Assembly: GCA_017983635.1 (NCBI GenBank)
Contig: JAGOBA010000001.1
Span: 434,001-498,000 of the forward strand
Origin: Alphaproteobacteria bacterium
Lineage (GTDB): Bacteria > Pseudomonadota > Alphaproteobacteria > Micropepsales > Micropepsaceae
Length of the DNA stretch: 64,000 nucleotides
Direction: 5' to 3'
A model generated the notes under the pieces. The model had not been told where the DNA came from and ran no database searches. It was given only the letters and a program-made list of their open reading frames with translations. Position numbers and translations under genes: made by a program. Shown piece by piece: positions 1 through 64,000 of the stretch (position 1 is the stretch's first letter; each line of letters opens with the position of its first letter).

Positions 1-1034
1 TCGGTGATCGGTGCCCACTCCCCTGCCCCATTTGCCTTGCCGCGGGGGAGATTTTCGGCGCGGTAGACTTCGAGTTCCAACTCGAAATGCGTGAAGCCGT
101 GACGGACGAGGCCCGGGAGTTTGCGGTACTTCGTCTTGATGGGCGCGAGCATGAGGGGTTCGGCGGGGAAATGTTGCCCCCATGGACTCATCGGCGGTTC
201 GTGCATGCCGCCGAGCAGACCTTTCGGCGGGCGGCGGCGCAGCAGGACCTCATCGCGCTCCGAGATCAGGACGAATGCGATGCCGCGCCGGAGCGGACGG
301 TCCGGTTTCGTTTCGCGGGCGGGAAGGCTCGCCGCGATGCCCAAGGCGCGGGCGTCGCAATCGTCCGCCCACGGACAGTTTCCGCAGGCCGGCGACTTTG
401 GTGTGCAGATGGTGGCGCCAAGGTCCATCATCGCTTGCGCGAAGTCGCCGGAGCGTTTGGCGGGCGCGAACGTTTCGGCGATGGCGCGAAGTTCGGGCTT
501 GGCCGTGGGAAGCGCCGTCTTGATCGCGAACAGGCGGGCGAGGACGCGTTCGATGTTGCCGTCGACGGGCGCGGCGCGCTTGTCGAAGGCGATGGCCGCG
601 ATCGCGGCGGCCGTGTAAGGGCCGATGCCGGGGAGTTTTTGAAGTTCTGCTTCGTCAGCCGGAAGTTTGCCGGCGTGGCGTTCGGCGACGACTTGCGCGC
701 AGGCGTGCAGATTTCGCGCGCGGCTGTAGTAGCCAAGGCCAGCCCAAGCGGACATCACCTCTTCGACGGGCGCCGCCGCTAGCGCTTTCATCGTCGGCCA
801 GCGTTTAAGGAAGTTGTGGAAATAGGGACCGACGGTGGCGACTGTCGTCTGCTGCAGCATGATTTCCGACAGCCACACGCGATAGGGATCGGGCGTTTCG
901 CCCGGCAATGCGCGCCATGGAAGACGGCGGCGATGCGTGTCGTACCAATCGAGCAGGCGCTTCACGAGCGCCGTACGCTTTTGCGGCGTGAGCTCGAGCG
1001 CGCTATGGTGCAGCTTCGATTTCGAGACGGCCAT
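1..1034 (-). CDS. mutY: A/G-specific adenine DNA glycosylase MutY (3' end beyond window)
   Basis: Base-excision repair enzyme that removes adenine mispaired with 8-oxoguanine. The minus-strand frame is open from an ATG at 1034 down to base 3 with no stop, so the C-terminus lies beyond the left edge; about 344 residues are visible. Seen in order: LPWR near the N-terminus, the catalytic helix with SEIMLQQTTVATV, the helix-hairpin-helix LPGIGPYTAAAIAAIAF, the catalytic Asp region APVDGNIERVL, and a 4Fe-4S cluster loop with spacing C-x6-C-x2-C-x5-C. The C-terminal NUDIX-like 8-oxoG recognition domain begins after it. The start codon shares bases with the start of the divergent DUF721 gene. An in-frame GTG about 25 codons further in is a possible alternative start. 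Confidence 0.95.
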   Translation of the reverse strand, partial: MAVSKSKLHHSALELTPQKRTALVKRLLDWYDTHRRRLPWRALPGETPDPYRVWLSEIMLQQTTVATVGPYFHNFLKRWPTMKALAAAPVEEVMSAWAGLGYYSRARNLHACAQVVAERHAGKLPADEAELQKLPGIGPYTAAAIAAIAFDKRAAPVDGNIERVLARLFAIKTALPTAKPELRAIAETFAPAKRSGDFAQAMMDLGATICTPKSPACGNCPWADDCDARALGIAASLPARETKPDRPLRRGIAFVLISERDEVLLRRRPPKGLLGGMHEPPMSPWGQHFPAEPLMLAPIKTKYRKLPGLVRHGFTHFELELEVYRAENLPRGKANGAGEWAPIT

Positions 1035-1554
1035 GTCAGCTGACGACGCGAACAATGACGAGAATCGGCGATCCGGCCGGCGCGGGCCCCGTCCGTTTGC
1101 GCAAGATGCCGGGTCGTTGCTGAAATATCATTTGCAATCGCGCGGATTCGCGCAGGTCGAGCTTGTGACGCGGTGGGCCGAAATTGCAGGAAAGACACTC
1201 GCCGAGCATTGTTTTCCCTACCGCCTGTCGGCGGGCGGCGCCAGCGGCGCGACGCTGACACTTGTGGCCGACGATCGCGCGGCGCTTGAACTACAGCATC
1301 AAACGCCGAAGCTGATCGACAAGATCAACACCTATTTCGGTACCGCGCGGGTCAGCAGAATCAAGGTCGTAGCCGGGGACATTCCGAAGCCGCTTGGGGT
1401 TCGTGCGGCAAAGCGCCCTCTCAGCGCCGCGGAAGAAGCCGAACTGAAAGCCCGCATAGAAAGCGTGGAAGACCCGGATTTGCGCGCCGCCTTAGCGCGA
1501 CTCGGGCGCCACGCCCTGGCCGAAAGCCGTAAACCTGTTGTTTACAAGCGTTGA
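1033..1554 (+). CDS. dciA: DUF721/DciA-like protein
   Basis: A 173-residue protein of the DUF721 family. DciA, the characterised member, is the helicase-loading protein in bacteria without DnaC. The core reads LLKYHLQSRGFAQ, then VTRWAEIAGKTLAEHCFP, then a basic strand-rich part. The ATG at 1033 is chosen because it gives the family-like N-terminus; the frame stays open upstream, but that stretch is antisense to mutY and looks like a shadow. The gene is followed by a DsbA-like gene and smc, a conserved alphaproteobacterial order. The replication role is known for DciA; here it is inferred by homology. Confidence 0.85.
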   Translation: MSADDANNDENRRSGRRGPRPFAQDAGSLLKYHLQSRGFAQVELVTRWAEIAGKTLAEHCFPYRLSAGGASGATLTLVADDRAALELQHQTPKLIDKINTYFGTARVSRIKVVAGDIPKPLGVRAAKRPLSAAEEAELKARIESVEDPDLRAALARLGRHALAESRKPVVYKR

Positions 1555-1611
1555 GGTGGCCGCGGCGTCCGCCCTATAGTCCGGCAGATTCAGTGCTTCG
1601 CGGGGGTTCGC

Positions 1612-2511
1612 GTGAATTTCGACCGGAATACTCTTATCGCTGGTGGCGTGGCTGCGGCGCTCGTTTTGGGCGGGATCGGCTATTGGGTTTGGGGCACAGG
1701 TTCCAGCACACCGACCCAGGTCGCCGGCGACTGCGTGGCCAAGCCGGTCGAAGTCAGCGAGAGCGACTATTCGATCGGCAAGGCCGATGCGCCTGTGACA
1801 ATCGTCGAGTATGCCTCGATGACCTGTCCGCACTGCGCACGATTCTCGCGGGACGTTCTTCCGTTGGTGAAGCAAAATTTCGTCGATAGGGGCTATGTCC
1901 GCTACGTGTTCCGTGAGTTCCCGATCGACCGGGTCGCGTTGACCGCCTCGGTCGTCGGCCGTTGCCTGCAGAAAGACGCCTACATCCCCTTCGTCGAGAT
2001 GATGTACAGCGAGATTGAAACTTGGGGCCGTTCGGAAGATCCCCGCGCCGCTATCAAGGAAATGGCGCGCCGCGCTGGCATGTCCGGCGACGACTTTGAA
2101 AAGTGCCTCTCCACGGACGCCGATGCCAAGAAAATTCTTGCTACCCAGGAAACGGCGATGAAGGACTTTTGCGTCGGCGGAACGCCGAGCTTCTTCATCG
2201 ACGGAAAGTTCTTCGTCGCGCGCGAAGTCCCTTATGAGGAAATGGACACGAAGCTCCGCGAGGCCTTGAAGGCTAAGGGCGTCGAGGTTCCCGCGGCGGC
2301 CGCAACGGCGGCGCCTGCGGAAGGCGCGGCAACGACTGAGGGTGCGACGGCGGCTCCGGCGGAAGGTGCGACGACAGCACCGGCTGAGGGCACAACAACG
2401 CCGGCAAGTGGTGCGGCATCAACGCCTGCAGAGGGCGCGGCGAAACCGGCGGAGACACCGCCGGCGGCTGCGACGCCGAGCGAACCCGCAAAGGCGCCAC
2501 CTGCGCCATAG
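1612..2511 (+). CDS. DsbA-family thiol:disulfide oxidoreductase with low-complexity tail
   Basis: A 299-residue membrane-anchored periplasmic thioredoxin-fold protein. It has an N-terminal hydrophobic segment (about residues 8-27), then a thioredoxin-like domain with the active site CPHC in YASMTCPHCARF (about residues 65-77). The cis-Pro region is GGTPSFFIDGKFF. From about residue 225 the protein turns into an Ala/Pro/Thr/Glu repeat (units like APAEGA) of about 75 residues, probably a flexible spacer or cell-wall-facing tail. The start is GTG at 1612. Its place between DUF721 and smc is common in alphaproteobacteria. Substrates are not evident from the sequence. Confidence 0.85.
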   Translation: MNFDRNTLIAGGVAAALVLGGIGYWVWGTGSSTPTQVAGDCVAKPVEVSESDYSIGKADAPVTIVEYASMTCPHCARFSRDVLPLVKQNFVDRGYVRYVFREFPIDRVALTASVVGRCLQKDAYIPFVEMMYSEIETWGRSEDPRAAIKEMARRAGMSGDDFEKCLSTDADAKKILATQETAMKDFCVGGTPSFFIDGKFFVAREVPYEEMDTKLREALKAKGVEVPAAAATAAPAEGAATTEGATAAPAEGATTAPAEGTTTPASGAASTPAEGAAKPAETPPAAATPSEPAKAPPAP

Positions 2512-2564
2512 CAAGTGCGCCTGAGCGGCTTCCCCCGGCCCTTACAACGTCAGGAATACCCCCC

Positions 2565-5500
2565 GTGAAGTTCTCAAGACTTCGACTGTCCGGATTCAAA
2601 TCGTTCGTCGAAACCACCGAACTGCCGATCGAGCAAGGCCTAACCGGCGTTGTCGGGCCCAACGGTTGCGGCAAGTCCAACTTGCTCGAAGCGCTGCGTT
2701 GGGTGATGGGCGAAAACTCCGCCAAATCCATGCGCGGCGGCGCGATGGACGACGTCATCTTCGCGGGCACGAACAGCCGCCCGAGCCGCAACACCGCAGA
2801 GGTGTCACTGGTCATCGACAACAGTTCCCGCTCAGCACCGTCCTCTTACAACGAGGCGGAGGCGATCGAGATCAGCCGGCGCATCGAGCGCGAGATGGGC
2901 TCGATCTACAAGATCAACGGCCGCGACGTGCGCGCGCGCGACGTGCAGATTTTCTTCGCCGACGTTTCGTCGGGCGCGCACTCGCCGGCGCTGGTGCGGC
3001 AAGGGCAGATCGGTACGCTGATCAACGCGAAGCCGATCGCGCGGCGGGCGATCTTGGAAGAGGCCGCGGGCATTTCGGGTCTGCATGCGCGGCGGCACGA
3101 GGCGGAGCTGAAACTCAACGCAGCGCAGACGAATCTCTCGCGCGTCGCCGACGTCATTCAGGAGATCGAGGCGCAGCTTGCGAACCTAAAGCGCCAAGCG
3201 CGGCAGGCGGCGCGGTATCGCAATCTCTCCGGTCACATCCAGCGTGCGGAAGCGCTGGCGCTTTATGTGCGTTGGCAGTTGGCATCGACAGCGGCGGCTG
3301 CCGCCGAAGAAGAACTTGGCCGCGTTCGCGCGCAGGTCGAAGAACAGACTTTGAAGGCTGCGCAGGCCTCGAACGCCGTGCTGGAGGCGGACGAGAAGTT
3401 GCCGCCGCTGCGTCAAGCGGCGGCCGAGCGCAGCGCTGCGCTGCAGCGGTTGACGGCCGAGCGATTGGCGCTCGACGGCGAAGAAGCACGTGCGAAAGCC
3501 GCCGCGGAGCGGCTGAATGCGCGGATCGCGCAGATTGCGGAAGATCATTCGCGCGAGACCGTTCGGGTCGACGACGCGCGCGGGATGATGGCAAAGCTTG
3601 AGCAGGAGCGCGGCGAACTTGGTGCGGCAGCAGCTGGCGAGAACGAGGCGACAGCGCAAGCAGCCGATGCGTTACGGATTGCCGAAGAGGCGATGCGCGA
3701 GTGCGAGCGCGTGAGCGACAAGGCGACAGCAGAACTTGCCGAGGCGAAGGCGAAGCGGTCTGCGCTTGAGCGACGGCATGAGGATGGCAAGCGCGCTGCT
3801 GGGCGACTTCGTACGGAGTTGGACAACATCGCCGCGGAGATCGAGCGGCTGGCGCGAGAGACAGCGACAGCGCCCGTGGTCGACGAAGCGCAGCTGCGTG
3901 TGGCGGCGGCGGTGACGGCGGCCGAGACTTCGAAGGCGACGCACGCCCATTCGGAAGATGCGCTACGCGCTGCGCGCGATGCGGAGACCGTGAAGAAGCA
4001 GGGACTTGAAACCGCAGAGCGCGACCTGGAACGCTTGAAGGCCGAAGCAAAGGCCCTTAGCGAGATGCTGGCGACGGGCGTGGGCGAAGGCTTCACGCCG
4101 GTGATCGATCTCGTTCACGTCACGCCGGGCTTTGAGGCTGCACTTGGCGCTGCGATGGGCGACGATCTGAACGTGCCGATCGATGCCCAGGCATCGATTC
4201 ATTGGCGCGAGCTGCCGATGCGCGATCTGCCTGCATTGCCGGCGCGCGTGCAGTTGCTGACGAACTTGGTGCAGGCGCCGGATGCTTTGGCGATGCGCCT
4301 CTCGCAAATCGGCGTGGTCGAGCGCGACCAAGGTGCCGCGCTGCAGACCGAGTTGCAGCCGGGACAGTGCTTGGTCAGCCGCGAGGGGGACCTGTGGCGC
4401 TGGGACGGGTTCACCGCGACGGCCGAGGCGCCGACGGCGGCAGCTGTTCGTTTGCGGCAACGTAATCGCTTGGCAGACCTCGAAGGCACGATCGCGTCGG
4501 CGCTGGAACACGTCGCCGGGTTGCAGGCGGTACATCAGGATGCACGTGAGGCACGTGAGGCGGCGGAAATCACCGAACGCACCGTCCGCAACGCTTGGCG
4601 TCAGGCCGAGACCGAAGCGGCGTCGGCGCGTGCAGCACTGTCGGAAGCCGAGAAGCGGCACGCGCAGACCGCGGCGCGGACGCAATCATTGAACGAGCGG
4701 CATCAGAGTTTGAGCACGGATGAAGCCGAGGCGCACGAGCTGATCGGTTTGATCGCGGCCGAGACCGAGGCGCTGACGCCGTTGGCCGTGTTCGAAGGAC
4801 AGTTGGCAGCTGCGCGCGAGGAACTGACCGGCGGGCGCGGTGCCTTTGCCAACGCGAAGGCCATTCACGACAGCGTCGAGCGCGAGATGCGGGCGCGTCA
4901 GCAGCGACTGCAAGCGATCGCAACCGACCTTGAGGCTTGGAATTCGCGTATCGCGACCGCGACGGCGCAGATCGAGGCGCTACAGGCGCGCGAGGCCGAG
5001 GGCCGGGCTGAGTTGGCGGCGCTGGAACACATTCCGGCCGAGATCGCGGCGAAGCGTACGAAATTGTTCGAGCTACTTTCAGAGGCTGAGGCGGCGCGAA
5101 CGGCGGCGGCCGACACGTTGGCGCAAGCGGAGACGGCGCTGAAAGCATCGCAGTCCGAGTCGCGAATGGCAGATCATGCGCTGTCGCATGCGCGTGAAGA
5201 GCGTGCGCGCTGCGAGGCGGTGCTCGCGGCGCAGCAAGAGCGCTTGCTCGAGTCAGTGACGCGGGCGCGCGATACGCTCGACTGTGCGCCGGAGGAACTG
5301 GCTGCGAAGGCTGAGCACGCGCCCGGCGACGCCATGCCCGCGCTCGATGCGGCGGAGCAGCGGGTCGAAAAGCTGAAGCGCGAGCGCGAACAGCTTGGCG
5401 GCGTAAACCTGCGTGCCGAAGAAGAGGCGGACGAGTGCGAGACACGCCTGACCACGCTGCAAACCGAAAAGAACGATCTCGAAGAAGCGATCAACCGCTT

Positions 5501-6026
5501 GCGCCAAGGCATCGGCTCGCTCAATCGCGAAGGACGCGAACGGTTGCTGGAGGCGTTCGATCGGGTGAATGCGAACTTCCAGAAACTGTTCACATCGCTG
5601 TTCAGCGGCGGCGAAGCACGGCTGACGCTGACCGAGTCCGACGATCCGCTGGAAGCGGGGCTTGAAATCCTCGCACGCCCGCCGGGCAAGAAGCTGCAGA
5701 CGATGTCGCTACTCTCGGGCGGCGAGCAGGCGCTGACGGCGATGGCGTTGATCTTTGCCGTGTTCCTTTGCAATCCGGCACCGGTTTGCGTGCTGGACGA
5801 AGTCGACGCGCCGCTCGACGACGCGAACGTAGAACGCTTCTGCAATCTGCTCGACGAGATGACGCGCATGACGGAGACGCGGTTCTTGGTCATCACCCAC
5901 CACGCGCTCACCATGTCGCGCATGGACCGGCTGGTCGGCGTGACGATGCAGGAACGTGGGGTCAGTCAGCTGGTGGCGGTTGACTTGGCGGGTGCGGAGC
6001 GCGTGTTGGCAACGGCGGCGGCTTAG
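2565..6026 (+). CDS. smc: Chromosome segregation ATPase SMC
   Basis: A 1153-residue structural-maintenance-of-chromosomes protein, normal length for the family. The Walker A motif GPNGCGKS is at residues 31-38. Two long Ala/Glu/Arg-rich coiled coils flank a hinge around residues 500-620. The C-terminal head has the ABC signature LLSGGEQALTAMALIF and the Walker B VCVLDEVDAPLDD, followed by the switch FLVITHH. The start is GTG at 2565 (MKFSRLRLSGFKSF). SMC works as a dimer, usually with ScpA and ScpB, in chromosome condensation; neither partner is in the window. The stop directly abuts the stop of the convergent vapC gene. Confidence 0.97.
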   Translation: MKFSRLRLSGFKSFVETTELPIEQGLTGVVGPNGCGKSNLLEALRWVMGENSAKSMRGGAMDDVIFAGTNSRPSRNTAEVSLVIDNSSRSAPSSYNEAEAIEISRRIEREMGSIYKINGRDVRARDVQIFFADVSSGAHSPALVRQGQIGTLINAKPIARRAILEEAAGISGLHARRHEAELKLNAAQTNLSRVADVIQEIEAQLANLKRQARQAARYRNLSGHIQRAEALALYVRWQLASTAAAAAEEELGRVRAQVEEQTLKAAQASNAVLEADEKLPPLRQAAAERSAALQRLTAERLALDGEEARAKAAAERLNARIAQIAEDHSRETVRVDDARGMMAKLEQERGELGAAAAGENEATAQAADALRIAEEAMRECERVSDKATAELAEAKAKRSALERRHEDGKRAAGRLRTELDNIAAEIERLARETATAPVVDEAQLRVAAAVTAAETSKATHAHSEDALRAARDAETVKKQGLETAERDLERLKAEAKALSEMLATGVGEGFTPVIDLVHVTPGFEAALGAAMGDDLNVPIDAQASIHWRELPMRDLPALPARVQLLTNLVQAPDALAMRLSQIGVVERDQGAALQTELQPGQCLVSREGDLWRWDGFTATAEAPTAAAVRLRQRNRLADLEGTIASALEHVAGLQAVHQDAREAREAAEITERTVRNAWRQAETEAASARAALSEAEKRHAQTAARTQSLNERHQSLSTDEAEAHELIGLIAAETEALTPLAVFEGQLAAAREELTGGRGAFANAKAIHDSVEREMRARQQRLQAIATDLEAWNSRIATATAQIEALQAREAEGRAELAALEHIPAEIAAKRTKLFELLSEAEAARTAAADTLAQAETALKASQSESRMADHALSHAREERARCEAVLAAQQERLLESVTRARDTLDCAPEELAAKAEHAPGDAMPALDAAEQRVEKLKREREQLGGVNLRAEEEADECETRLTTLQTEKNDLEEAINRLRQGIGSLNREGRERLLEAFDRVNANFQKLFTSLFSGGEARLTLTESDDPLEAGLEILARPPGKKLQTMSLLSGGEQALTAMALIFAVFLCNPAPVCVLDEVDAPLDDANVERFCNLLDEMTRMTETRFLVITHHALTMSRMDRLVGVTMQERGVSQLVAVDLAGAERVLATAAA

Positions 6027-6416
6027 TTACGCCGCATCGACGCCGGCTTTGGTGAAGTCGTCGCCTTTGAAGAGCAACGGTTGACCTGTTTCCTTGGCCA
6101 GCGCATAGGCGAAGCAGTCGCCGAAGTTCAGCCGTGCGGGATGGCCCGAGCCTTTGCCGAAAGCGCGGTAGGCCTCGCGCGCCAGGCGCACTTGCGATTC
6201 CGTCACGGGCACTATGTCTATGCCGGCCTGCCGGATGAGGTCGTCAACTCGCGCGCTCGCCACCGGGTCGCGCTTTGAATCGATTACGATTGCGACTTCA
6301 AGATAGTTCGCGGCGGATAATCGCTTCGTGTCCACCTCTTCGATCGCGGTCGCAAAGCGAAGCGCGTCCGGCTCGTTGTGAAGGATTGCAACCAATGCCG
6401 AGGCGTCGACAATCAC
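6027..6416 (-). CDS. vapC: VapC-type PIN-domain toxin ribonuclease
   Basis: A 129-residue PIN-domain protein and toxin of a type II toxin-antitoxin pair. It starts MIVDASALVAILHNEPD, giving the first acidic residue, has the second at ANYLEVAIVID, and the third cluster at LNFGDCFAYALAKETGQPLLFKGDDF. These acidic residues normally bind Mg2+ for RNA cleavage. The start ATG overlaps the stop of the upstream vapB gene by 4 bases. The stop is immediately next to the stop of smc on the other strand. The target RNA cannot be told from sequence. Confidence 0.93.
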   Translation of the reverse strand: MIVDASALVAILHNEPDALRFATAIEEVDTKRLSAANYLEVAIVIDSKRDPVASARVDDLIRQAGIDIVPVTESQVRLAREAYRAFGKGSGHPARLNFGDCFAYALAKETGQPLLFKGDDFTKAGVDAA

Positions 6417-6670
6417 TTCGGCAATCCCATTTCGTCATAGAGGTACTCGCCGTGATCGATGCGGCTTGCTTCAGGCCCAAGTCGCTTCGCGCAGTCGGCG
6501 CCGATGCGCAGTAGGGCTTCGACGCGCCTTGGATCCGCCTTGCGCGTCTTCACGCGCGCGAGCTTTTCACGCAGCGCCTCGGTCACGGCATCGGTTAGGC
6601 TTGTGCCGGTGAGCTTCGCAACTTCAGAAGCAAGTTTGTGCGCTTCAGGATTCTTGATGTTTAGGGTCAT
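6413..6670 (-). CDS. vapB: VapB-like antitoxin (Rv0623-type transcription factor family)
   Basis: An 85-residue antitoxin of the PSK/Rv0623-like family that accompanies VapC. It begins MTLNIKNPEAHKLASEVAKLTGTSLTDAVTEAL, the typical ribbon-helix-helix-like N-terminus. The C-terminal part (GPEASRIDHGEYLYDEMGLPK) is the likely toxin-binding tail. The ATG at 6670 is preferred to one 6 codons upstream because family members begin at MTLNIKN. It is co-translated with vapC through a 4-base overlap. A short perfect inverted repeat just upstream is a probable autoregulatory operator. Confidence 0.88.
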   Translation of the reverse strand: MTLNIKNPEAHKLASEVAKLTGTSLTDAVTEALREKLARVKTRKADPRRVEALLRIGADCAKRLGPEASRIDHGEYLYDEMGLPK

Positions 6671-6686
6671 GGTAGAATGGTATATC

Positions 6687-6699
6687 ATCTATGGTAGAT
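6687..6699. promoter_or_regulatory. Candidate VapB operator (inverted repeat)
   Basis: ATCTA-TGG-TAGAT forms a perfect 5-base inverted repeat with a 3-base centre, 17 bases upstream of the vapB start. The surrounding 30 bases are AT-rich in an otherwise GC-rich region. VapB-type antitoxins commonly repress their own operon at such sites; the function here is inferred. Confidence 0.5.
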
Positions 6700-6870
6700 A
6701 GTCAAGTTTCGGATGTTGCGCGACGGAGTGCCACGCAACGGCTCCAGCGCTGTTTTCGGCCACTTTTCCCCTCATTGCGGCGCAGCAATCGGCTTGACCC
6801 CTTGGGTTTGCGCTCATATGGTCCGCGCGGTTTTCGGAGGGGGTTTCGTGCGGCCCTTTAGAGCCTGCCC

Positions 6871-7200
6871 GTGGTGACCCATTCATCAGAGCAGAGCGAC
6901 GATCCTGATCAGAGGCGTCTCGACGACCTCGGGAAACGGATCGATGCCGTACGCGGACAGACGCCGGAGACCAAGCCTGCTCCTACTTCGCTTTCCGCAA
7001 TTTGGCGCCTCTCAACCGAACTCGTCGCTGCAGTGTTTGTCGGCGCCGCTCTTGGAATCGGGTTTGATCGGCTCACAGGATTGCGACCGCTCGGGATCAT
7101 CTTGTTCTTGATCCTCGGCGTTGCAGCGGGGTTCACAATGGTGTTTCGCACTGCACGCCTCATGGATGCGCAAGCGAAGGATCAAAAAAAGGAAGACTGA
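6871..7200 (+). CDS. atpI: ATP synthase protein I (AtpI)
   Basis: A 109-residue small membrane protein heading the F0 operon. It has a charged N-terminal 45 residues, then two hydrophobic segments: LVAAVFVGAALGIGFDRLTG and LGIILFLILGVAAGFTMVF. AtpI helps assemble the c-ring or supply Mg2+ in some bacteria and is not a structural subunit. Two adjacent GTG codons at 6871 and 6874 could serve as start. The next gene, atpB, begins 2 bases after the stop. Confidence 0.85.
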   Translation: MVTHSSEQSDDPDQRRLDDLGKRIDAVRGQTPETKPAPTSLSAIWRLSTELVAAVFVGAALGIGFDRLTGLRPLGIILFLILGVAAGFTMVFRTARLMDAQAKDQKKED

Positions 7201-7202
7201 CT

Positions 7203-7958
7203 ATGGCCGCTGGCCACAGCCCGATGGCGCAATTCGAGATTCACAAGCTAATCCCTATTGAGATCGCGGGATATGACATCTCGTTCACGAACGCCAGCTT
7301 GTGGACTGTCCTTGCAGCAGGAGCCGCCGCACTCTTCTTCACGCTCAGCGTGAAGCGTGATGGCATTATTCCGGGGCGCATGCAGTCGATGGCGGAGCTG
7401 GCGTATGGGTTCATTATGTCGACGGTTAAAGAGTCGATCGGCGAGGCGGGTCTGAAGTACTTTCCGCTGGTCTTCTCGCTCTTCGGGTTTATCCTCTTTT
7501 GCAACCTACTCGGGATGATCCCGTATTCGTTCACGGTAACAAGTCATATCGCGATTACGTTCGCGCTGGCGATGCTCGTGTTCCTCTTGGTAATCGTCGT
7601 GGGATTCTGGAAGAACGGGTTTGGGTTCTTCCGTCTTTTTGCACCGTCTGGCGTTCCTCCCGCGTTGATGTTGCTGATCGTGCCGATCGAGATTATCTCC
7701 TTCCTGTCGCGCCCCGTTAGCTTGTCGATCCGACTAGCGATGAACATGTTGGTTGGGCACACCCTACTTAAGGTTTTCGCGGGATTTGTGGGATCGCTGT
7801 TGCTTGCAGGTGGGGTGTTTAGCGGGTTGGCGCTTGTACCATTGGCGCTGAACGTGGCGATCACCGCGCTCGAGTTCCTCATCGCCTTCCTGCAAGCTTA
7901 TGTTTTTGCAGTTCTGACTTGCATCTACCTCAACGACGCGGAGCACGTCGGTCACTAG
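7203..7958 (+). CDS. atpB: F0F1 ATP synthase subunit a
   Basis: The 251-residue proton-channel subunit a of F0, with about five to six membrane helices. The penultimate helix region SIRLAMNMLVGHTLLKV carries the essential Arg that faces the c-ring. The C-terminal helix (LEFLIAFLQAYVFAVLTCIYLNDAEH) is typical of the family. The start is ATG at 7203, two bases after atpI. It works with the c-ring, b and b' subunits encoded next. Confidence 0.97.
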   Translation: MAAGHSPMAQFEIHKLIPIEIAGYDISFTNASLWTVLAAGAAALFFTLSVKRDGIIPGRMQSMAELAYGFIMSTVKESIGEAGLKYFPLVFSLFGFILFCNLLGMIPYSFTVTSHIAITFALAMLVFLLVIVVGFWKNGFGFFRLFAPSGVPPALMLLIVPIEIISFLSRPVSLSIRLAMNMLVGHTLLKVFAGFVGSLLLAGGVFSGLALVPLALNVAITALEFLIAFLQAYVFAVLTCIYLNDAEHVGH

Positions 7959-7994
7959 GCCCGACGACCGCACAACCTCAACGGAGTTTCAGAA

Positions 7995-8219
7995 ATGGAA
8001 ATTGCTGCCGCAAAAATGATCGGTGCTGGCTTGGCCGCGATGGCGCTGATTGGCGCAGGTATCGGGGTCGGAAACATCTTCGGCAACTATCTTGCGGGTG
8101 CTCTTCGGAACCCTTCTGCTGCCGAAGGTCAACGCGGAACCATGCTACTCGGATTTGCTCTCTGCGAAGCCACCGGCCTCTTTGGTCTGGGCGTCGCGTT
8201 CATCATTCTATACGGCTAA
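7995..8219 (+). CDS. atpE: F0F1 ATP synthase subunit c
   Basis: A 74-residue hairpin of two membrane helices that forms the rotor ring. Helix 1 carries the Gly-rich packing motif GAGIGVGN (residues 20-27). The polar loop is RNPSAAEGQ. Helix 2 carries the ion-binding carboxylate Glu58 in GFALCEATGLFG. No extra Na+-binding pattern is evident, so proton coupling is expected. The ATG at 7995 follows a GGAG-type ribosome site. Confidence 0.97.
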   Translation: MEIAAAKMIGAGLAAMALIGAGIGVGNIFGNYLAGALRNPSAAEGQRGTMLLGFALCEATGLFGLGVAFIILYG

Positions 8220-8226
8220 TCGAGCC

Positions 8227-8862
8227 ATGGTGGCCGATACCGCAAACTCGTTTCAAGTGGCCGATGTGGCGCCGGAGCCCGAGCACGGGGATCCGGCGGC
8301 TGAGCCGTTGGTGACGGAAGATTTGCACACGTCGACTGAGCATGCGGGCGATGCGCATGCAGCCAAGCCCGGCTTGCCGCAGCTCGACACGACGACGTTT
8401 GCGAGCCAGTTGTTTTGGCTACTGATATCGTTCGCGGTTCTTTACTTCGTGATCGCGCGGGTGGCGGCGCCGAAGATCGGCGGCGTGCTCGCCGACCGGG
8501 CCGGACGCATCAAGGGCGACCTTGATTCGGCGGCGCAGGCGAAGCGCGACAGCGAAGCGGCGATGGCGGGTTACGAAAAGGCGCTCGCCGATGCGCGCAC
8601 CAAGGCCTTGAAAACCGGCGACGAGATGCGCAACCAGGTGCAGAGCGAGGTCAACGCGAAGAGCGACGCCGCGTCGAAGCAACTGGCCGCCGATACTGCC
8701 AAGGCCGAAGCGCGGATCGCCGCGATGCGTCAGGCCGCGATGGCCAATGTCGGCGACGTGGCGCGCGAGACGGCGGCTGAGATCGTATCGAAACTGACCG
8801 GCAATGCGGCCAACGCCGACGAGCTGGCGGTCGCCGTGCGCAACGCGCTGAAGCCGGCATAA
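8227..8862 (+). CDS. atpF2: F0F1 ATP synthase subunit b' (AtpF2)
   Basis: A 211-residue peripheral-stalk subunit b'. The first 55 residues are acidic and His-rich and probably cytoplasmic. Then comes one membrane segment (FASQLFWLLISFAVLYFVIARV) and a long charged, Ala-rich helix (SAAQAKRDSEAAMAGYEKALADAR) that forms the stalk. The ATG at 8227 lies 7 bases after the atpE stop. The separate b' and b genes in tandem are typical of alphaproteobacteria, cyanobacteria and chloroplasts. Confidence 0.92.
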   Translation: MVADTANSFQVADVAPEPEHGDPAAEPLVTEDLHTSTEHAGDAHAAKPGLPQLDTTTFASQLFWLLISFAVLYFVIARVAAPKIGGVLADRAGRIKGDLDSAAQAKRDSEAAMAGYEKALADARTKALKTGDEMRNQVQSEVNAKSDAASKQLAADTAKAEARIAAMRQAAMANVGDVARETAAEIVSKLTGNAANADELAVAVRNALKPA

Positions 8863-8873
8863 GGAGAAGCATC

Positions 8874-9359
8874 GTGTTGGAAGATCCCACCTTTTGGGTT
8901 GCCGTCGGCACGGTATTGTTCGTCGCGCTGCTCGTTTGGCAGAAGGTGCCCGTGATGGTCGCCAAGATGCTCGACGACCGCTCAGCCGCGATCAAAGGCG
9001 AACTCGACGACGCGAAGCGTCTCCGCGCCGAAGCCGAGGCGTTGCTCGCCGAATATAAGAAAAAGACCGCCAATGCCGCGCAAGAAGCGCAAGCGATCAT
9101 CGACGGGGCGAAGGCGTCCGCCGAGCGCATGGCTGCGGACGCGCGCACGCAGCTTCAGGTGCAGATCGAACGCCGGACGAAGATGGCGGAGCAGAAGATC
9201 GCGCAAGCGGAAGCCGAAGCAATTGCCGATGTGCGTGCTGCTGCAACGTCGGTTGCGAGCGCTGCGGCTAGCGCTGTGATCGGCAAGCAGATGACCGAGG
9301 CCAGGGGCGATGCACTGGTCGACGGCGCGATCCGCGACCTTCGCGCCAAGCTGCACTGA
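8874..9359 (+). CDS. atpF: F0F1 ATP synthase subunit b
   Basis: A 161-residue peripheral-stalk subunit b. It has one N-terminal membrane helix (FWVAVGTVLFVALLVWQKVP) and a long amphipathic helix rich in Ala, Glu, Lys and Arg. It starts at GTG 8874 after a GGAG ribosome site. It is the last gene of the F0 operon here; the F1 genes are not in the window, as is usual when F0 and F1 operons are split in alphaproteobacteria. Confidence 0.95.
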   Translation: MLEDPTFWVAVGTVLFVALLVWQKVPVMVAKMLDDRSAAIKGELDDAKRLRAEAEALLAEYKKKTANAAQEAQAIIDGAKASAERMAADARTQLQVQIERRTKMAEQKIAQAEAEAIADVRAAATSVASAAASAVIGKQMTEARGDALVDGAIRDLRAKLH

Positions 9360-9471
9360 CCGCCGAGCCGGGGAATACGACGCAAACCGTCGGTCAATTC
9401 GGCTTGTCTTATTGACGTAAATCAATGCGCAGGCACGGCAATCGAGCAATATTGCGCTCGACGCCTGGAGG

Positions 9472-9756
9472 GTGCGAGCGTTGTCACCAGATCATTCCTA
9501 CGATTCACCATTCGCGACGCTGCCTGTGGCGAACGATGACTTCGCAGCGGCCGATTTGCGCTTGGCAACGGCCGACGACCTACGGCGGCTGTTTGGCGAA
9601 CTCCGGGGACATCATGTAGCTGACCTGCTTGCCGGTCGTCCGACAGTGCGCGAAATCGAAGCGGCGGCGTCTTGGTTATCGCACCGCACGAAGCCTCAAG
9701 GGATCGCGGCGGTGCTTGCCTATGTCTTGAATGGCTTTGCGTGGCGTGCCTCGTGA
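9472..9756 (+). CDS. Hypothetical protein
   Basis: A 94-residue reading frame starting at GTG 9472 with a GGAG stretch close upstream. No family was recognised. The middle is acidic (VANDDFAAADLRLATADDLRRLFGEL) and the C-terminus is more hydrophobic. It has no signal peptide or membrane helix. Codon use resembles neighbouring genes, which supports coding, but there is no motif to confirm it. Confidence 0.45.
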   Translation: MRALSPDHSYDSPFATLPVANDDFAAADLRLATADDLRRLFGELRGHHVADLLAGRPTVREIEAAASWLSHRTKPQGIAAVLAYVLNGFAWRAS

Positions 9757-9780
9757 AGGTCGCCTGAGACGCCGACGCCG

Positions 9781-9930
9781 CTACGCGGCTTGGACCGCAC
9801 GGCGAAGCATCGGAAGCGGGGCGCCATAGGTGGCGCGCCGCCAAATCCACTCTAGCGGACCAAAGCGGAAGAGGCTCAGCCAAACCGCGCTCACCACGCA
9901 CTGAAGCGTGAAAAGAACAAGCGCAAACAT
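9781..9930 (-). pseudogene. C-terminal remnant resembling a DUF418 membrane protein
   Basis: A 49-codon minus-strand frame reads MFALVLFTLQCVVSAVWLSLF and then a segment with FRFGPLEWIWRRATYG. The last part is the hallmark C-terminus of DUF418-family membrane proteins, which normally exceed 300 residues. Only the final helix and tail remain; the upstream frame hits a stop within about 25 codons and shows nothing recognisable. It is either a decayed gene end or, less likely, a free small membrane protein. The rest of 9757-10035 shows no other feature. Confidence 0.55.
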
Positions 9931-10035
9931 TGCGCACGCGCACGAAGAGCGCCACCGCGCTATCGCGTCCGCGTTCTCGCTTTGGAAGGTGCGCCATCTT
10001 CATGCCGAGTATGAAGGCAAGCGCTTGATTTCATA

Positions 10036-10554
10036 TCAAGTGGCGGCTTTTCCCAGGGCGCATTGCGCTTCGTGGTCGATGAGCCAGCGCTTTCGCTCGA
10101 TGCCGCCGCCGTAGTGAATGAGGGAGCCGTTCGCGCCGATGAGGCGGTGGCAAGGAACGACGATCGAGACCGGGTTGAAGCCGTTCGCAGCGCCGACGGC
10201 GCGTGATGCGTTCGGCCGGCCGATGATGCGCGCGTGCTCGCTGTAAGTGCGGGTCGAGCCGGCGGGTACCCGTCTGAGTTCGGACCAGCAGCGCCGCTGA
10301 AAATCCGTGCCGAAGTTGATCACGGGAAGCTTGTCGATCGTGCGGGTGTTGCCTTCGAAGTAGCTTTCGAGTGCGTCGGCGAAACGCGAACGCTCGCGTG
10401 CGCGTTTCACTTCGGCACCAGGGAAGTCACGCGCGAGTTCCCCTGCCCTTCTCTCTTCGCGGTCGGCGAAGGCGATGTTCGCGAGCGCTTTACCGTCATG
10501 TGTGATCAGCAAGGGTCCGATCGGCGTCTTGATGCGTTCGACGAAGAGCTGCAT
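10036..10554 (-). CDS. ogt: Methylated-DNA--[protein]-cysteine S-methyltransferase
   Basis: A 172-residue suicide repair protein that moves the methyl group from O6-methylguanine to its own cysteine. The active-site motif PCHRLIG is preceded by IVV; Cys is near residue 136. The DNA-binding part FQRRCWSELRRVPAGSTRTYSEHARIIGRP is typical. The start ATG is one base after the stop of alkA, so both alkylation-repair genes are co-transcribed. No regulatory Ada N-terminal domain is fused. Confidence 0.95.
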   Translation of the reverse strand: MQLFVERIKTPIGPLLITHDGKALANIAFADREERRAGELARDFPGAEVKRARERSRFADALESYFEGNTRTIDKLPVINFGTDFQRRCWSELRRVPAGSTRTYSEHARIIGRPNASRAVGAANGFNPVSIVVPCHRLIGANGSLIHYGGGIERKRWLIDHEAQCALGKAAT

Positions 10555-10555
10555 G

Positions 10556-11419
10556 TCAGTCGCTCAAAGACGCCCAGAGGTGCATCGTCGCGTAGGCGCG
10601 ATACGGTCGCCAAGCTTCGGCGCGGCGCAGTACCTCTTTGTCGCTTGTCGTGCCGAGTGCCTTGCGGACGCCGAGGTCGGAGGCGGGGAAGGCATCCGCG
10701 TGGCCCATCCGCATCGCCATGTAATGGGCGGTCCAGGGGCCGAAGCCGGGTAGATCGGCGACGCGTTCGACGAAGGCATCCAGTGGTTGATCGGCCGATA
10801 ACAGTGTCGGGTCTCGTGCAACCTCGCGGGCGAAGGTTGTGACCGTCGCCGCGCGCCGGGTGGTGAGGCCGAGGCCGTTCAAGTTTACCTCCGCGAGCTG
10901 TTCGGGCTTGGGGAATAGGCGCGTGAGGCTGGACCCACCGCCCGATGAGGTCTTCCCGAACTCGGCTCCGAACTTCTGTGCGATGCGACCCGCGAGCGTT
11001 GACGCGGCGGCGACGCTCACTTGCTGTCCTAGGATGGCGCGCACGCCCAGTTCGAAGGCATCCCAAACGCCTGGGACACGCAAGCCGGGGCGCTTCTTCA
11101 ACAGCGGCGCTAACCGTTCGCTGCGGCGCAGGTGTGTCGCGACCTTCTTGCCCGAGGCGTCGAGGTCGAACAGGCGGCGAAGTTTCTCCTTGATCAAGTC
11201 TTCGGCCGCGCTCGCCGTCGTCGTCACTTCGGCAAGCAATGCGCCATCTGCCGGAGTCACTGCGAGGCGGCCGCGCGTTCGCCCGATCGCAAAGGTGCGG
11301 TGGTAGGTAAGATCTTCGACTTCATCGACGCCTGGGATCGCGCGGGCCGCGAAGAAGCGAAGCAGCGCTGGCCAATCGAAAGGCGGCTCGTAGGTCAGTC
11401 GCCGCGTGAGTTCTGCCAC
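10556..11419 (-). CDS. alkA: DNA-3-methyladenine glycosylase II (AlkA-like)
   Basis: A 287-residue HhH-GPD glycosylase. The N-terminal beta-rich AlkA_N-like domain (LTYEPPFDWPALLRFFAARAIPG) is followed by the helical domain with GVRAILGQQVS, the helix-hairpin-helix LPGFGPWTAHYMAMR and the catalytic Asp in DAFPASDLGV. It excises alkylated bases such as 3-methyladenine. It is followed at once by ogt, making a two-gene alkylation-repair unit. Confidence 0.93.
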   Translation of the reverse strand: MAELTRRLTYEPPFDWPALLRFFAARAIPGVDEVEDLTYHRTFAIGRTRGRLAVTPADGALLAEVTTTASAAEDLIKEKLRRLFDLDASGKKVATHLRRSERLAPLLKKRPGLRVPGVWDAFELGVRAILGQQVSVAAASTLAGRIAQKFGAEFGKTSSGGGSSLTRLFPKPEQLAEVNLNGLGLTTRRAATVTTFAREVARDPTLLSADQPLDAFVERVADLPGFGPWTAHYMAMRMGHADAFPASDLGVRKALGTTSDKEVLRRAEAWRPYRAYATMHLWASLSD

Positions 11420-11422
11420 GCC

Positions 11423-12091
11423 TCAGTCGCCGGCGATCAGCGTTTGGATGACCCACTTGCCCTTCCGCTTTTCGAAAATGGCGCGGTACTCGATGGGGCT
11501 GCGGACATCCGACGAAAGTACGTAGCCGCGTTGGCCGTTGGCGGTTTTGACCTCGTCCCAGTCGTTCGGGCTGGCTTCGTGTTGCATCTTGCCGGCGGAA
11601 TTGACGACTTCGAGCAGGTCGTAACTCAGCTTTGCGATTGGGCGCGCGGTGGCGTTCGGCTTCTCGCGCAGGAGTGCCGCCTGGTTCGTCACGACGACGT
11701 ACGAAAATGCATCGAGGCCGTCGGGGAACGCGGCGAAGGCGTAGGGAGCGGCGAAGCCGCCGGGTGCGATGAACTTACCACCTTTGTCGACGATGAGCGC
11801 GAGCACGCTCCAGACTTTCGTGTCTTTGTCGAACGGCTTCCACATCTGGTGGAACTCGGGCCCGCCGTAGCCCCCGCCAAAGTTTAGATGGATGTCGGAG
11901 GCGAGGTAGGAGAAAAGCTTCGCCGCATCTTTGCGGGCGATGACGGCTTTCAGCTCGTTGCGGAACTGAACGAAGGACGGGTCTTTCGCCGCCTCATCGA
12001 TTGGCGGCAAGCGGGTCGGGGCCGGGGGTTCCGCCGCATGAGCTGCGGCGGTGAGAGCAATCATGGCAATGCAAAGCCAACGGGCCATCAT
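11423..12091 (-). CDS. Secreted hypothetical protein with possible SH3-like C-terminus
   Basis: A 222-residue protein with a clear signal peptide (MMARWLCIAMIALTAAAHAA, cleavage after AHA). The mature part has FRNELKAVIARKDAAKLFSYLA and, near the end, a pattern like bacterial SH3 modules (ANGQRGYVLSSDVRSP), followed by RAIFEKRKGKWVIQTLIAGD. It likely acts in the periplasm; the role is not known. Its start overlaps the stop of the upstream nucleotidyltransferase-like gene by 4 bases, and its stop is 3 bases from alkA, so it sits in one transcription unit. Confidence 0.8.
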   Translation of the reverse strand: MMARWLCIAMIALTAAAHAAEPPAPTRLPPIDEAAKDPSFVQFRNELKAVIARKDAAKLFSYLASDIHLNFGGGYGGPEFHQMWKPFDKDTKVWSVLALIVDKGGKFIAPGGFAAPYAFAAFPDGLDAFSYVVVTNQAALLREKPNATARPIAKLSYDLLEVVNSAGKMQHEASPNDWDEVKTANGQRGYVLSSDVRSPIEYRAIFEKRKGKWVIQTLIAGD

Positions 12092-12669
12092 GCGGCTTCC
12101 TCTTTCGCGAAACGTACTGTCGGCCAGTCTCGCATATAGCGCGCGGCCTTTTCCAGATAGCGGGCGCGCGGCGGGCCTTGCCAGAGCGGGTTCGGGCGGA
12201 TCAGACGGTCGAAGATGTCGTCGAGGCCCCGCGGCGCGAAGATATCAACGCCGCTCGCGGCCGGGCGGACGCCGACCATACAGGCGGGCATCAGGAACTG
12301 CTTGATGCCGTCGCAGGACGCGTGCAGCTGCGGATAGGGGATGCCGAACTTCTTAGGGTACCAGAGATGGACGCGGGCTTGGTTTCTGAGTTGCACTTCT
12401 CGCTTGGCGAAGGCGAAGTGTTTTGCAGCGCGTTTGATCCAGTGGTCTTCGGCTTCCTCGGATGTATCGGGGTCGAAGTAGAAGAGGTCGTAGTCCAGGA
12501 TGCCGTGACCGTGCGGGCGGCCTTCGAGCTTGTTCCAGACGGTTTGGAACAGCACGCCGCTGACAAGCCAGAGGTCGGGTGCCTCAAACGTCCCCATCGC
12601 CGCAAGCAGTGCGGCGATGTCGGGATCGCTTGTGACGATTTCGCGGAATGCAGCCTCGCGCTGCGCCAT
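12088..12669 (-). CDS. Nucleotidyltransferase-family protein
   Basis: A 193-residue cytoplasmic protein. It contains LWLVSGVLFQTVWNKLEGRPHGHGILDYDLFYFDPD, where the paired acidic residues DYD after a Gly-rich stretch resemble the metal-binding centre of uncharacterised bacterial nucleotidyltransferases. It also has RVHLWYPKKFGIPYPQL. The ATG at 12669 overlaps the stop of the upstream membrane-protein gene by one base. The long open frame beyond this start is antisense and was not used. The substrate is unknown. Confidence 0.75.
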   Translation of the reverse strand: MAQREAAFREIVTSDPDIAALLAAMGTFEAPDLWLVSGVLFQTVWNKLEGRPHGHGILDYDLFYFDPDTSEEAEDHWIKRAAKHFAFAKREVQLRNQARVHLWYPKKFGIPYPQLHASCDGIKQFLMPACMVGVRPAASGVDIFAPRGLDDIFDRLIRPNPLWQGPPRARYLEKAARYMRDWPTVRFAKEEAA

Positions 12670-13412
12670 CACGACTGCGTCAGGAATTGCGCGAACGCGA
12701 TCCAGGCTGCAGGGCTGGCGAAGGCCCAGGTAACGGCGATATGGGTCGCGACGAGGATGGCGGCTGCGTACCAGTAGGCGGGATGGATTCGCTTCGACTG
12801 AACTTGATCGTACGCCATTGCCACGACGAGCAGCAGTTCGGTGACGAACATCCCGCCTTGCGGACCCCACGCGGCCACACCGAGCGGGACGGCGAGGCGG
12901 CCGGTGCCGGGCCCCGTGACCGAGAACATCGCGGCGAGCATCAGGCGCTTGTGCCAGTCGCTGTGGCTCCTGTTCCACAGCGCCATCGCCACCAACATCA
13001 GCGAGCCCGTCATACCGATCAGAGGCAACGCCATGAAGGCGAGCGGTGGCGGCGCCTCCGGCGGTACGTGGCCGAGTTCGCCGGCCTTGATCGCAGTCCA
13101 GTAGCCCAACATCGCCATGAGGCCGAACAGCAACGCGCCCATCATGCCCAATTGGCGGTGCAGGGCGTGGTTGTTGTTTGAGATCAGCGCGGCTTGCGTG
13201 ACGAAGAGGACCATCCAAAGCGTGCCGACGACGCCATGCGCGAACGACAATGCCGACAGCGGCGGCACTGGGGCCTGGATCACGGGCTTGAGGTAGAACG
13301 ACGGGGCGAAGCCCAAGAACAGGATCGTCACCGAGACGATCGACATGATGAGGAAGAAACGCGATTCCGATTGGAACCGGCTCTTGCCCGCTTGTGCGTC
13401 CAATGTGGTCAT
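12669..13412 (-). CDS. Multi-pass membrane protein of unknown function
   Basis: A 247-residue protein with about seven hydrophobic segments. They include FFLIMSIVSVTILFLGFA, LSFAHGVVGTLWMVLFVTQ, MGALLFGLMAMLGYW and a C-terminal ILVATHIAVTWAFASPA. His residues in the helices (FAHG, HRQLG, WHKRLML) recall haem-binding or DUF2306-like membrane proteins, but this is not certain. It starts 7 bases after gcvPB on the same strand and may be read from the glycine-cleavage promoter. Confidence 0.7.
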   Translation of the reverse strand: MTTLDAQAGKSRFQSESRFFLIMSIVSVTILFLGFAPSFYLKPVIQAPVPPLSALSFAHGVVGTLWMVLFVTQAALISNNNHALHRQLGMMGALLFGLMAMLGYWTAIKAGELGHVPPEAPPPLAFMALPLIGMTGSLMLVAMALWNRSHSDWHKRLMLAAMFSVTGPGTGRLAVPLGVAAWGPQGGMFVTELLLVVAMAYDQVQSKRIHPAYWYAAAILVATHIAVTWAFASPAAWIAFAQFLTQS

Positions 13413-13418
13413 GCGCGC

Positions 13419-14990
13419 CTACTCCGCCGCTTGGGCCTTTGTGACTGGAGGGCTCCAACGCAGGACGGGTTTGCGGGCGGCCGCGGTTTCGTCGAGGCGT
13501 CGGCGCGGGGCGAAGTGCGGCGCGCCTTCGAAGCGTGCGGTGTTGCCGGCTTTCGCCTCCGCCGTCAGGCCACGCATGACCTTGATGAATTCGTCGAGCG
13601 CGTACTTCGATTCCGTCTCCGTGGGTTCGACCAGCATCGCGCCGTGGACAACGAGCGGGAAGTACATCGTCATCGGGTGGTAGCCCTCGTCGATCAGCGC
13701 CTTGGCGATGTCGAGCGTGGTGACGCCGGTGTCCTTCAGGAAGCTGTCGTCAAACAGCGCTTCGTGCATGCATGGACCGTTGCCGAAGGGGGCGGAGATA
13801 TCGTTCTTGAGCGACGCCAAGATGTAGTTCGCATTCAGCACGGCATCGCCCGCGACCTGCGCCAGACCGTCGGCGCCGTGGCTGAGCATGTAAGTCATTG
13901 CGCGGGTGAACATGCCCATCTGGCCGTGGAAGGCGCACATGCGGCCGAAGGGGGCCGCGTCGTGCGTTTTGGCGGCACGTTCGTCTTCGATCAGCTCGAA
14001 GCCGCGTTCGCCGTGCACGATCAGCGGCAGCGGTGCGTAGGGTGCGAGTGCGGCCGATAGTACGACCGGGCCCGCGCCGGGGCCGCCGCCGCCGTGCGGC
14101 GTCGAGAACGTCTTGTGCAGGTTGATGTGCATCGCGTCGATGCCCAGGTCGCCCGGGCGGACGCGGCCAACGATGGCGTTGAAGTTGGCGCCGTCGCAGT
14201 AGAAATAGGCGCCGGCCTTATGCACGGCCGCGGAGATTTCGAGCATCTCGCTTTCGAACAGGCCGCAGGTGTTCGGGTTCGTCAGCATGATGGCCGCGAC
14301 GTGCGGGCCGAGCTTGGCCTTCAAGGCTTCGAGATCGACGCGGCCGCGATCATTGGCGGGGACTTCTTCCACCGTGTAGCCGACGAGTGCGGCCGTGGCG
14401 GGGTTCGTGCCGTGTGCGGATTCGGGGACGAGGACGACGTTGCGCTTCTGGCCGTGTGCTTCGTGCGCGGCTTTGATCGCCATCAGGCCGCAGAGTTCGC
14501 CGTGGGCGCCGGCCTTCGGGCTCATCGCCACCGCCGGCATGTTCGTCAGCATCTTCAGCCAGTGGGCGAGATGATCAATCAGACCGAGCGCGCCTTGGAT
14601 CGTGGAGACGGGCTGCAGCGGGTGGATGTCGGCGAAACCCGGAAGCCGCGCCATCTTTTCGTTGAGGCGCGGGTTGTGTTTCATCGTGCAGGAGCCCAGC
14701 GGATAAAAGCCGCTGTCGATCGCGTAGTTCTTGCGGCTCAGGCGCACGTAGTGGCGCACGACCTCGGGTTCGCTGAGGCCGGGTAAGCCGATCGGGCCGC
14801 GACGGCGCAGACCGCCGAGGCGGTCGCGCTTCAGTTCGGGTTCCGGCAGGTCAACGCCGGACTTGCCGGTGCGGCCGAGTTCGAAGATCAGCGGTTCTTC
14901 ATGGTCGAGCCCGCGGTGACCGGAGATCGTGGCGAGTTCGGCGTGCGGAACGGCGGTGCCCGTCGTCGGGCGGCCTTGCTTGTTCATCAT
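13419..14990 (-). CDS. gcvPB: Glycine dehydrogenase (decarboxylating) subunit 2
   Basis: The 523-residue beta part of P-protein in organisms with a split glycine dehydrogenase. The PLP-binding Lys lies in [20 protein letters not shown]. Other P-protein motifs are [12 protein letters not shown] and [13 protein letters not shown]-protein decarboxylates glycine and passes the aminomethyl group to the lipoyl arm of GcvH. Its start overlaps the end of gcvPA by 4 bases. Confidence 0.97.
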
Positions 14991-16306
14991 GAGAGCACCT
15001 TGGTCAGGGCGGCCGCGAAGGCATCGATGTCGGCGGGCGTGGTGGTTTCGGTGACGGCGACGAGCAGGAGGTTCGTCGCGTGGCTGTCGTGCGGTTTCAG
15101 GCGCGAGACGGGAACACCGGCGATGATTTCTTCTTCGGCGAGCGCGTCAACGATCGGCGCGGCGGGCTTCGGTAGTTTCAGCGTGAACTCGTTGAAGAAC
15201 GTCGGTGTGACCAGCTCGACACCCTTCACGCGGGTGAGTTTGTCGGCGGCCTGGACGGCGCGATCGTGGTTCAGGGCGGCGAGTTTGTGGAAGCCTTCTT
15301 CGCCGAGCAGCGACAAATGGATCGTGAAGGCGAGCACGCAGAGACCGGAGTTCGTGCAGATGTTGCTGGTCGCCTTTTCGCGGCGGATGTGTTGTTCGCG
15401 GGTCGATAGCGTCAGCACGTAGCCGCGGCGGCCTTCGACGTCCGTCGTCTCGCCACAGAGGCGGCCGGGCATTTGGCGCAGGAACTTTTGACGGGTCGCG
15501 AACAGGCCGACATAGGGGCCGCCGAAGTTCAGCGCGTTGCCGATCGACTGGCCCTCACCCACGACAATGTCGGCGCCCATTTCGCCTGGCGGTGTGATGG
15601 CGCCGAGCGAGACGATCTCCGTGACCACCGCGATGAGCAGCGCGCCCTTCGCGTGGGCGGCGTCGGAGAGCGGCGTCAGATCGCGGATCGAGCCGTAGAA
15701 GTCGGGGTTCTGGACGACGAAGCAGGCGGTTTTGTCGTCAAGCGCGGTTTCGTTGCCTTCGACGATTTCGAGCCCGGCGGATTCGGCCGTGGTGCGGACG
15801 GTTTCGACGTAGTGCGGGTGTAGGTTCGGCGAGAGGACGATGCGTTTGCGGTTCGTCACGCGGGCGGCCATCAGCACGCCTTCGGCGGTGGCCGTGGAGC
15901 CGTCGTAGAGGCTGGCGTTCGCGACATCCATGCCGGTCAGCATGGCGACCTGGGTTTGGAATTCGAACAGATATTGCAGCGTGCCCTGCGCGATTTCGGG
16001 TTGATAGGGCGTGTAGCTGGTCAGGAATTCGGAGCGCTGGATCAGGTGGTCGACCGAGGCGGGGACATGGTGGCGGTAGGCGCCGGCGCCGCAGAAGAAG
16101 GGCACGCTGCCGGCCGCGACGTTGCGGGCGGCGAGCTTTGCCATTTGGCGCTCGACCTCGAGTTCGCCGGCGTGCATCGGCAGGTCGGTCAGCGTCGTCA
16201 GGTACGCCGCGCGCGGCACGTCGCGGTAGAGGTCGTCGATCGACTTGGCGCCGATCACGCCCAGCATCGATTTGCGATCGGCATCGGTAAGCGGGAGATA
16301 ACGCAT
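14987..16306 (-). CDS. gcvPA: Glycine dehydrogenase (decarboxylating) subunit 1
   Basis: The 439-residue alpha part of split P-protein. Seen: [36 protein letters not shown] and [18 protein letters not shown], all typical of GcvPA. The PLP Lys resides in the partner subunit. Its start overlaps the gcvH stop by one base and its stop overlaps the gcvPB start, so translation is probably coupled through the whole operon. Confidence 0.97.
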
Positions 16307-16677
16307 CAGAGTCCCTTTACGTATTCGTTGTATTCGGCCTCGCTCATCAGGTCCTTGAGCTCGGCGCCGTTTTTGATTTTGAGTTTGAGGAACCAGCCGG
16401 TGCCGGCGGCGTCGGCGTTGACCTTGGCGGGTTCGGCTTCGAGGGCGGAATTCACCTCGACGACTTCGCCGGAGATGGGCGCGTAGACTTCGCTCGCCGC
16501 CTTGACGCTTTCGACGACGGCGGCTTCACCGCCCTTCTCGACCGTTTTGCCGACGGCGGGGAGTTCGACGAAGACGACGTCACCAAGTTGCTCGGCCGCG
16601 TAGGCGGTGATGCCGACGGTCGCGACGTTGCCTTCAACGCGAACCCATTCGTGGTCTTTGGTGTATTTCGTGGTCAT
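16306..16677 (-). CDS. gcvH: Glycine cleavage system H protein
   Basis: A 123-residue lipoyl carrier protein. It begins [16 protein letters not shown]; the lipoylated Lys is in [21 protein letters not shown]. It shuttles the aminomethyl group between P-, T- and L-proteins. The ATG at 16677 is chosen from family alignment; the frame stays open upstream, but that stretch comes from an intergenic repeat. Confidence 0.96.
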
Positions 16678-16721
16678 GGAGCTAGATCTTCCGTGTGCGG
16701 AGCGTTGGCGATGTCGTTTTT

Positions 16722-16801
16722 TCACCACAAAGACACAACGAAGCACGAAGGTTCACGAAGGGCTTTGTGAACCTTCGTGGGCCTTGGTGGCTCTGTGGTG
16801 A
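16722..16801. repeat. Intergenic palindromic repeat (CACCACAAAGACAC type)
   Basis: An 80-base hairpin-forming element between gcvT and gcvH. The centre is a perfect 13-base inverted repeat: CACGAAGGTTCAC at 16744-16756 pairs with GTGAACCTTCGTG at 16767-16779. Outer arms (TCACCACAAAGACAC and its imperfect partner ending CTGTGGTGA) extend the stem. It shares the CACGAAGGTTCACGAAG stretch with the repeats at 43797 and 45595. It could act as a transcription attenuator or mRNA stabiliser within the operon. Confidence 0.8.
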
Positions 16802-16839
16802 GAGTTGTTTGGGCGGCTGCGCCGCCCGCGGCGCATCCA

Positions 16840-17988
16840 TCATGGCTTGTGGAATCTCTTTGGTACGAAAGGCAGGGGCACGACGCGGGCCGGGAGTTTT
16901 TGGCCGCGCACGATCAGGCCCAACTCCGTGCCGTCGTTGGCGACGTCGGGTCTGACGTAACCCATGGCGATCGGGCCGTTGACGCTGGGGCCGAAGCCGC
17001 CGGAGGTGATGCGCCCGGCGGGGGCGCCTGAGCGGTCAACGATTTCAGTGCCTTCGCGGGCGGGGGCGCGGCCGTCGGGTTTGATGCCGACGCGGACGCG
17101 TTTCGCGCCGCTGAAAAGTTGATCCATGATCTTGTCGGCGCCCGGGAAACCTTTTTCCAGCTTGCGGCGCTTGCCGATCGCCCAAGTGAGGTTCGCTTCG
17201 ACGGGTGTCGTCGTTTCGTCGATGTCGTGGCCGTAAAGGCAGAGGCCCGCTTCAAGGCGAAGGCTGTCGCGGGCGCCGAGGCCGATGGGAGCCACCAACG
17301 CGTCGCTGAGCAACACGCGGGCAAAGGCCGTGGCCATCGCGCCGGGGACGGAGATTTCGTAGCCGTCTTCGCCGGTGTAGCCGGAGCGGGAGACGAAGAG
17401 CTGCGTGCGTTCCCACATGAAGTTTTGGATCGTCATGAAGCTCATCGCGGCGGCGCCGGGGATGATGCGGTCCAGAACTTCCGGCGCCTTCGGGCCTTGC
17501 AGCGCGATCAGCGCTTGGCCGTCGAGGCGGTCGAGGCGGGCTTTGCCTTTCAGCTTGCCCGCGATGTGGGCGAAGTCGGCGTCCTTGGTGCCGGCGTTGA
17601 CGACCAGGAACAGTGTCCCCGCAAAGGCCGGATCATGCGGGCGTGTCACCATGAAGTCGTCGCGGATGCCGCCTTCGTCGTTCAGCAGCATCGTGTAGCG
17701 GATCTGGCCGGGCTTTAGGCCCTTGATCTCGCCCGGCGTCAGCGTTTCGAGCAGCGCCGCAATCTCGTCGTGGCCGCCCGGACCTTCGAGCCGCAGGAAC
17801 GCCTGGCCCATGTGCGAGACGTCGAACAATCCCGCTGCGGCGCGGGTGTGCAGGTGCTCCTTCATGATGCCGGCCGGAAACTGCACGGGCATGTCGTAGC
17901 CGGCGAACGACACCATCTTGCCGCCGAGTTCGACGTTCAAGGCGTAGAGCGGTGTGCGCTTCAGATCGTTAGGGGCCGGATCGGCCAT
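16840..17988 (-). CDS. gcvT: Glycine cleavage system T protein (aminomethyltransferase)
   Basis: A 382-residue folate-dependent enzyme that releases ammonia and transfers the methylene group to tetrahydrofolate. It has the N-terminal folate fold (LYALNVELGGKMVSFAGYDMPVQFP), FDVSHMGQAFLRLEG, and the C-terminal barrel with RDSLRLEAGLCLYGHDI and PVEANLTWAI. The ATG at 17988 has a good purine-rich ribosome site (GGAAAGAG); a TTG five codons upstream is less likely. It is the first gene of the operon, about 60 bases after a tandem glycine riboswitch. Confidence 0.97.
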   Translation of the reverse strand: MADPAPNDLKRTPLYALNVELGGKMVSFAGYDMPVQFPAGIMKEHLHTRAAAGLFDVSHMGQAFLRLEGPGGHDEIAALLETLTPGEIKGLKPGQIRYTMLLNDEGGIRDDFMVTRPHDPAFAGTLFLVVNAGTKDADFAHIAGKLKGKARLDRLDGQALIALQGPKAPEVLDRIIPGAAAMSFMTIQNFMWERTQLFVSRSGYTGEDGYEISVPGAMATAFARVLLSDALVAPIGLGARDSLRLEAGLCLYGHDIDETTTPVEANLTWAIGKRRKLEKGFPGADKIMDQLFSGAKRVRVGIKPDGRAPAREGTEIVDRSGAPAGRITSGGFGPSVNGPIAMGYVRPDVANDGTELGLIVRGQKLPARVVPLPFVPKRFHKP

Positions 17989-18049
17989 GAGGTCTCTTTC
18001 CAAACAGGTTTCGCGATGCTCCTCCGCCGCGACGACGGCCGCGGGTTCG

Positions 18050-18246
18050 GTGCACCCCTGTCTGTCATGAGGACCTGAGAGATTTCGCGAGCGGTTTCCC
18101 CCTCGCCTACCCCGTCGGTGGAGCGCCGAGATTTTGGGCGCTCGCTTTCCAGACTGTCATCGCCTTTGCGGTCCCGGGTGCCTGAGAGATTCCAGGGCGG
18201 TTGCTCCTTCGGCGGCAGGGCAACGCCCTACTCTCTTCCGCAAAGG
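18050..18246 (-). promoter_or_regulatory. Tandem glycine riboswitch
   Basis: On the minus strand two glycine aptamers follow each other. The first runs from about 18245 to 18164 and contains GCCGCCGAAGGAGCAA and GGAATCTCTCAGGCA. Its outer stem is closed by CTTTGCGG pairing with CCGCAAAG. The second runs from about 18150 to 18052 and contains CACCGACGGGGTAGGCG, AAATCTCTCAGGTCC and ACAGACAGGGG. These are the conserved core sequences of gcvT-type aptamers. Glycine binding normally switches on the cleavage operon. The expression platform lies between the second aptamer and gcvT. Confidence 0.92.
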
Positions 18247-18250
18247 GTCG

Positions 18251-19242
18251 AATGGTTGGCCGTTTGAGCAGCGCCATCGCGGCGGACCCCAACGTTGGCT
18301 CGAACGTGGCGCGCGGGCGGTCCCAAGTCAATCAACACGAGCGCGCAGGCATGGGGAAAGCGGCGCTTTTCCGCGGGGTCGAAGGCGGACACTCCGGACA
18401 GGGGTCGCTGTCCGCCAGGCGCAAGCGCCCCCAATTTGGTGCTTTCAAGTGAGACATTCGAGACACCGAGACACGGTCTCACTTCGATTGTTCCGCACAG
18501 AAATCCGCGCTCCGGCGGCGCTCGCAGTTCTTCGGCGCGCGGTCGGGAGAACGCGTGTCGTACGTGTGAGCGAAGGCAACAATGTGCGCTTCAGAGTTGA
18601 ACGCCTCTGGCACTTCGCCGGGATGGGCTCAGCGAGCCAGTGGTGGCGCGCCAAATTTGTCGAGGAGAGCCTCGGCGCGCCCTGCGCGAGCCATCGGAGT
18701 CCGCGCGACTTGCGAGGCAAATCTCGCGGAGCGGCGGAGGCGCGGAGGGATACCCGGTCGGAATTTCAGCGAACAACCCCATGTACCCGGCGCTTAGCCG
18801 GAGAAAACGGTCTGCGCCCCCCCCCCCAAGTCCGAGCGAGGACCCTCAGCGACTGGTGTTACGCAGATAGCCGAAAGGTGGGTTGGCGAGACCAAATGAT
18901 ATCTGCCCATGCGTTATATGCGTTATTTCCGCAACGTTGAGCCACTTTATCCGTTCGGAATCCGTTATGTAACGGTTCGGCGTGCGTTATTTGCTGCTTG
19001 TCGAGCCGCACTCCCGGCGTAACGACGCGCACGATCAACAGTCTCAAACGATGAGCTGAGACACAGCCGATTGCGCCGCTCGCCGGCTTCCCGCGAGACG
19101 CTGGTGGTGGTTGATTGACAGTTTCAAGTTGCAGCCGAACCCCACCCGAAACGGGGCTGGAAACGTATGAGAACTAAAATAGAACATTGCCAACAAAACT
19201 CAAGTCCTATTTCGTCGCACCTCGATCCGACGCCTGAGATTG
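18251..19242. other. Long intergenic region with short inverted repeats, no confident gene
   Basis: About 1 kb between the glycine riboswitch and the RHS remnant without a gene I can support; short frames here lack motifs and ribosome sites. Seen: a run of ten C at 18817-18826; three copies of GCGTTAT (about 18910, 18920 and 18984); and a perfect palindrome CCGTTA-TG-TAACGG at 18962-18975. The repeats look like the end of an unknown mobile element. Base composition falls towards 19200, where the accessory region begins. Confidence 0.5.
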
Positions 19243-19245
19243 TGA

Positions 19246-20607
19246 CGTGTCCCCGGAACTCCGGCGCAAGGGTACACGTATTCGACGCAGGGCGATCTGC
19301 TCACGCTGGCGAGCACGCTCTCCGGCACCGCCAACACCTACACGAACACGTTCACGAAGGCGCACCAACTCGCCAGCGAAACCGCGAGCAACACCGCCTG
19401 GTCCTACGTCCCCGCAACCTTCCAAACCACGGCCTACAGCGCCGCCAACAACCTGAACCAATACGTCAACATCACCGTCGGCGCGAACCCGACCGCGACC
19501 ATGGCCTACGACGCAAACGGGAACCTGACCGGCGACGGCGTGTGGACGAACACCTACGACGCGCAGAACATGATGCGCACGACGACGGGTGCGGGCGGCA
19601 GCGTCACGAACGTCTACGACCCGCTGGGCCGGCGCCAAGCGATCGTCGAGAACAGTGTCACCACATCTTTCCTGCACGACGGCGACGAGGAGATCGCCGA
19701 CTACAGCGGCGCGAACGCCTTGCTCCGGCGCTACGTCCCCGGCCCCGGCACCGACATGCCGGTCGCGATGGTGACACCGTCGGGCGGCAGCAACACGCGC
19801 AACTACTTCCACACCAACCGCCAAGGCTCCACCATCGCCATGAGCGCCGACAACGGCACGCTGAGCGAAGGCCCGTACAAATACGACGCCTACGGCAATG
19901 GCGCCCCAACGACCGGCGTGCCGTTCAAGTACACGGGGCGCCGGTTGGATGCGGTGACAGGGTATTACTACTACCGGGCACGGTTCTATCTCCCGGGCGT
20001 GGGGCGCTTCGCGCAGACCGATCCGGTGGGCTACGGCGATCAGATGAATCTGTATGCCTATGTTGCAAAAGATCCGACGAATAACACGGATCCAAGTGGA
20101 AAGGCCTGCGGAGTTATGGGTGGCAATTGCCATCTGGACATAACCCTCACTGTTGGAATTCAAGTTGAAGGTGCGACTGCCGCGGGGCAAAAGCCCGACG
20201 TTAGCGGCGACGGACGGAATGAGATGGGCGATCAATCGGGGGCAAGCAAGACCGCGGGTCTTTATGCGACCGTATCACTTACTCCGTCAGGTCTAAGCGT
20301 TTCTGAGACTGGAAGCTTTCGTAGCGACGGCGAAGTGAAGATTGGTACAAGCCTGGACGCGTCCGTAAGTCTTGGTGTCGTCCTCGGTGACAGCAGTAAC
20401 CTGGCGGGTGAATCTGTTACGGTGGAGGCCGACAGCGGAGACCTAAGCATTACCGGCGTGTTGACGCCTGGCGGTGATGTGCTTGGAGCGAATGTGCAGT
20501 TCGGCACCCCGACGCCAGGATACGGCGTTTCCGAGGTTACCACGGAAGTTATGCCTCACGATCCTTACGCGGGTTGGCGAGACGTCAATCCCGGAACTGC
20601 CTACTAG
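19246..20607 (+). pseudogene. 5'-truncated RHS/YD-repeat protein with variable C-terminal tip
   Basis: The frame opens right after a TGA and a copy of the GTGTCCCCGGAACT motif and has no proper start, so it is the 3' part of a larger gene. It shows YD repeats (YTYSTQGDLLTLAST, MAYDANGNLTGDGVWTNTYD), then the RHS core with GPYKYDAYGNG, YTGRRLDAVTGYYYYRARFY and GRFAQTDPVGYGDQMNLYAYV. After DPSGK (about 20100) comes a unique 165-residue tip rich in Val, Ser, Gly and Thr with no recognised toxin fold. RHS proteins carry polymorphic toxin tips. An internal ATG at 19501 could start a 368-residue product. Confidence 0.85.
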
Positions 20608-20645
20608 CATTCCACATTCTCCACTTGTGGAGGGACAGGAGACTC

Positions 20646-20813
20646 TTGAAAAACAAACAGATGTCGAGGGGGGCGGTCAAGATTCTTGCTATCGCGTTTT
20701 GGATTGCCACGTTTGTCGCGGCAGCAGCAACTAACAGTGCCGCGGTGCTACTGACAGGGATGGCGATCTCGACCATCGCACTGATCTGGGCAAACTGGTG
20801 GCCGCGGAAATAG
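20646..20813 (+). CDS. Small two-helix membrane protein, possible immunity protein
   Basis: A 55-residue protein with two hydrophobic segments (VKILAIAFWIATFVAAAAT and AVLLTGMAISTIALIWANWW). A TTG at 20646 follows a GGAG ribosome site; an ATG at 20661 is an alternative. It lies 38 bases after the RHS stop on the same strand, the usual place of the immunity gene for an RHS toxin tip. The immunity role is inferred from position only. Confidence 0.55.
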   Translation: MKNKQMSRGAVKILAIAFWIATFVAAAATNSAAVLLTGMAISTIALIWANWWPRK

Positions 20814-20839
20814 CTCGAATGCCGGAATACGGAATACGG

Positions 20840-21484
20840 ATTGCGGTAGGGACGCTCATTACTGAGCGCCCCCCGCACAGAGCCGCACGTGCGGCTTTCC
20901 CGCATGCGGCTCCCACCTTGGATCGTGACGATGAAGCAGTAGCCTGCTTGTCGTACGCGCTCCAGCGCCTGGGTCACGCTTTCCCGGTTCAGAGCCCGGT
21001 GCGTGTTGTGCTGGCTTGCGTTCTCCTTGGCCTTCGCCCTTCGCTCCACCAGGTCCGCAGCATGAACTGCGTTCCCCGGCTTCATCGCTACTATGGCGAA
21101 GTCTGACTTCTCGTCTCCGTTCATCGCAGGCTAGAGCGTGAGCCCTCCCTGCGCGGACCGGTGCGGTCGTCAACCGCCCGGCCGAAGACGAGATCTCCCA
21201 GGTTCCGGCGTAATCCTTTCGTGCATGATGAGGTCTTCGACCACGACAGAGCGACAGCACCTCGCAAGTAACGGTGCCGCACATGTTGCCTTCGGCCTAT
21301 GTCCAAAACCTCGGCCTCTGCGAGTTTGTAATTTTCGGGGCTCAATTGCTCACCCTGCACGATTGCTGTGTACGCTTCGCGATGGTCGTCACCTTCCACC
21401 CCGCAACACTCGCTACCAGACGAACGCTACTCCTTATCTGGACCGGACTTGCACCGGCTGGATCACGCCAACTTCCTGGCGCAC
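20840..21484 (-). mobile_element. Group II intron, internally deleted
   Basis: On the minus strand the 5' end GTGCGCC begins at 21484, followed by the D1 phrase GGTGCAAGTCCGG. Near 21124 starts a reading frame NGDEKSDFAIVAMKPGNAV then RALNRESVTQALERVRQ, the usual N-terminus of intron-encoded reverse transcriptases. The RT is deleted soon after. Domain V is at 20880-20912 (GAGCCGCATGCGG, loop GAAA, closing GCGGCTC), and domain VI ends in CGTCCCTACCGCAAT at 20840. Flanking exons are GTGTCC and CCGTATTCC, so the intron sits inside the TGTCC/CCGTATT motif. It lacks its own maturase. Confidence 0.85.
20880..20912 (-). ncRNA. Group II intron domain V
   Basis: A 33-base hairpin with the catalytic AGC near its 5' side (GAGCCGCATGCGG) and a GAAA-containing loop. 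It pairs with GCACGTGCGGCTC. Domain V is the most conserved part of group II introns and identifies the element even though its protein gene is broken. Confidence 0.85.
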
Positions 21485-21505
21485 GGACACGTGACAAACT
21501 AGAAC
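21480..21505. repeat. Terminal inverted repeat of the RAYT element (gene 3' side), split by intron
   Basis: The plus strand reads GGACACGTGACAAACTAGAA. This is the right end of the transposase element. It stops at GGACAC because the group II intron enters between GTGTCC and CCG. Full copies of the same end stand at 24036-24075 and 24108-24145. Confidence 0.75.
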
Positions 21506-22185
21506 AATTCGGCTTGAACACCTTCCGCGGTTTTCGGCTTTGGTCCAGGCTTGCGCCTGCCGAGCTTGCGGCCAAGTTCGGCTTCCAGCTTAGCGACGAA
21601 AGTTCTGCTGCCCAAGGGTCGGCCGCTGCTCGTGCTCGCGCGACAGGCGTCGAGCTCGCCGCTTCCCGACGGCGTGGCGAGATGTGCAGCCCAGTCGCCA
21701 GCACGCGCCATCCAGGCGCCGGGCCCAACGAGCTGATCGGCCTTGCCACACAAGTGGGCGGCGGCGCTCGACCACGGCCAGTCGGCCGGATGCACAACCA
21801 ACCGCGCCCGCACAGGGTTCAGCTCCACATAACGGGCGCACGCCAAGAGGTAGTCGTCATCCATCGCGAACGACGCAAACCGGCCCTGCCACAGAAACCC
21901 GCGCCAGCCCTCGCGAAAATTGATCCGCCGCGCATAGTCGCGGTGAAGGCGGCTCAGCACGGCAGACAACGCGTCCTCATGCAGCGGCACGAGGATCAAA
22001 TGTACATGGTTCGGCATCAGGCAATAGGCGAGCACTTCGACGCCTTCGGCGCGGCATCGGGCAGCGAGGTTTGCGACATAGGCCGCGTAGTCCTCGGCGT
22101 TGAAGAACACCTGCTGGCGACGGTTGCCACGCTGCGTGATGTGGTGCGGCGCGCCCGGCACGACCGCTCTTGCCAAACGAGCCAT
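21499..22185 (-). CDS. REP-associated tyrosine transposase (RAYT, IS200-like Y1)
   Basis: A 228-residue single-strand DNA transposase. It begins MARLARAVVPGAPHHITQRG, carries the HUH metal site in YCLMPNHVHLILVP and the catalytic Tyr in CARYVELNPVRARL, then ends in a basic tail (GRKLGRRKPGPKPK) that likely contacts repeat DNA. The gene is bounded by inverted ends containing GGGGACA (22221-22247 and about 21480-21505). The end after the gene has been invaded by a group II intron. It appears intact. Two broken relatives lie at 24130 and 26551. Confidence 0.93.
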   Translation of the reverse strand: MARLARAVVPGAPHHITQRGNRRQQVFFNAEDYAAYVANLAARCRAEGVEVLAYCLMPNHVHLILVPLHEDALSAVLSRLHRDYARRINFREGWRGFLWQGRFASFAMDDDYLLACARYVELNPVRARLVVHPADWPWSSAAAHLCGKADQLVGPGAWMARAGDWAAHLATPSGSGELDACRASTSSGRPLGSRTFVAKLEAELGRKLGRRKPGPKPKTAEGVQAELF

Positions 22186-22220
22186 GTCGGAACATTATCG
22201 GAACACGGTATTGGCGTCAA

Positions 22221-22247
22221 TCGAGTTTGTTACATGTCCCCGGAATT
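22221..22247. repeat. Terminal inverted repeat of the RAYT element (gene 5' side)
   Basis: On the minus strand it reads AATTCCGGGGACATGTAAC then AAACTCGA. It matches, in inverse orientation and with few mismatches, the other end of the element, whose intact form at 24108-24134 is AATTCCGGGGACACGTGAC then AAACTAGA. It lies about 36 bases before the transposase start and cuts into an RHS fragment. Confidence 0.8.
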
Positions 22248-22340
22248 CGTTTTCACGGCGTCATAAGTCGTCTGCGTCGCCGCGCCGACAGGCGCCGCCG
22301 TCGAGCTCCCGAGATAGGATTTCACCAGCAGCTTTGTCGA
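22245..22340 (-). pseudogene. RHS/YD-repeat protein fragment
   Basis: The minus strand encodes LLVKSYLGSSTAAPVG and then AATQTTYDAVKTN, an RHS-like YD repeat. The fragment is cut exactly where AATTCCGGGGACA begins. It shows that the RAYT element inserted into, or recombined with, an RHS gene here. Confidence 0.55.
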
Positions 22341-22345
22341 GGCTG

Positions 22346-22777
22346 TCAGGGCACGGCATAGCGTCGTGTGTCCTTCACTGCGACCAACACATCACCTTCG
22401 AACAAGACATCAACAAAATCCCACGTCGTTCCACACCGACTTAGCACCCACCTTTCCTTGCCCTTGAGGAAGCTCCAATCGCCCTCTGCAATTGGACGCA
22501 CCGGCCCTTGGCTCTCAAATTCAGGTAAGGTGTTCAAGTCGTAATGGTTCCGCCAGCGAGAAAGGAGAACCTCGAAGACCATTCGCTTCTTGGAACCCGC
22601 CGGGACGCCAAGTGGCGTCATCTCCGTGTATGTCGCACCATCGGAGAACGGAACTGCTGCCATGTTTGGGCACATCCATGACATGCGCACGCGCGCAACC
22701 AAAATGGCGGCTACCAAAAATATCAGAACCGCGATGAGAACCGCCCGAAGACGCACTTTCAAGAGCGCACGCAACAT
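22346..22777 (-). CDS. Membrane-anchored hypothetical protein
   Basis: A 143-residue protein with one N-terminal membrane segment (AVLIAVLIFLVAAILVARV) and a soluble domain of about 110 residues (GATYTEMTPLGVPAGSKKRM, WRNHYDLNTLPEFES, GDWSFLKGKERWVLSRCG). The ATG at 22777 has a GGAGGG ribosome site 12 bases upstream. No family was recognised. It is one of a series of short minus-strand genes separated by GGGGACA motifs and RHS pieces, so it may be an orphan immunity gene; that is inference. Confidence 0.65.
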   Translation of the reverse strand: MLRALLKVRLRAVLIAVLIFLVAAILVARVRMSWMCPNMAAVPFSDGATYTEMTPLGVPAGSKKRMVFEVLLSRWRNHYDLNTLPEFESQGPVRPIAEGDWSFLKGKERWVLSRCGTTWDFVDVLFEGDVLVAVKDTRRYAVP

Positions 22778-22782
22778 CGATC

Positions 22783-23034
22783 TTAGTCCCTCCGATCGTC
22801 GTCACCGGCTGGAAGCGCAAAGTGCCCGTCCTTCGCAGCCCTGATCCAGTTCGACAGATGTTGCGGCGCCAACCCGTGCCGCCGCGCAACCTCGGCAAGC
22901 ACCACGCCGGGGCAGACCGCTTCGGCAACAATGCGGCCCTTCTCTTCTGCCGTCCACCGCCGCCGTCGCTCCACGCCCGTCCGGATCTCGACCCGCCGCC
23001 GGCCTGTCTCGCGACGTTCACTAGTGTCGACCAT
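22783..23034 (-). pseudogene. IS66-type TnpA (OrfA) remnant
   Basis: An 83-codon frame starting MVDTSERRETGRRR. It contains RRRRWTAEEKGRIVAEAV and VARRHGLAPQHLSNWIRAAK, the helix-turn-helix of IS66-type accessory transposition proteins. TnpB and TnpC are absent and no IS ends were found, so it is a leftover. It abuts a group II intron fragment on one side and a hypothetical gene on the other. Confidence 0.7.
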
Positions 23035-23059
23035 ATGTGACACACATAACCCGCAAATC

Positions 23060-23306
23060 AGATCGAGCACCGTGCGCAAATCGTCGCCACATCAGCAAGG
23101 TGGGGAGCAGAGCACCGCTTACGGACAACGGCGTCGGCATCCCAATTGATCTTTTCGTGGCTCAATAGCTGGCCTATGCTTTCCCCTGCCGACGCTTCGC
23201 TACGGACGTCACTGTCCGCAACGCACGGCGCGGGGCCGATGCGGGTTGCTAATCCTTCATCGTAGTGGACTCTCACCACCTACGCCTCGCTGGCCTCCCA
23301 GCGCAC
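23060..23306 (-). mobile_element. 5' fragment of a second group II intron
   Basis: The minus strand begins GTGCGCTGGGAGGCCAGCG at 23306 and continues with GTGGTGAGAGTCCACTACG. It carries a frame starting MVRVHYDEGLATRIGPAP with GQLLSHEKINWDADAVVRKR, a phrase I recall from the region before intron-encoded reverse transcriptases. It breaks off near 23060. Directly before the 5' end stands AATTCCGGGGACA, so it also abuts the repeat motif. Assignment rests on remembered family patterns. Confidence 0.55.
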
Positions 23307-23352
23307 TGTCCCCGGAATTCCCACCGAATCTCTGTACTTCGAGGCACATCAT

Positions 23353-23772
23353 TCACCTGCAGAACGACCCGACAAGGGGATACGTCAGTGTCTTCTTTTC
23401 GAAGCGGAGCGCCTCAGGCAGCTTGAAGCGCTCGTAGCCAATGCTCACCTCAATGCTCGCACCTGATGGGACACGGGTTTTGCACTCACCGAAACAGAAT
23501 CCAGCTTGAAACTCTTCTATTGGGAACCGTGTCTTGCCGACGCTCAAGAACATACTGTCCCCCATGGCATCGACACGCCCTGCCTTTGTTGGCCAGGCAC
23601 CGTGCGCAATACAGACCGCCCTGCTCTCAAAATTTCTGTACTCGATATCGATACGCCCCAGGGTTGGATTGTCGATCATTTTCCAGTCAAGAAAAAATGA
23701 ATCTGAGTCTGACGCGGCCCTGCAACCAAAGCTCCCGAACAACAGAAATAAAAGGACGATGTAGCGTGTCAT
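23353..23772 (-). CDS. Small secreted protein, possible immunity partner of the metallopeptidase-like tip
   Basis: A 139-residue protein with a signal sequence (MTRYIVLLFLLFGSFGCRAA; the Cys may be lipidated, though the lipobox is not perfect). The mature domain has several Cys (AVCIAHGAW, AGFCFGECKTRV, VGSFCR) and SIEVSIGYERFKLPEALRFE. The start is 41 bases after the stop of the RHS tip on the same strand. A secreted partner would fit protection against a toxin acting outside the cytoplasm. The role is inferred from order only. Confidence 0.6.
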   Translation of the reverse strand: MTRYIVLLFLLFGSFGCRAASDSDSFFLDWKMIDNPTLGRIDIEYRNFESRAVCIAHGAWPTKAGRVDAMGDSMFLSVGKTRFPIEEFQAGFCFGECKTRVPSGASIEVSIGYERFKLPEALRFEKKTLTYPLVGSFCR

Positions 23773-23813
23773 TGAATCACTCAAGGTTTGGGTATACCAA
23801 ATCCATCAGGTTA

Positions 23814-24037
23814 TCAGGATTTATTGCTCCTGTTGGCGTTTCCCTTCAATTCATTGAAGGAGTTCTGACCTTGTATCGTGTCATCAAGCTTGTACGCAAC
23901 AGCCTCGTTACTGCCTTTTTGATGCTTAAGGCCCGCAGAATGCAACGATTCATGACCGACAGCCCGTTTGGCATAGCCCTGTAACGCCTTGCCCTGCCAA
24001 ATGGGGTGCCCTTTGTTCACGGTTATTGTCGCAAGAA
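23814..24037 (-). pseudogene. Displaced RHS-type toxin tip with HExxHxxGxxH motif
   Basis: An orphan C-terminal fragment of about 73 residues. It begins exactly at a TGTCCCCGGAATT copy and reads VNKGHPIWQGKALQGYA, then VGHESLHSAGLKHQ. HESLHSAGLKH fits HExxHxxGxxH, the zinc site of metzincin-like metallopeptidases. It ends FNELKGNANRSNKS and a stop, with no start codon of its own. It resembles tips of polymorphic toxins displaced from their carrier. A cognate-like small secreted gene follows. Confidence 0.6.
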
Positions 24038-24075
24038 TTCCGGGGACACGTGACAAACTAGAACAATTCGGCTTG
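24036..24075. repeat. Solo copy of the RAYT element right end
   Basis: It starts AATTCCGGGGACACGTGAC and runs through AACTAGAACAATTCGGC. It is the same 40-base end as at 24108 and 21480 and includes the last codons of the transposase gene. Two copies stand only about 70 bases apart, which suggests repeated end insertion or recombination. Confidence 0.8.
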
Positions 24076-24107
24076 AACACCTTCGCACTGGCAGGAGAAG
24101 AACACGT

Positions 24108-24315
24108 AATTCCGGGGACACGTGACAAACTAGAACAATTCGGCTTGAACACCTTCCGCGGTTTTCGGCTTTGGTCCAGGCTTGCGCCTGCCGAGCTTGC
24201 GGCCAAGTTTGGCTTCCAGCTTAGCGACGAAAGTTCTGCTGCCCAAGGGGCGGCCGGTGCTCGTGCTCGCGCGAAACGCATCGATCTCGCCGCTTCCCGA
24301 CGGCGCGGCGAGCCC
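24108..24315 (-). pseudogene. 3' fragment of a second RAYT gene with its terminal repeat
   Basis: Minus-strand frame with STSTGRPLGSRTFVAKLEAK and GRKLGRRKPGPKPKTAEG, nearly identical to the last 60 residues of the intact transposase at 21499. The N-terminal and catalytic parts are missing. The terminal repeat AATTCCGGGGACACGTGAC at 24108 is complete. Confidence 0.85.
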
Positions 24316-24326
24316 GACCACGTGAA

Positions 24327-24686
24327 CTACGCAGACAATACCGCCCAAAGACTAAGAATGCCAGCAAACGCAGCAAGGATGATCGCCGCTCCAACATTGT
24401 TCATCGCCATACCAACGACCGCAGCGGCGGCAATCAGCGGCCAAACCACTAGCATGTGTACCAGGCGAAATCTCCGCCACCATCGCATCCTTCCAGCGGC
24501 GTCCAGCGCGCGGTATCGATCCTGAATCATGGGAGGCCATAGACCAGGGAGCTTCGTCGGTGGTCCGCTGCCACTAGGCCGGCTGCGTTTGCGCGACACC
24601 CGATGTGCAAACACAATCAAGCAAACAAATACGACCCACGCAAACGCGTATAGTCCGATTTTCGCGACCTGCTCATCAATGGGCAT
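24327..24686 (-). CDS. Small membrane protein, possible orphan immunity protein
   Basis: A 119-residue protein with hydrophobic segments at its N-terminus (IGLYAFAWVVFVCLIVFAHRV) and two near the C-terminus (VHMLVVWPLIAAAAVVGMAM and AAIILAAFAGILSLWAVLSA). Between them is a basic stretch (DRYRALDAAGRMRWWRRFR). The ATG at 24686 lies 22 bases after the stop of a displaced RHS-like tip. No family was recognised. The position suggests immunity; this is inference. Confidence 0.6.
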   Translation of the reverse strand: MPIDEQVAKIGLYAFAWVVFVCLIVFAHRVSRKRSRPSGSGPPTKLPGLWPPMIQDRYRALDAAGRMRWWRRFRLVHMLVVWPLIAAAAVVGMAMNNVGAAIILAAFAGILSLWAVLSA

Positions 24687-24708
24687 CACAGCTAACTCCG
24701 GCGGCCGT

Positions 24709-24882
24709 TCAGTGTCTCAACGCGCTTTGCTCGCGCTCGATAATTTTGTCGAGCGCCTTTCGTGACTCGCCTACAACCTTCTGAGCATCCCTAAAGAACT
24801 TATCAAGTTTCTTGGACTCAAAAACGTTGGAAACGCGGAAGACTTCCTGAAATCCCTGCAAGGCGCGGGCGGCAGAATACGG
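24709..24882 (-). pseudogene. Displaced C-terminal tip fragment
   Basis: An open minus-strand frame of about 57 codons without a start reads ALQGFQEVFRVSNVFESKKL, then DKFFRDAQKVVGESRKALDK, ending SALRH and a stop. It begins exactly at the CCGTATT exon border of a group II intron 3' end. Its composition (Lys, Phe, Glu) suggests a small helical toxin or adaptor tip. The link to RHS proteins is by position only. Confidence 0.45.
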
Positions 24883-24912
24883 ATTGCAGTAGGGACGCGC
24901 ATTGCTACGATC
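24883..24912 (-). mobile_element. 3' terminus of a group II intron (fragment)
   Basis: The minus strand reads CGTAGCAATGCGCGTCCC then TACTGCAAT, closely matching the domain VI end of the intron at 20840, and is followed by the same exon border CCGTATT. Only about 30 bases remain. Confidence 0.6.
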
Positions 24913-24989
24913 GCCCGCCGCGCCCCAGGCCGAAAGCCCGCCGCGGCGGACGGCGCTCAGCCCAATCTGCTATAGTGGCGGATGGCGGC

Positions 24990-25045
24990 GAGATCAGGGG
25001 AATAGTATGCTGTCCCCGTATTCCTTCTTAACTGTCCCCGGACCC
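24990..25045. repeat. GGGGA...TCCCC motif repeat
   Basis: Contains GGCGAGATCAGGGGAATAG, then TATGCTGTCCCCGTATTCC and a further TGTCCCCGGAC. GGGGA and TCCCC can pair as a short hairpin. A close relative stands at 25940-25975 (GGCGAGAGCAGGGGAACGGG, then TATGCTGTCCCTGTATTC). It is of the family that borders the small genes of this region; the core also stands at 25322, 25373 and 26151. Confidence 0.65.
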
Positions 25046-25059
25046 TCACCGATTCGGCA

Positions 25060-25242
25060 TCATCGTCTGATGAAGATTATGTATCCGATGATCAGCATCC
25101 AAACGACAAACATGAATAACGCCATCCCGACAAAGTCCGTCGACTTTCCAAACAGTGTCATTATCCCGGACATTGCGACCGCCCCAAATATGGAAAGGAG
25201 CACAGCAAGCCCGATCTTTGCGAATATGCTGTTAGATCGCAT
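25060..25242 (-). CDS. Small two-helix membrane protein
   Basis: A 60-residue protein with two membrane segments (IGLAVLLSIFGAVAMSGIMTL and GMALFMFVVWMLIIGYIIFI) and a basic C-terminus (IRR). No strong ribosome site is seen. It lies between motif copies at 25035 and 25322, like the other small genes of the series. Function unknown. The 200 bases upstream hold only motif copies and AT-rich sequence. Confidence 0.5.
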   Translation of the reverse strand: MRSNSIFAKIGLAVLLSIFGAVAMSGIMTLFGKSTDFVGMALFMFVVWMLIIGYIIFIRR

Positions 25243-25447
25243 GGTCGAGGGTCGCTTTTAGCAATCGACCTCTCCGGCCGCACTTGTTTGACATTTATTT
25301 CTACGTTGGGGGGCTATTAATGCTGTCCCCGTATTCGCCTATTGAATTCTACTCTGACCCCATTTCTTTCATGTCCCCGGAACTCACGTCGTCAGAGACT
25401 GTTACGTATCCCTAGAATTTTAATTTTCGTGACACCGCTCTCCTGAG

Positions 25448-25810
25448 CTACCTCACAATCGGAACAAAGTGCTCAATTGATGCCCACCAAAATGCCCGGC
25501 AAAAAAGCGAGCTAACATCACATTGGCTGGCTTCAATGATGACGGGGAAAATCAAAAGAAGAGATAGGAATGCGCAGATCACGACCGTTTTCTTGACTAA
25601 GACTCCAACCCAAACCCCTACCAGTCCAATGGTTGAAAACACAATCTCACCGATGGACAGCCAGACCCAGACGGGCTGCGTTGCCATACTTGCTCCGCCC
25701 GATGACGCCGCAGAAATCAGGAAATTCGCCGCCCCAAGGCACCGGTTGGCAATTCCCAGTGTTATCACGCTGAGGATGAGCGCCAGCACTGTACGGAATA
25801 TCGTCATCAT
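25448..25810 (-). CDS. Small multi-pass membrane protein
   Basis: A 120-residue protein with about three hydrophobic segments (VLALILSVITLGIANRCLGA, WVWLSIGEIVFSTIGLVGVW, TVVICAFLSLLLIFPVII) and Cys residues near the end (QCDVSSLFCRAFW). Two ATG codons in tandem at 25810 may start it. An RHS fragment lies upstream on the same strand. Possible orphan immunity protein by position. Confidence 0.55.
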   Translation of the reverse strand: MMTIFRTVLALILSVITLGIANRCLGAANFLISAASSGGASMATQPVWVWLSIGEIVFSTIGLVGVWVGVLVKKTVVICAFLSLLLIFPVIIEASQCDVSSLFCRAFWWASIEHFVPIVR

Positions 25811-25957
25811 TGACGTAACCCAAAATTAGCAGCTCGGGAACGTCATAGTAGCGGAACAACCGCCACCCGCCAAGCCGTGGACTCGCAACTGGTATCTCGC
25901 GCGAGCATCAACGTCTTGATGGCCAGCGAACGCGAGGCGAGAGCAGGGGAACGGGTA

Positions 25958-26102
25958 TGCTGTCCCTGTATTCGTCCACAGTGTAGTGTGCTCGACGATC
26001 GCTTGGCGCCGGCCCAGCGGGTCGTAGACGGTTGTGACGGTTCCGCCGGCGCCCGTCGTCGTGCGCATCTTGTTTTGCGCGTCGTAGGTGTTCGTCCACA
26101 CG
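25958..26102 (-). pseudogene. RHS/YD-repeat fragment broken by a motif copy
   Basis: Minus-strand frame reads WTNTYDAQNKMRTTTGAGG, then TVTTVYDPLGRRQAIVE, almost identical to the RHS protein at 19550-19650 but on the other strand. After about 45 codons it runs into TACAGGGACAGCATAC, the GGGACA motif, and similarity ends. It is bordered upstream by a group II intron 3' end. Confidence 0.8.
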
Positions 26103-26127
26103 TAGCAATACGCGTCCCTGCCGCGAT
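26103..26127 (+). mobile_element. 3' terminus of a group II intron (third copy, fragment)
   Basis: The plus strand reads GTAGCAATACGCGTCCCTG then CCGCGAT, followed by CCGCATT. It matches the intron ends at 20840 and 24883 with a few changes and again borders a CCG(T/C)ATT sequence. Confidence 0.5.
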
Positions 26128-26169
26128 CCGCATTTGTCCGTCCCAGTATTTGTCCCCGTATTTCCTTGA

Positions 26170-26412
26170 TTACAGATATTTTTGCTTGCGTCGCGCCGCA
26201 ATCGCATACGCAAAGGCAATCGCAAGCCAGGCAAGCAGAAACACCAATACGCTCGGGTAGCTATTGCTGGGTATTACAATGCTCTCACTCTTCACCCAAG
26301 CCCCCATGTTAGCAACCAAAAAGAACGCACCAACGACCGACAACAGAATTGTTGAGGCACTGTCCGCTGCATCCAACATCAATTTTAAGGTATCCTGACT
26401 CATCTCTATCAT
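26170..26412 (-). CDS. Small two-helix membrane protein
   Basis: An 80-residue protein with two membrane segments (STILLSVVGAFFLVANMGAWV and VLVFLLAWLAIAFAYAIAA) and a basic tail (RRKQKYL). Start at 26412 or at the Met three codons later. It lies between the motif at 26151 and AATACGGGGACA at about 26435. Last member of the series of small membrane genes; function unknown. Confidence 0.55.
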   Translation of the reverse strand: MIEMSQDTLKLMLDAADSASTILLSVVGAFFLVANMGAWVKSESIVIPSNSYPSVLVFLLAWLAIAFAYAIAARRKQKYL

Positions 26413-26550
26413 CTCTTGTGCGGTGGCTCAGAAAATACGGGGACATGATATACATTCCCCACGCTCGGCAGTTGCTCTTTAGCGCGCGGCTTGACTTCTT
26501 TCCCACAATTTTCTTTGTTCGTTCGCGTCGTGCATCTCGGAGCAGCGCTC

Positions 26551-26700
26551 ATGGCGCGCCTCGCGCGCATTGTTGTTCCTGGCCTCGCCCATCATGTCAC
26601 GCAACGCTGCAACCGGCGAGAACCGATCTTCTTCGAATCCGGCGGGAGGTCTACCGCGACTTGCTTGCCGAGCGAGCGTCGGTCGCGACGCACGGTGTGC
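26551..26700 (+). pseudogene. 5' fragment of a third RAYT gene, frameshifted
   Basis: Starts MARLARIVVPGLAHHVTQRC and NRREPIFFES, the family N-terminus. Similarity then moves to another frame (VYRDLLAERASVATHGV), showing a frameshift, and ends near 26700 without the HUH motif. About 110 bases upstream is AATACGGGGACATG, matching the element end. The following 260 bases to the XRE gene show no confident gene. Confidence 0.75.
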
Positions 26701-26963
26701 GCGGCATCACAGCTGGGCCGGTCGCTCTTAGGTTGCGCGCTTTGTGGTGAATACGCCGGGACGGATGCAGACTGCGTCGACGCGGCGTTCAGCTTTGTCG
26801 GTGCTCGCTTGCGGGTTGTTCGCACTGTCGCTGTTGGCGAAGAAGCGCCGCAACATTGTCTCGGATAAGTCATCGAACATCGCTCTCGATACGTTGAGCG
26901 TTGCGGCGGCGCGTTCTACCTTCATCGTTGCGCGAGAGTTGTGCGCGCGCCTTTGGGGGTCCC

Positions 26964-27335
26964 GTGAAGAATCCAGTCGACATTCATGTCGGTCAACGCG
27001 TGCGTCATCGGCGTTGGCTGTTGGGCATGACTCAACAACAGCTTGCACAGGTGCTCGGCATCCGCTTTCAACAAATTCAGAAATACGAGAGTGGCGCCAA
27101 CCGCGTGTCCGCTTCCCGATTGTGGGAGATTGCCCGCGCGATGAACGTGCCGGTGTCGTCCTTTTTCGAAGGCCTGCAGGGGGCCGACGTCGGAGCGGCC
27201 GAGGGCGCCGGCGTGGATCACATGCAAGCGAAGGAGACGTACGAGCTCGTGCGCGCGTATTACGGGCTCGGCGGCGAGCCGCGCCGGCAACTGTTGGCTC
27301 TCGCGAAAGCGATGGGCGGAACGGAACCGTCTTAG
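26964..27335 (+). CDS. XRE-family transcriptional regulator
   Basis: A 123-residue DNA-binding protein. The helix-turn-helix reads RRWLLGMTQQQLAQVLGIRF and QQIQKYESGANRVSASRLWE, a pattern typical of short XRE regulators in alphaproteobacteria. A C-terminal helical part (ETYELVRAYYGLGGEPRRQL) probably mediates dimerisation. GTG at 26964 gives the family N-terminus NPVDIHVGQRVRHRR. It converges with the CqsS-like kinase gene; any regulatory link is untested. Confidence 0.88.
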   Translation: MKNPVDIHVGQRVRHRRWLLGMTQQQLAQVLGIRFQQIQKYESGANRVSASRLWEIARAMNVPVSSFFEGLQGADVGAAEGAGVDHMQAKETYELVRAYYGLGGEPRRQLLALAKAMGGTEPS

Positions 27336-27356
27336 ACTCGCGGGCGCGCGCTGGTC

Positions 27357-29534
<2,178 letters not shown>

Positions 29535-29656
29535 GTCGGTGGACGACGCCCTGCCCCAAAATCGATCCTGTCGACGCTAACAGTCGCGCCATTAAATCGA
29601 AGCTAAAGCGCGAGACGCGCGCCCTGCTTCGACCGCGTTGGTAAACGAGCGGTTAA

Positions 29657-30889
29657 CTACAGAAAGTGCAGAAGGCGGACGGTGACGAACGAGTCGTCGC
29701 GCACTTGCTCAAGCACGGTGTCCCCGTCGCCGGCACGCAGGACCAGGGCGCCCTGCACTTCCAGCCGGAAGGCATCACCGAGCCGGGTTGAGGCTTCGAT
29801 CTTGGCGTAAACCGAGCCCTTGTCGATGTCGACGAGAGCGCCGATCAGGCCGGAGCTGTCGCTCGTGTCGTTGAACGCGAACCTGGTGCCGAAGAAGAAG
29901 TCCTTGTCGTAGATCGTCGGCGGTGCGGAAGGCGGGCGGTCGTCCCAGGCGAACTCCAGCACCAGGCCGATGTCGCAATCGGTTCCGGCCACTTGCGATA
30001 GGGTATGCTCGACGCCGGCCACGACGGCCGTGAAGCGGCGCGCGCCGGGACCTTGGTGCCCGTCACGGGTGATCGCTTCGAGCTTCAGCAGAGTGGCGTC
30101 CAAGGTTGCTTGAACGTCGAGGCCCACTTGATCGATCACGTCATAGACGGGGACGAGGGTCGCGCCGGCGAGCTCAAAGCGCGGCTCGCGGCTGGTGCCG
30201 TTGAAGTAGGTCAGGCCGATGTCGAAGTCGTCGATCCGGGCCTTCAAGCGGCCCGCCACGTCAACGCGATGAGTGCGGGCGCTCGATTCGTATTCGGCGT
30301 TCGCGGTGTCGACCGGCAGCGTCATGCGCAACCGGCCCGCGGTGCCTGGGAAAGTGCGCGGGCGGAAGAGCGGCAGCACGATGACGGTGGCTTCGATGTC
30401 GTCATACTGGCCTCGAAACATCGCCATCGGCTGGCCCAATTTTTCGTCGCCTTCGGGCTCTTCGACCAGGTCCGACTGATTGACGATGTCGACGATGTGC
30501 CTCGATTCGGTGACGCCCCAGTAGACTTTGCTGACGCCTAGCCGAATGACGACGGGATCGGCATAGACGCTCACCGCTGCTTCACGCATGTCGGCGTGGG
30601 TGCGTTTGCGGTCGGTGTCGTCGTAGCGCAGGAACGGCGCCACATCGATGACGACGCTCTTGTCGTTCGAGGTCCAGGAGGCGTTGGCCGCGGCGGTCAA
30701 CGAGCCTTGCAGCAGAGCGCGATCTTGTCCGGCGTAGGAAGGCCGCATGGCAAACGCGCGAACTTCGGCGCCGATCGTTCCGCGAAGGACGAGCGTGCCG
30801 TCATCCGCCGGCGCCGCCTGCGCGGCCGTCGCACTCACAGCCGCGAAGAGGACCGGGAGTAGATTGAATGTACCCCGGTCGCCACGCAT
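29657..30889 (-). CDS. Outer-membrane beta-barrel protein candidate
   Basis: A 410-residue exported protein with a signal peptide (LLPVLFAAVSATAAQA). The mature chain shows many alternating amphipathic strands and ends VRDDSFVTVRLLHFL, a C-terminus suitable for outer-membrane assembly. Phrases such as SRHIVDIVNQSD and KLGQPMAMFRGQYDDIEATV recall outer-membrane proteins coded beside RND exporters and LolA-like proteins. It may form the outer-membrane step of the exporter encoded upstream. Start 15 bases after the LolA-like gene. Confidence 0.75.
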   Translation of the reverse strand: MRGDRGTFNLLPVLFAAVSATAAQAAPADDGTLVLRGTIGAEVRAFAMRPSYAGQDRALLQGSLTAAANASWTSNDKSVVIDVAPFLRYDDTDRKRTHADMREAAVSVYADPVVIRLGVSKVYWGVTESRHIVDIVNQSDLVEEPEGDEKLGQPMAMFRGQYDDIEATVIVLPLFRPRTFPGTAGRLRMTLPVDTANAEYESSARTHRVDVAGRLKARIDDFDIGLTYFNGTSREPRFELAGATLVPVYDVIDQVGLDVQATLDATLLKLEAITRDGHQGPGARRFTAVVAGVEHTLSQVAGTDCDIGLVLEFAWDDRPPSAPPTIYDKDFFFGTRFAFNDTSDSSGLIGALVDIDKGSVYAKIEASTRLGDAFRLEVQGALVLRAGDGDTVLEQVRDDSFVTVRLLHFL

Positions 30890-30904
30890 GGGCTCGGCTG
30901 CTTC

Positions 30905-31729
30905 CTACCTGAGACGCTCCATCGACTGTTCAGTAAAGTCGACTTCGGTTAATCCCGTGCTAAACTTGAGATCGGTGACGCTCAATTTCGTCGAGCGGCC
31001 GCTCTGATGATTGATCATCAGGAGTTCGTAAGGGCGCCAGAAGCGCTCGTTGTGCTTGCGGTAGTTCGCGAGCGTTAACGTCTTCAATAGGCGATCTTCC
31101 CGATTGTAAAACTCGATCTTGCGGAACAGGAACTCGGTGGCGTCGATCCAGGCGATCTGACGCTTGTAACCGGATGCTTCGTAATGCGGCACACGCTCGA
31201 CGACGAAACACTGCAGCGCGGCGTGGGGCGCCGGGCACGGTTCGTCTCTGAGCCAGCGGTAGTCGTATTTGCCGAGCTCTTGGGCGGTCAGATCCTCGTA
31301 GGCGAACTCGCTGCCGAGGAATGGGCCCGACTTGTTCGAAGAAGCGATGCGTTTCACGCGGGCGATGCTCGGGATGTAGATCCACTGATCGTCCGCGGTC
31401 AGGATCTGCGTGTGGGTGAGGAGGACCGTGCCTTGCACGTCCTTCGGCATCTCGAAGAATATGAGGGACTTGTCGCCGACTTGGTCGCTGGCACCTTCCA
31501 GCACGTTCATGCGCAGCGTGCGCTCGTTGGCATCGCCGCTATCGCTCATCAGGCGCATCGTCATGCGCGATTGCGTGTCGCCGAACCCGGCATCGCGGCG
31601 GATCGACTCGGCTGTAATTTCGCGACCCTTGGCTTTCGAGTCCGCGGAGAACTGCGGCGGGGCGGCGAGGCTTGAGCCCGCGCTCGACAGGGCGATCAAG
31701 ACTGACAACGTAACGACGCGAAGATTCAT
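30905..31729 (-). CDS. LolA-like outer-membrane lipoprotein-sorting protein
   Basis: A 274-residue periplasmic protein with signal peptide (LSVLIALSSAGSSLA). It has the half-barrel pattern of the LolA-like family often coded with MMPL/RND exporters: KSLIFFEMPKDVQGTVLLTH, DDQWIYIPSIARVKRIASSN, GPFLGSEFAYEDL, and YKRQIAWIDATEFLFRKIEF. Such proteins are thought to carry hydrophobic cargo across the periplasm. It lies 15 bases after the RND-CqsA fusion gene. Confidence 0.88.
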   Translation of the reverse strand: MNLRVVTLSVLIALSSAGSSLAAPPQFSADSKAKGREITAESIRRDAGFGDTQSRMTMRLMSDSGDANERTLRMNVLEGASDQVGDKSLIFFEMPKDVQGTVLLTHTQILTADDQWIYIPSIARVKRIASSNKSGPFLGSEFAYEDLTAQELGKYDYRWLRDEPCPAPHAALQCFVVERVPHYEASGYKRQIAWIDATEFLFRKIEFYNREDRLLKTLTLANYRKHNERFWRPYELLMINHQSGRSTKLSVTDLKFSTGLTEVDFTEQSMERLR

Positions 31730-31744
31730 GGCGAAAACTCCAAC

Positions 31745-34700
31745 TCAGGAACCGGCGGCAGGGAAAAGCGTTTCGGGAAGGAACGGCTCGGACCAGGTTG
31801 AGCCGGCCGGGCGGTGCTCGGGCGCGGTCGCATCGGCGCGCAGCAGACCTTTCGGCCATGGCGAGATCGCCCTTTCTTGCGCAATGGCGCGGCATGCGGC
31901 GATGACCCGATCGAGATCGCTGTTGTTGAGACGCGCATTGACCGAGAGCCGGACGATGCCGTGCTTTTTCGGCGTCGCCGGTGCGCAGAACACGGCACCG
32001 AAAACCTCATGCTCCTCCAGCGCGTTGCGCAGAGCGCGCGTCTGTTCGTCGGTGCCCGAATGTAGGGCCACGATTTGCGATGCGCTTTGATCGACCGCGA
32101 AGCCAAGCTTCAGCAGGCCTTGGCGCAGATAGAAGGTGTTCTGCCACAGCTTTTGGCGGCGCCAATCTTCCGTCTGGATGACTTCCAACGTCGCCGACAG
32201 ACCCGCGACTTCGTTCTGCAGCACGGCAGAGGAGAAGATTGCGGGGCGCGCTTCGTAAGGGAAATAGGCCATCACGCGCGCCGGACCTGCCACCATGCCG
32301 GCTCGCGTTGCGAAGGCTTTCGAGAGACTGAAGGTACGGTACTGCACCTTCTCGGTCAGACCGAGCGCGTGCACGAGACCTTCGCCACGCCGGCCGTAGA
32401 CGCCGATCGCGTGCGATTCATCGGCGGCGAGAATGCAGCCGGTGCGCTCACTCAAAGCGGCGATCTCAGCAAGCGGACAGATCGTTCCGTAGGCGGAGTA
32501 GACCGTGTCGACGAGGATCAAGCCCGGGCCATAGCGCTTGATCATGCGCTCCAGGTGTTCCGGATTGTTGTGGCGGAAGGCATGTGCGGGGGCTCCCGCC
32601 ATGCGCGCGCCTTCCCAAAGTGAGGCGTGTGCGAACTGGTCCAGATAGACCGGCGTGCGATGATCGACCAGCGCCTGAACGAGGCCGGTGTTCGCGCTCC
32701 AACCGGACTGGCAGAGCACGGCGGCCTCCGTGTTCAGATAGGACGCCATCTGCGTCTCGAAGCGGCGTTGCAGACTGGTCTCGTTCAAGAAGACCGCCGA
32801 CATGAATACGTCTTCGGACTGGCTTTCCAGAAGCTCGACTTGCGCCTTCACGATCTTGGGATGACCGCCGAGGCCGAGATAGTCGTTGCTCCACAACTGC
32901 ACCGACGAAGGGCCCGGGACGCGGCCGGCTATCAGGTGGCCGTCGCGCATGCGCTCGAAGTAGGCGTCGACGCGGGTGGTGAGCGCGGGATGTTCGCTGA
33001 CGCCGGTGGAGCGGCGTTCGCGCTGCCAGGAGAACAGACCAAGGTTGCGATCGCACACGAGCAAGAGCGGTGCGAGGATAAAGAAGTCGGCGAGCATGGC
33101 GAAGCAGAAGGTGATGACGGTCAAGAGCCCCAAGGTGCTGTTGACGCCAAAGCTCGAGAAGGCAAGCACGGCGAAGCCGAAGCACATCACCGTCATCGTG
33201 AAGAGCATCGCCTTGCCGGTTGCCGTGAACGCGTATTCGACGGCTTGATCGGGCAACATGCCCAAGATGCGCCGGGCACGCGCGTATTTTGACACATAGT
33301 GGATCGTGTCGTCGACGACGACGCCGAATGTCATCGCGGCCACAATCGAGACCGCGACGTTCATCTCCGCAACGAGGTGGCCCCAGAGGCCAAGCGCCAT
33401 GACGGCGGGCACGAAGTCACCCACCATCGAGACCAAGCTGAGTTGCAGACTGCGCAAACCCAGCACCAAGATTAGGGACACGATGAGGACGGCCATGGCG
33501 GTGCCACCGATCATCATCTCGATGTTGCGCGACGAGAGGTGCGCGAACATCAGCGAGAGACCTGTGCCCTTCGCCGCCATGCCTTTGCCGCCGCTCGTTT
33601 CGAGCCAGTGTTCGAAACGCTCGGCCAGCGGCAGAAGCTCATCGGAGGGAAGGTTCTTGCCGTTCATGCCGACAACCACCGTCACCCGCGATGCGGATCG
33701 GGATACGGTGATCCGGTCGGTCAAGCTCAGGCCCTGCGGTAGCGACATTTCGTACAGCAAGAGGTATTGCGCCGTTTGGCTGCGATCGTCGGGGATACGG
33801 TCGAAGGCGCGGTCGTCGCCGTGGACACTGCGATTCACGCGTTTGACGATGTCGCTAATCGCGATGACGTTCAGGACTTCCGGCTGTGCGCGTAGCCAGG
33901 TGCTGAACGCATCGAGCTTGGCCAGATATTCGGGGCTCTCGACACCGCCGGCGGTCTTTGCCGGAACGGAAAACTCCATAACATCGAAGCCCGTCAACTT
34001 CTTTAGGACGGTGTCGGTGTCGCGCCGGAATTGGAAACTTTGGTCGAAATACTCTATCCAATTTTCCGATTGGCGCATGTGGAAGATGCCGGCGGCCAGT
34101 ACGACGACCAAGGCCGTCATGGTGCTCAGAATGACGCCGGGCTTGGCATTGACCCTGCCGGCGAGCCGCTTCAGCGCTTCGTGCGTGTAGCTCTTTTTTG
34201 GGTCGATCGGGACCGAGAAAATTTGCAGCAGTGCCGGCGTTAGGCTGAAGGTCAGCAGGAAGGCGGCGGCGACGCCGATGGCGGAGATGTTGCCCAGGTC
34301 GTGGAACGGCGGGGCGTCCGACGAGTTCATGCTCAGGAAGCCGATCGCCGTCGTCAGGCTGGTCAGGAAGATCGCGAAAGCGTTGGATTCGACGGCCGAG
34401 AGCGTCGATACCCGATTGGAGGCGCCGAGGCGGCAGCCGTCGACGTACTCGGAGATGATGTGGACGCTGTAGGCGAGCGCCACGGTCAGCACGATGAACG
34501 GCGCGGGTGCGGAACCGGCGCTCATGACGATTCCGGCGGTGCTGGCGGCACCCATCGCGAAAAGCATCGAGAGGCCCGCGACGGTGAGCGCGATGCCGGT
34601 GGCGACCCAGGATCTGAGCAGCAGATAGAGGACGAGGCCCATCACGACGAGCATGATCGGCACGAGGAACAACATGTCGCGCGCCTGCGCCTCGCCGAAC

Positions 34701-35377
34701 GCCTGCATCACCATGACGTTGCCGGTGAAGTAAAGCCGGACGTCGGGATGTTTCGCCAGGAAGCGGGCTTGCAAGGCCGCAAGGTAGTTCGAGATTTCGC
34801 GCACGCTGGCCGGATCGTCGCGCGGGAACTGGAAGTTCGTGCGGGCGCCGGCGACCTTGCCGTCGGCGGAAATCAGAAGGCCTTTCAGCAACGGCTCGTT
34901 GAGGGCGATCGAGCGGACGTTGGCGATCTCGCCCGGCGTGAAGGCGAAGCCGCGCGGAACCAGATCGTTGATGACGATGTCGTCGTCTTTGCCGGTCGAG
35001 TGTTGAAAGTTGGAAAGCGAGTCCACGCGGATCGCGAAGGGCGCTTTCCAAAGTTCGTTCGTGATTTCGAGGACCGCCGCGAGGCCGGCTGGCGTGAAGA
35101 CGCCGCCGCTTTTGGGTTCGATGGCGACCAATACGTCGTTGTTCTGCGAGTACTCGCGCTCCAGCGAATTCAGGAGCAGCAGCTCCGGATTGTCGGGACC
35201 GAAGAACACACGGTTGTCCATCGTGGAGCGCAGGTCCACCGCGGCCCAGCCGGCGAGCAGCGCCAGGAACGCGTAGAAGCCCACCACCGACCAACGGAAG
35301 CGATAGATCAGCGCGCAGTAGTCGTAGAGCAGCGTGCTGTGCGGTTCCTTGGCGGTCGCGGGTTTCCAGGTTGCCAT
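31745..35377 (-). CDS. RND/MMPL exporter fused to a CqsA-like autoinducer synthase
   Basis: A 1210-residue protein in one uninterrupted frame. Residues 1 to about 790 form an RND superfamily exporter: first helix YRFRWSVVGFYAFLALLAGW, a periplasmic loop, helix bundle (RDMLFLVPIMLVVMGLVLYLL), second loop, second bundle with FGVVVDDTIHYVSKYARARR. From about 791 a complete PLP-dependent alpha-oxoamine synthase of CqsA type follows: LWSNDYLGLGGHP, VLCQSGWSANTGLVQALV, DQFAHASLWEGARMAGAPAH, PLP Lys1020 in TFSLSKAFATRAG. The domain is close to the separate CqsA gene upstream, so it arose by tandem duplication and fusion. The cytoplasmic C-terminus of the exporter would place the enzyme at the inner membrane. 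Proposed: product made at the export site. Confidence 0.88.
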   Translation of the reverse strand: MATWKPATAKEPHSTLLYDYCALIYRFRWSVVGFYAFLALLAGWAAVDLRSTMDNRVFFGPDNPELLLLNSLEREYSQNNDVLVAIEPKSGGVFTPAGLAAVLEITNELWKAPFAIRVDSLSNFQHSTGKDDDIVINDLVPRGFAFTPGEIANVRSIALNEPLLKGLLISADGKVAGARTNFQFPRDDPASVREISNYLAALQARFLAKHPDVRLYFTGNVMVMQAFGEAQARDMLFLVPIMLVVMGLVLYLLLRSWVATGIALTVAGLSMLFAMGAASTAGIVMSAGSAPAPFIVLTVALAYSVHIISEYVDGCRLGASNRVSTLSAVESNAFAIFLTSLTTAIGFLSMNSSDAPPFHDLGNISAIGVAAAFLLTFSLTPALLQIFSVPIDPKKSYTHEALKRLAGRVNAKPGVILSTMTALVVVLAAGIFHMRQSENWIEYFDQSFQFRRDTDTVLKKLTGFDVMEFSVPAKTAGGVESPEYLAKLDAFSTWLRAQPEVLNVIAISDIVKRVNRSVHGDDRAFDRIPDDRSQTAQYLLLYEMSLPQGLSLTDRITVSRSASRVTVVVGMNGKNLPSDELLPLAERFEHWLETSGGKGMAAKGTGLSLMFAHLSSRNIEMMIGGTAMAVLIVSLILVLGLRSLQLSLVSMVGDFVPAVMALGLWGHLVAEMNVAVSIVAAMTFGVVVDDTIHYVSKYARARRILGMLPDQAVEYAFTATGKAMLFTMTVMCFGFAVLAFSSFGVNSTLGLLTVITFCFAMLADFFILAPLLLVCDRNLGLFSWQRERRSTGVSEHPALTTRVDAYFERMRDGHLIAGRVPGPSSVQLWSNDYLGLGGHPKIVKAQVELLESQSEDVFMSAVFLNETSLQRRFETQMASYLNTEAAVLCQSGWSANTGLVQALVDHRTPVYLDQFAHASLWEGARMAGAPAHAFRHNNPEHLERMIKRYGPGLILVDTVYSAYGTICPLAEIAALSERTGCILAADESHAIGVYGRRGEGLVHALGLTEKVQYRTFSLSKAFATRAGMVAGPARVMAYFPYEARPAIFSSAVLQNEVAGLSATLEVIQTEDWRRQKLWQNTFYLRQGLLKLGFAVDQSASQIVALHSGTDEQTRALRNALEEHEVFGAVFCAPATPKKHGIVRLSVNARLNNSDLDRVIAACRAIAQERAISPWPKGLLRADATAPEHRPAGSTWSEPFLPETLFPAAGS

Positions 35378-35379
35378 TG

Positions 35380-36702
35380 TTATTTTTCCCGGTTCAGCCA
35401 GCGATCGGCGGCGCGGCGGAGGTCATGGCCGACGCTGCGCAGCGAGGCCACGGCGGTGTCGATGTTTTGCTCGCGCAGAGGGCTTGCGCCGGCCAGCAGG
35501 CCCCGCGGCCAGGGCGCGATGGCGCGGTCGTCGGCGATGGATTTGCAGGCGGCGATGACGCGGTCCAAGTCGCCGTCGCGCAGGCGCGCGTTGACCGAGA
35601 GGCGCACGATGCCGTGGTGCTTTGGCGTTGCGGGGGCGCAGAACACGGCGCCGAAGATGTCGTGCTCTTCGAGTGCGTTGCGCAGGGCGCGGGTTTGTTC
35701 GTCGGTGCCGGCGTGCAGCGCGATGATCTGCGAGGTGCTTTGGTCGACGGCGAAGCCGAGGCGCTGCAGGCTTTGGCGCAGATAGCGCGTGTTGTACCAA
35801 AGTTGCTGACGGCGCCAGTCTTCTTCCTGGATGACTTTCAGCGCCGCGGCGAGGCCGGCGACTTCGTGTTGAAGGACGGCCGAGGAGAAGATCGCGGGGC
35901 GGGCTTCGTAGGGGAAGTAGGCCATCACGCGGGTTGGACCCGCGACCATGCCGGCGCGGGTCGCGAAGGCCTTCGAGAGGCTGAAGGTGCGGTACTGCAC
36001 CTTTTCGGTCAGGCCCAAGGTGTGCACCAGGCCTTCGCCGTGCGGGCCGTAGACGCCGATGGCGTGCGATTCATCGACGGCGAGGATGCAGCCGTTGCGT
36101 TCGCTGATGCCGGCGATGTCGGCGAGCGGGCAGATCGTGCCGTAGGCCGAATAGACGGCGTCGACGAGGATCAAACCGGGGCCGTTGCGCTTGATCAAGC
36201 GTTCCAGATGTTCCGGCTTGTTGTGGCGGAAGGCGTGCGCCGGCGCGCCCGCCATACGGGCACCTTCCCAAAGCGAGGCGTGGGCGAACTGATCCAAATA
36301 GACGGGCGTGCGATGGTCGACCAAGGCTTGCACGAGGCCGGTGTTCGCGCTCCAGCCGGATTGGCAGAGCACGGCGGCCTGCGCGCCGAGATACGACGCC
36401 ATCTGCGTTTCGAAGCGGCGTTGCAGGCTGGTCTCGTTCAAGAAGACCGCCGACATGAAGACGCCTTCGGATTGGTGTTCGAGAAGATCGACCTGCGCCT
36501 TCACGATGTCGGGGTGACCGCCCAGGCCCAGATAGTCGTTGCTCCAGAGCTGCACCGACGAGGCGCCAGGCACGCGGCCGGCGATCAGATGGCCGTCGCG
36601 CATGCGGTCGAAATAGGCATCGACGCGCGCGCGGAGTGCGGGATTTTCGCCGCGGAGCGGCGCGGTCTCGCACGTCCCTGTCAGCGGCATTGCGTTGCTC
36701 AT
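35380..36702 (-). CDS. cqsA: CqsA-like alpha-hydroxyketone autoinducer synthase
   Basis: A 440-residue PLP enzyme of the alpha-oxoamine synthase family. In Vibrio, CqsA condenses decanoyl-CoA with an amino acid-derived substrate to make the CAI-1 precursor. CqsA-like phrases: LWSNDYLGLGGHPDIV, FMSAVFLNETSLQRRFE, VLCQSGWSANTGLVQA, DQFAHASLWEGARMAGAPAH, RHNKPEHLERLIKRNGPGL, PLP Lys244 in TFSLSKAFATRAG. These fit CqsA/LqsA better than serine palmitoyltransferase or 8-amino-7-oxononanoate synthase. Its start overlaps the response-regulator stop by 4 bases, and the exporter fusion starts 2 bases after its stop. Confidence 0.88.
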   Translation of the reverse strand: MSNAMPLTGTCETAPLRGENPALRARVDAYFDRMRDGHLIAGRVPGASSVQLWSNDYLGLGGHPDIVKAQVDLLEHQSEGVFMSAVFLNETSLQRRFETQMASYLGAQAAVLCQSGWSANTGLVQALVDHRTPVYLDQFAHASLWEGARMAGAPAHAFRHNKPEHLERLIKRNGPGLILVDAVYSAYGTICPLADIAGISERNGCILAVDESHAIGVYGPHGEGLVHTLGLTEKVQYRTFSLSKAFATRAGMVAGPTRVMAYFPYEARPAIFSSAVLQHEVAGLAAALKVIQEEDWRRQQLWYNTRYLRQSLQRLGFAVDQSTSQIIALHAGTDEQTRALRNALEEHDIFGAVFCAPATPKHHGIVRLSVNARLRDGDLDRVIAACKSIADDRAIAPWPRGLLAGASPLREQNIDTAVASLRSVGHDLRRAADRWLNREK

Positions 36703-37094
36703 CGCGGCACCGCGCCGTCGCCGCGCGCGGCCAGCGCCGCGTCGAGTGCGGTGCCAAGTTGCGAGGGCTTGAACGGCTTGCGCAGCGTTTGGTCGGCGCC
36801 GAATTTGCTGGCGAGCTGCAGCACGTCGATCTGCGGCGCGCGCGGCAGGCCACCGGAGACGGCGACGATCGCGACGCTCGGCCGTTCGCGGCGCAGGTGA
36901 CGGATCGTCTCGAGCCCCTCTTGATTGGGCATCACGAGATCGCAGATCACCGCGTCGAAGGGCTGAGCGGTGAAGGCCTTTGTTCCGGCCAAGCCGTCGA
37001 GCGCGAACGCGACGTCGTGGCCGCGCTCCTCAAGGGCATGGACCATCACATCGACGAAGACTTCGTCGTCATCAATCACAAGAATGCGGGCCAT
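36699..37094 (-). CDS. Single-domain response regulator
   Basis: A 131-residue CheY-like receiver without output domain. Acidic pocket VIDDDE (residues 6-11), phospho-acceptor Asp52 in VICDLVMPN, and the conserved Lys in RKPFKPSQL. It is the first gene of the CqsA-CqsS cluster and is translationally coupled to cqsA. It probably takes phosphate from the Hpt domain of the hybrid kinase, similar to LqsR/LqsT-type wiring, though no output domain is attached. Confidence 0.9.
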   Translation of the reverse strand: MARILVIDDDEVFVDVMVHALEERGHDVAFALDGLAGTKAFTAQPFDAVICDLVMPNQEGLETIRHLRRERPSVAIVAVSGGLPRAPQIDVLQLASKFGADQTLRKPFKPSQLGTALDAALAARGDGAVPR

Positions 37095-37164
37095 TCCCCA
37101 CCCCCGATAGGCACGTCAGGGGGTGACGGTTTCACAGTCCGATTGAATTGACGTTAAATCGGCC

Positions 37165-37189
37165 GAAACGCGGGTTTTTCGGGCGTTTC
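37165..37189. promoter_or_regulatory. Inverted repeat upstream of the autoinducer cluster
   Basis: GAAACGC at 37165-37171 and GCGTTTC at 37183-37189 are 7-base arms around an 11-base loop, with GC-rich extensions. It lies about 75 bases upstream of the response-regulator start. It could be an operator or an RNA hairpin. No clear -35/-10 pair was assigned. The following 270 bases up to cspA hold only the divergent leader of cspA. Confidence 0.35.
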
Positions 37190-37458
37190 CGGGCCAGTCG
37201 AACTGGCACATTTAGCACGAAAGCGGCGGCTCTTCATTGCACTTTCACCTCAGAGGGCGCATATGACCTGCAGTGACGGCTGCACGGTTGTGAAGTGCGG
37301 GCCCATGATTTTCGACGACGCGCGCGGGGGCGACCTCTCGCGCTTTCGCCCGAGAACCCGGTTCGAAAACCTTCTTTCAAACGTTTGTCATGCTTTTCAT
37401 CGCGTCTTGGCATTTCGCCCGGGCGCAAAAATGCTTTGTGAAACAAGGACTGCACGAA

Positions 37459-37668
37459 ATGGCTTCGAACACGGGTACCGTGAAATTTTTCAATGCGACC
37501 AAGGGCTTTGGCTTCATCGCGCCGGATGGCGGCGGCAAGGACGTCTTCGTCCACGCGACCGCCGTCGAGCAAGCCGGGATGAGCGCGCTCACCGAAGGTC
37601 AGCGCGTCAACTTCAATACGGAAGCCGACGCGCGCGGCGCGAAGGCGGTCAACCTCAGCGCTGCGTAA
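37459..37668 (+). CDS. cspA: Cold shock protein (CspA family)
   Basis: A 69-residue single cold-shock domain with both RNA-binding motifs: KGFGFIAPDGGGKDVFVH contains RNP-1-like GFGFI and RNP-2-like VFVH. It begins MASNTGTVKFFNATKG. The ATG at 37459 has an AAGGAC ribosome site. The frame is open further upstream, but that is most likely the long 5' leader typical of csp mRNAs. A strong terminator follows. Confidence 0.95.
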   Translation: MASNTGTVKFFNATKGFGFIAPDGGGKDVFVHATAVEQAGMSALTEGQRVNFNTEADARGAKAVNLSAA

Positions 37669-37693
37669 GCGGGGCGTGAGGTGACGTGATGGG

Positions 37694-37721
37694 CGGCCGG
37701 GCGAGAGCTCGGCCGTTTTTT
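37694..37721 (+). terminator. Rho-independent terminator of cspA
   Basis: CGGCCGGGC pairs with GCTCGGCCG (one G-T pair) around a GAGA loop, followed by a run of T. It lies 26 bases after the cspA stop. Confidence 0.88.
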
Positions 37722-38111
37722 CGTGGCAGCAACGCCGCGGCGCGCTATGTGTCGCCGGAACCCTGTCGCCGGAACCTTTTTCGTTAACTTGTTACGTGTC
37801 CCTGCGCGCGCGGGCTGCAAGCCTTGAACGCGCACGCCGGTCAGCGCGCACCTCGTCGCTCGCGCACTTAGTGAAATCCGTGCAAGACGTCGACGCCGCA
37901 CGCTTGCATCGCGCGCCGGTGCTTCGCGCGTACGGGGAAAGTCTTCTCGGGCAAGGTCCTAGCAGCACACTGTCGGCTGAATCGCGCGATTCGAGTACAG
38001 TGTTCTCGCTTCGCGGTTGAAACTTGTCTGCTGCGGTTCGCAATTACTTGCCGCTATTCGACGCGTACGGCTTAATCGTCGCTCTCAACCTCGTTCCATT
38101 CTGGGTGGCAA
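37722..38111. other. Intergenic region with degenerate GTGTCC motif copies
   Basis: About 390 bases without a supported gene. At 37749-37800 there are three weak copies of the accessory motif (TGTCGCCGGAACC twice, then GTGTCCCTG). The rest shows GC-rich short repeats and no ribosome site. A promoter for the following membrane-protein gene may lie in the AT-richer part after 38040. Confidence 0.4.
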
Positions 38112-38114
38112 GTG

Positions 38115-39233
38115 ATGTCTGGCGATAGCGATCCGAGCACGGGCGCAAGCAGCACATCCGACGCAGCTGACGACCTGCCGTCAATGTTTGCAAGCGAACT
38201 TGGTCGGCCGTTCCATGACAGCCATGCACAGCCCCTACCTTCGGACACTACGACTCTCGAGACACCAAGGACATCACCTCCAACAACGGCTGAAGCGACG
38301 ACCGCTTCGCCAGAAACTCCGGCGATATTCAAGCGCCAGGTCGAGCTGGATGCGGCAGATTACTTTGTCAAGCAGACCCAATTCGGAAAGGTTGGCGAGA
38401 AGATTACGCCATTCACTACGCAGCTAAAGCGCGAGGCTCGACGATTCTTTCCGATCGATGATGACGTCTACGCGATCACCGACGGGCTTCAACGCGAAAT
38501 TCGGGAACGCTATGTCAACATGCGATTCTGGACGCTGTCGTTCTACCTGCTGTTTTGCATTTGGACATTTCTGCTAGTTGCTGGCCAAAGGGATGCCCTT
38601 GATTTTGTCGGTCGCCTTGCGCAATTGCCCGTCTCGTCCGCTCTGGCGCTTCTGATCGCAGTCGGCGGAATTCTACTTGTTTTGCTGCGTTCTTTTACAA
38701 GGTGGTGGGTAACGAAGGACCTCCGGCAGGCCACCGAGCGTCTCTCATTCAAAGTGAAGGAGAGATACCAGGAAATTTTGCACGAGTGCAGAATCGCCTC
38801 GAGCGAGATCGTTCACATGGCCGGCGAAGGTAAGTGGCCGGAGCGTGCCGCCAAGTGTACCAAGGTTGCGCTTTGGTATGCCATCCGCGCCGACTACTTG
38901 GACCGATACAGCACGACCACTCTCTGGAAGGTGGACACCTCGTTCCGAAACGACGAGCGATGCTTCTGGGCCGGAAAAGTTCTTCTCGCGACCGTTCTGG
39001 GATGGCTCATCGCCGGCATGCCAAACGCAGGACTGGCTTTTGCCACGTTCGCACTCGTCGCAGTTATTGGATGGCGCGTCGCTGGCGCTCGCAGCAACAA
39101 CATCTTCTCGGTGACGTTCAATGAGGTGTACGCTGGCGAGGGCGCTCGAAGCCACTATTTCGAAGCCCTTGCGAAGGAGATCGAAAATCTCGTGGAACTC
39201 ACCGAGCGTAACATGTGGAACCGAAGCACTTAA
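38115..39233 (+). CDS. Hypothetical membrane protein with two helix pairs
   Basis: A 372-residue protein. The first 75 residues are Ser/Thr/Pro-rich. Two hydrophobic helices follow (FWTLSFYLLFCIWTFLLVAG and SALALLIAVGGILLVLLRSF), then a helical soluble part with a Trp-rich phrase (CTKVALWYAIRADYLDRYST), then a second helix pair (VLLATVLGWLIAGMPNAGLA, FATFALVAVIGWRVAGA). Start GTG 38112 or ATG 38115. The arrangement recalls SLATT-like effector proteins, but I cannot assign it. AT content is higher than in flanking core genes. Confidence 0.7.
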   Translation: MSGDSDPSTGASSTSDAADDLPSMFASELGRPFHDSHAQPLPSDTTTLETPRTSPPTTAEATTASPETPAIFKRQVELDAADYFVKQTQFGKVGEKITPFTTQLKREARRFFPIDDDVYAITDGLQREIRERYVNMRFWTLSFYLLFCIWTFLLVAGQRDALDFVGRLAQLPVSSALALLIAVGGILLVLLRSFTRWWVTKDLRQATERLSFKVKERYQEILHECRIASSEIVHMAGEGKWPERAAKCTKVALWYAIRADYLDRYSTTTLWKVDTSFRNDERCFWAGKVLLATVLGWLIAGMPNAGLAFATFALVAVIGWRVAGARSNNIFSVTFNEVYAGEGARSHYFEALAKEIENLVELTERNMWNRST

Positions 39234-39238
39234 AGGAG

Positions 39239-39379
39239 TTGGGCGAGATCGAGGAGCCCGTTCGTGAATCGACCAGGCTGACCGCCGCGATCCAAACGGA
39301 GTTTGACAGGCAGAGGCAGTCTCGTCGCCTTCCGGGCGAGCGGTCTGCACCCATTGCGAGAATTCCGAGTAGATAGGGC
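39239..39379 (+). other. Coding-like open frame after the membrane-protein stop
   Basis: In another frame than the gene before it, the sequence reads LGEIEEPVRESTRLTAAIQT then EFDRQRQSRRLPGERSAP and stops near 39379. It looks like protein and continues upstream as PKHLKE past the previous stop. It may be the true C-terminus of the upstream protein after a frameshift. No good ribosome site is present. Confidence 0.3.
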
Positions 39380-39486
39380 AACACATCCAAATATTCGCAG
39401 GCCCGCGCCGCGTTGCGGTGGAGAACGCCAGCTAGCTTGGTCTACGCTTTCGTCTGTCGTAGGTCGTTGGGGGAAATCCACCGACA

Positions 39487-40914
39487 ATGGATGCGGAAAC
39501 GAACAACAATTTCAGTGCGGAAGCTCTCCGCGGCGCGGTGGAAGTCGCGCTCGCCACGCTCTTGTTGCTTGTTATCGCGTTCGCCTTGCCTTGGCCTCTT
39601 CTTTGGACACGGTTCTCGCTACCCGCTCCCGGGCCAACGGTGGAAGTGTTGGCTGTCTTGGGACTAGCCTTTCCGATGGCGCTGGTGTTGCACTCGCTCC
39701 TAGGCGACCAGCTCGTCATTGTGATCAGCCGGCTTATGCTGGGCGTGATTGCGATCGGTGTCGCCGTCGGTGGTGCGTCTTTTGGCGTTTTTTTGCGCGA
39801 GCTCATTCTGACCGAGAAGATTAAGGCGGACTATGTAGCGGCTGCAGTGCTTGCGAGCGCCTTGCTGTTCACTGCCTACTGGCTTTGGAGGCAACTCTCC
39901 GGCAATCCGTGGCGGATTCCGGCGTTGGGTGTGATCGGGCCGGCATTCGTGGCTGCGGCCGTGATGTCATTCATGCTCATTCCGTTTCTGGCCGACGACT
40001 GGAACCAATGGGCGAAGCAGACTCATCCCGAGCTATTGCTCCATCCGGGCAATCCGAACGCCCATCTACTCGCAACGCTGAAAGACCTCGCGGGCGTGCT
40101 CGACAGTTTGTCTGGCCTCTTGAGCGCGGCACTTGCGACGGCTGCGACCGTTTTCATCGTAACCAGCGTGTCGCCAGACCTATCGCGTATCATTGACTAT
40201 CTGGGGCTCTCTCGTGCGCAAATAACGGCAGCTCAAAAGCTACGCAAACCTCTAAGCGATCTCGTCCGTGAAACAAAGCCAAGGGATGCTCTGTTCAAGA
40301 GAGAGTTCATTGTCACGCCTCAGAGCTTTGAACGGGAAGCTCCACTGGAGTCTGTAATCGCGGGAGGCGCGCGGGTGAAGCTGATAGTGCCGCGCGTGGG
40401 TGCAACACCAGATGCATTCACCTTCGACAGAATCAGGACTCTATTGGACAGCGCGCAAATCGAGATTCGCGATTCACTATTCTTTGTCTATTTGAGCGAT
40501 CGGTTGGCGAGTTCCGAGCCCGTGTGTTACGCGACCGGACCAGAGATGTGGGAGCTGATGCAGCGTCAAGTGGGCGATGACGACCGACCGGCCTCCGGTC
40601 GCTTCCGTGGGGAGTTCAGCGACGACTTCTTCGCGTCACTGAATTCCGGTAACGGTCGTGCGATTCAAGCAGTGATCGAGAATGCAAGAGCGTTTGCCCT
40701 TTCCAATAACCCACTCGACGATTTGTTACTCACCAGTGTGGTTCTCAAAGATACCATGGAAGTGAAGGACGCCCTCACTGTTATGAGGGCACACAACCTT
40801 CGTCGTGCGTTGGTCTGTTCCAGCAAAGTGCCTGTCGAACGCGCTGTCATTGGCGTTCCAAGCATCGCCGCGTATTTGTGGGCCGATCCCCAAGAAGTAG
40901 GTGCACACGCTTAA
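39487..40914 (+). CDS. Hypothetical multi-pass membrane protein
   Basis: A 475-residue protein. About five to six hydrophobic segments lie in the first 230 residues (VALATLLLLVIAFALPWPLL, EVLAVLGLAFPMALVLHSLL, LMLGVIAIGVAVGGASFGVF, DYVAAAVLASALLFTAYWLW, LSAALATAATVFIVTSV). A cytoplasmic domain of about 240 residues follows (ARVKLIVPRVGATPDAFTFD, DSLFFVYLSDRLAS, TVMRAHNLRRALVCSSKVPV). No family recognised. It sits between another membrane protein and a NUDIX gene on the same strand and seems part of one module. Confidence 0.7.
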   Translation: MDAETNNNFSAEALRGAVEVALATLLLLVIAFALPWPLLWTRFSLPAPGPTVEVLAVLGLAFPMALVLHSLLGDQLVIVISRLMLGVIAIGVAVGGASFGVFLRELILTEKIKADYVAAAVLASALLFTAYWLWRQLSGNPWRIPALGVIGPAFVAAAVMSFMLIPFLADDWNQWAKQTHPELLLHPGNPNAHLLATLKDLAGVLDSLSGLLSAALATAATVFIVTSVSPDLSRIIDYLGLSRAQITAAQKLRKPLSDLVRETKPRDALFKREFIVTPQSFEREAPLESVIAGGARVKLIVPRVGATPDAFTFDRIRTLLDSAQIEIRDSLFFVYLSDRLASSEPVCYATGPEMWELMQRQVGDDDRPASGRFRGEFSDDFFASLNSGNGRAIQAVIENARAFALSNNPLDDLLLTSVVLKDTMEVKDALTVMRAHNLRRALVCSSKVPVERAVIGVPSIAAYLWADPQEVGAHA

Positions 40915-40987
40915 CCCGCGTCAGAGGCGGGTTGCTCGCAACTTCTCTATTGCCCTTTTTTGAAGTTCTGGCAACACGAGGCAAGCC

Positions 40988-41659
40988 ATGTGGAATCTGC
41001 AACGAAATTGGAAGCGAAATTCGAGTGCTACGGTCAGTCGCTCTGACCAGGAAGAAAGGCAAGGTGGGCCGAATCGGGCGATTAGGACTACCAGCGTTGC
41101 AGCCAGTGCGAAAGCGCAAGGAGGGATCGGCGTCTTCGAAGAGGCGCGAACAAAAGACCGATTTGCACTCGTTCTGATGAAGAACGAGCGCAGGTTTTTT
41201 GCAAGCACTTATTTTCTTGAATTGCGGAGGGCCAATGATTCCGTCTACCCAAATCGCTACGGACTCTTTGGGGGGCGAATCGAAGAGGGAGAAACGGCCC
41301 GCGAGTGCGCCGTGCGGGAAGTGTTCGAAGAGACCGGTGTTAGAATTGCTCAAAGCGATCTTGTGGAGCTTCTAAGTTTCAACGGCGAAAATGACAATGG
41401 GGATGTCAACGAGGGTGGGATTTTCCTTCACAGCTTCCTGCCGGGAAATGGAATTACCCTAGCTCAGATTAGGAAGGCTCAGCGAATTCTCATTGGGAGA
41501 CTCAAAGACCCGGACGATCTTCCTGGCGAACCCGTTGAAATAGCCAGTTGGCGGTGGCCTCGTTGGAAGAAGAATGATTGGCTGCGCCTAACTCCCCAAG
41601 CGGCCTACGCTTTACTGGCGGATCTTGATCGAGAGAAGCGTCATAAGAACTCACACTAG
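40988..41659 (+). CDS. NUDIX hydrolase
   Basis: A 223-residue frame containing a complete Nudix box: GGRIEEGETARECAV followed by REVFEETGV, fitting G-x5-E-x7-R-E-U-x-E-E-x-G-U. It hydrolyses some nucleoside diphosphate linked compound; the substrate is not evident. The first 60 residues from 40988 look poorly structured, so translation may begin later, for example at the ATG at 41177. The last gene of a three-gene plus-strand module. Confidence 0.8.
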   Translation: MWNLQRNWKRNSSATVSRSDQEERQGGPNRAIRTTSVAASAKAQGGIGVFEEARTKDRFALVLMKNERRFFASTYFLELRRANDSVYPNRYGLFGGRIEEGETARECAVREVFEETGVRIAQSDLVELLSFNGENDNGDVNEGGIFLHSFLPGNGITLAQIRKAQRILIGRLKDPDDLPGEPVEIASWRWPRWKKNDWLRLTPQAAYALLADLDREKRHKNSH

Positions 41660-41695
41660 GAGTGACGTTCTCGACTCCGAATCATTTGACAACGC

Positions 41696-41878
41696 CTACA
41701 TCCGTTCCGGGACATCGAGCCCAAGCAGAGATAGCACTCGCGTCCGAGTGGTGAGGGTGAGGGTGCAGAGAGTGAGGCGCGCGCCGCGGAGTGGGGCGTT
41801 TGGCTCGCTGAGGATGTGGTGGGCGGCGTAGAAGGTGGAGAAGCGTTGGGCTAGTTCGAAGGCGAAGGCGCATCCTCC
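41696..41878 (-). pseudogene. Second, orphan 3' end of argS
   Basis: The minus strand encodes CAFAFELAQRFSTFYAAHHI then LSEPNAPLRGARLTLC and ends LGLDVPERM with a stop. This corresponds to the last 55-60 residues of the intact argS at 41919 (AYAFELAQEFSRFWAAHHIL ... LGIEVPERM) but is diverged and has the higher GC style of the rest of argS. It has no start codon. It looks like the original gene end displaced by recombination. Confidence 0.8.
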
Positions 41879-41918
41879 TTCGCTAAGGCTACGGAGGACA
41901 GGAAGAATTGGCTGCGGA

Positions 41919-43697
41919 CTACATCCGCTCCGGAACTTCGATACCCAAGAGGCTCAAGGCCAATTGCAACCTAGCAAGAGTCATTGCGCACAGAGAGAGG
42001 CGGGACGCCCGCAGCACGTCGCCAGGCCCGCTCAGAATGTGGTGCGCGGCCCAAAAGCGGCTAAATTCTTGCGCAAGCTCAAAGGCATAGGCACACAGGA
42101 CATTCGGCGCTCGCTTGGCCGCCGATTGGTCTATGGCAGCCGAAATACGATCGAGCACCAACGCCAACCTGCAGTCGGCGTGTCCATCGAGCCGCACAGG
42201 GCCCGGCTGAAAACCCTGAGTCCCAGCTTTGCGAAGGAGCGACCTGCTGCGCACCGCCGCGTATTGGAGGTAGGGGCCGGTTTCGCCTTCGAATTTGGTG
42301 AAGCGGGCGAGGTCGAAGACGTAGTTGGTTAGGCGGTGGTTTTGAAGGTCGGCGAACTTTATCGCGGCCAGGCCCACTTGGCGCGCGATTTCTTCCCGCT
42401 CCGCTGGCGGGTAGTCGGTTGCGAGGCCGGCTTCGTTCAGGCGGTTCAGCGCTTCTTCCTTGGCTTGTTCGATCAGGTCGAAGAGTTTCACCGTGCCGCC
42501 CGCTCTCGTGCGGAAGGGTTTGCCGTCGGGGCCGTTGACGGTGCCGAAGCCTATGTGCTCGAGGGTGGCTTTGCCGGTGAGGTTCGCCTTCCTTGCGCCG
42601 CGGAAGACTTTTTCGAAGTGGTCGTGTTGCGGTTGGCCGACGACGTAGAGGATGAGGTCGGGGTCGGCCGTCTTCACGCGGTCGATGATGGTGGCGAGGT
42701 CGGTGGTTTCGTAGAGCGCTGCGCCGTCGGTTTTTTGCACGATCAACGGGGGCAGTTCTTTTTTGTCGCCGGGTTCGGTGATGTGGATGACGAGCGCGCC
42801 TTCGCTGAGCTCCGCCAGGCCGCGCTTTTGCAGATCGGCGACCATGGGGGCGACGAGCTTGTCGACGTCGCTTTCGCCCTTCCACCAGTCGAAGTGGATG
42901 TCGAGCGCGTCGAACTCGCGCCGCACGCCGGCGAACGAGACGCCGCGGAAGTGTTCCCACAGCGCGCGGTAGCCGGGGCGGCCGGCCTGGAGCTCGGCCG
43001 TCGCCTTGCGCGCTTCGTCGAGGCGTGCGGGGTCGGCTTTGCAGGCGGCGCTGGCCTTTGGGTAGAGGCGCTCCAGGTCCTCCATGGTGACTGGGGGATG
43101 GGTGTTGGGGAATGGGCCGGTGTTGGTTTCGTCGAAGTAGATCGCAACTTCGGGATCGTTGCCGCGTTCGTGCTTCAGTTCGGTGATCAGCTGGCCCATC
43201 TGCAGGCCCCAATCGCCGAAGTGGACGTCGGTGATCACCTTGTCGCCGGCGAAGCGGAACAGGCGCGCCAGCGCGTCGCCGATGACGAGCGAGCGCAGGT
43301 GGCCCGCGTGCATGGTCTTTGCAATGTTCGGGCCGCCGAAATCGATCAGCACGGTTTGCGGGTGCTCGCGCGTCGGCACGCCGCAGCGGGGGTCGTCGCG
43401 CAGGCGGTCGATGTGGGCGGCGATCGTGGCGTCGGTCAGCGTCAGGTTGATGAAGCCGGGGCCTGCGATCTCGATCTTGGCGAAGCGCGGGTCTGTGCTC
43501 AGGCGGGCCACGATCTTGTCGGCGATCGCTTTCGGGTTCGCCTTCGCGGCCTTTGCGGCGGCGAGGGCGCCGTTGCACTGAAACTGCGCCAGGTCCGGGC
43601 GGTCGGAGGTGGTGACTACCCCAAGCGCGGGGTCGAGCCCCTCCGCCTGGAAGGCGTCGGCGACGAGGGCGGTGAGGATTTGGGTGAGTGTGGCCAT
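41919..43697 (-). CDS. argS: Arginyl-tRNA synthetase
   Basis: A 592-residue class I aminoacyl-tRNA synthetase. N-terminal tRNA-binding domain, then the HIGH-type motif in NIAKTMHAGHLRSLVIGDAL, the KMSKS-type loop GKPFRTRAGGTVKLFDLIEQ, and the C-terminal anticodon-binding domain ending LLGIEVPERM. The part coding roughly the last 110 residues is less GC-rich and has other codon habits than the rest. Together with the orphan argS end behind it, this suggests the 3' end was replaced by incoming DNA. Confidence 0.95.
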   Translation of the reverse strand: MATLTQILTALVADAFQAEGLDPALGVVTTSDRPDLAQFQCNGALAAAKAAKANPKAIADKIVARLSTDPRFAKIEIAGPGFINLTLTDATIAAHIDRLRDDPRCGVPTREHPQTVLIDFGGPNIAKTMHAGHLRSLVIGDALARLFRFAGDKVITDVHFGDWGLQMGQLITELKHERGNDPEVAIYFDETNTGPFPNTHPPVTMEDLERLYPKASAACKADPARLDEARKATAELQAGRPGYRALWEHFRGVSFAGVRREFDALDIHFDWWKGESDVDKLVAPMVADLQKRGLAELSEGALVIHITEPGDKKELPPLIVQKTDGAALYETTDLATIIDRVKTADPDLILYVVGQPQHDHFEKVFRGARKANLTGKATLEHIGFGTVNGPDGKPFRTRAGGTVKLFDLIEQAKEEALNRLNEAGLATDYPPAEREEIARQVGLAAIKFADLQNHRLTNYVFDLARFTKFEGETGPYLQYAAVRSRSLLRKAGTQGFQPGPVRLDGHADCRLALVLDRISAAIDQSAAKRAPNVLCAYAFELAQEFSRFWAAHHILSGPGDVLRASRLSLCAMTLARLQLALSLLGIEVPERM

Positions 43698-43796
43698 GGT
43701 GGCCGGGGTTTAGCGCGCCCTGCCCGGCTTGTCATCGGGGGTTAGCCCGGGTGCGGCGGAGTGCGCGGCGCCGTGGTTGAGACTTCACCGCCAAGG

Positions 43797-43981
43797 CACG
43801 AAGGTGCTCGAAGGTTTACGAAGAAGAAAGAGAATTGAAACGCCAAGACGCCAAGAGGCTCAGGCTATTCGTCAGGCACCCGCGCGCGTAGCGCGCATCA
43901 ATGGCGCTTCGCGCCGAACCAGCGCGTGACCAGTGCCACGAGCATCTTGGCGTCTTGGCGGTTCATTCTCTTTCTTCTTCC
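43797..43981. repeat. Long palindromic intergenic repeat, copy A
   Basis: About 185 bases. It begins CACGAAGGTGCTCGAAGG and has arms ATTGAAACGCCAAGACGCC and GAGCATCTTGGCGTCTTGGC that pair imperfectly. Its middle contains GGCACCCGCGCGCGTAGCGC. It matches copy B at 45595 over its full length. The two copies flank the wax-ester synthase gene. The rest of 43698-44125 contains a GTGTCCCCGG motif near 44072 and no other gene. Confidence 0.85.
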
Positions 43982-44125
43982 TAGGGAGTTGTGGTGAAAT
44001 TCTTGCGGCGGGGCGGGCTTCAAGCGGATGGCGTGTGCGCCTAGAATAGCGGGGCGGCAAGGGGTTGTTATGTGTCCCCGGTATAGAAGTGCCGCGCACA
44101 TATTTGGGTTGGGGCCTTAAGAGAA

Positions 44126-45583
44126 ATGACACAGCAGCTGGGCGCGCAGGATGCGCAGTTTCTCTATCTCCAGACCGGGGAAAATCTGACCCATGTGATG
44201 GGCATCTATGTCTACGATCCGTCGACGGCGCCCGGGGGCAGGGTGCGGTTCAAGGATATCGTGCGCCATATCAGTGCGCGTTCTCATACCTCACCGGTGT
44301 TCCGGCGGCGGCTGCTGCGCCTGCCGCTCGACATCGATCATCCCTATTGGGTGAAGGATCCGCATTTCGAGATCGAGACGCATATCACCCATGTCGCCCT
44401 GCCGGAGCCCGGCGATTGGCGGCAGTTCTGCATTCAGGTCGCGCGCCACTTCTCGCGGCCGATGGATATGAACCGGCCGCTCTGGGACATCTATGTGGTG
44501 GAGGGGCTCGACCGCGTCGAGGGTGTGGCGCCCGGGAGCTACGCGTTGCTGCACCGGATCCATCACGCCGCGATCGACGGCGTCTCCGGCGCGCATGCCT
44601 TCGTGGCGCTGAACGATCGCGACGCGCAGGGCACGCCGGCGATCACGCCACGATCGTTCGACGGCGAGATCGGGACGACGCCAAGTGCGGTTGAGATCGC
44701 CGCGCGTGCCATCTTCGCCAACGTTACGTCGCCCGCACGGTTGATGAATGCGGCGCTTCGTCTGTCGCCGGCGCTCTTGAGTGCGGCCGGCAAGAGCCTT
44801 GCAGAGTTCGGGCAAGGGCACGCGCCCGCCGGTGTTCCGCAGACGCGCTTCAACGCGCCGGTCTCACCGCACAAGATGTTCGACGCCGTCACGTTGGAGC
44901 TGAAAGAGCTCAGCGCGATCCGCCCGCTGGTCGAGGGCGCAACGATCAACGACGTCGTGATCGCGATCTGCAGCGGCGCGCTCCGGCGCTATCTCTTGAA
45001 GCACAAGGAACTGCCGAAGGACACGCTGGTCGCGGTGGCGCCGATCAACGCCCGCAAGCGCGCCGGCGAGGCCGATATTCCAGGCAACAACATTTCGGCG
45101 ATGAGCGTGCGGCTGGCGACCGATATCGCCGATCCGCTCGAGCGGCTGCAGGCCATTCGCGACTTCACGGCCGACGCGAAAGAAGCGAAAGCCGGCATCA
45201 GCGCACGCGTGATGACCGATCTGTCGAAGCATATTCCGGGCGCCACCATGGCCGGGGTTGCGCGGCTTCTCACCAGCGAACGCTTCGCGCCGCGTCAGGC
45301 GAACCTGTTCATTTCGAACGTGCCGGGCCCGCAGGTGCCGCTCTACATGAACGGCGCGCGTCTCACGCATCAGTTCGGCATGGCGCCGCTCGCCAACAAT
45401 ATGGGGCTCTTCATCGCGGCGCTGAGCTACAACGGGACGATCAGCTTCTCGATCACCTCCGACCGGCACATCTTGCCCGACATCGGCTTCTTCCGCGAAA
45501 GCATCGTGGCCGCGTTCAAGGAACTGCGCCACCTGAAGCCGGCCGCGAAGGGGAAAAAGACGGCGCGCCGCGACGGAACGTAA
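44126..45583 (+). CDS. Wax ester synthase/diacylglycerol acyltransferase (WS/DGAT)
   Basis: A 485-residue acyltransferase that makes wax esters or triacylglycerol from acyl-CoA. The catalytic HHxxxDG motif is in LHRIHHAAIDGVSGAHAFV (about residues 143-161). The N-terminal MTQQLGAQDAQFLYLQTGEN and C-terminal NLFISNVPGPQVPLYMNGAR parts are typical (WES_acyltransf plus DUF1298-like). ATG at 44126. It implies neutral-lipid storage. Standing alone between two repeat copies, it may have moved as a unit. Confidence 0.95.
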   Translation: MTQQLGAQDAQFLYLQTGENLTHVMGIYVYDPSTAPGGRVRFKDIVRHISARSHTSPVFRRRLLRLPLDIDHPYWVKDPHFEIETHITHVALPEPGDWRQFCIQVARHFSRPMDMNRPLWDIYVVEGLDRVEGVAPGSYALLHRIHHAAIDGVSGAHAFVALNDRDAQGTPAITPRSFDGEIGTTPSAVEIAARAIFANVTSPARLMNAALRLSPALLSAAGKSLAEFGQGHAPAGVPQTRFNAPVSPHKMFDAVTLELKELSAIRPLVEGATINDVVIAICSGALRRYLLKHKELPKDTLVAVAPINARKRAGEADIPGNNISAMSVRLATDIADPLERLQAIRDFTADAKEAKAGISARVMTDLSKHIPGATMAGVARLLTSERFAPRQANLFISNVPGPQVPLYMNGARLTHQFGMAPLANNMGLFIAALSYNGTISFSITSDRHILPDIGFFRESIVAAFKELRHLKPAAKGKKTARRDGT

Positions 45584-45594
45584 GTCACGAAGGT

Positions 45595-45772
45595 ACTCGA
45601 AGGTTCACGAAGAAGAAGAAAGAGTGATTGAACCGCCAAGACGCCAAGATGCTCAGGCCAATCGTCGGACACCCGCGCGCGTTGCGCGCATCAAACGCGC
45701 TTCGCGCCGAACAAACGCGGGGCCAGTGCCATGAGCATCTTGGCGTCTTGGCGGTTCAATTCTCCTTCTTGC
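45595..45772. repeat. Long palindromic intergenic repeat, copy B
   Basis: A perfect 29-base inverted repeat, 45627-45655 against 45732-45760, with arms containing GAACCGCCAAGACGCCAAG. The stem encloses a 76-base loop with GCGCGCGTTGCGCGC. It aligns with copy A at 43797. The RNA would form a very stable stem directly after the wax-ester synthase stop and before the convergent gene. Confidence 0.9.
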
Positions 45773-45802
45773 GCCGCAGCCACGGCATCGGCGCTTGCGG
45801 GA

Positions 45803-46309
45803 TTACCGGCTTGCTGTGCGGTTATAGTCGGCTTGCTCTTGGGTCAGTTGGAAGCCGATGGTGACGGAGTAGTCTTCCGCCGTTTTGCCCTGCGCGATCG
45901 GGATGTCGATGCGGGTGACGCGTTCTTTGACTGAGAGCACGCGCTTTTCGCCTTCGAAGGCAAGTTTCAGGTCGAAGACTTCTTTGGCCACGATGTCCCC
46001 GTTCAGGATGATCGCGACGAAATAGGGAACGTTGCGGCCGGCCACTTTCGCGGTCGGGGCGATGGCGCCTTTGACCCAGAAGCTCAGTTGCGCTTTCGCG
46101 GTGCCGCCCGCGATCGTGCAGGCGAGTTCCGGTTCGCGGATCTCGGCTTTGAGGTCGATGCTGCCCGCATCCATTTGGGTGAGGCGCGTCGCCTCTTCCA
46201 AGACGTTGATCGCAGGGCACGCGACGGGGTCTACGCGGGCCTGGCTTTTTGCGAAGGCGATGCCTGCCGTCGCCGTTAGGATGAGTGCTGCCGCGACTGC
46301 TCGCTTCAT
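45803..46309 (-). CDS. Secreted hypothetical protein
   Basis: A 168-residue protein with signal peptide (MKRAVAAALILTATAGIAFA). The mature part has two Cys (VACPAINVLEEATRL, ELACTIAGGTAKAQLSFWVK) that may form a disulfide, and strand-rich IDIPIAQGKTAEDYSVTIGF. The ATG at 46309 has a GGAGGCG ribosome site; the longer open frame upstream runs into the CDGSH gene. Family not recognised. Confidence 0.75.
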   Translation of the reverse strand: MKRAVAAALILTATAGIAFAKSQARVDPVACPAINVLEEATRLTQMDAGSIDLKAEIREPELACTIAGGTAKAQLSFWVKGAIAPTAKVAGRNVPYFVAIILNGDIVAKEVFDLKLAFEGEKRVLSVKERVTRIDIPIAQGKTAEDYSVTIGFQLTQEQADYNRTASR

Positions 46310-46326
46310 GTTCGCCTCCGCCATTC

Positions 46327-46578
46327 TCAGGGCAATTTGTTGTGTGTGCCGTCGCACAGGGGATGGTTGGCCGTCTGCTTGCACGTGCAGAAGAAGACCT
46401 TTTTCGATTCCGTGGCTTTGTATTCGAGCGGCGTGAACGCCGAACCCTTGTGGCTGCCGTCACAGAAGGGTTGGTTCTTGGATTGCCCGCAGGCGCACCA
46501 CCAGTACGACTTGCCGGCTTCGACCTCGACCGGTATCGGCGCGCGCCCCGCCACGCTACCTTTTTCTGGGCCTTTCAT
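46327..46578 (-). CDS. CDGSH iron-sulfur domain protein (dual domain)
   Basis: An 83-residue protein with two CDGSH sites: CACGQSKNQPFCDGSHKG and CTCKQTANHPLCDGTHNK. Each has the CxC-x8-CDG(S/T)H spacing that ligates a 2Fe-2S cluster by three Cys and one His. Likely an electron-transfer or redox-sensing protein in the cytoplasm. ATG at 46578 (MKGPEKG). Confidence 0.93.
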   Translation of the reverse strand: MKGPEKGSVAGRAPIPVEVEAGKSYWWCACGQSKNQPFCDGSHKGSAFTPLEYKATESKKVFFCTCKQTANHPLCDGTHNKLP

Positions 46579-46616
46579 ACGCAACCCCCTATGTTCTTGG
46601 GCTCGAGCGTTAAGTG

Positions 46617-47570
46617 ATGGGCATCACGTTGTCAAAAAATAAGCTCACTATACTCCTGGCTGCACCGCGCGGGTTCTGCGCGGGGGTGGATAGGGCCATT
46701 CAGATCGTGGAGCGCGCATTGGCGAAATTCGGTGCGCCGGTCTACGTGCGGCATGAGATCGTGCACAACCGCTTTGTGGTTGAAGGGCTTGAGAAAAAGG
46801 GCGCTGTGTTCGTGAAGGAGCTCGATCAGGTGCCCGAGGGCGCGCCGGTCGTGTTCTCCGCGCACGGGGTGCCGAAGTCGGTCCCGGCGAACGCGCGCGA
46901 GCGGCGACTCAACGCGCTCGATGCAACTTGCCCGCTGGTGTCGAAGGTGCACGTGGAGGCCGAGCGGCACTTCGATTCGGGGCTGGAGATCGTGCTGATC
47001 GGGCATGCGGGGCATCCGGAAGTGATCGGCACGATGGGGCAACTGCCGGCGGGCGCGGTGAAGCTGGTCGAGACTGTCGAGGATGCGGAGGCGTTCGTCG
47101 CGAAGGATCCGTCGCGACTTGCCTACATCACGCAGACGACACTCTCCGTCGACGATACGGCGGCGATCGTGGGTGTGCTCAGGCGGCGGTTTCCGCTGAT
47201 CGCGACGCCGCATAAGGAAGACATCTGCTACGCGACGACGAACCGGCAGGAAGCGGTGAAGGCGATCGCGCCGCGCACGGATGTCGTGCTGGTGATCGGC
47301 GCGCCGAACTCGTCGAACTCGATGCGGCTGGTCGAAGTCGCGACGCGCGCCGGCGTGAAACGCGCCGCCCTGGTGCAGCGCGCGGGCGATATCGACTGGG
47401 CGATGATCGAGGGTGCGCGGGTGGTCGGGTTGACCGCCGGCGCATCGGCGCCCGCGGTCTTGATCGAAGAGGTAATCGACGCGTTCCGGGCGCGGTACGA
47501 TGTCACCGTCGAGGAGACGGAAACGGCCCGGGAGACAGTGACGTTCCGGCTGCCACGGGCGCTGGCTTAG
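46617..47570 (+). CDS. ispH: 4-hydroxy-3-methylbut-2-enyl diphosphate reductase
   Basis: A 317-residue enzyme catalysing the last step of the MEP isoprenoid pathway, giving IPP and DMAPP. The three cluster Cys are in [25 protein letters not shown] and [12 protein letters not shown]. Other conserved parts: [16 protein letters not shown] and [15 protein letters not shown]. Start ATG 46617; the GTG one codon earlier is possible. Confidence 0.96.
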
Positions 47571-47755
47571 TCCGCCAATTGAGTTGGTTACCGCTTTTCC
47601 CCTTGGCGGCGAATGCGGTCCCCGTCGAATGAGTTTGCTGCTGCCACGATAGGCAATCTGGCGCGATCGACAGCGTGCGACCAATTGGAGTTTCTTGGAA
47701 TATATATACGTTGCGGTTCGTTATCTCGGGTTCGCTGTAGACCTGGGGTCCAATA

Positions 47756-49096
47756 GTGCCACCGCTTCTTTCCCGTTATGCGGTTCTTCTGACCGCGTCA
47801 GCTCTCACCGCCCTTCTTCCGTCTGCCATCGCGGCATCGGCCGACCGTTATCTCGAAGCTGACACGGCCGCCGGACGTGGCGATGCCGCGGGGGCGGAGG
47901 CGGCCTATGATAAGCTTTTACAAAGAGACCCGAACGATGCGCGCGCGTTGAACGGACGCGCGACAGCGCGGGCGTGGGCGGGCAGGCATGCCGCCGCGCA
48001 GAGCGACTATTCGAGGGTGCTTGCGCGCGATCCGAAGAACCTCGAGGCGTTGACGGGCATCGGCTACTCGTATGGCTGGAACAAACAATACAGCGAGGCG
48101 GAGCGTTCTTTCAAAGCGGCGCTCGCGCTGGCGCCGGAGAATGCCGGCGCGGTAAAGGGGCTCGGCTATACTTATCTTTGGAGCGGACGAAACCGCGAAG
48201 CGCTGGCGCAGTTTCAAAGCGCGGCGGCGCGCTGGCCAAAGGATGCCGAAGTTCAGGTCGCCATCGCGCAGGCGCAGGCCAATCTCGGCGAACGCTCGGC
48301 AGCCCGTACGTCCTATGAAACTGCACTCAGCATCGATCCGACTCGCAACGATGCACGCGACGGCTTGCGCGCCATGCAAGACAAGCGCCCGCATTGGGGC
48401 GAGTTGCAGGTTTGGGCGGGAACCACATCGAACGGCGACACGGGCTTGCGCTCCGTCGAAGCAGCATTCATGCCGGCCGACGATTGGCGACTCTGGGTTC
48501 GCTACGATAACACGCTGAGCCTCGACAATCCGGCGTTGGCGCGCGCGGGCGTCGAAGCAGAGACTTATTTCGCCGGCGTCTTGCACCGGTTCGACGAGAA
48601 TTGGTACGGGCTTGTCGAAGTGGGCTTCCGCGATCTGCCGGACGGCGCCGATCAAGAGATCTTTCGCGTTGAAGGCACGCATGTCGGCGGCGATCATGTG
48701 AAGAAGCTTGGACTGCAGATCAGCCCGCACAGCGACGGCTACACGGACACGCTCGTCTATGCCTCTTATGGCTTTGAGGTGATGGAAGGCTGGCGGATCG
48801 AGCCCGCGGTCTACTATTCGGACAGCGGTGCCAGCAACGACAAAGAATGGCGTGGCGTTGTGCATGTCGAATACAAGGACAAGGACGGCTGGTCGGCCGC
48901 CGTCGGCGTCGGCGCCGGTACGATCGAGAGCACAATCCCAGGCAACGACGGCGGCGTATTGGTCGCGGACGCTCGCGTGAGCGTTCCGATCGCCGATGAC
49001 TATGAAGTTCACGTCGCCGTGCGCCACGAAGAAGCGCCGCAAAACGACTACACCACCGTCATGGTCGGCCTGACCATGCGCTTCGGCGGCGAATAG
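47756..49096 (+). CDS. TPR protein with outer-membrane beta-barrel (polysaccharide export type)
   Basis: A 446-residue exported protein. Signal peptide (LLTASALTALLPSAIAASA), then about five TPR repeats (residues 35-200; for example AYDKLLQRDPNDARALNGRA and SFKAALALAPENAGAVKG), then a beta-strand-rich domain from about 205 to the end (VEAAFMPADDWRLWVRYDN, YTTVMVGLTMRFGGE) resembling YaiO-like barrels. The TPR-barrel order recalls PgaA/BcsC exporters in smaller form. The GT2 synthase gene follows by a few bases. GTG start at 47756. Confidence 0.8.
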   Translation: MPPLLSRYAVLLTASALTALLPSAIAASADRYLEADTAAGRGDAAGAEAAYDKLLQRDPNDARALNGRATARAWAGRHAAAQSDYSRVLARDPKNLEALTGIGYSYGWNKQYSEAERSFKAALALAPENAGAVKGLGYTYLWSGRNREALAQFQSAAARWPKDAEVQVAIAQAQANLGERSAARTSYETALSIDPTRNDARDGLRAMQDKRPHWGELQVWAGTTSNGDTGLRSVEAAFMPADDWRLWVRYDNTLSLDNPALARAGVEAETYFAGVLHRFDENWYGLVEVGFRDLPDGADQEIFRVEGTHVGGDHVKKLGLQISPHSDGYTDTLVYASYGFEVMEGWRIEPAVYYSDSGASNDKEWRGVVHVEYKDKDGWSAAVGVGAGTIESTIPGNDGGVLVADARVSVPIADDYEVHVAVRHEEAPQNDYTTVMVGLTMRFGGE

Positions 49097-49110
49097 CTCA
49101 GGAGATGACA

Positions 49111-50922
49111 ATGCTCGACAGCTTGGAGAGTTACGCGCCAGCGCGCAGCGATGCGGCACACGTCATTCCCGTGCGGCTGCCGGGCGCGGCGGTCGAGCAG
49201 CGGCGGAAGCCTCATCTGCAACTGGCGGTGTTCGGGACCTGGACGCTTCTGATGGTGCTGCTTGGGCCGCGACTGTTGACGACATTGGGTGCTGCTCAAG
49301 GAGCCGCGTCCTACATAGCGCTTTGGTATTTCATCGTATTTACTTCCATCGCCTGGCTCTACGGCATCTACAACATTGCGGTCGTTGGCTTTGCAACTCA
49401 GTACCGGCGCAAGTGGGCACCCACCGCCGCGCCGGCACCGATGACGTCGGGGCCGCCGGTCGCGATGCTGTACACGACCTGCAACGATTTCGTCGAAGCG
49501 AGTGCGGAATCGTGCGTTGCGCTCGATTATCGCAACTACACGCTCTATGTGCTCGACGACAGTTCGGATCCGCTCTATCGGGCGCGCGTCGATGCGTTCG
49601 CCGCGCGTCATCCGGGCCGCGTTCAGGTCGTGCGCCGCGCGAACCGGCAGGGGTTCAAGGCCGGCAACTTGAACAACGCGCTGCAGCGCGTCGCGCACGA
49701 ACCGTTCTTTGCGGTGGTCGATGCAGACGAAATCTTGCCGCGCAATTTCCTCTCGCTACTCGTGCCGCGGATGCTGGCAGACCCGAACTGCGGGTTCATT
49801 CAGGCCAATCATCGCTGTGCCGCCGATGAGCACAATGCGTTGAAGTACGACATGCGGGTCGGCATCGACGTGCACTGGCGCTGGTATCAGCCGCTGCGTA
49901 ACCGGTACGGCTTCGTGATGTTCTTGGGACATGGTGCATTGCTTCGCCGTTCTTGCTGGGAAGAGATCGACGGGTTTCCGGAGATCGTGTCGGAGGATCT
50001 AGGCTATGCGATCGCGGTGCGCGAGCATGGCTATTTCGGTCAGTTCGCGGAAGACGTCGTTTGCCTGGAAGAGTTCCCGGACTCCGTGCGCGCGTTTCGC
50101 ATCCGCCATGTGAAGTGGACGCGCGGAACCTGCGAGTTCCTGCGGCATTGGACCTGGCGCATACTGTCAGCGCGCGGCGTGAGCTTGACCGAGAAGCTCG
50201 ACATCTTGTTTCCGACGATGAACTTGCCGCTGACGTTCTTTTTCTTCCTCTTCATGATCAATGCGAGCATTGTACTGCCCGCGCTCCTCGGCGAGACGCG
50301 GATCATGACGGTCGAGCTTGGGATTGCGAATATTTTGTTGCCGGTGATGTTGATTCCGGAGGCAATGAATCAGCTCTTCACGTGGGATTTCTACCTAGTC
50401 ACCGTGCTGTGCCTCGTTGGACCAGTGCTATGCTTCATCGCGGATATGTGGCGCACGCCGATTGCGCTGGTGCGCTTTCTGGCACACTCGACGGCGCTCT
50501 ACGCTTCGCTTAGCCCGCTGTCGGCGATCTCCGTGATCGGTTACGCGGTCACGGGCAAGGCGCGGTTCCTGGTGACGGGCGACAAGACACGCGGGCAGGT
50601 TGCGGCTCCTGCGAGTGGGTCGGCGCGGGTTATGCGATTCTTAGACGAGACCCATCCCGACTCGATTGGCGTGCGCGGCTTTGAGATCGCTTCCGCAGCG
50701 ATCTTCTTCGTCGCCGCCGCTTTAAGCCTGCAGATCGCACTTGCAGGCCTTGCGATCGGGTTCTTCATGCTGCCGCTGATGCACGCTAAGGGTTGGAACT
50801 ATGGCAGGCTGCGAACGATTGCCTGGTTGCCCTTCCTCATGGTCGCCGCGGGCATCCCGATGGGAGGCCTCGGGTTGCTTGGGGTTCAGCCGATGATGTT
50901 TGGGTTCGGCTTCCACTTCTGA
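49111..50922 (+). CDS. Membrane glycosyltransferase family 2 (cellulose-synthase-like)
   Basis: A 603-residue polymerising glycosyltransferase. Two N-terminal helices, then the GT-A domain: YVLDDSSDPLYRARVDAF, VVDADEILPRNFLSLLVP (DxD), EIVSEDLGYAIAVREHGYF (catalytic Asp), and HVKWTRGTCEFLRHWTW in the place of QxxRW. About six helices follow. SD AGGAG fits ATG 49111 best; ATG 49105 is the alternative. With the TPR-barrel gene it makes a two-gene synthase-exporter for an unknown polysaccharide. No PilZ domain is seen. Confidence 0.88.
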   Translation: MLDSLESYAPARSDAAHVIPVRLPGAAVEQRRKPHLQLAVFGTWTLLMVLLGPRLLTTLGAAQGAASYIALWYFIVFTSIAWLYGIYNIAVVGFATQYRRKWAPTAAPAPMTSGPPVAMLYTTCNDFVEASAESCVALDYRNYTLYVLDDSSDPLYRARVDAFAARHPGRVQVVRRANRQGFKAGNLNNALQRVAHEPFFAVVDADEILPRNFLSLLVPRMLADPNCGFIQANHRCAADEHNALKYDMRVGIDVHWRWYQPLRNRYGFVMFLGHGALLRRSCWEEIDGFPEIVSEDLGYAIAVREHGYFGQFAEDVVCLEEFPDSVRAFRIRHVKWTRGTCEFLRHWTWRILSARGVSLTEKLDILFPTMNLPLTFFFFLFMINASIVLPALLGETRIMTVELGIANILLPVMLIPEAMNQLFTWDFYLVTVLCLVGPVLCFIADMWRTPIALVRFLAHSTALYASLSPLSAISVIGYAVTGKARFLVTGDKTRGQVAAPASGSARVMRFLDETHPDSIGVRGFEIASAAIFFVAAALSLQIALAGLAIGFFMLPLMHAKGWNYGRLRTIAWLPFLMVAAGIPMGGLGLLGVQPMMFGFGFHF

Positions 50923-50976
50923 GGCGGTGGTTGCAATCGGCAAACGGCGAGCGTTGCTTTGCGCCGAATCCCCTCC

Positions 50977-51092
50977 TATTACCTCGCCATGGCCGTTTAC
51001 GCCGATGTAAGTGATGCAGAGCTTGCCGCGCTCTTGGGCGCGTTTGAGCTTGGGGGCGTGCTTGCGTTCCAGGGGATTGCGGAGGGTGCCCC
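50977..51092 (+). pseudogene. 5' fragment of thrB
   Basis: From ATTACCTCGC through ATG at 50989 the sequence reads MAVYADVSDAELAALLGAFE then LGGVLAFQGIAEG, nearly the same as the start of the intact thrB at 52548. Similarity ends at 51092, and the frame stops at 51120. Only about 35 codons remain. Confidence 0.88.
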
Positions 51093-51112
51093 GGGCGCTC
51101 GCGTGACTTGCC

Positions 51113-51637
51113 TTGTCTAGGCGGGACAAAAAGAGTGCCCCGGCACTCGGCATCGACATTGGCGGCGTGCTCATTCGACCGGCGCGCGACAGCGGGGATA
51201 CGTCGTTTTTCTCGTCGGGCTATCTTGAGACTCCGATCGTGGACGGTGCGTTCGAGGCCGTCGCGCGGTTGAACAAGCTCGTGTTTCCCGACCGGGTCTT
51301 TCTGGTCTCGAAGGCGAAATCAGGCACAGCGCAGAAGACGGTGAAGTGGCTTGCGCACCGTCGCTTCCACGAGACGACCGGCGTGCCGCTCGAACGCGTT
51401 CACTTCTGCGAACGGCGCGAGGACAAGGCGATCATCGCCAAGCGACTCCGCCTCACCGCGTTCATTGACGATCGCTTGGATGTGTTAGGACACCTTGCGG
51501 GCGTCAAGACACGCATCCTGTTCGCTGCATCGGCAACCCTTGCTCCCGCCCAAACGCCGCCGGACGGCGTTCAGTTCGCGATCGGATGGGCGGCGACGCT
51601 CGACTTGTTCTCCGCGGGCCGGGTTTGTGCTCTATGA
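51113..51637 (+). CDS. HAD-like hydrolase
   Basis: A 174-residue protein with DIGGVLIRPAR in the place of HAD motif I (Asp nucleophile), VSKAKSGTAQKTVKWLAHR, and AFIDDRLDVLGHL in the place of motif IV. Possibly a small phosphatase or nucleotidase. The start appears to be TTG at 51113, directly in the tail of the thrB fragment; the native start may have been lost. Its 3' end overlaps the convergent methyltransferase by 6 bases. Confidence 0.65.
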   Translation: MSRRDKKSAPALGIDIGGVLIRPARDSGDTSFFSSGYLETPIVDGAFEAVARLNKLVFPDRVFLVSKAKSGTAQKTVKWLAHRRFHETTGVPLERVHFCERREDKAIIAKRLRLTAFIDDRLDVLGHLAGVKTRILFAASATLAPAQTPPDGVQFAIGWAATLDLFSAGRVCAL

Positions 51638-52441
51638 CACAGGCCCGATGGCACGGGTGGGCTCGCCGATCAGATACGTCAGCGTCAACTTCACGCGCGG
51701 CAAGACGACTTCGCGTTCGCCGGCTTCCCATTTGTAGTCGGGTGCCACTTCGCGGCCCATGGCGAGGAGTTCGTCGGGTGTGTAGGCGCGCAGGCATGAA
51801 ACGAATCCGTCCCAACTCAAGATCAGCGGTGCTATCGGGATCGGGTAGGTCCAGAGGAAGCGGGCCGGCGTCATGCGGCCCATGAACGGCGTGCGCAAGA
51901 GGCCGAGCAGGAAGCCGCCGATCGCGGTCGCCGCGGCCGACTTGCGGTTGAATGGTTCGATCACTGCGATCGTCCGGCCCTTCGCCGCGGCGTCGGCCAG
52001 CACGCGCTTCGCGCCGTCGGGCTTGAAGTGGTGGAGCGCCGTGAACACCGTTTGGAAGCGACCGAGAGCGGGCGGCACGTCGAAGGCGCTGACCGGGCTG
52101 AGGTCGCCGGTGACGGTGCCGCCGGTGTCGCGTTCTATAGCTTTGAACGCCGCTTCGTTCGGGAATAGGTCGGTCAGCCGTGCAGTGACTTTCGTGCCCA
52201 GACGCGCGCTCAGGCTCGGTATCACTGGAATCAGCGGTCCGCCGCCGCCAGAGCAAACGTCGACGATGCTGGTCTCGCCGCTGCGTTTCAGCGGTGGGGC
52301 GAGAATGTCCACGACCGCTTCTCGCAACGGCTCGGTCGCGGGGACGGAGAACGTGAACTGCAGATGATGCGTAATGAAGTCGCGCAGCGTGCGCGGCAAC
52401 CAGGGCTGGTCTTCCCACTCGAACAGATGAAGTCGGGGCAT
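51632..52441 (-). CDS. Class I SAM-dependent methyltransferase
   Basis: A 269-residue protein. The SAM-binding motif I is TSIVDVCSGGGGPLIPVIPS, followed by a Rossmann-like order with LTDLFPNEAAFKAIERD and VFTALHHFKPDGAKRVLADA. The C-terminal half is hydrophobic (AIGGFLLGLLRTPFMGRM, FLWTYPIPIAPLILSWDG), which suggests membrane contact and a lipid-like substrate. Substrate not identified. Confidence 0.8.
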   Translation of the reverse strand: MPRLHLFEWEDQPWLPRTLRDFITHHLQFTFSVPATEPLREAVVDILAPPLKRSGETSIVDVCSGGGGPLIPVIPSLSARLGTKVTARLTDLFPNEAAFKAIERDTGGTVTGDLSPVSAFDVPPALGRFQTVFTALHHFKPDGAKRVLADAAAKGRTIAVIEPFNRKSAAATAIGGFLLGLLRTPFMGRMTPARFLWTYPIPIAPLILSWDGFVSCLRAYTPDELLAMGREVAPDYKWEAGEREVVLPRVKLTLTYLIGEPTRAIGPVS

Positions 52442-52547
52442 AAGTGGGCTTCAGCTTGATGTTCGTTAAATACCACTTCCCCTCAACCCGCACAAACCGG
52501 CTACGCGGACTTGTTGCGAATTGAGTAATCGCGTTATTACCTCGCGC

Positions 52548-53513
52548 ATGGCCGTTTACACAGATGTCAGCGATACGGAACTTGCCGCGTTTTTGGGCGC
52601 GTTTGAGCTTGGGGGCGTGCTTGCGTTTAAGGGGATTGCGGAGGGGGTGGAGAATTCCAACTTCTTTCTCAAGACCGAGCGCGGGTCTTACATTCTGACA
52701 CTCTATGAGAAGCGGGTGCGGGAGGAGGATTTGCCGTTCTTCCTCGGGCTGCTCGAGCACCTGTCGGCGAAGGGGATACAGTGTCCCCTGCCCGTCCGCG
52801 CGCGCGACGGGCGGACGTGGCGAACGCTTGCCGGACGGCCGGCTGCGGTGATGACGTTCTTGTCGGGCCTGTCGCCGAAGCGGCCGGATGCGCAGCAGTG
52901 TGCAGAGGTTGGCGCCGCTCTCGCGCGGCTGCACATGGCGGGTGCGGACTATGGGCTTACGCGCGCGAATGCGCTGTCGCTTGAGGGGTGGAAGCCCCTG
53001 GTGAAAAGCTGCGAGCGACAAGCGAACGGCGTGCGCATGGGGCTTGCGGCGCTGATCGATTCGGAGTTGCGTTGGTTGGAGCAGCACTGGCCGGCGGGGT
53101 TGCCGCAAGGGTTGATCCACGCGGACCTCTTTCCCGACAACGTGTTCTTCATCGAGGGGCGGCTCTCGGGGTTGATCGATTTTTATTTCGCCTGCAACGA
53201 CGCCTATGCGTACGATTTGGCGGTATGCTTGAACGCGTGGTGTTTCGAGCCGGACGGTACGTTCAACATCACCAAGGGGCGCGCGTTGCTGTCGACCTAT
53301 CGAACCGTGCGGCCGCTCGCCCCCGTGGAGGTCGCGGCGCTGCCGGTGCTGGCGCGCGGGGCGGCGTTCCGGTTTCTGCTGACGCGGCTTTACGATTGGA
53401 TCAATCGCGATGCGGGGGCGCTGGTCCGGCCGAAGGATCCGGTCGAGTATTTGACCAAGTTGCGCTTTCATCAGACCGCTTTGGGCGCCGCTTCTTACGG
53501 GTGGCCGGAATGA
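52548..53513 (+). CDS. thrB: Homoserine kinase (APH-fold type)
   Basis: A 321-residue kinase phosphorylating homoserine in threonine synthesis. It uses the aminoglycoside-phosphotransferase fold found in alphaproteobacteria: [33 protein letters not shown], catalytic loop [14 protein letters not shown], then [20 protein letters not shown]. Start ATG 52548. It overlaps rnhA by the ATGA arrangement, a conserved alphaproteobacterial pair. Confidence 0.94.
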
Positions 53514-53941
53514 GTCACGTCGAGATCTATACGGACGGCGCTTGTTCGGGAAATCCGGGGCCGGGCGGCTGGGGCGCGATCTTGCTGTTCAATGGCACGC
53601 GCAAGGAGCTTTCGGGCGGCGAGCGCGAGACCACGAACAATCGCATGGAATTGATGGCGGCGATCGCCGCGCTTGAGGCGCTCAAGCGGCATTGCGAGGT
53701 TCATCTGCACACGGACAGTATGTACATGAAAGACGGGATCACGAAGTGGATCCACGGCTGGAAGAAGAACGGCTGGAAGACCGCCGACAAGAAGCCGGTG
53801 AAAAACGTCGATCTGTGGCAGCGGTTGGAAGAAGCGGCGACGAAGCACAAAGTCAGCTGGCGCTGGGTGCGCGGACACAACGACCATGAGTTGAACGAAG
53901 CCGCCGATGCGCTTGCGCGGGCGGCGGTGCCGGGGAAGTAG
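53510..53941 (+). CDS. rnhA: Ribonuclease HI
   Basis: A 143-residue RNase H that cuts RNA in RNA-DNA hybrids. Acidic active-site residues are in [50 protein letters not shown] and [17 protein letters not shown] at 53510 overlaps the thrB stop. A degenerate copy of its 3' half lies at 55048. Confidence 0.97.
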
Positions 53942-54076
53942 GGTGGTGCGCGGCGCGGTCGATCCCAGTTTGCGAAGCCGACGCCTCCCAGCCGTCGAAT
54001 CGCGGCGGGGTCACAAACGTGAAGTTACGCTTCCAAAAATGCCTATTCTCCGCGGAATTTTGGCCCTTGCGATTAT

Positions 54077-54118
54077 CACTAAAATAGACTAAGTTTATTT
54101 GGTTTAGTTTATCTAGGA
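54077..54118. promoter_or_regulatory. AT-rich promoter/operator of the second VapBC pair
   Basis: AT-rich stretch in a GC-rich region just before the antitoxin start. ACTAA at 54088-54092 and TTAGT at 54104-54108 form an inverted repeat around GTTTATTTGGT. Likely the autorepressed promoter of the toxin-antitoxin operon. Confidence 0.45.
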
Positions 54119-54124
54119 TCTGCC

Positions 54125-54370
54125 GTGCGCACTATCAACATTCATGAGGCGAAGACACAGTTGTCGAGCCTTGTTGAGAAGGCTGCGAAAGGCGAGGCCT
54201 TCATCATCGCCAAAGCAGGAAAACCGCTTGTCAAAGTCGTTGCACTCGACACACCGGATGTGTCGGCGCGGCGACCGCTCGGCTTCATGCAGGGCGAGAT
54301 CTCCGTGCCCGACGATTTCGATCGCATGGGGCAAGAAGAGATCGAGCGGATGTTTGGGACCCGGGCGTGA
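54125..54370 (+). CDS. Phd/YefM-family antitoxin
   Basis: An 81-residue antitoxin. MRTINIHEAKTQLSSLVEKA and GEAFIIAKAGKPLVKVVALD are the family hallmark. The C-terminal MQGEISVPDDFDRMGQEEIE is the usual toxin-binding tail. Start GTG 54125. It overlaps the toxin gene by 4 bases. Confidence 0.92.
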   Translation: MRTINIHEAKTQLSSLVEKAAKGEAFIIAKAGKPLVKVVALDTPDVSARRPLGFMQGEISVPDDFDRMGQEEIERMFGTRA

Positions 54371-54753
54371 CCGTTCTTGTCGATACGCACTTGCTGCTTT
54401 GGGCGGCGGGTGAACCCGAAAAACTCTCGCCGACGGCACGCGCGTTGCTACAAGCGCCTGATCAAGAACTTTTGTTCAGTGCGGCCAGCCTTTGGGAGGT
54501 TGCGATCAAGCACGGCTTGGGCCGTGAAGATTTTCGGGTTGAACCGCGCAAGTTGCGCCGCGGATTGATCGAGAACGGCTGGCGCGAACTCGCGATGACG
54601 AGCGAACACGCCATCGCGGCAGCCGAACTTCCGCCGCTTCACAAGGACCCGTTCGACCGCATGATGTTGGCGCAGGCGCACGTGGAAGGCGTCACGCTTT
54701 TAACCTCCGACGATGTCGTCGCCAAATATCCCGGTCAGGTGCGCAAGGTATGA
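54367..54753 (+). CDS. vapC: VapC-type PIN-domain toxin
   Basis: A 128-residue PIN-domain nuclease. First acidic site VLVDTHLLLWAAGEPEKLS, second SAASLWEVAIKHGLG, and the C-terminal HKDPFDRMMLAQAHVEGVTL then LTSDDVVAKY. Start GTG at 54367 within the antitoxin end. It is of the DTHxxLW subgroup, different from the VapC at 6027. Confidence 0.93.
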   Translation: MTVLVDTHLLLWAAGEPEKLSPTARALLQAPDQELLFSAASLWEVAIKHGLGREDFRVEPRKLRRGLIENGWRELAMTSEHAIAAAELPPLHKDPFDRMMLAQAHVEGVTLLTSDDVVAKYPGQVRKV

Positions 54754-54853
54754 AGTAGGCTGCCGCCGCCGGCGTGAACTTCTTCGCATTTTCGGCGCCA
54801 AAGCTGCGTTCAATTTCGATGCTCTTCGTCGCGGGCTCGGGGTCGTGGGCCTG

Positions 54854-55012
54854 CTTCACAACGCGCACGCCATCGCGGCTGCTGAACTCCCAACCCTTCA
54901 CAAAGACCCATTCGATCGCATGATCGTGGCGCAAGCCCAGGTGGAAGGTGCCACACTTTTGACTTCCGACGATGTCGTCGCCAGGTATCAGGGTCCGGTG
55001 CGCAAGGTTTAG
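54854..55012 (+). pseudogene. 3' fragment of a second PIN toxin gene
   Basis: Reads HAIAAAELPTLHKDPFDRMI then VAQAQVEGATLLTSDDVVAR, almost the same as the end of the intact toxin just before. No N-terminal part and no start. A tandem duplication that has decayed. Confidence 0.85.
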
Positions 55013-55047
55013 CGTTCAAGCGGTCGCAGCGAGCACTGTCCGCGAGA

Positions 55048-55187
55048 CAGTATGTACATCAAAGGCGGCATCACGAAGCGGATCCCGGGTTGGATGAAGC
55101 GGCGGTGAAGCACAAGGTCAGCTGGCGGGTGTGTGCGCGGACATAACGACTGGCGCGGAGCCCGAGCGGCGGTGCCGGGGACGTAGT
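55048..55187 (+). pseudogene. Degenerate rnhA fragment
   Basis: GACAGTATGTACATCAAAGG matches the rnhA site around 53715. Further on, AAGCACAAGGTCAGCTGGCG and GCGGCGGTGCCGGGGA match the rnhA end, with deletions and frameshifts between. It is a decayed second copy of the 3' half of rnhA. Confidence 0.8.
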
Positions 55188-55194
55188 CGAACGC

Positions 55195-56064
55195 TCATGC
55201 CGGCGACGGAGCTGGCTGCCGCTCCCTCACCATCGCCCAACAGATCAAGCCAACCACGATCGTCAAAGTAAGCGTCGTCAGGTCCTCATAGATGCGAGGC
55301 ACAGCGAGCTGCAAGTTTGCGGTGACGCCTTCTTGAATCGAATTTCCGGCGCCGTGTGCAATTGCAGCCGGCCAAAATGAGCGCGCCTGGAGTGTGAGCC
55401 AGCCCAAGAAGAACGAAACGGCGATCAGTTCCAGCGGCGAGAGCACCAACGCGCCAAGCTCTGGGTAGTCTGGGAAATTGTAACCTGCCAATTGACCCGG
55501 CAGGTGCCACATTGACCACATGAAGCCAAGAAGCGTGATCGCCGCCGTGGAGCCGAAGCGATCGATCAGGTGCCCCTGAATGAAGCCGCGCCAACCGATC
55601 TCCTCTCCCATCGCGGCCAGCGCGTTCATCGCGGCGAAAGCGATTCCGGTGAGGGCGACGTTCGCGGTGAAAAGGCCCCATGGCTGATGCCCGCGGCCCA
55701 ATAGCCAGGGTCCGCCAGATATCTCGACCCCCGTCTCAGCGAAGGCGAACCAGCCACTGTGTCCCCACCCCATGAATGTGGCGACGGCAACGACCCCGAA
55801 CGCGATGGCCGTTGGGACCAGCGCGCCAACCACAAGCAACGGCCACATCGCCCATGCGGGCCGCCACAACAATGTCGCACGCAGCGCGCGATACGGCAGC
55901 ACGAACAGGAACGTGATGAGCGCGGGGACGAACATTGCGGCGATAAGATAAGGTATTGCGGCTTCGTTCTCTAAGTCGCCGACGTTCTGAATTGCAGCGA
56001 TTTGCAGCCCCCAGCTCAACGCAAACACCAGGAAGAAAAATGCTCCGATTGAAGGCAAGGACAT
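55195..56064 (-). CDS. CPBP-family intramembrane metalloprotease
   Basis: A 289-residue protein with about eight helices. The CAAX-protease/bacteriocin-processing motif EExxxR is in MGEEIGWRGFIQGHLID; the second motif region is LLGFMWSMWHLPGQLAG and the last AIAHGAGNSIQEG. Start ATG 56064, 4 bases after the HAAS-like gene. Substrate unknown; the PadR-controlled neighbours suggest a stress or envelope role. Confidence 0.88.
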   Translation of the reverse strand: MSLPSIGAFFFLVFALSWGLQIAAIQNVGDLENEAAIPYLIAAMFVPALITFLFVLPYRALRATLLWRPAWAMWPLLVVGALVPTAIAFGVVAVATFMGWGHSGWFAFAETGVEISGGPWLLGRGHQPWGLFTANVALTGIAFAAMNALAAMGEEIGWRGFIQGHLIDRFGSTAAITLLGFMWSMWHLPGQLAGYNFPDYPELGALVLSPLELIAVSFFLGWLTLQARSFWPAAIAHGAGNSIQEGVTANLQLAVPRIYEDLTTLTLTIVVGLICWAMVRERQPAPSPA

Positions 56065-56068
56065 GGAA

Positions 56069-56638
56069 TCATTTCCTCGATGAGGCGTCGCCAAGCAGGT
56101 TGCGGGCAGCCCAGAGCAACACAAACCGTCCCGTTATCCAGGCAGCAGCGCAGACCGCCGCCGTGACCGGGAAGACCCAGAGCCCCAAGAGTTCACGCGC
56201 TTCGCTGGGGTCGTCGATGACGCCGATGAACTGCTCGCTTTCCGACCACCACAAGCCGGCGTGTGAAGGGTCGATGACTTTCAACAATGCCAAATAGGCT
56301 GCCGCGAAAGCGCAGGCGCCAAGAACCATCAAAGCGATGACCGCGACACCTGCCACGACGCTGCGATGTGCACGACGTAGGACTGCACCTGCCAGATCAC
56401 CGGATTTCTCCGAAGAAAGCGCACGCGAGAGCTCCATTCCATCAACGAAGCTGCGCGCGTACTCCTCCGGCGTGCCAAAGCCCGCGAGCACTGCTTCGAT
56501 TCTTTCGCCGCGCGCGAGGCAATCCAGCACGTGAGCTCGCGTCTCCGCGACGATGTCCATGCGATCGGGAAGCCCCTGCAGGCCCCAACCAAGGCGGCGC
56601 AGGAAGTCTTCCAGCGGTTCCGATGCTGGTTCGCTCAT
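56069..56638 (-). CDS. HAAS/DUF1700-like membrane protein
   Basis: A 189-residue protein. The N-terminal helical part (LEDFLRRLGWGLQGLPDRMD, IVAETRAHVLDCLARG, VLAGFGTPEEYARSFVDGME) resembles the alpha-helical domain of HAAS/DUF1700 proteins that accompany PadR regulators. Two to three helices follow (VVAGVAVIALMVLGACAFAA, VFPVTAAVCAAAWITGRFV). The start shares one base with the padR stop. Confidence 0.75.
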   Translation of the reverse strand: MSEPASEPLEDFLRRLGWGLQGLPDRMDIVAETRAHVLDCLARGERIEAVLAGFGTPEEYARSFVDGMELSRALSSEKSGDLAGAVLRRAHRSVVAGVAVIALMVLGACAFAAAYLALLKVIDPSHAGLWWSESEQFIGVIDDPSEARELLGLWVFPVTAAVCAAAWITGRFVLLWAARNLLGDASSRK

Positions 56639-56991
56639 TATTTCATCTTTCGATTCAGAAACGACGACAAGCTTGACGAGATTTTTTGCCATTCGCGTAC
56701 AAGTTCACCTTGCTCCACCATTCCGGCCTTCGTGAGCGCGTAGTATTTCCGCGGACGTCCGCCATCGTTGTCCAGCCGCCACTCCGCCTTGACAAATCCG
56801 GCGCGCTCAAGCCGGTGCAGCAGCGGGTAGATTGTTCCTTCGGCGACATCGAGCCCCGCCTCTGAACGCAGGCCATCGAGGATCTCAAGGCCGTACATGG
56901 CGCGGCTGCGCAACAGCGCCAGCAACGCGACCTCGGCCAGCCCCTTTAGAATCTGAGACTTTCGCTCTGTTTGTCTTGCATCAGATGTCAT
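56638..56991 (-). CDS. PadR-family transcriptional regulator
   Basis: A 117-residue winged-helix repressor: LLALLRSRAMYGLEILDGLR, GTIYPLLHRLERAGFVKAEW, and GRPRKYYALTKAGMVEQGEL. The first gene of a three-gene unit with the HAAS-like and CPBP genes. A palindrome covers its own start codon, which implies autoregulation. Confidence 0.93.
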   Translation of the reverse strand: MTSDARQTERKSQILKGLAEVALLALLRSRAMYGLEILDGLRSEAGLDVAEGTIYPLLHRLERAGFVKAEWRLDNDGGRPRKYYALTKAGMVEQGELVREWQKISSSLSSFLNRKMK

Positions 56992-57006
56992 CTTGCATTA
57001 CAAGAT
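56990..57006. promoter_or_regulatory. Palindromic operator over the padR start
   Basis: ATCTTG-CATTA-CAAGAT is a perfect 6-base inverted repeat with a 5-base centre. Its left edge overlaps the padR ATG (56989-56991). PadR proteins bind such repeats near their own promoters. Confidence 0.6.
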
Positions 57007-57113
57007 ATATTGATCTGCAAGGTTGTCAACCTCCTCACGGCAAGCGCGTCCTCCTATCGAGTGCAGCTGGACGAAGCGGCAGTGCCGAGAAGTTGGCGCG
57101 AGCGAAATCGGCC

Positions 57114-60100
57114 CTAATCAGCGGCGGTTCGCCTTAGACCGAGCCGCTCAAAGATCGCGTCGGCCTTTGCGGCATGCGCCTGCGCCGCGTCGATGTCGCC
57201 TTTTCGGTGCGCGACGGTTGCGAGCGCCGTGTGGCAGTCGGCGGTGAGGGGATCGAGTTTGAGGTGCTCGCTCATTTGCAGCGCGGCTTCCAGGTCTTCG
57301 ATGCCGCCCGGCAAGCGGCAGACGTCTTCGCTGGTACGGATTAGGCCACGCAGGTAGCGGGTCTGGGCGATGTGGATCGGTTCGTTGTTTTCGGTGGCGA
57401 TCGCGACGGCTTGCTCGATCGTGTCGATCGCGGCGGTGCAGTCGCCGCAGGCGAGCTCGGCTTCGGCGAGGCCGCGGAAGACTTGCACCGCGGCGAAGCG
57501 TCCGGCTCGAAAGTAGAGCTTGTTGTAGACGGAGTAGCGGGCAATCGCGCGCGCTTGCTCGGGCTTGCCGGTGTGCACGAGGGCAGAGGCGAGCAGGCCG
57601 GTGACCGCCGGCTCCAGCAGATGGATCTGGTTCTTCAGACAGGTTTCGTGGGCGCGCTCGAGGTACTTCACGGCGCCTTCGGCATCGCCTGTGGCCAGCG
57701 CAACGCGGCCGTGGGCGTTGGAGATCAAGGCCCGCGAGTACGGCTGGTCGCTGTCGCCAAGGATGCGCTCGCCGCGATCGACGTAGACTTTGGCGTCGGC
57801 GAAGCGGCCGCGGTCGACGAGGAATACCGCCAGGAACGCGCAGCAGCGGACCGAGGGCAGGAACATGCGGCCCATGGTGGAGCGTTCGTCTTCGGGCGAA
57901 TAGGCGGCGAGCAAATCCGTGTACGTTGCAATCGCCTCGTCCAGGTGGCCAGTCGCTTGTTCGATGTGTGCCTTCATCGACTGCGCGATATCGCGGAGCG
58001 CGAAGACGCCGGTTTCCTGCGCGATCTTCAGCGCGATGTCGGCGTGGACGCGGGCGGCGTCGTGGCGCGACCAGATCCAATTGAAGACGGCGTAGTGCGA
58101 GCGGGCGATGCCTTCGCGGAAGCGCTCGCCGCGCGCTTCGCAAAGTTCGATCGCAAGCTGCAACGCTCGTTCGTATTCCTGCGCGTCGCCCGATTGCTGG
58201 AGCGCATCGAGGCTGGTCATCACGAGGTCCAGCAGTGCGCCCCTGCCCGCCTCCGGCACCGACGGTTTCAGCCGCATCGCCCAATCGTAGAGCGCGCGGA
58301 TCGTCTTTTGCGACGAGGTGCGCACGCCGAGTTGGCAGGCGGTGACGAGCTGGGCCAGCGCTTTCTCGATCTGGCCGGAACGCTCCGCATGATAGGCGAG
58401 GCGTTCGAGCGTCTCGGCGGAGGCGTTCGCTTGCGCCTCAAAAGCGCGGGCGGCACGGCCGTGGATCTCGGAGGCTTCGGCCTTTAGGAGCGTTAGACGC
58501 GCGCCGCCGCGGAAGAGATCGTGGCGGAAGCGGATCTTGACCGGGTTCGAGGCGTCGATGAGATGTTGGCGCTCAAGTTCGCCTAAGACGGCGTCGAGTT
58601 TGTCTTCGGCGATGCCGCTCGTGGCGGCCAGAATGCTGCGGTCGATTTCGTCGCCGAGGACGCTTGCGCCTTGCACGACGCGGCGCGCGGGTTGGCTGAG
58701 CGCCGCCATACGGGACTGCACGAGGCTTGCGATGCCAAGCGGGGTGGCGTCGTCGGCTTGCGCTTCGTGGCCCGGCATCCGCAGAAGCTCTGCGAGGAAG
58801 AACGGGTTGCCGGCGGCGCGCTGCACGACGCGCTCGACGTGGCCGAGATCGCGTGCGGTTCCGGACGGCCAGAGAAAGCGGCAGAGCTCCTTTGCCTCGC
58901 CCGCGCTCAAGGCGCTGAGCTCTATCACTTCTGTCGCTGCGCGCGCGGCGTTGTCGCGCGCGACAGCGCGGGCGGTGAGCAGGAGCCAGAGGCGTGCCCG
59001 GCTGGTGAGCCCGTAGAGAACGCTGAGGAAATCGGTCGTTTCCGGGTCGAGGTGATGGACGTCTTCGACGAGCACCAAGAGCGGTTGGCGTTGCGCCGCG
59101 CGCTCAACCAGGTCGGCGACCGCGGCCAGCATCTTTTCGCGGCGCTGGGCCGCGGCGAGCGCGCTCCACTCGCGGTCTTCGACGGTGGCGCCCGCGACTT
59201 CGAGGAGGCCGGCTTGCAGGTGTTGCGGCACGCCTTGGACGCGCGCGACGGCACGCAACTCCGGCGCCGCGGCCGTCGGGCCACAGCCTAGGAGGCCGCG
59301 CACGAACGATTTCAACGACGCGAAGGGCGTGTGGCGCAGTACGGAGATGCCAGCGATCTCCTCCACGCGCAGGCCGAGCGCGCGAACGGTGCGGGCGACT
59401 TCGTGCGCGAGGCGCGTCTTGCCGATGCCGGCTTCGCCGACGATCGCAATTGAGGCGCCGGCCGTCGCGCCGCCGACGTCGATGGTCTTCAAAATGCGCT
59501 GGAGTGCCGCCTCGCGGCCGACCAGCGGGGCGGCGCCGTCATGGTCGAGTTGACTTGACAGGTTGCGATCGAAGGCGATGTGGGTCAGTTCGTGGAGTCG
59601 GAGCGCGCGGTTTGGCGCGACCGCAAACTCGCCGCGCGCGCTGGCCACCACCATGGGACCGGCCAGCGCCAACGTCTCACCGGTCAGCATCGCGCCGTTG
59701 CGGGAGGCGAGTTCTTCGACCTTGGCCGCGAAGTTCACGTCCGGGCCGACGGCGTCGTAGTCGGCACCGCGGTCGTTCTTCATGGTGCGGATAAGCGCGC
59801 GGCCCGAGTGGACGCCGACGCGCACGGCGCGGAAGTGATCGTCCGCGGTCGCGCCGGCGGGTAGCGAACGGAAATCCTCGCAGATCGCCTGGGCGGCGCA
59901 GCAGGCGCGTAACGCGTGATCTTCGTAGGCGATGGGCGCGCCGAAGATCGCCATCACGCCGTCGCCTTGTACGCGCGCGACAGTGCCGCCGTACTGGCGC
60001 ACCCGGTGGCGCATGCGAGAGACGGCGCTGTCGAGCAGTTCCTGCGCCTCTTCGATGTCCAGATCGGCGATGTGAGTCGTGGAGGACACCACGTCGGCGA

Positions 60101-60218
60101 ACAGGATCGTGATCAGCGAGGCGGTCGCGATGTCGGGCGCGTCGAAGCGCGACGCCGCGCGCGGCCGATCATCGGCATCGGCGCCCGGCCGTCCCGGCGG
60201 CAGCGGTTCTCCCGTCAC
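57114..60218 (-). CDS. Class III adenylate/guanylate cyclase with AAA ATPase and TPR region
   Basis: A 1034-residue cytoplasmic signalling protein. Residues about 35-220 form a class III cyclase (TILFADVVSSTTHIADLDIE, GTVARVQGDGVMAIFGAPIA). An ATPase follows with Walker A IVGEAGIGKTRLAHEVA and Walker B LLVLVEDVHHLDPETTDFLS. The C-terminal 450 residues are helical TPR-like repeats. Start GTG 60218 has a GAGGGAAC ribosome site; the frame is open for another 287 codons, but that stretch is antisense to the neighbouring methyltransferase. The trigger and product cannot be told. Confidence 0.88.
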   Translation of the reverse strand: MTGEPLPPGRPGADADDRPRAASRFDAPDIATASLITILFADVVSSTTHIADLDIEEAQELLDSAVSRMRHRVRQYGGTVARVQGDGVMAIFGAPIAYEDHALRACCAAQAICEDFRSLPAGATADDHFRAVRVGVHSGRALIRTMKNDRGADYDAVGPDVNFAAKVEELASRNGAMLTGETLALAGPMVVASARGEFAVAPNRALRLHELTHIAFDRNLSSQLDHDGAAPLVGREAALQRILKTIDVGGATAGASIAIVGEAGIGKTRLAHEVARTVRALGLRVEEIAGISVLRHTPFASLKSFVRGLLGCGPTAAAPELRAVARVQGVPQHLQAGLLEVAGATVEDREWSALAAAQRREKMLAAVADLVERAAQRQPLLVLVEDVHHLDPETTDFLSVLYGLTSRARLWLLLTARAVARDNAARAATEVIELSALSAGEAKELCRFLWPSGTARDLGHVERVVQRAAGNPFFLAELLRMPGHEAQADDATPLGIASLVQSRMAALSQPARRVVQGASVLGDEIDRSILAATSGIAEDKLDAVLGELERQHLIDASNPVKIRFRHDLFRGGARLTLLKAEASEIHGRAARAFEAQANASAETLERLAYHAERSGQIEKALAQLVTACQLGVRTSSQKTIRALYDWAMRLKPSVPEAGRGALLDLVMTSLDALQQSGDAQEYERALQLAIELCEARGERFREGIARSHYAVFNWIWSRHDAARVHADIALKIAQETGVFALRDIAQSMKAHIEQATGHLDEAIATYTDLLAAYSPEDERSTMGRMFLPSVRCCAFLAVFLVDRGRFADAKVYVDRGERILGDSDQPYSRALISNAHGRVALATGDAEGAVKYLERAHETCLKNQIHLLEPAVTGLLASALVHTGKPEQARAIARYSVYNKLYFRAGRFAAVQVFRGLAEAELACGDCTAAIDTIEQAVAIATENNEPIHIAQTRYLRGLIRTSEDVCRLPGGIEDLEAALQMSEHLKLDPLTADCHTALATVAHRKGDIDAAQAHAAKADAIFERLGLRRTAAD

Positions 60219-60350
60219 GTTCCCTCGGCGTGTTCGTGGTTGGGCTGAGTTTAGGGCCTCGTGGGCTGGAGCGGAACAGCCGTTTGTCCCCGGCCCTTGC
60301 TCAAAACTTGCGCCTTCGGGCACATTCGGCCCCGGGCTGCAGGGACCAAG

Positions 60351-61052
60351 ATGACCAGTCAACGCAATGCTGGCGTGTTGTGGATGCGAGCCGACCCGCG
60401 GGTCGGAGCCACCCTCGATCGGCTGCACCGCGAGTCGAAGCGCGACAAGCTGGTGATGCTGAAGGCGTTTCCGACGGGGCTTGCGGCACTGCTCAGCGGC
60501 CGGTCGTGGTTCGAGGCCGTGACGCCCGCGTTGAAAGATGCGCATCTCAAAGTCGGGTATGAGGCGGGCGAACTCATGTACAACACCGCGCGCGCGATCG
60601 ATGCGCGGCGGATTGTGGAGTTCGGCACCTCGTTCGGGTTCTCGACGATCTACCTGGCTGCCGCCGTGCGCGACAATGGCGGCGGTGCCGTGATCACCGC
60701 CGAGCTTGAGCCGAACAAGGCAGAGGCCGCGCGGCGGAATTTCGTCGAGGCAGGGCTGGAGCGGTTCGTCGAGATCCGCGTGGGCGATGCGATGACGACG
60801 CTTCGCGATGTCGAAGCCCCGATCGATATGGTGCTGCTTGACGGGTGGAAGGAAGCTTACATTCCGCTGCTCAAGATGCTGACGCCGAAGCTCCGGCGTG
60901 GGTCGGTGGTGTTTGCCGACAATGTGAAGATCTTCAAGAACTCGCTCAGGCCGTACGTCGAGTACGTGCAGGACCGGCGGAACGGGTTCGTCACCACGAC
61001 GCTGAACGCCGGGTCGGGGTTTGAGTATTCGGTGTACTTGCCGGAAAGATGA
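60351..61052 (+). CDS. O-methyltransferase-like SAM enzyme
   Basis: A 233-residue class I methyltransferase. RIVEFGTSFGFSTIYLAAAV is motif I; VITAELEPNKAEAARRNFVE binds the SAM ribose; IDMVLLDGWKEAYIPLLKML is the catecholate-type motif. Start ATG 60351 (MTSQRNAG). Divergent from the cyclase gene with about 130 bases between. Confidence 0.85.
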   Translation: MTSQRNAGVLWMRADPRVGATLDRLHRESKRDKLVMLKAFPTGLAALLSGRSWFEAVTPALKDAHLKVGYEAGELMYNTARAIDARRIVEFGTSFGFSTIYLAAAVRDNGGGAVITAELEPNKAEAARRNFVEAGLERFVEIRVGDAMTTLRDVEAPIDMVLLDGWKEAYIPLLKMLTPKLRRGSVVFADNVKIFKNSLRPYVEYVQDRRNGFVTTTLNAGSGFEYSVYLPER

Positions 61053-61079
61053 ATTGGGGATCGCCACCCGACAAAACAT

Positions 61080-61108
61080 CGGCCGGGCACGCTGACACGA
61101 CCCGGCCG
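61080..61108. terminator. Bidirectional terminator candidate
   Basis: CGGCCGGG at 61080-61087 pairs perfectly with CCCGGCCG at 61101-61108. It lies between convergent stops (61052 and 61138). The T-tract is short, so strength is uncertain. Confidence 0.6.
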
Positions 61109-61137
61109 CTTTAGACGCTATCGACGCGCGAGGTGCC

Positions 61138-61620
61138 TTACAGCACGCCCAACATGTGGTCGGCGCTCGAGACTTTGAAAGCGCCGGGTTCTTCGACTTC
61201 CAGGGTCTTCACCACCATATCTTCGATGACGGCGGCGTAGCGTTGGCTGCGCACGCCCATGCCGAACTTGGAGGCGTCCATTTCGAGGCCGACTTTCTTC
61301 GTGAACTCGCCGTTGCCATCGGCGACCATTGCGACTTTGCCCGCCGCGTTTTGGTCTTTGCCCCACGCGTTCATCACGAACGCATCGTTGACGGAGAGGC
61401 AGACGATCGCATCCACGCCCTTCGCCTTGAAGTCGGCGGTGTGTTCGACGTAGCCGGGCAGATGGCGGGCGGAGCAGGTCGGCGTGAAGGCGCCCGGCAG
61501 CGCGAACAGCACGACCTTCTTCTTGCCGAACAGTTCGTCGGTGGTGACGGGGGCCGGGCCCTTTTCCGTCATGTGCATGAGCGTGACGGAGGGAATGCGT
61601 TCGCCGACTTTGATGGACAT
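61138..61620 (-). CDS. Peroxiredoxin (Prx5-like)
   Basis: A 160-residue thiol peroxidase. VVLFALPGAFTPTCSARHLP contains the peroxidatic Cys (about residue 49) in PGAFTPTCS, typical of the Prx5 group. Another Cys lies in DAIVCLSVNDAFVMNAWG. It reduces hydroperoxides in the cytoplasm. ATG at 61620. Confidence 0.95.
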   Translation of the reverse strand: MSIKVGERIPSVTLMHMTEKGPAPVTTDELFGKKKVVLFALPGAFTPTCSARHLPGYVEHTADFKAKGVDAIVCLSVNDAFVMNAWGKDQNAAGKVAMVADGNGEFTKKVGLEMDASKFGMGVRSQRYAAVIEDMVVKTLEVEEPGAFKVSSADHMLGVL

Positions 61621-61693
61621 TGGGTTCGCCTTTCGAGTGATCTCTTCAGGGCGAGGATTTAGGCGATCGGACCCAAAGAAGAAAGGGCCCCAG

Positions 61694-62644
61694 CTATTGT
61701 TCCCAGTCGGCCGTGTGGGACCAGGGCTCGGGCTTGTCGATGGGGCGACGCGGTACGGGTGTTAGGTCGATACCTGCAACCGAGCTGCCTTGCGTCCCCA
61801 CAACCCAAATTTGTTCCAGCGCACGCTCGCCGTCGATGACAGTTATGCGGATGCGCTTGCCCGACAGATCGCGCAGCTTTGGCGTGCTGCCCAAGTTCAA
61901 CATCAAGAGCTTCGTCCGGCGGTCGTCGGTGGCACGCGGGACGATCTCGGAGACGCGCGTGAGTTCGGGCGCCTCGATCAGCACGAGGGTGGAGCGCTTG
62001 CCCTGTAAGCCCTGTACGCGGATAGACAGGAATGTCTTCGCATTGTTTGCGCCGGCGCGAACTTCGCGAATCGCCAGGCCGACGGCACCGGGGTCGTGCG
62101 AGGGCTTACGGCCGATATAGGACGAGATTAGCTCCGCGAACTTCTGATCTGCCGAAAGCGGCCCTGTCGACGGCGTCAGGGTGATTTCGTGGGCTGCCGT
62201 CTCCGGCACGCACATGTCGCGGCAAGCACCGAAGATGACTTTGAGGTGTAGTTTGACCGGCTTCTTCGGGTCGGCGGCACGGAACTCGATGGGGAAGACC
62301 ACCTCTTCCTTGTACAGATTGAGCGCCTCTCCATAGGCCACGGTGCGGAGCGGCACGGGCCAAATCATCTCCGGATCGTCGGCCAGGTTCTCCGAGCCAG
62401 ACCAGTCGAACATTGGAGGCATTCCGGACGATCCAGGCGCACGCCAGTACGTCCACCAGCCCTTTTCCAAGCGAATCTGCACCCCTGCCCTGTGGATGCC
62501 GGTGCCTTGAAATTGCGCGGACTCCAGAATCAAGCGACTTTCTGCCGGTGATTTCCCCACCCACGGCGTAGCCGGTTCGCCAGCCAGCGCTGCCGCTGTC
62601 CACAGGAACGAAAGTACAACCGCAAGTTTGAGTGAAGCCGCCAT
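61694..62644 (-). CDS. DsbD N-terminal-domain (DsbD-alpha) protein
   Basis: A 316-residue periplasmic protein with signal peptide (MAASLKLAVVLSFLWTAAALA). The DsbD-alpha-like fold shows KGWWTYWRAPGSSGMPPMFD and LYKEEVVFPIEFRAADP, and a Cys pair in FGACRDMCVPETAAHEITL. The membrane and C-terminal domains of full DsbD are absent. Such proteins probably pass electrons to periplasmic thiols. Start ATG 62644. Confidence 0.82.
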   Translation of the reverse strand: MAASLKLAVVLSFLWTAAALAGEPATPWVGKSPAESRLILESAQFQGTGIHRAGVQIRLEKGWWTYWRAPGSSGMPPMFDWSGSENLADDPEMIWPVPLRTVAYGEALNLYKEEVVFPIEFRAADPKKPVKLHLKVIFGACRDMCVPETAAHEITLTPSTGPLSADQKFAELISSYIGRKPSHDPGAVGLAIREVRAGANNAKTFLSIRVQGLQGKRSTLVLIEAPELTRVSEIVPRATDDRRTKLLMLNLGSTPKLRDLSGKRIRITVIDGERALEQIWVVGTQGSSVAGIDLTPVPRRPIDKPEPWSHTADWEQ

Positions 62645-62795
62645 GCGTTGCGACTTTAGCGAATCTCGTGGGCAAAAAGCCAACAAGCGTTTGGCGTTTC
62701 GGCTCAATAATCCGTGAGTCCGTGCTGAACTGATCGCTAGGTTGCGTCTTAGCGGCGACTTCCCGTCTTAACCGAAAAGGTTTAGAATTCGCTTC

Positions 62796-63395
62796 ATGGG
62801 ATTATTCTCAAAGCGCCCGCCCGCCAACTATCTGGAGGGCCACGTCCTCATCGCGATGCCGAACATGCCGGACCCCAAGTTCGAGCAGTCGGTCGTATTT
62901 CTGTGCGCGCACTCGGCGAAGGGTGCGATGGGGCTCGTGCTTAACAAGGTCGTCAGCAACATCACGTTCGTCGATCTGTTGAAGCAATTGCGCATTCGTC
63001 CGGAAGCGCGGCGCGTGCCGGGGTTGCAGATTCAGTTCGGCGGGCCGGTCGATACGGGGCGCGGCTTCGTGCTGCACTCGACCGACTATTCGGCCGGCGA
63101 GTCGACGGCGAAGATCGGGCAGCAGATCGGGTTGAAGGTCGGATTGACCGCGACCGTCGATGTGCTGAAGGCGATTGCGGAAGGCAAGGGTCCAACAGCG
63201 TCGATGCTCGCGCTCGGTTATGCGGGTTGGGGACCGGGGCAGCTTGAGCAAGAGATTCAGAAGAACGGTTGGTTGACCTGTCCGGTCGACGACACGCTGC
63301 TTTGGGGAACGGACCTGCAGGGCAAGTGGGCTTATGCGATCAAGAAGCTCGGATTCAATCCGTCACAGCTGTCGCGGGATACGGGACGGGCTTGA
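62796..63395 (+). CDS. YqgE/AlgH family protein
   Basis: A 199-residue protein of the DUF179 family: LEGHVLIAMPNMPDPKFEQS, VVFLCAHSAKGAMGLVLNKV, FGGPVDTGRGFVLHSTDY, LALGYAGWGPGQLEQEIQKN. The family is widespread; its molecular role is not settled. Its end overlaps the convergent EAL gene by 33 bases. Confidence 0.95.
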   Translation: MGLFSKRPPANYLEGHVLIAMPNMPDPKFEQSVVFLCAHSAKGAMGLVLNKVVSNITFVDLLKQLRIRPEARRVPGLQIQFGGPVDTGRGFVLHSTDYSAGESTAKIGQQIGLKVGLTATVDVLKAIAEGKGPTASMLALGYAGWGPGQLEQEIQKNGWLTCPVDDTLLWGTDLQGKWAYAIKKLGFNPSQLSRDTGRA

Positions 63396-64000
63396 GATTT
63401 GCCGCGTCGTCTGCGTGGGCGATCCGCCACGCGCTCTTAATGCAATGAAATTGTAGGCCGCGGTCGCGTCCATCGCTGCTCCGTAGAGATAGCCTTGCGC
63501 GAATTCGCAGCGCAACTCCTTCAACCGTTTCGCCTCGCTTTGTGTCTCGACACCCTCGGCCACGACCGACATGTCGAGGTCGTGCGCGAGCCGGATGATC
63601 GAGCGCAAGATCACGGGCGTTTCTTCGTTCTTGGCCATGTCGGCGACGAAGCTGCGGTCGATCTTCACGGTGTCGAACGGGAAGCGTTGCAGATATGCGA
63701 GCGATGAGAATCCGGTTCCGAAGTCGTCGAGCGCGAGACCGGCGCCGGCGTCCTTCAGGCGCGCCAATGCGCGCGCGGTCGAGTCCGGATTTTGCATGAT
63801 GACGCTTTCGGTCAGCTCCAACTTCAGCGTCATGCGCGCGGGCTTCTCGCGCTGGATGGCGGCGACCACGTCGTCGAAGAATTCTTGACGGAAGAGTTGC
63901 CGGGCCGAGACGTTGACACTGCAGAACAGCGGATCGCGGCCCGGGAAGTAGGACTGCCAGCGTTTGAGTTCGGCGGTTGCCTTGTCAACGGCGTAGCGGC
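63363..64000 (-). CDS. EAL-domain phosphodiesterase (5' end beyond window)
   Basis: The frame is open through the right edge; about 211 residues are seen. EAL-domain c-di-GMP phosphodiesterase motifs: FCSVNVSARQLFRQEF, LKLELTESVIM, LALDDFGTGFSSLAYLQRFP, TVKIDRSFVADM and VVAEGVETQSEAKRLKEL. The catalytic acidic residues appear kept. The EAL signature itself and any GGDEF or sensory domain lie outside the window. Confidence 0.92.
   Translation of the reverse strand, partial: RYAVDKATAELKRWQSYFPGRDPLFCSVNVSARQLFRQEFFDDVVAAIQREKPARMTLKLELTESVIMQNPDSTARALARLKDAGAGLALDDFGTGFSSLAYLQRFPFDTVKIDRSFVADMAKNEETPVILRSIIRLAHDLDMSVVAEGVETQSEAKRLKELRCEFAQGYLYGAAMDATAAYNFIALRARGGSPTQTTRQISSPSRIPRQL

Follow-up and report, generated by a model that had tools for sequence, protein, structure and literature searches.

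We analysed a 64,000-nucleotide stretch of DNA from an Alphaproteobacteria bacterium, hereafter the window, which corresponds to bases 434001–498000 of contig C10 in a 4.59-Mb genome of 34 contigs. RHS fragments, small genes and mobile-element remnants formed an array at positions 19246–26671 (Table 1). From left to right, the array contained an RHS core with tip A, gene B, an intron remnant, a Y1 transposase gene, gene E, and an HTH_Tnp_1 fragment; a second intron fragment, gene G, tip H, two transposase-element ends, J, and K; and L, M, an inverted stretch of RHS core (116 bp), O, and a TIRYT 5' fragment. The first-pass annotation had described a 7-kb array ending at 26412; the array is real, but it extends to about 26671. 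No full-length RHS gene adjoined it; a location downstream of a main RHS gene was seen on contig C20 of the same genome and on contig C4 of the congener G004.

Table 1. Features of the array, with positions counted from the first base of the window.
Feature	Position	Strand	Evidence or remark
TIR motif TGTCCCCGGAA	19248–19258	+	RHS homology begins 3 bp further on
A, RHS core fragment (to about 20100) and complete tip of ~170 aa	19262–20607	+	TIGR03696
B, ~50 aa, two membrane segments; candidate immunity gene for tip A	20661–20813	+	ORF, hydropathy
Group II intron remnant	20840–21451	-	Rfam RF02005, 159 bits; RF00029, 53.1 bits
TIRYT element, nearly complete, left-end motif damaged	21485–22247	-	763-bp alignment to C20 copy
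Y1_Tnp gene, 228 aa	21499–22185	-	PF01797
TIR motif TGTCCCCGGAATT	22235–22247	+	Right end of window TIRYT element
E, 143 aa, one N-terminal membrane segment; candidate orphan immunity gene	22346–22777	-	ORF, hydropathy
HTH_Tnp_1 transposase fragment	22783–23031	-	PF01527, 59.8 bits
Group II intron 5' fragment	23116–23273	-	RF02005, 107 bits
TIR motif	23307–23319	+	Left boundary of unit H+G
G, lipoprotein-like; orphan immunity gene by homology	23353–23772	-	45% identity to C20 gene
H, truncated tip with HExxHxxGxxH, metzincin-like	23817–24035	-	C20 tip homology
TIR and TIRYT 3' end	24036–24084	-	Right boundary of unit H+G
TIRYT 3' fragment with TIR	24108–24312	-	93% identity to C20 copy
J, 120 aa, three membrane segments; candidate immunity gene	24327–24689	-	ORF, hydropathy
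K, truncated tip-like fragment, directly upstream of J	24709–24879	-	Open frame and position
Group II intron 3' end fragment	24875–24916	-	Matches 20832–20863 and L019:6514–6548
Two TIR motifs, CGTATT type and CCGGA type	25011–25043	+	
L, 60 aa, two membrane segments	25060–25242	-	ORF, hydropathy
Three TIR motifs, CGTATT, CTCTGACCCC and CCGGAA types	25324–25382	+	
M, 120 aa, three membrane segments	25448–25810	-	ORF, hydropathy
TIR motif, one mismatch (TGTCCCTGTATT)	25961–25972	+	
Inverted RHS core fragment	25987–26102	-	92% complementary to 19539–19654
TIR motif	26151–26162	+	Left boundary of unit O
O, 80 aa, two membrane segments	26170–26412	-	ORF, hydropathy
TIR motif	26434–26445	-	Right boundary of unit O
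TIRYT 5' fragment	26548–26671	+	80% identity to G004 TIRYT remnant (L159)

On the gcvT side, four congeners matched the window up to the glycine riboswitch region and then diverged. The next match to G004 appeared only at 37.2 kb, which means that the whole stretch from 18.4 to 37.2 kb differs in that genome. The riboswitch itself (18159–18250, minus strand), upstream of gcvT and glycine cleavage genes, was ordinary. A repeat of ~290 bp (18530–18822) matched the end of the C20 RHS array (L020:9074–9366) at 83% identity, and a short part of it (AACAACCCCATGTACCC) was also found beside the contig C18 insertion described below and in G004; this is possibly a separate repeat family of the genus. 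Elsewhere in the window, a 1210-aa ORF (31745–35377, minus strand) combined parts of an MMPL transporter and of a class I/II aminotransferase and adjoined a second aminotransferase (35380–36702) and a LolA-like protein (30905–31729). A 1321-aa protein (57114–61079, minus strand) carried guanylate cyclase, AAA/NB-ARC-like and TPR domains. A tRNA-Leu (caa) call (30213–30302, plus strand) lay inside an opposite-strand 410-aa ORF (29657–30889) with no Pfam match, and one of the two may be false.

Where at least four RHS fragments had been annotated, comparison of proteins and DNA with the other RHS copies of the genome recovered two. Several of the other pieces proved to be one TIRYT element, two TIRYT fragments, the group II intron remnants found with Rfam, and the HTH_Tnp_1 fragment. 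The core of A (TIGR03696, 72.9 bits) was 83% identical to the C20 RHS gene, and its tip had no match in Pfam. The two displaced tip fragments of the first-pass annotation, H and K, were confirmed on the minus strand and were both truncated. Thus, two of the three tips were truncated, and these two also lacked an RHS core; a homologue search with K came up empty. In three units (A+B, H+G and K+J), a displaced tip fragment lay directly upstream of an intact small gene.

The intact small genes, recognised by hydropathy and codon-position bias, numbered seven (B, E, G, J, L, M and O), with six on the minus strand, rather than the six with five on the minus strand counted originally, while their alternation with tips was borne out. 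All seven frames were open, and each encoded either a signal of lipoprotein type or between one and three membrane segments; most of them showed a GC codon-position bias. E, L, M and O stood alone.

The short motif reported to bound the pieces was strongly concentrated in the array. Allowing one mismatch, TGTCCCCGGAA matched 12 times in the window (1.05 expected) and TGTCCCCGTATT five times (0.10 expected), and 11 of the 15 TGTCCCCGG/GTA sites in the 64-kb window lay inside the 7.3-kb array. Among 18 ends of non-transposase pieces, eight were within 60 bp of a motif, compared with 3.3 by random placement (P = 0.004). The motif boundary is real, but it does not mark a new cassette site. The motif was identified as the terminal inverted repeat (TIR) of a TIRYT, a class of Y1/HUH transposase elements. 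TIRYTs are Y1 transposases whose flanking TIRs share GGGGWSAS (PMC3733652), a consensus that the motif fits, and they largely correspond to subclass 2.1 of the TnpAY1 family (PMC6006769). Two TIR types, CCGGAATT and CGTATT, were present in the array, and the CGTATT and CTCTGACCCC variants at 25011–26445 resembled the ends of related TIRYTs. Integron-type cassettes were rejected: the array and flanking proteins scanned included no integrase, and the motif corresponds to the TIRs of a transposon. One inward motif pair on C20 (L020:4083–4299) was discounted because it sits within RHS coding sequence.

The Y1_Tnp domain scored 46.6 bits (PF01797, cut-off 23), and its translation contained putative catalytic features, the HVH of PNHVHLILVP and the tyrosine of ARYVELNPVRA. 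The window element aligned with a copy on C20 over 763 bp at 93.8% identity, and the alignment ended at the motif. The C20 copy carried AATTCCGGGGACACGTAAC at each end in inverted orientation, forming an intact pair, whereas one end of the window copy was damaged. The fragment at the right end of the array, which followed the CGTATT-type motif of 26434–26445, matched transposase residues 1–31. The transposase had 80 relatives in many phyla (46–62% identical), and 40 of these had a TIR on both sides, with GGGGACA or GGGGTCA upstream and the complement downstream. The ~230-aa Y1_Tnp gene, the GGGGWSAS inverted repeats, and the solo or clustered TIRs all resemble published TIRYTs or TIRtrons (PMC3733652; subclass 2.1, PMC6006769).

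In another reading, the array is a tip-exchange store and the motif is the recombination site through which an active RHS gene takes up tips and immunity genes, to which the alternation of small genes with motif-bounded tip fragments would be suited. The A+B unit retained ~0.8 kb of RHS core at 83% identity to the RHS gene, and it is the only unit with core homology usable for tip exchange. However, the motif is a transposon TIR located outside the RHS core-tip junction, and H and K are truncated and coreless, so that such an exchange is highly improbable here.

Three group II intron remnants occurred in this single array. The one at 20840–21451 preserved 5' domains (21231–21451) and domain V/VI (20840–20914), and a further copy of the intron 3' end was located near the C20 RHS gene (L019:6466–6548).

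The clearest link to a toxin locus came from H and G. H matched the tip of the RHS ORF on C20 (L020:3502–5016; 38% over 68 aa, E = 1e-7), and G, directly downstream of H, had its match (45% over 123 aa, E = 7e-39) in the C20 gene that occupies the corresponding place directly after the tip. Taken together, these matches show that H+G pairs a tip that was displaced and truncated with a downstream gene that has stayed intact. The same layout is seen in K+J and A+B, which are candidate tip/immunity units. G was the only one of the seven small genes with a homologue beside an RHS tip; the other six had none. Across 385 sampled genomes of the class, homologues of the G family were found in this genome only, and E had no clear homologue. 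The first-pass annotation had looked to profile searches for immunity families, and these gave chance-level matches to Pfam and NCBIfam profiles and no known family for any small protein. Protein searches of plasmid records with E, G and J returned zero matches, and neither the metzincin-like tip nor the G family had a significant hit in sequence searches of the PDB. An AlphaFold2 model of G built from three sequences had a mean pLDDT of 36 and was set aside.

A third G homologue, again with an open frame, was found on contig C18 (58174–58545; 37% identity in the genome search and 35% in the alignment). With identity this low, neither G nor the C20 gene can be its recent source. No RHS match was present in the stretch compared. 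The homologue lay between an inward TIR pair, with a TIRYT 5' remnant at one side, and the TIR stretch at the other side matched one from the C20 RHS array at 94% identity over 51 bp. Its flanks were an aldo/keto reductase gene and a downstream gene (CHRD-like by reading), which were ~67 bp apart in G002. The insertion was absent in two congeners, G002 and G004, and G000 diverged from G004 at the first TIR-like sequence. The empty sites and the point of divergence together indicate that a G-family member with TIRYT ends was added at this unrelated site.

A comparable arrangement was observed in G004, of the same genus. TIR clusters lay directly downstream of a 2195-aa RHS gene (C4) and also at other contig ends, and the contigs of this genome broke at TIR repeats. 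Most TIR monomers were 85–100% identical over ~30–55 bp, and some ran into the 3' end of the transposase gene, which marks them as remnants of the TIRYT element. Four inward TIR pairs surrounded small genes of membrane or secreted type. On C15 the enclosed gene encoded 181 aa and had a secretion-type start, on C16 it encoded 228 aa and was preceded by a tip-like fragment, and on C20 it was a membrane gene of 57 aa; the pair on C21 enclosed several small genes, among them a lipoprotein-like one of 152 aa. The G004 transposase, 80% identical, adjoined a 209-aa gene.

In other families, 20 RHS loci (225 kb) held two motif sites, and the array pattern was not seen; we therefore rejected the motif as a general feature of RHS arrays. 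A separate motif count that can score a site twice was read as presence or absence only. A general partnership of TIRYTs with RHS was rejected as well, since only one of the 80 TIRYT relatives, a weak case, had an RHS core nearby. On present evidence, TIRYT punctuation of RHS arrays appears to be a feature of two species of this genus. The single RHS-linked relative, in Exilibacterium (L086, 451–10657), resembled the array in another lineage: a 2707-aa RHS gene was followed by a 102-aa membrane ORF, an ORF that was ADP-ribosylglycohydrolase-like by eye, and lastly a TIRYT, which lay no more than 1.5 kb from the RHS region.

The layout invites comparison with known orphan modules, which arise by successive tip displacement (PMC3967940, PMC5361080). 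Enterobacterial orphan rhs-CT/rhsI modules likewise combine displaced RHS C-terminal fragments with linked small immunity genes (PMC3967940), and A+B fits them exactly; unlike those modules, most units here lack the RHS core and part of the tip, the window array is not beside a full-length RHS gene, and TIRYT ends lie between units. The T6SS orphan immunity arrays of Vibrio cholerae similarly retain old immunity genes after effector displacement, and are located in the 3' region of T6SS clusters, their origin being explained by homologous recombination that needs no specific sites (PMC5361080), whereas transposon ends bound the units here. In the rAID arrays of Bacteroidales, a tyrosine recombinase accompanies co-oriented short orphan immunity genes with conserved intergenic motifs (PMC12247911). 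The present array resembles these in layout, with short, mostly co-oriented candidate orphan immunity genes (six of seven on the minus strand), motifs between most units, and a DNA-processing enzyme, although transposon and intron remnants interrupt it, the enzyme is a Y1 HUH transposase with the motif as its TIR, and tip and RHS fragments persist. Where rAID genes are related to T6SS effector immunity genes, the relation seen here is that of G to an RHS-linked gene. Because the motif belongs to an HUH transposase and no tyrosine recombinase of the Phage_integrase type was matched among the array and flanking proteins scanned, we did not class the array as rAID. No link of TIRYTs to toxin-immunity arrays was found in the literature searched, and a full-text search returned no paper combining RAYT, Rhs and toxin, which is weak evidence of novelty given its mostly non-subscription coverage.

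The orphan tip/immunity store proposed initially was upheld directly for H+G by homology and for the other units by context, but not as a store of exchangeable tips. In most units, the small gene is intact, the tip is truncated and the RHS core in front is missing, so what the region seems to keep in store is immunity genes instead, and the seven small, mostly membrane genes probably protect against contact-killing toxins. Plain static decay, named at the outset as a refuting observation, is not the whole story either, given that the small frames are all open and the G-family insertion is absent in two congeners.

The same evidence weighs on a related explanation in which a dead RHS locus serves as a safe landing zone. 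A decaying RHS gene tolerates insertions, so TIRYTs, group II introns and other transposons would accumulate, the small genes would be functionless passengers, and the TIR boundaries would reflect insertion between genes rather than gene movement. The intron and HTH_Tnp_1 remnants within the same 7 kb, the truncated RHS and tip pieces, and TIRYT copies elsewhere that are unlinked to RHS all suit such a landing zone. Seven open frames, most with codon-position bias, and a lone open-frame G homologue flanked by TIRs where congeners have an empty site, argue against it, and we consider it rather unlikely. Plausible but about equally tentative is the idea that single orphan immunity genes travel as TIR-bounded cassettes, moved or captured by the TIRYT Y1 HUH transposase itself; inward TIR pairs are no proof of movement, since two neighbouring TIRYT elements leave the same pairs.

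We regard it as likely that the locus is an orphan RHS immunity array, in which genes were kept after tip displacement and truncation and units are separated by a TIRYT element and its decayed ends. Serial tip replacement at an RHS gene would have left old tip fragments with intact immunity genes. TIRYTs would then have inserted between units and decayed to solo TIRs, as homology to intact copies suggests. Recombination or transposition at TIRs and TIRYT copies may have freed the array from the RHS gene and put single immunity genes at new sites, one such insertion being seen against the congeners. The small proteins, mostly in the inner membrane, would guard against relatives still using the matching tips.

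Although orphan immunity arrays are known, there is mostly no explanation for the exit of single immunity genes from toxin loci. A concrete candidate vehicle in this genus is a small HUH element whose ends bracket immunity genes both in RHS arrays and at an unrelated site, and the array gives a natural substrate for asking whether TIRYT enzymes act on TIR DNA. If cassette capture by TIRYTs is true, bacteria with RHS genes would own a set of immunity genes that is scattered over the genome and keeps growing, and the system would parallel rAID but operate via single-strand transposition.

Follow-up and report, generated by a model that had tools for sequence, protein, structure and literature searches.

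Organisation of the gene run and of the fusion protein

The window analysed here (the whole stretch of 64,000 nucleotides) carries a run of genes on the minus strand, to which all coordinates below refer. The first gene encodes a receiver-only response regulator (36699..37094, 131 aa; Pfam Response_reg, 75 bits) and overlaps by 4 nt the gene of a stand-alone CqsA-type synthase (35380..36702, 440 aa). The next frame starts 2 nt past the stop codon of the latter and encodes an RND-CqsA fusion protein (31745..35377). It is followed, at intervals of 15 nt each, by the genes of a LolA-like periplasmic carrier (30905..31729) and of an outer-membrane beta-barrel (29657..30889) and, after 122 nt, by that of a hybrid histidine kinase (27357..29534). 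A promoter scan found no sigma-70-like site. The initial annotation had described the span 31745..37094 as the fusion. The fusion frame does lie within it but ends at 35377, positions 35380-37094 being covered by the two separate genes. Likewise, the LolA-like and beta-barrel genes reported behind the fusion are present, but the stand-alone CqsA, the receiver-only regulator and the CqsS-type sensor of the kinase had been overlooked.

As proposed from the sequence at the outset, one uninterrupted frame of 1210 residues joins an RND/MMPL exporter to a CqsA-like synthase. Pfam assigns it MMPL and Aminotran_1_2 domains, and its layout is that of a complete 12-helix HAE3/MMPL RND transporter (residues 1 to about 780) followed by a complete CqsA (residues 795 to about 1180). 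The transporter part (33038..35377; MMPL, 128 bits) displays two transmembrane bundles, two periplasmic loops and an acidic motif in TM10. Its match to the HAE3 model TIGR00921 reaches 144.8 bits, below the cut-off of 351.9, and its AF2 model superimposes on MmpL4 with a TM-score of about 0.76 (normalised to the target). The junction, at about residues 780-795 and near position 33000 of the window, coincides with the ends of unfused pump relatives and includes a linker (residues about 781-794, 32996..33037) of low confidence in the AF2 model. The model of the whole fusion is of moderate quality (pLDDT 71.8, pTM 0.52) and does not fix the mutual placement of the domains. Since the CqsA domain is C-terminal to 12 transmembrane helices, it would, according to the model and to RND topology, be exposed to the cytosol, which contains acyl-CoA and SAM.

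The same architecture was sought in other genomes, and the same intact fusion was found in eight other assemblies, from the same genus, Rhodospirillaceae, Marinicaulis and an unplaced proteobacterium. Two further fused loci of one genus (G778 and G779) are probably repeats of L052 and L050, their frame lengths being equal, and were excluded from the count. A sequencing error at the junction, envisaged beforehand as a possible artefact, is excluded by the occurrence of the open fusion in nine independent assemblies. Searches of plasmids detected no fusion, the best matches being unfused MMPL pumps or stand-alone CqsA. Furthermore, the canonical unfused CqsA loci (L056-L076) have no RND match within their flanks.

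Identity and evolution of the two synthases

The C-terminal domain of the fusion (residues 795-1180, 31838..32995) belongs to the family of CqsA-type alpha-hydroxyketone (AHK) synthases. It matches the NCBIfam model NF005526 (alpha-hydroxyketone autoinducer synthase) over residues 808-1174 with 505.7 bits, above the cut-off of 428, and its AF2 model aligns with V. cholerae CqsA (3hqt) with a TM-score of 0.92. The lysine expected to bind PLP, K1020 (codon 32318..32320), aligns with K236 of V. cholerae CqsA (2wk8/3hqt) and is invariant in 19 aligned rows, in agreement with the complete synthase recognised in the initial annotation. All nine fused copies keep this lysine together with the CqsA-specific residues S860, Y911, G950, G952, S1017, R1025, R1117, G1127, V1129 and T1135. 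Assignment to serine palmitoyltransferase or BioF, which had been named as the outcome that would undermine the reading, is ruled out by the curated family model and by the enzyme tree, in which the fused domain falls within a CqsA clade of 59 rows (support 100/100), opposite 26 rows of BioF, Kbl, SPT and ALAS type.

The stand-alone synthase directly upstream also exceeds the NF005526 cut-off of 428 (511.7 bits), shares 87% identity over 385 aa with the fused domain and keeps the residues invariant in CqsA and AOS, the PLP lysine and every CqsA-specific column among them. It has the single-domain soluble form that is usual for these enzymes; the fused synthase departs from this form, which is not needed for the reaction. 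Such a stand-alone partner is present at all nine fusion loci. In the second lineage, the stand-alone copies keep the lysine but show changes at the otherwise invariant S919, S961 and T1135.

In the tree of the transporters, the RND parts of the fusions form one clade (100/100) apart from 13 unfused RNDs, and a single fusion event is therefore likely on phylogenetic grounds. The enzyme domains of the same fusions behave in the opposite way: their grouping in one clade is rejected by the AU test (p = 5.6e-45, and p = 7.7e-5 without the copy of the window). These trees are best accounted for if fused and stand-alone copies have been homogenised within each lineage. Between the two copies of the window, differences at fourfold sites climb along the domain, from 0.18 to 0.54. 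Beyond the domain, the ends resemble the fused orthologues.

Exporter partners and receptor

The LolA-like carrier (274 aa) belongs to PF17131 (LolA_like, 186.5 bits). The beta-barrel (410 aa) has no Pfam family, but its AF2 model (pLDDT 73, pTM 0.68) finds outer-membrane porins and AlgE as best Foldseek matches; its predicted N-terminal helix may be a signal peptide. A LolA-like gene adjoins eight of the nine fusions and a barrel gene six of them: the fusion of L051/G314 has no match to either gene beside it, and those of L054 and L055 have none to the barrel gene. In many Alphaproteobacteria, the genes of the RND, LolA-like and barrel proteins also lie together in the absence of CqsA. Among 12 loci of unfused pump relatives, the LolA-like gene is adjacent in nine and the barrel gene in eight, and a paralogous unfused trio (L141) is found in the genome from which the window comes. 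Because this trio recurs without CqsA, what the fusion brings to an already existing envelope exporter of three parts is a synthase for a signal. The fused pumps keep an invariant D689-D690 in TM10; in TM4, the position that is mostly Asp or His in unfused relatives is a Tyr (Y303) in all nine. Their proton coupling may differ as a consequence of this replacement.

The kinase (725 aa) has a HisKA-HATPase-REC-Hpt organisation according to Pfam. Its N-terminal 200 residues match V. campbellii CqsS, whose gene adjoins cqsA, with an E-value of 8e-26 and 33% identity in a stretch of 169 aa. By the homology of this 6-TM sensor (kinase residues about 31-200, 28935..29444), it belongs to the CqsS-type receptors. 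At the counterparts of the ligand site, W104, F160 and F162 are kept, and S107 is replaced by T, F166 by A and C170 by S. As for the receiver-only regulator, no homologue was detected beside the locus in two relatives of the same genus, one of which ends at the edge of its contig.

Proposed module and comparison with known systems

Taken together, the locus is probably an AHK (CAI-1/LAI-1-like) quorum-sensing module in which a CqsA-type synthase is built into an exporter. The CqsA domain, hanging from TM12 of the HAE3/MMPL pump on the cytosolic face, would form a CAI-1/LAI-1-like aminoketone by condensation of acyl-CoA and either SAM or a small amino acid. This hydrophobic product would enter the inner membrane next to the pump and be extracted from it by the RND part, ferried across the periplasm by the LolA-like protein and passed or inserted by the beta-barrel at the outer membrane. 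The accumulated signal would then be detected by the CqsS-type hybrid kinase, which would relay phosphate via the REC and Hpt domains that it carries itself and perhaps on to the receiver-only regulator. CqsA is a homodimer; the stand-alone copy is probably a partner subunit of the fused one or a second synthase activity. More tentatively, we infer a covalently coupled synthesis-export machine, in which the fusion would pair with the second CqsA and the CqsA product itself would leave by channelled secretion through the carrier and the barrel. The idea of export suggested in the initial annotation by the LolA-like and beta-barrel genes gains support from the recurrence of the trio without CqsA and from the receptor encoded in the locus.

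Another reading, which we regard as unlikely, is that both synthases make a sphingoid-like aminoketone lipid of the membrane or outer membrane, that the RND, LolA-like and barrel proteins place in the outer membrane, signalling being secondary or absent. CqsA shares its enzyme superfamily with serine palmitoyltransferase, LolA-like proteins carry lipids or lipoproteins and the HAE3 lipid movers characterised so far are all hopanoid carriers (HpnN, cited in PMC6394551). However, the grouping of the domain with CqsA rather than with the BioF/ALAS/SPT-type rows, its CqsA-specific residues and the CqsS-type receptor at the locus speak against this reading. It is equally improbable that the fusion does no more than tether the synthase to the membrane or set stoichiometry, the cargo of the pump being a lipid or hydrophobic compound unrelated to the AHK, which would leave by diffusion or in vesicles. 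AHKs of Vibrio and Legionella do exit the cells in vesicles with no known dedicated pump (PMC10692735), and the trios devoid of any CqsA imply that the ancestral cargo was something else, but the fused pumps are a separate clade that has a TM4 change of its own, and the exporter partners remain linked to synthase and receptor across lineages. A catalytically dead or regulatory fused domain, for instance an acyl-CoA sensor controlling the pump, would fit the constant presence of the stand-alone copy and the frequent divergence of gene pairs into active and regulatory copies, but is very improbable given that the pattern is the opposite: none of the nine fused copies has lost its catalytic or CqsA-specific residues, and the altered copies are the stand-alone ones of the second lineage.

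The quorum-sensing module favoured here would be a new variation on the CqsA/CqsS system. That several lineages have kept a synthase-pump fusion together with a LolA-like protein, a barrel and a CqsS-type receptor suggests that making, exporting and sensing the signal follow a dedicated route. If this is true, AHK signals would have here their first dedicated export route and quorum sensing, judging from the literature searched, its first fusion of a synthase with an exporter: our search, which covered few subscription journals, found no description of an AHK synthase with an RND/MMPL protein or of an enzyme-MMPL fusion. The fusion makes the question of how AHKs are exported directly testable. 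AHK chemistry in other bacteria manages without a known dedicated pump; since the signals of Vibrio and Legionella leave in vesicles, a pump is not required for it.

With CqsA/CqsS of Vibrio and LqsA/LqsS of Legionella, the locus has in common the enzyme family, its PLP lysine and CqsA-specific residues, the 6-TM CqsS-type sensor kinase and a receiver regulator nearby. Known CqsA and LqsA are single-domain cytosolic enzymes without a dedicated exporter, whereas the locus has an RND-fused enzyme, a second synthase and a kinase with its own Hpt. The closest characterised HAE3 system is AmeABCD of Castellaniella defragrans, in which an HAE3 RND pump acts on apolar terpenes with a LolA-superfamily periplasmic protein and an outer-membrane protein (PMC6394551); unlike the locus, it has four components, no enzyme domain and a monoterpene cargo. 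The unfused trios of Alphaproteobacteria (L134-L145) comprise the three exporter proteins of the locus, at about 36-48% identity, but lack the CqsA domain, and their TM4 mostly has Asp or His in place of the Tyr. Finally, as in other MmpL lipid exporters, an MMPL-type pump is coupled to a cargo-making enzyme in the case of MmpL7, which physically binds PpsE, the synthase of its lipid cargo (PMC1238737). There, the binding is non-covalent, the enzyme is a polyketide synthase and the envelope is mycobacterial. If the proposed reading is true, the coupling of synthesis to export, as proposed for MmpL7 and PpsE, would in the fusion take a covalent form, which is rare.

The fusion gene and its distribution

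A single frame of 1210 amino acids, at 31745-35377 on the minus strand of the window, joins an MMPL-family RND transporter (residues 1 to about 780, Pfam) to a CqsA-type enzyme (residues 795 to about 1180, family-model match). The initial annotation ran this interval to 37094; besides the fusion frame, it takes in a separate gene for a stand-alone CqsA at 35380-36702 and one for a receiver-only response regulator at 36699-37094. A sequencing error at the domain junction had been considered, but the fusion is present in eight further assemblies and is not an artefact. These were retrieved by scanning one genome per GTDB species with two peptide patterns, and the scan is therefore not exhaustive: two belong to the same genus (L048 and L049, from genomes G004 and G007), three to Rhodospirillaceae (L050-L052), one to an unplaced proteobacterium (L053) and two to Marinicaulis (L054 and L055).

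A stand-alone CqsA directly precedes the fusion at all of these loci. Counting the window, a LolA-like gene is found at eight of the nine fused loci and a beta-barrel gene at six. Both congeneric genomes (G004 and G007) show the identical order stand-alone CqsA, fusion, LolA-like, barrel and kinase; the CqsS-type kinase of G004 consists of two overlapping frames (L048:14989-16907), due to a frameshift or an assembly error. Outside this genus, those genes that are present run in the order barrel, LolA-like, second kinase, stand-alone CqsA and fusion. Since only 2 of 385 sampled genomes of the class carry it (the window's and G314), the fusion is rare. At canonical CqsA loci in this class (for instance L056, L057 and L061), kinases surround CqsA, and no pump was found beside it.

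Another CqsA fusion, of about 1003 aa, is encoded in a Cellvibrionaceae MAG (L072:2274-5306), with an N-terminal CqsA ahead of an NB-ARC-like ATPase and TPR repeats. In a Deltaproteobacteria MAG, a 723-aa frame, measured stop to stop (L069:7011-9182), has CqsA at its C-terminal end, preceded by about 320 residues without Pfam match. The window itself also has, at a distance of about 7 kb from the module, a gene for a wax ester synthase/diacylglycerol acyltransferase (WS/DGAT; 44126-45583, plus strand). It further encodes a 1321-aa protein akin to TOMM kinase/cyclase fusions, scoring well under the family cut-off (57114-61079, minus strand).

Identity and history of the enzyme domain

Among sequences of solved structures, the enzyme part best matches V. 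cholerae CqsA (E=3e-95), with serine palmitoyltransferase behind (E=2e-45), and K1020 of the fusion aligns with CqsA K236. Placement with serine palmitoyltransferase or BioF, proposed as a refutation, is contradicted by a tree of 85 synthase domains: fused and stand-alone copies fall within a 59-row CqsA clade (100/100), opposite 26 BioF/Kbl/SPT/ALAS-type rows. All 18 fused and partner copies group together, with support of 93/72 in this tree and of 96/95 in a second tree with fewer rows. CqsA-like enzymes of Nocardia species (L073-L076) form a long-branched clade inside the CqsA tree.

Fused copies keep all catalytic residues, including K1020, D986, H989 and H917, and almost all CqsA-specific columns (conserved in 36 reference CqsAs, rare in other AOS enzymes), except Q901 in the Marinicaulis fusions. 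The stand-alone partners of the second lineage (L050-L055) keep the PLP lysine, but some are altered at S919, S961 or T1135 (fusion numbering), otherwise invariant in CqsA and related enzymes. Hence, in this lineage it is the fused copy that resembles a standard enzyme, and its stand-alone counterpart has the look of an altered partner. Judging from their residues, both copies of the window look standard.

Set against 13 unfused relatives, the RND parts of the fusions make up a single clade (100/100), which speaks for one fusion event. For the enzyme domains, an AU test rejects a single fused clade (p 5.6e-45), and copies resemble the partner at their own locus. The window's own two domains, fused and stand-alone, share 87% identity; their differences at fourfold sites increase along the domain, from 0.18 to 0.54, and the ends outside the CqsA domain resemble fused orthologues. 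Gene conversion between fused and stand-alone copies would be the simplest account.

Pump, partners and receptor kinase

Unfused pump relatives stop where the linker to CqsA starts; two complete domains are therefore joined end to end. In TM10, the fused pumps retain the D689-D690 pair; in TM4 they have Tyr, versus mostly Asp or His in unfused relatives. An AlphaFold2 model (pLDDT 71.8, pTM 0.52) shows a pump part with 12 TM helices and two periplasmic domains, then a linker of low confidence (784-796) and the C-terminal domain. By Foldseek, the latter resembles V. cholerae CqsA (TM 0.92) and the pump part MmpL4 (TM about 0.76). From RND topology, the enzyme domain would lie on the cytosolic side.

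The LolA-like protein matches PF17131. For the barrel protein, which has no Pfam family, the model resembles outer-membrane porins and AlgE. RND genes from the pump's subfamily occur in 43 of 289 class genomes (fused in 2); of 12 loci with such genes, nine have a LolA-like gene and eight a barrel gene next to the pump, among them a paralogous trio in the window's own genome (L141). CqsA was thus added to an exporter that recurs as a three-part system. On a Sulfitobacter plasmid (L097), a type I polyketide synthase is directly followed by a more distant MMPL pump and a LolA-like gene, which hints that this relative has a lipid-like cargo.

The N-terminal 200 residues of the hybrid kinase encoded downstream, which also carries REC and Hpt domains, match the sensor domain of a V. 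campbellii CqsS whose gene adjoins cqsA (33% over 169 aa, E=8e-26). CqsS-type kinases also lie next to the fusion at L053-L055. In V. cholerae, a small residue at the position of C170 goes with tolerance of longer tails. Compared with the Vibrio ligand-site residues taken from a review (PMC3376566), the window kinase keeps W104, F160 and F162, and has S107 replaced by T, F166 by A and C170 by S. This small residue would weakly predict a signal tail of at least 10 carbons.

A putative signal module and its precedents

On balance, we favour a module for synthesis, export and sensing of an alpha-hydroxyketone-like signal as the best reading. Two less likely rivals, about equal in weight, are a lipid-building system, which has to be weighed against the CqsA identity of the enzyme and the CqsS-type kinase, and a fusion that serves only as a membrane tether for the synthase.

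Alpha-hydroxyketone export is otherwise accounted for by vesicles, perhaps beside other routes (PMC10692735). No description of the fusion with its constant stand-alone partner and dedicated exporter was found in the literature searched; the separate parts are of known kinds. Precedents are the interaction of MmpL7 with PpsE (PMC1238737) and AmeABCD, an HAE3 system whose partners are a LolA-like and an outer-membrane protein (PMC6394551).
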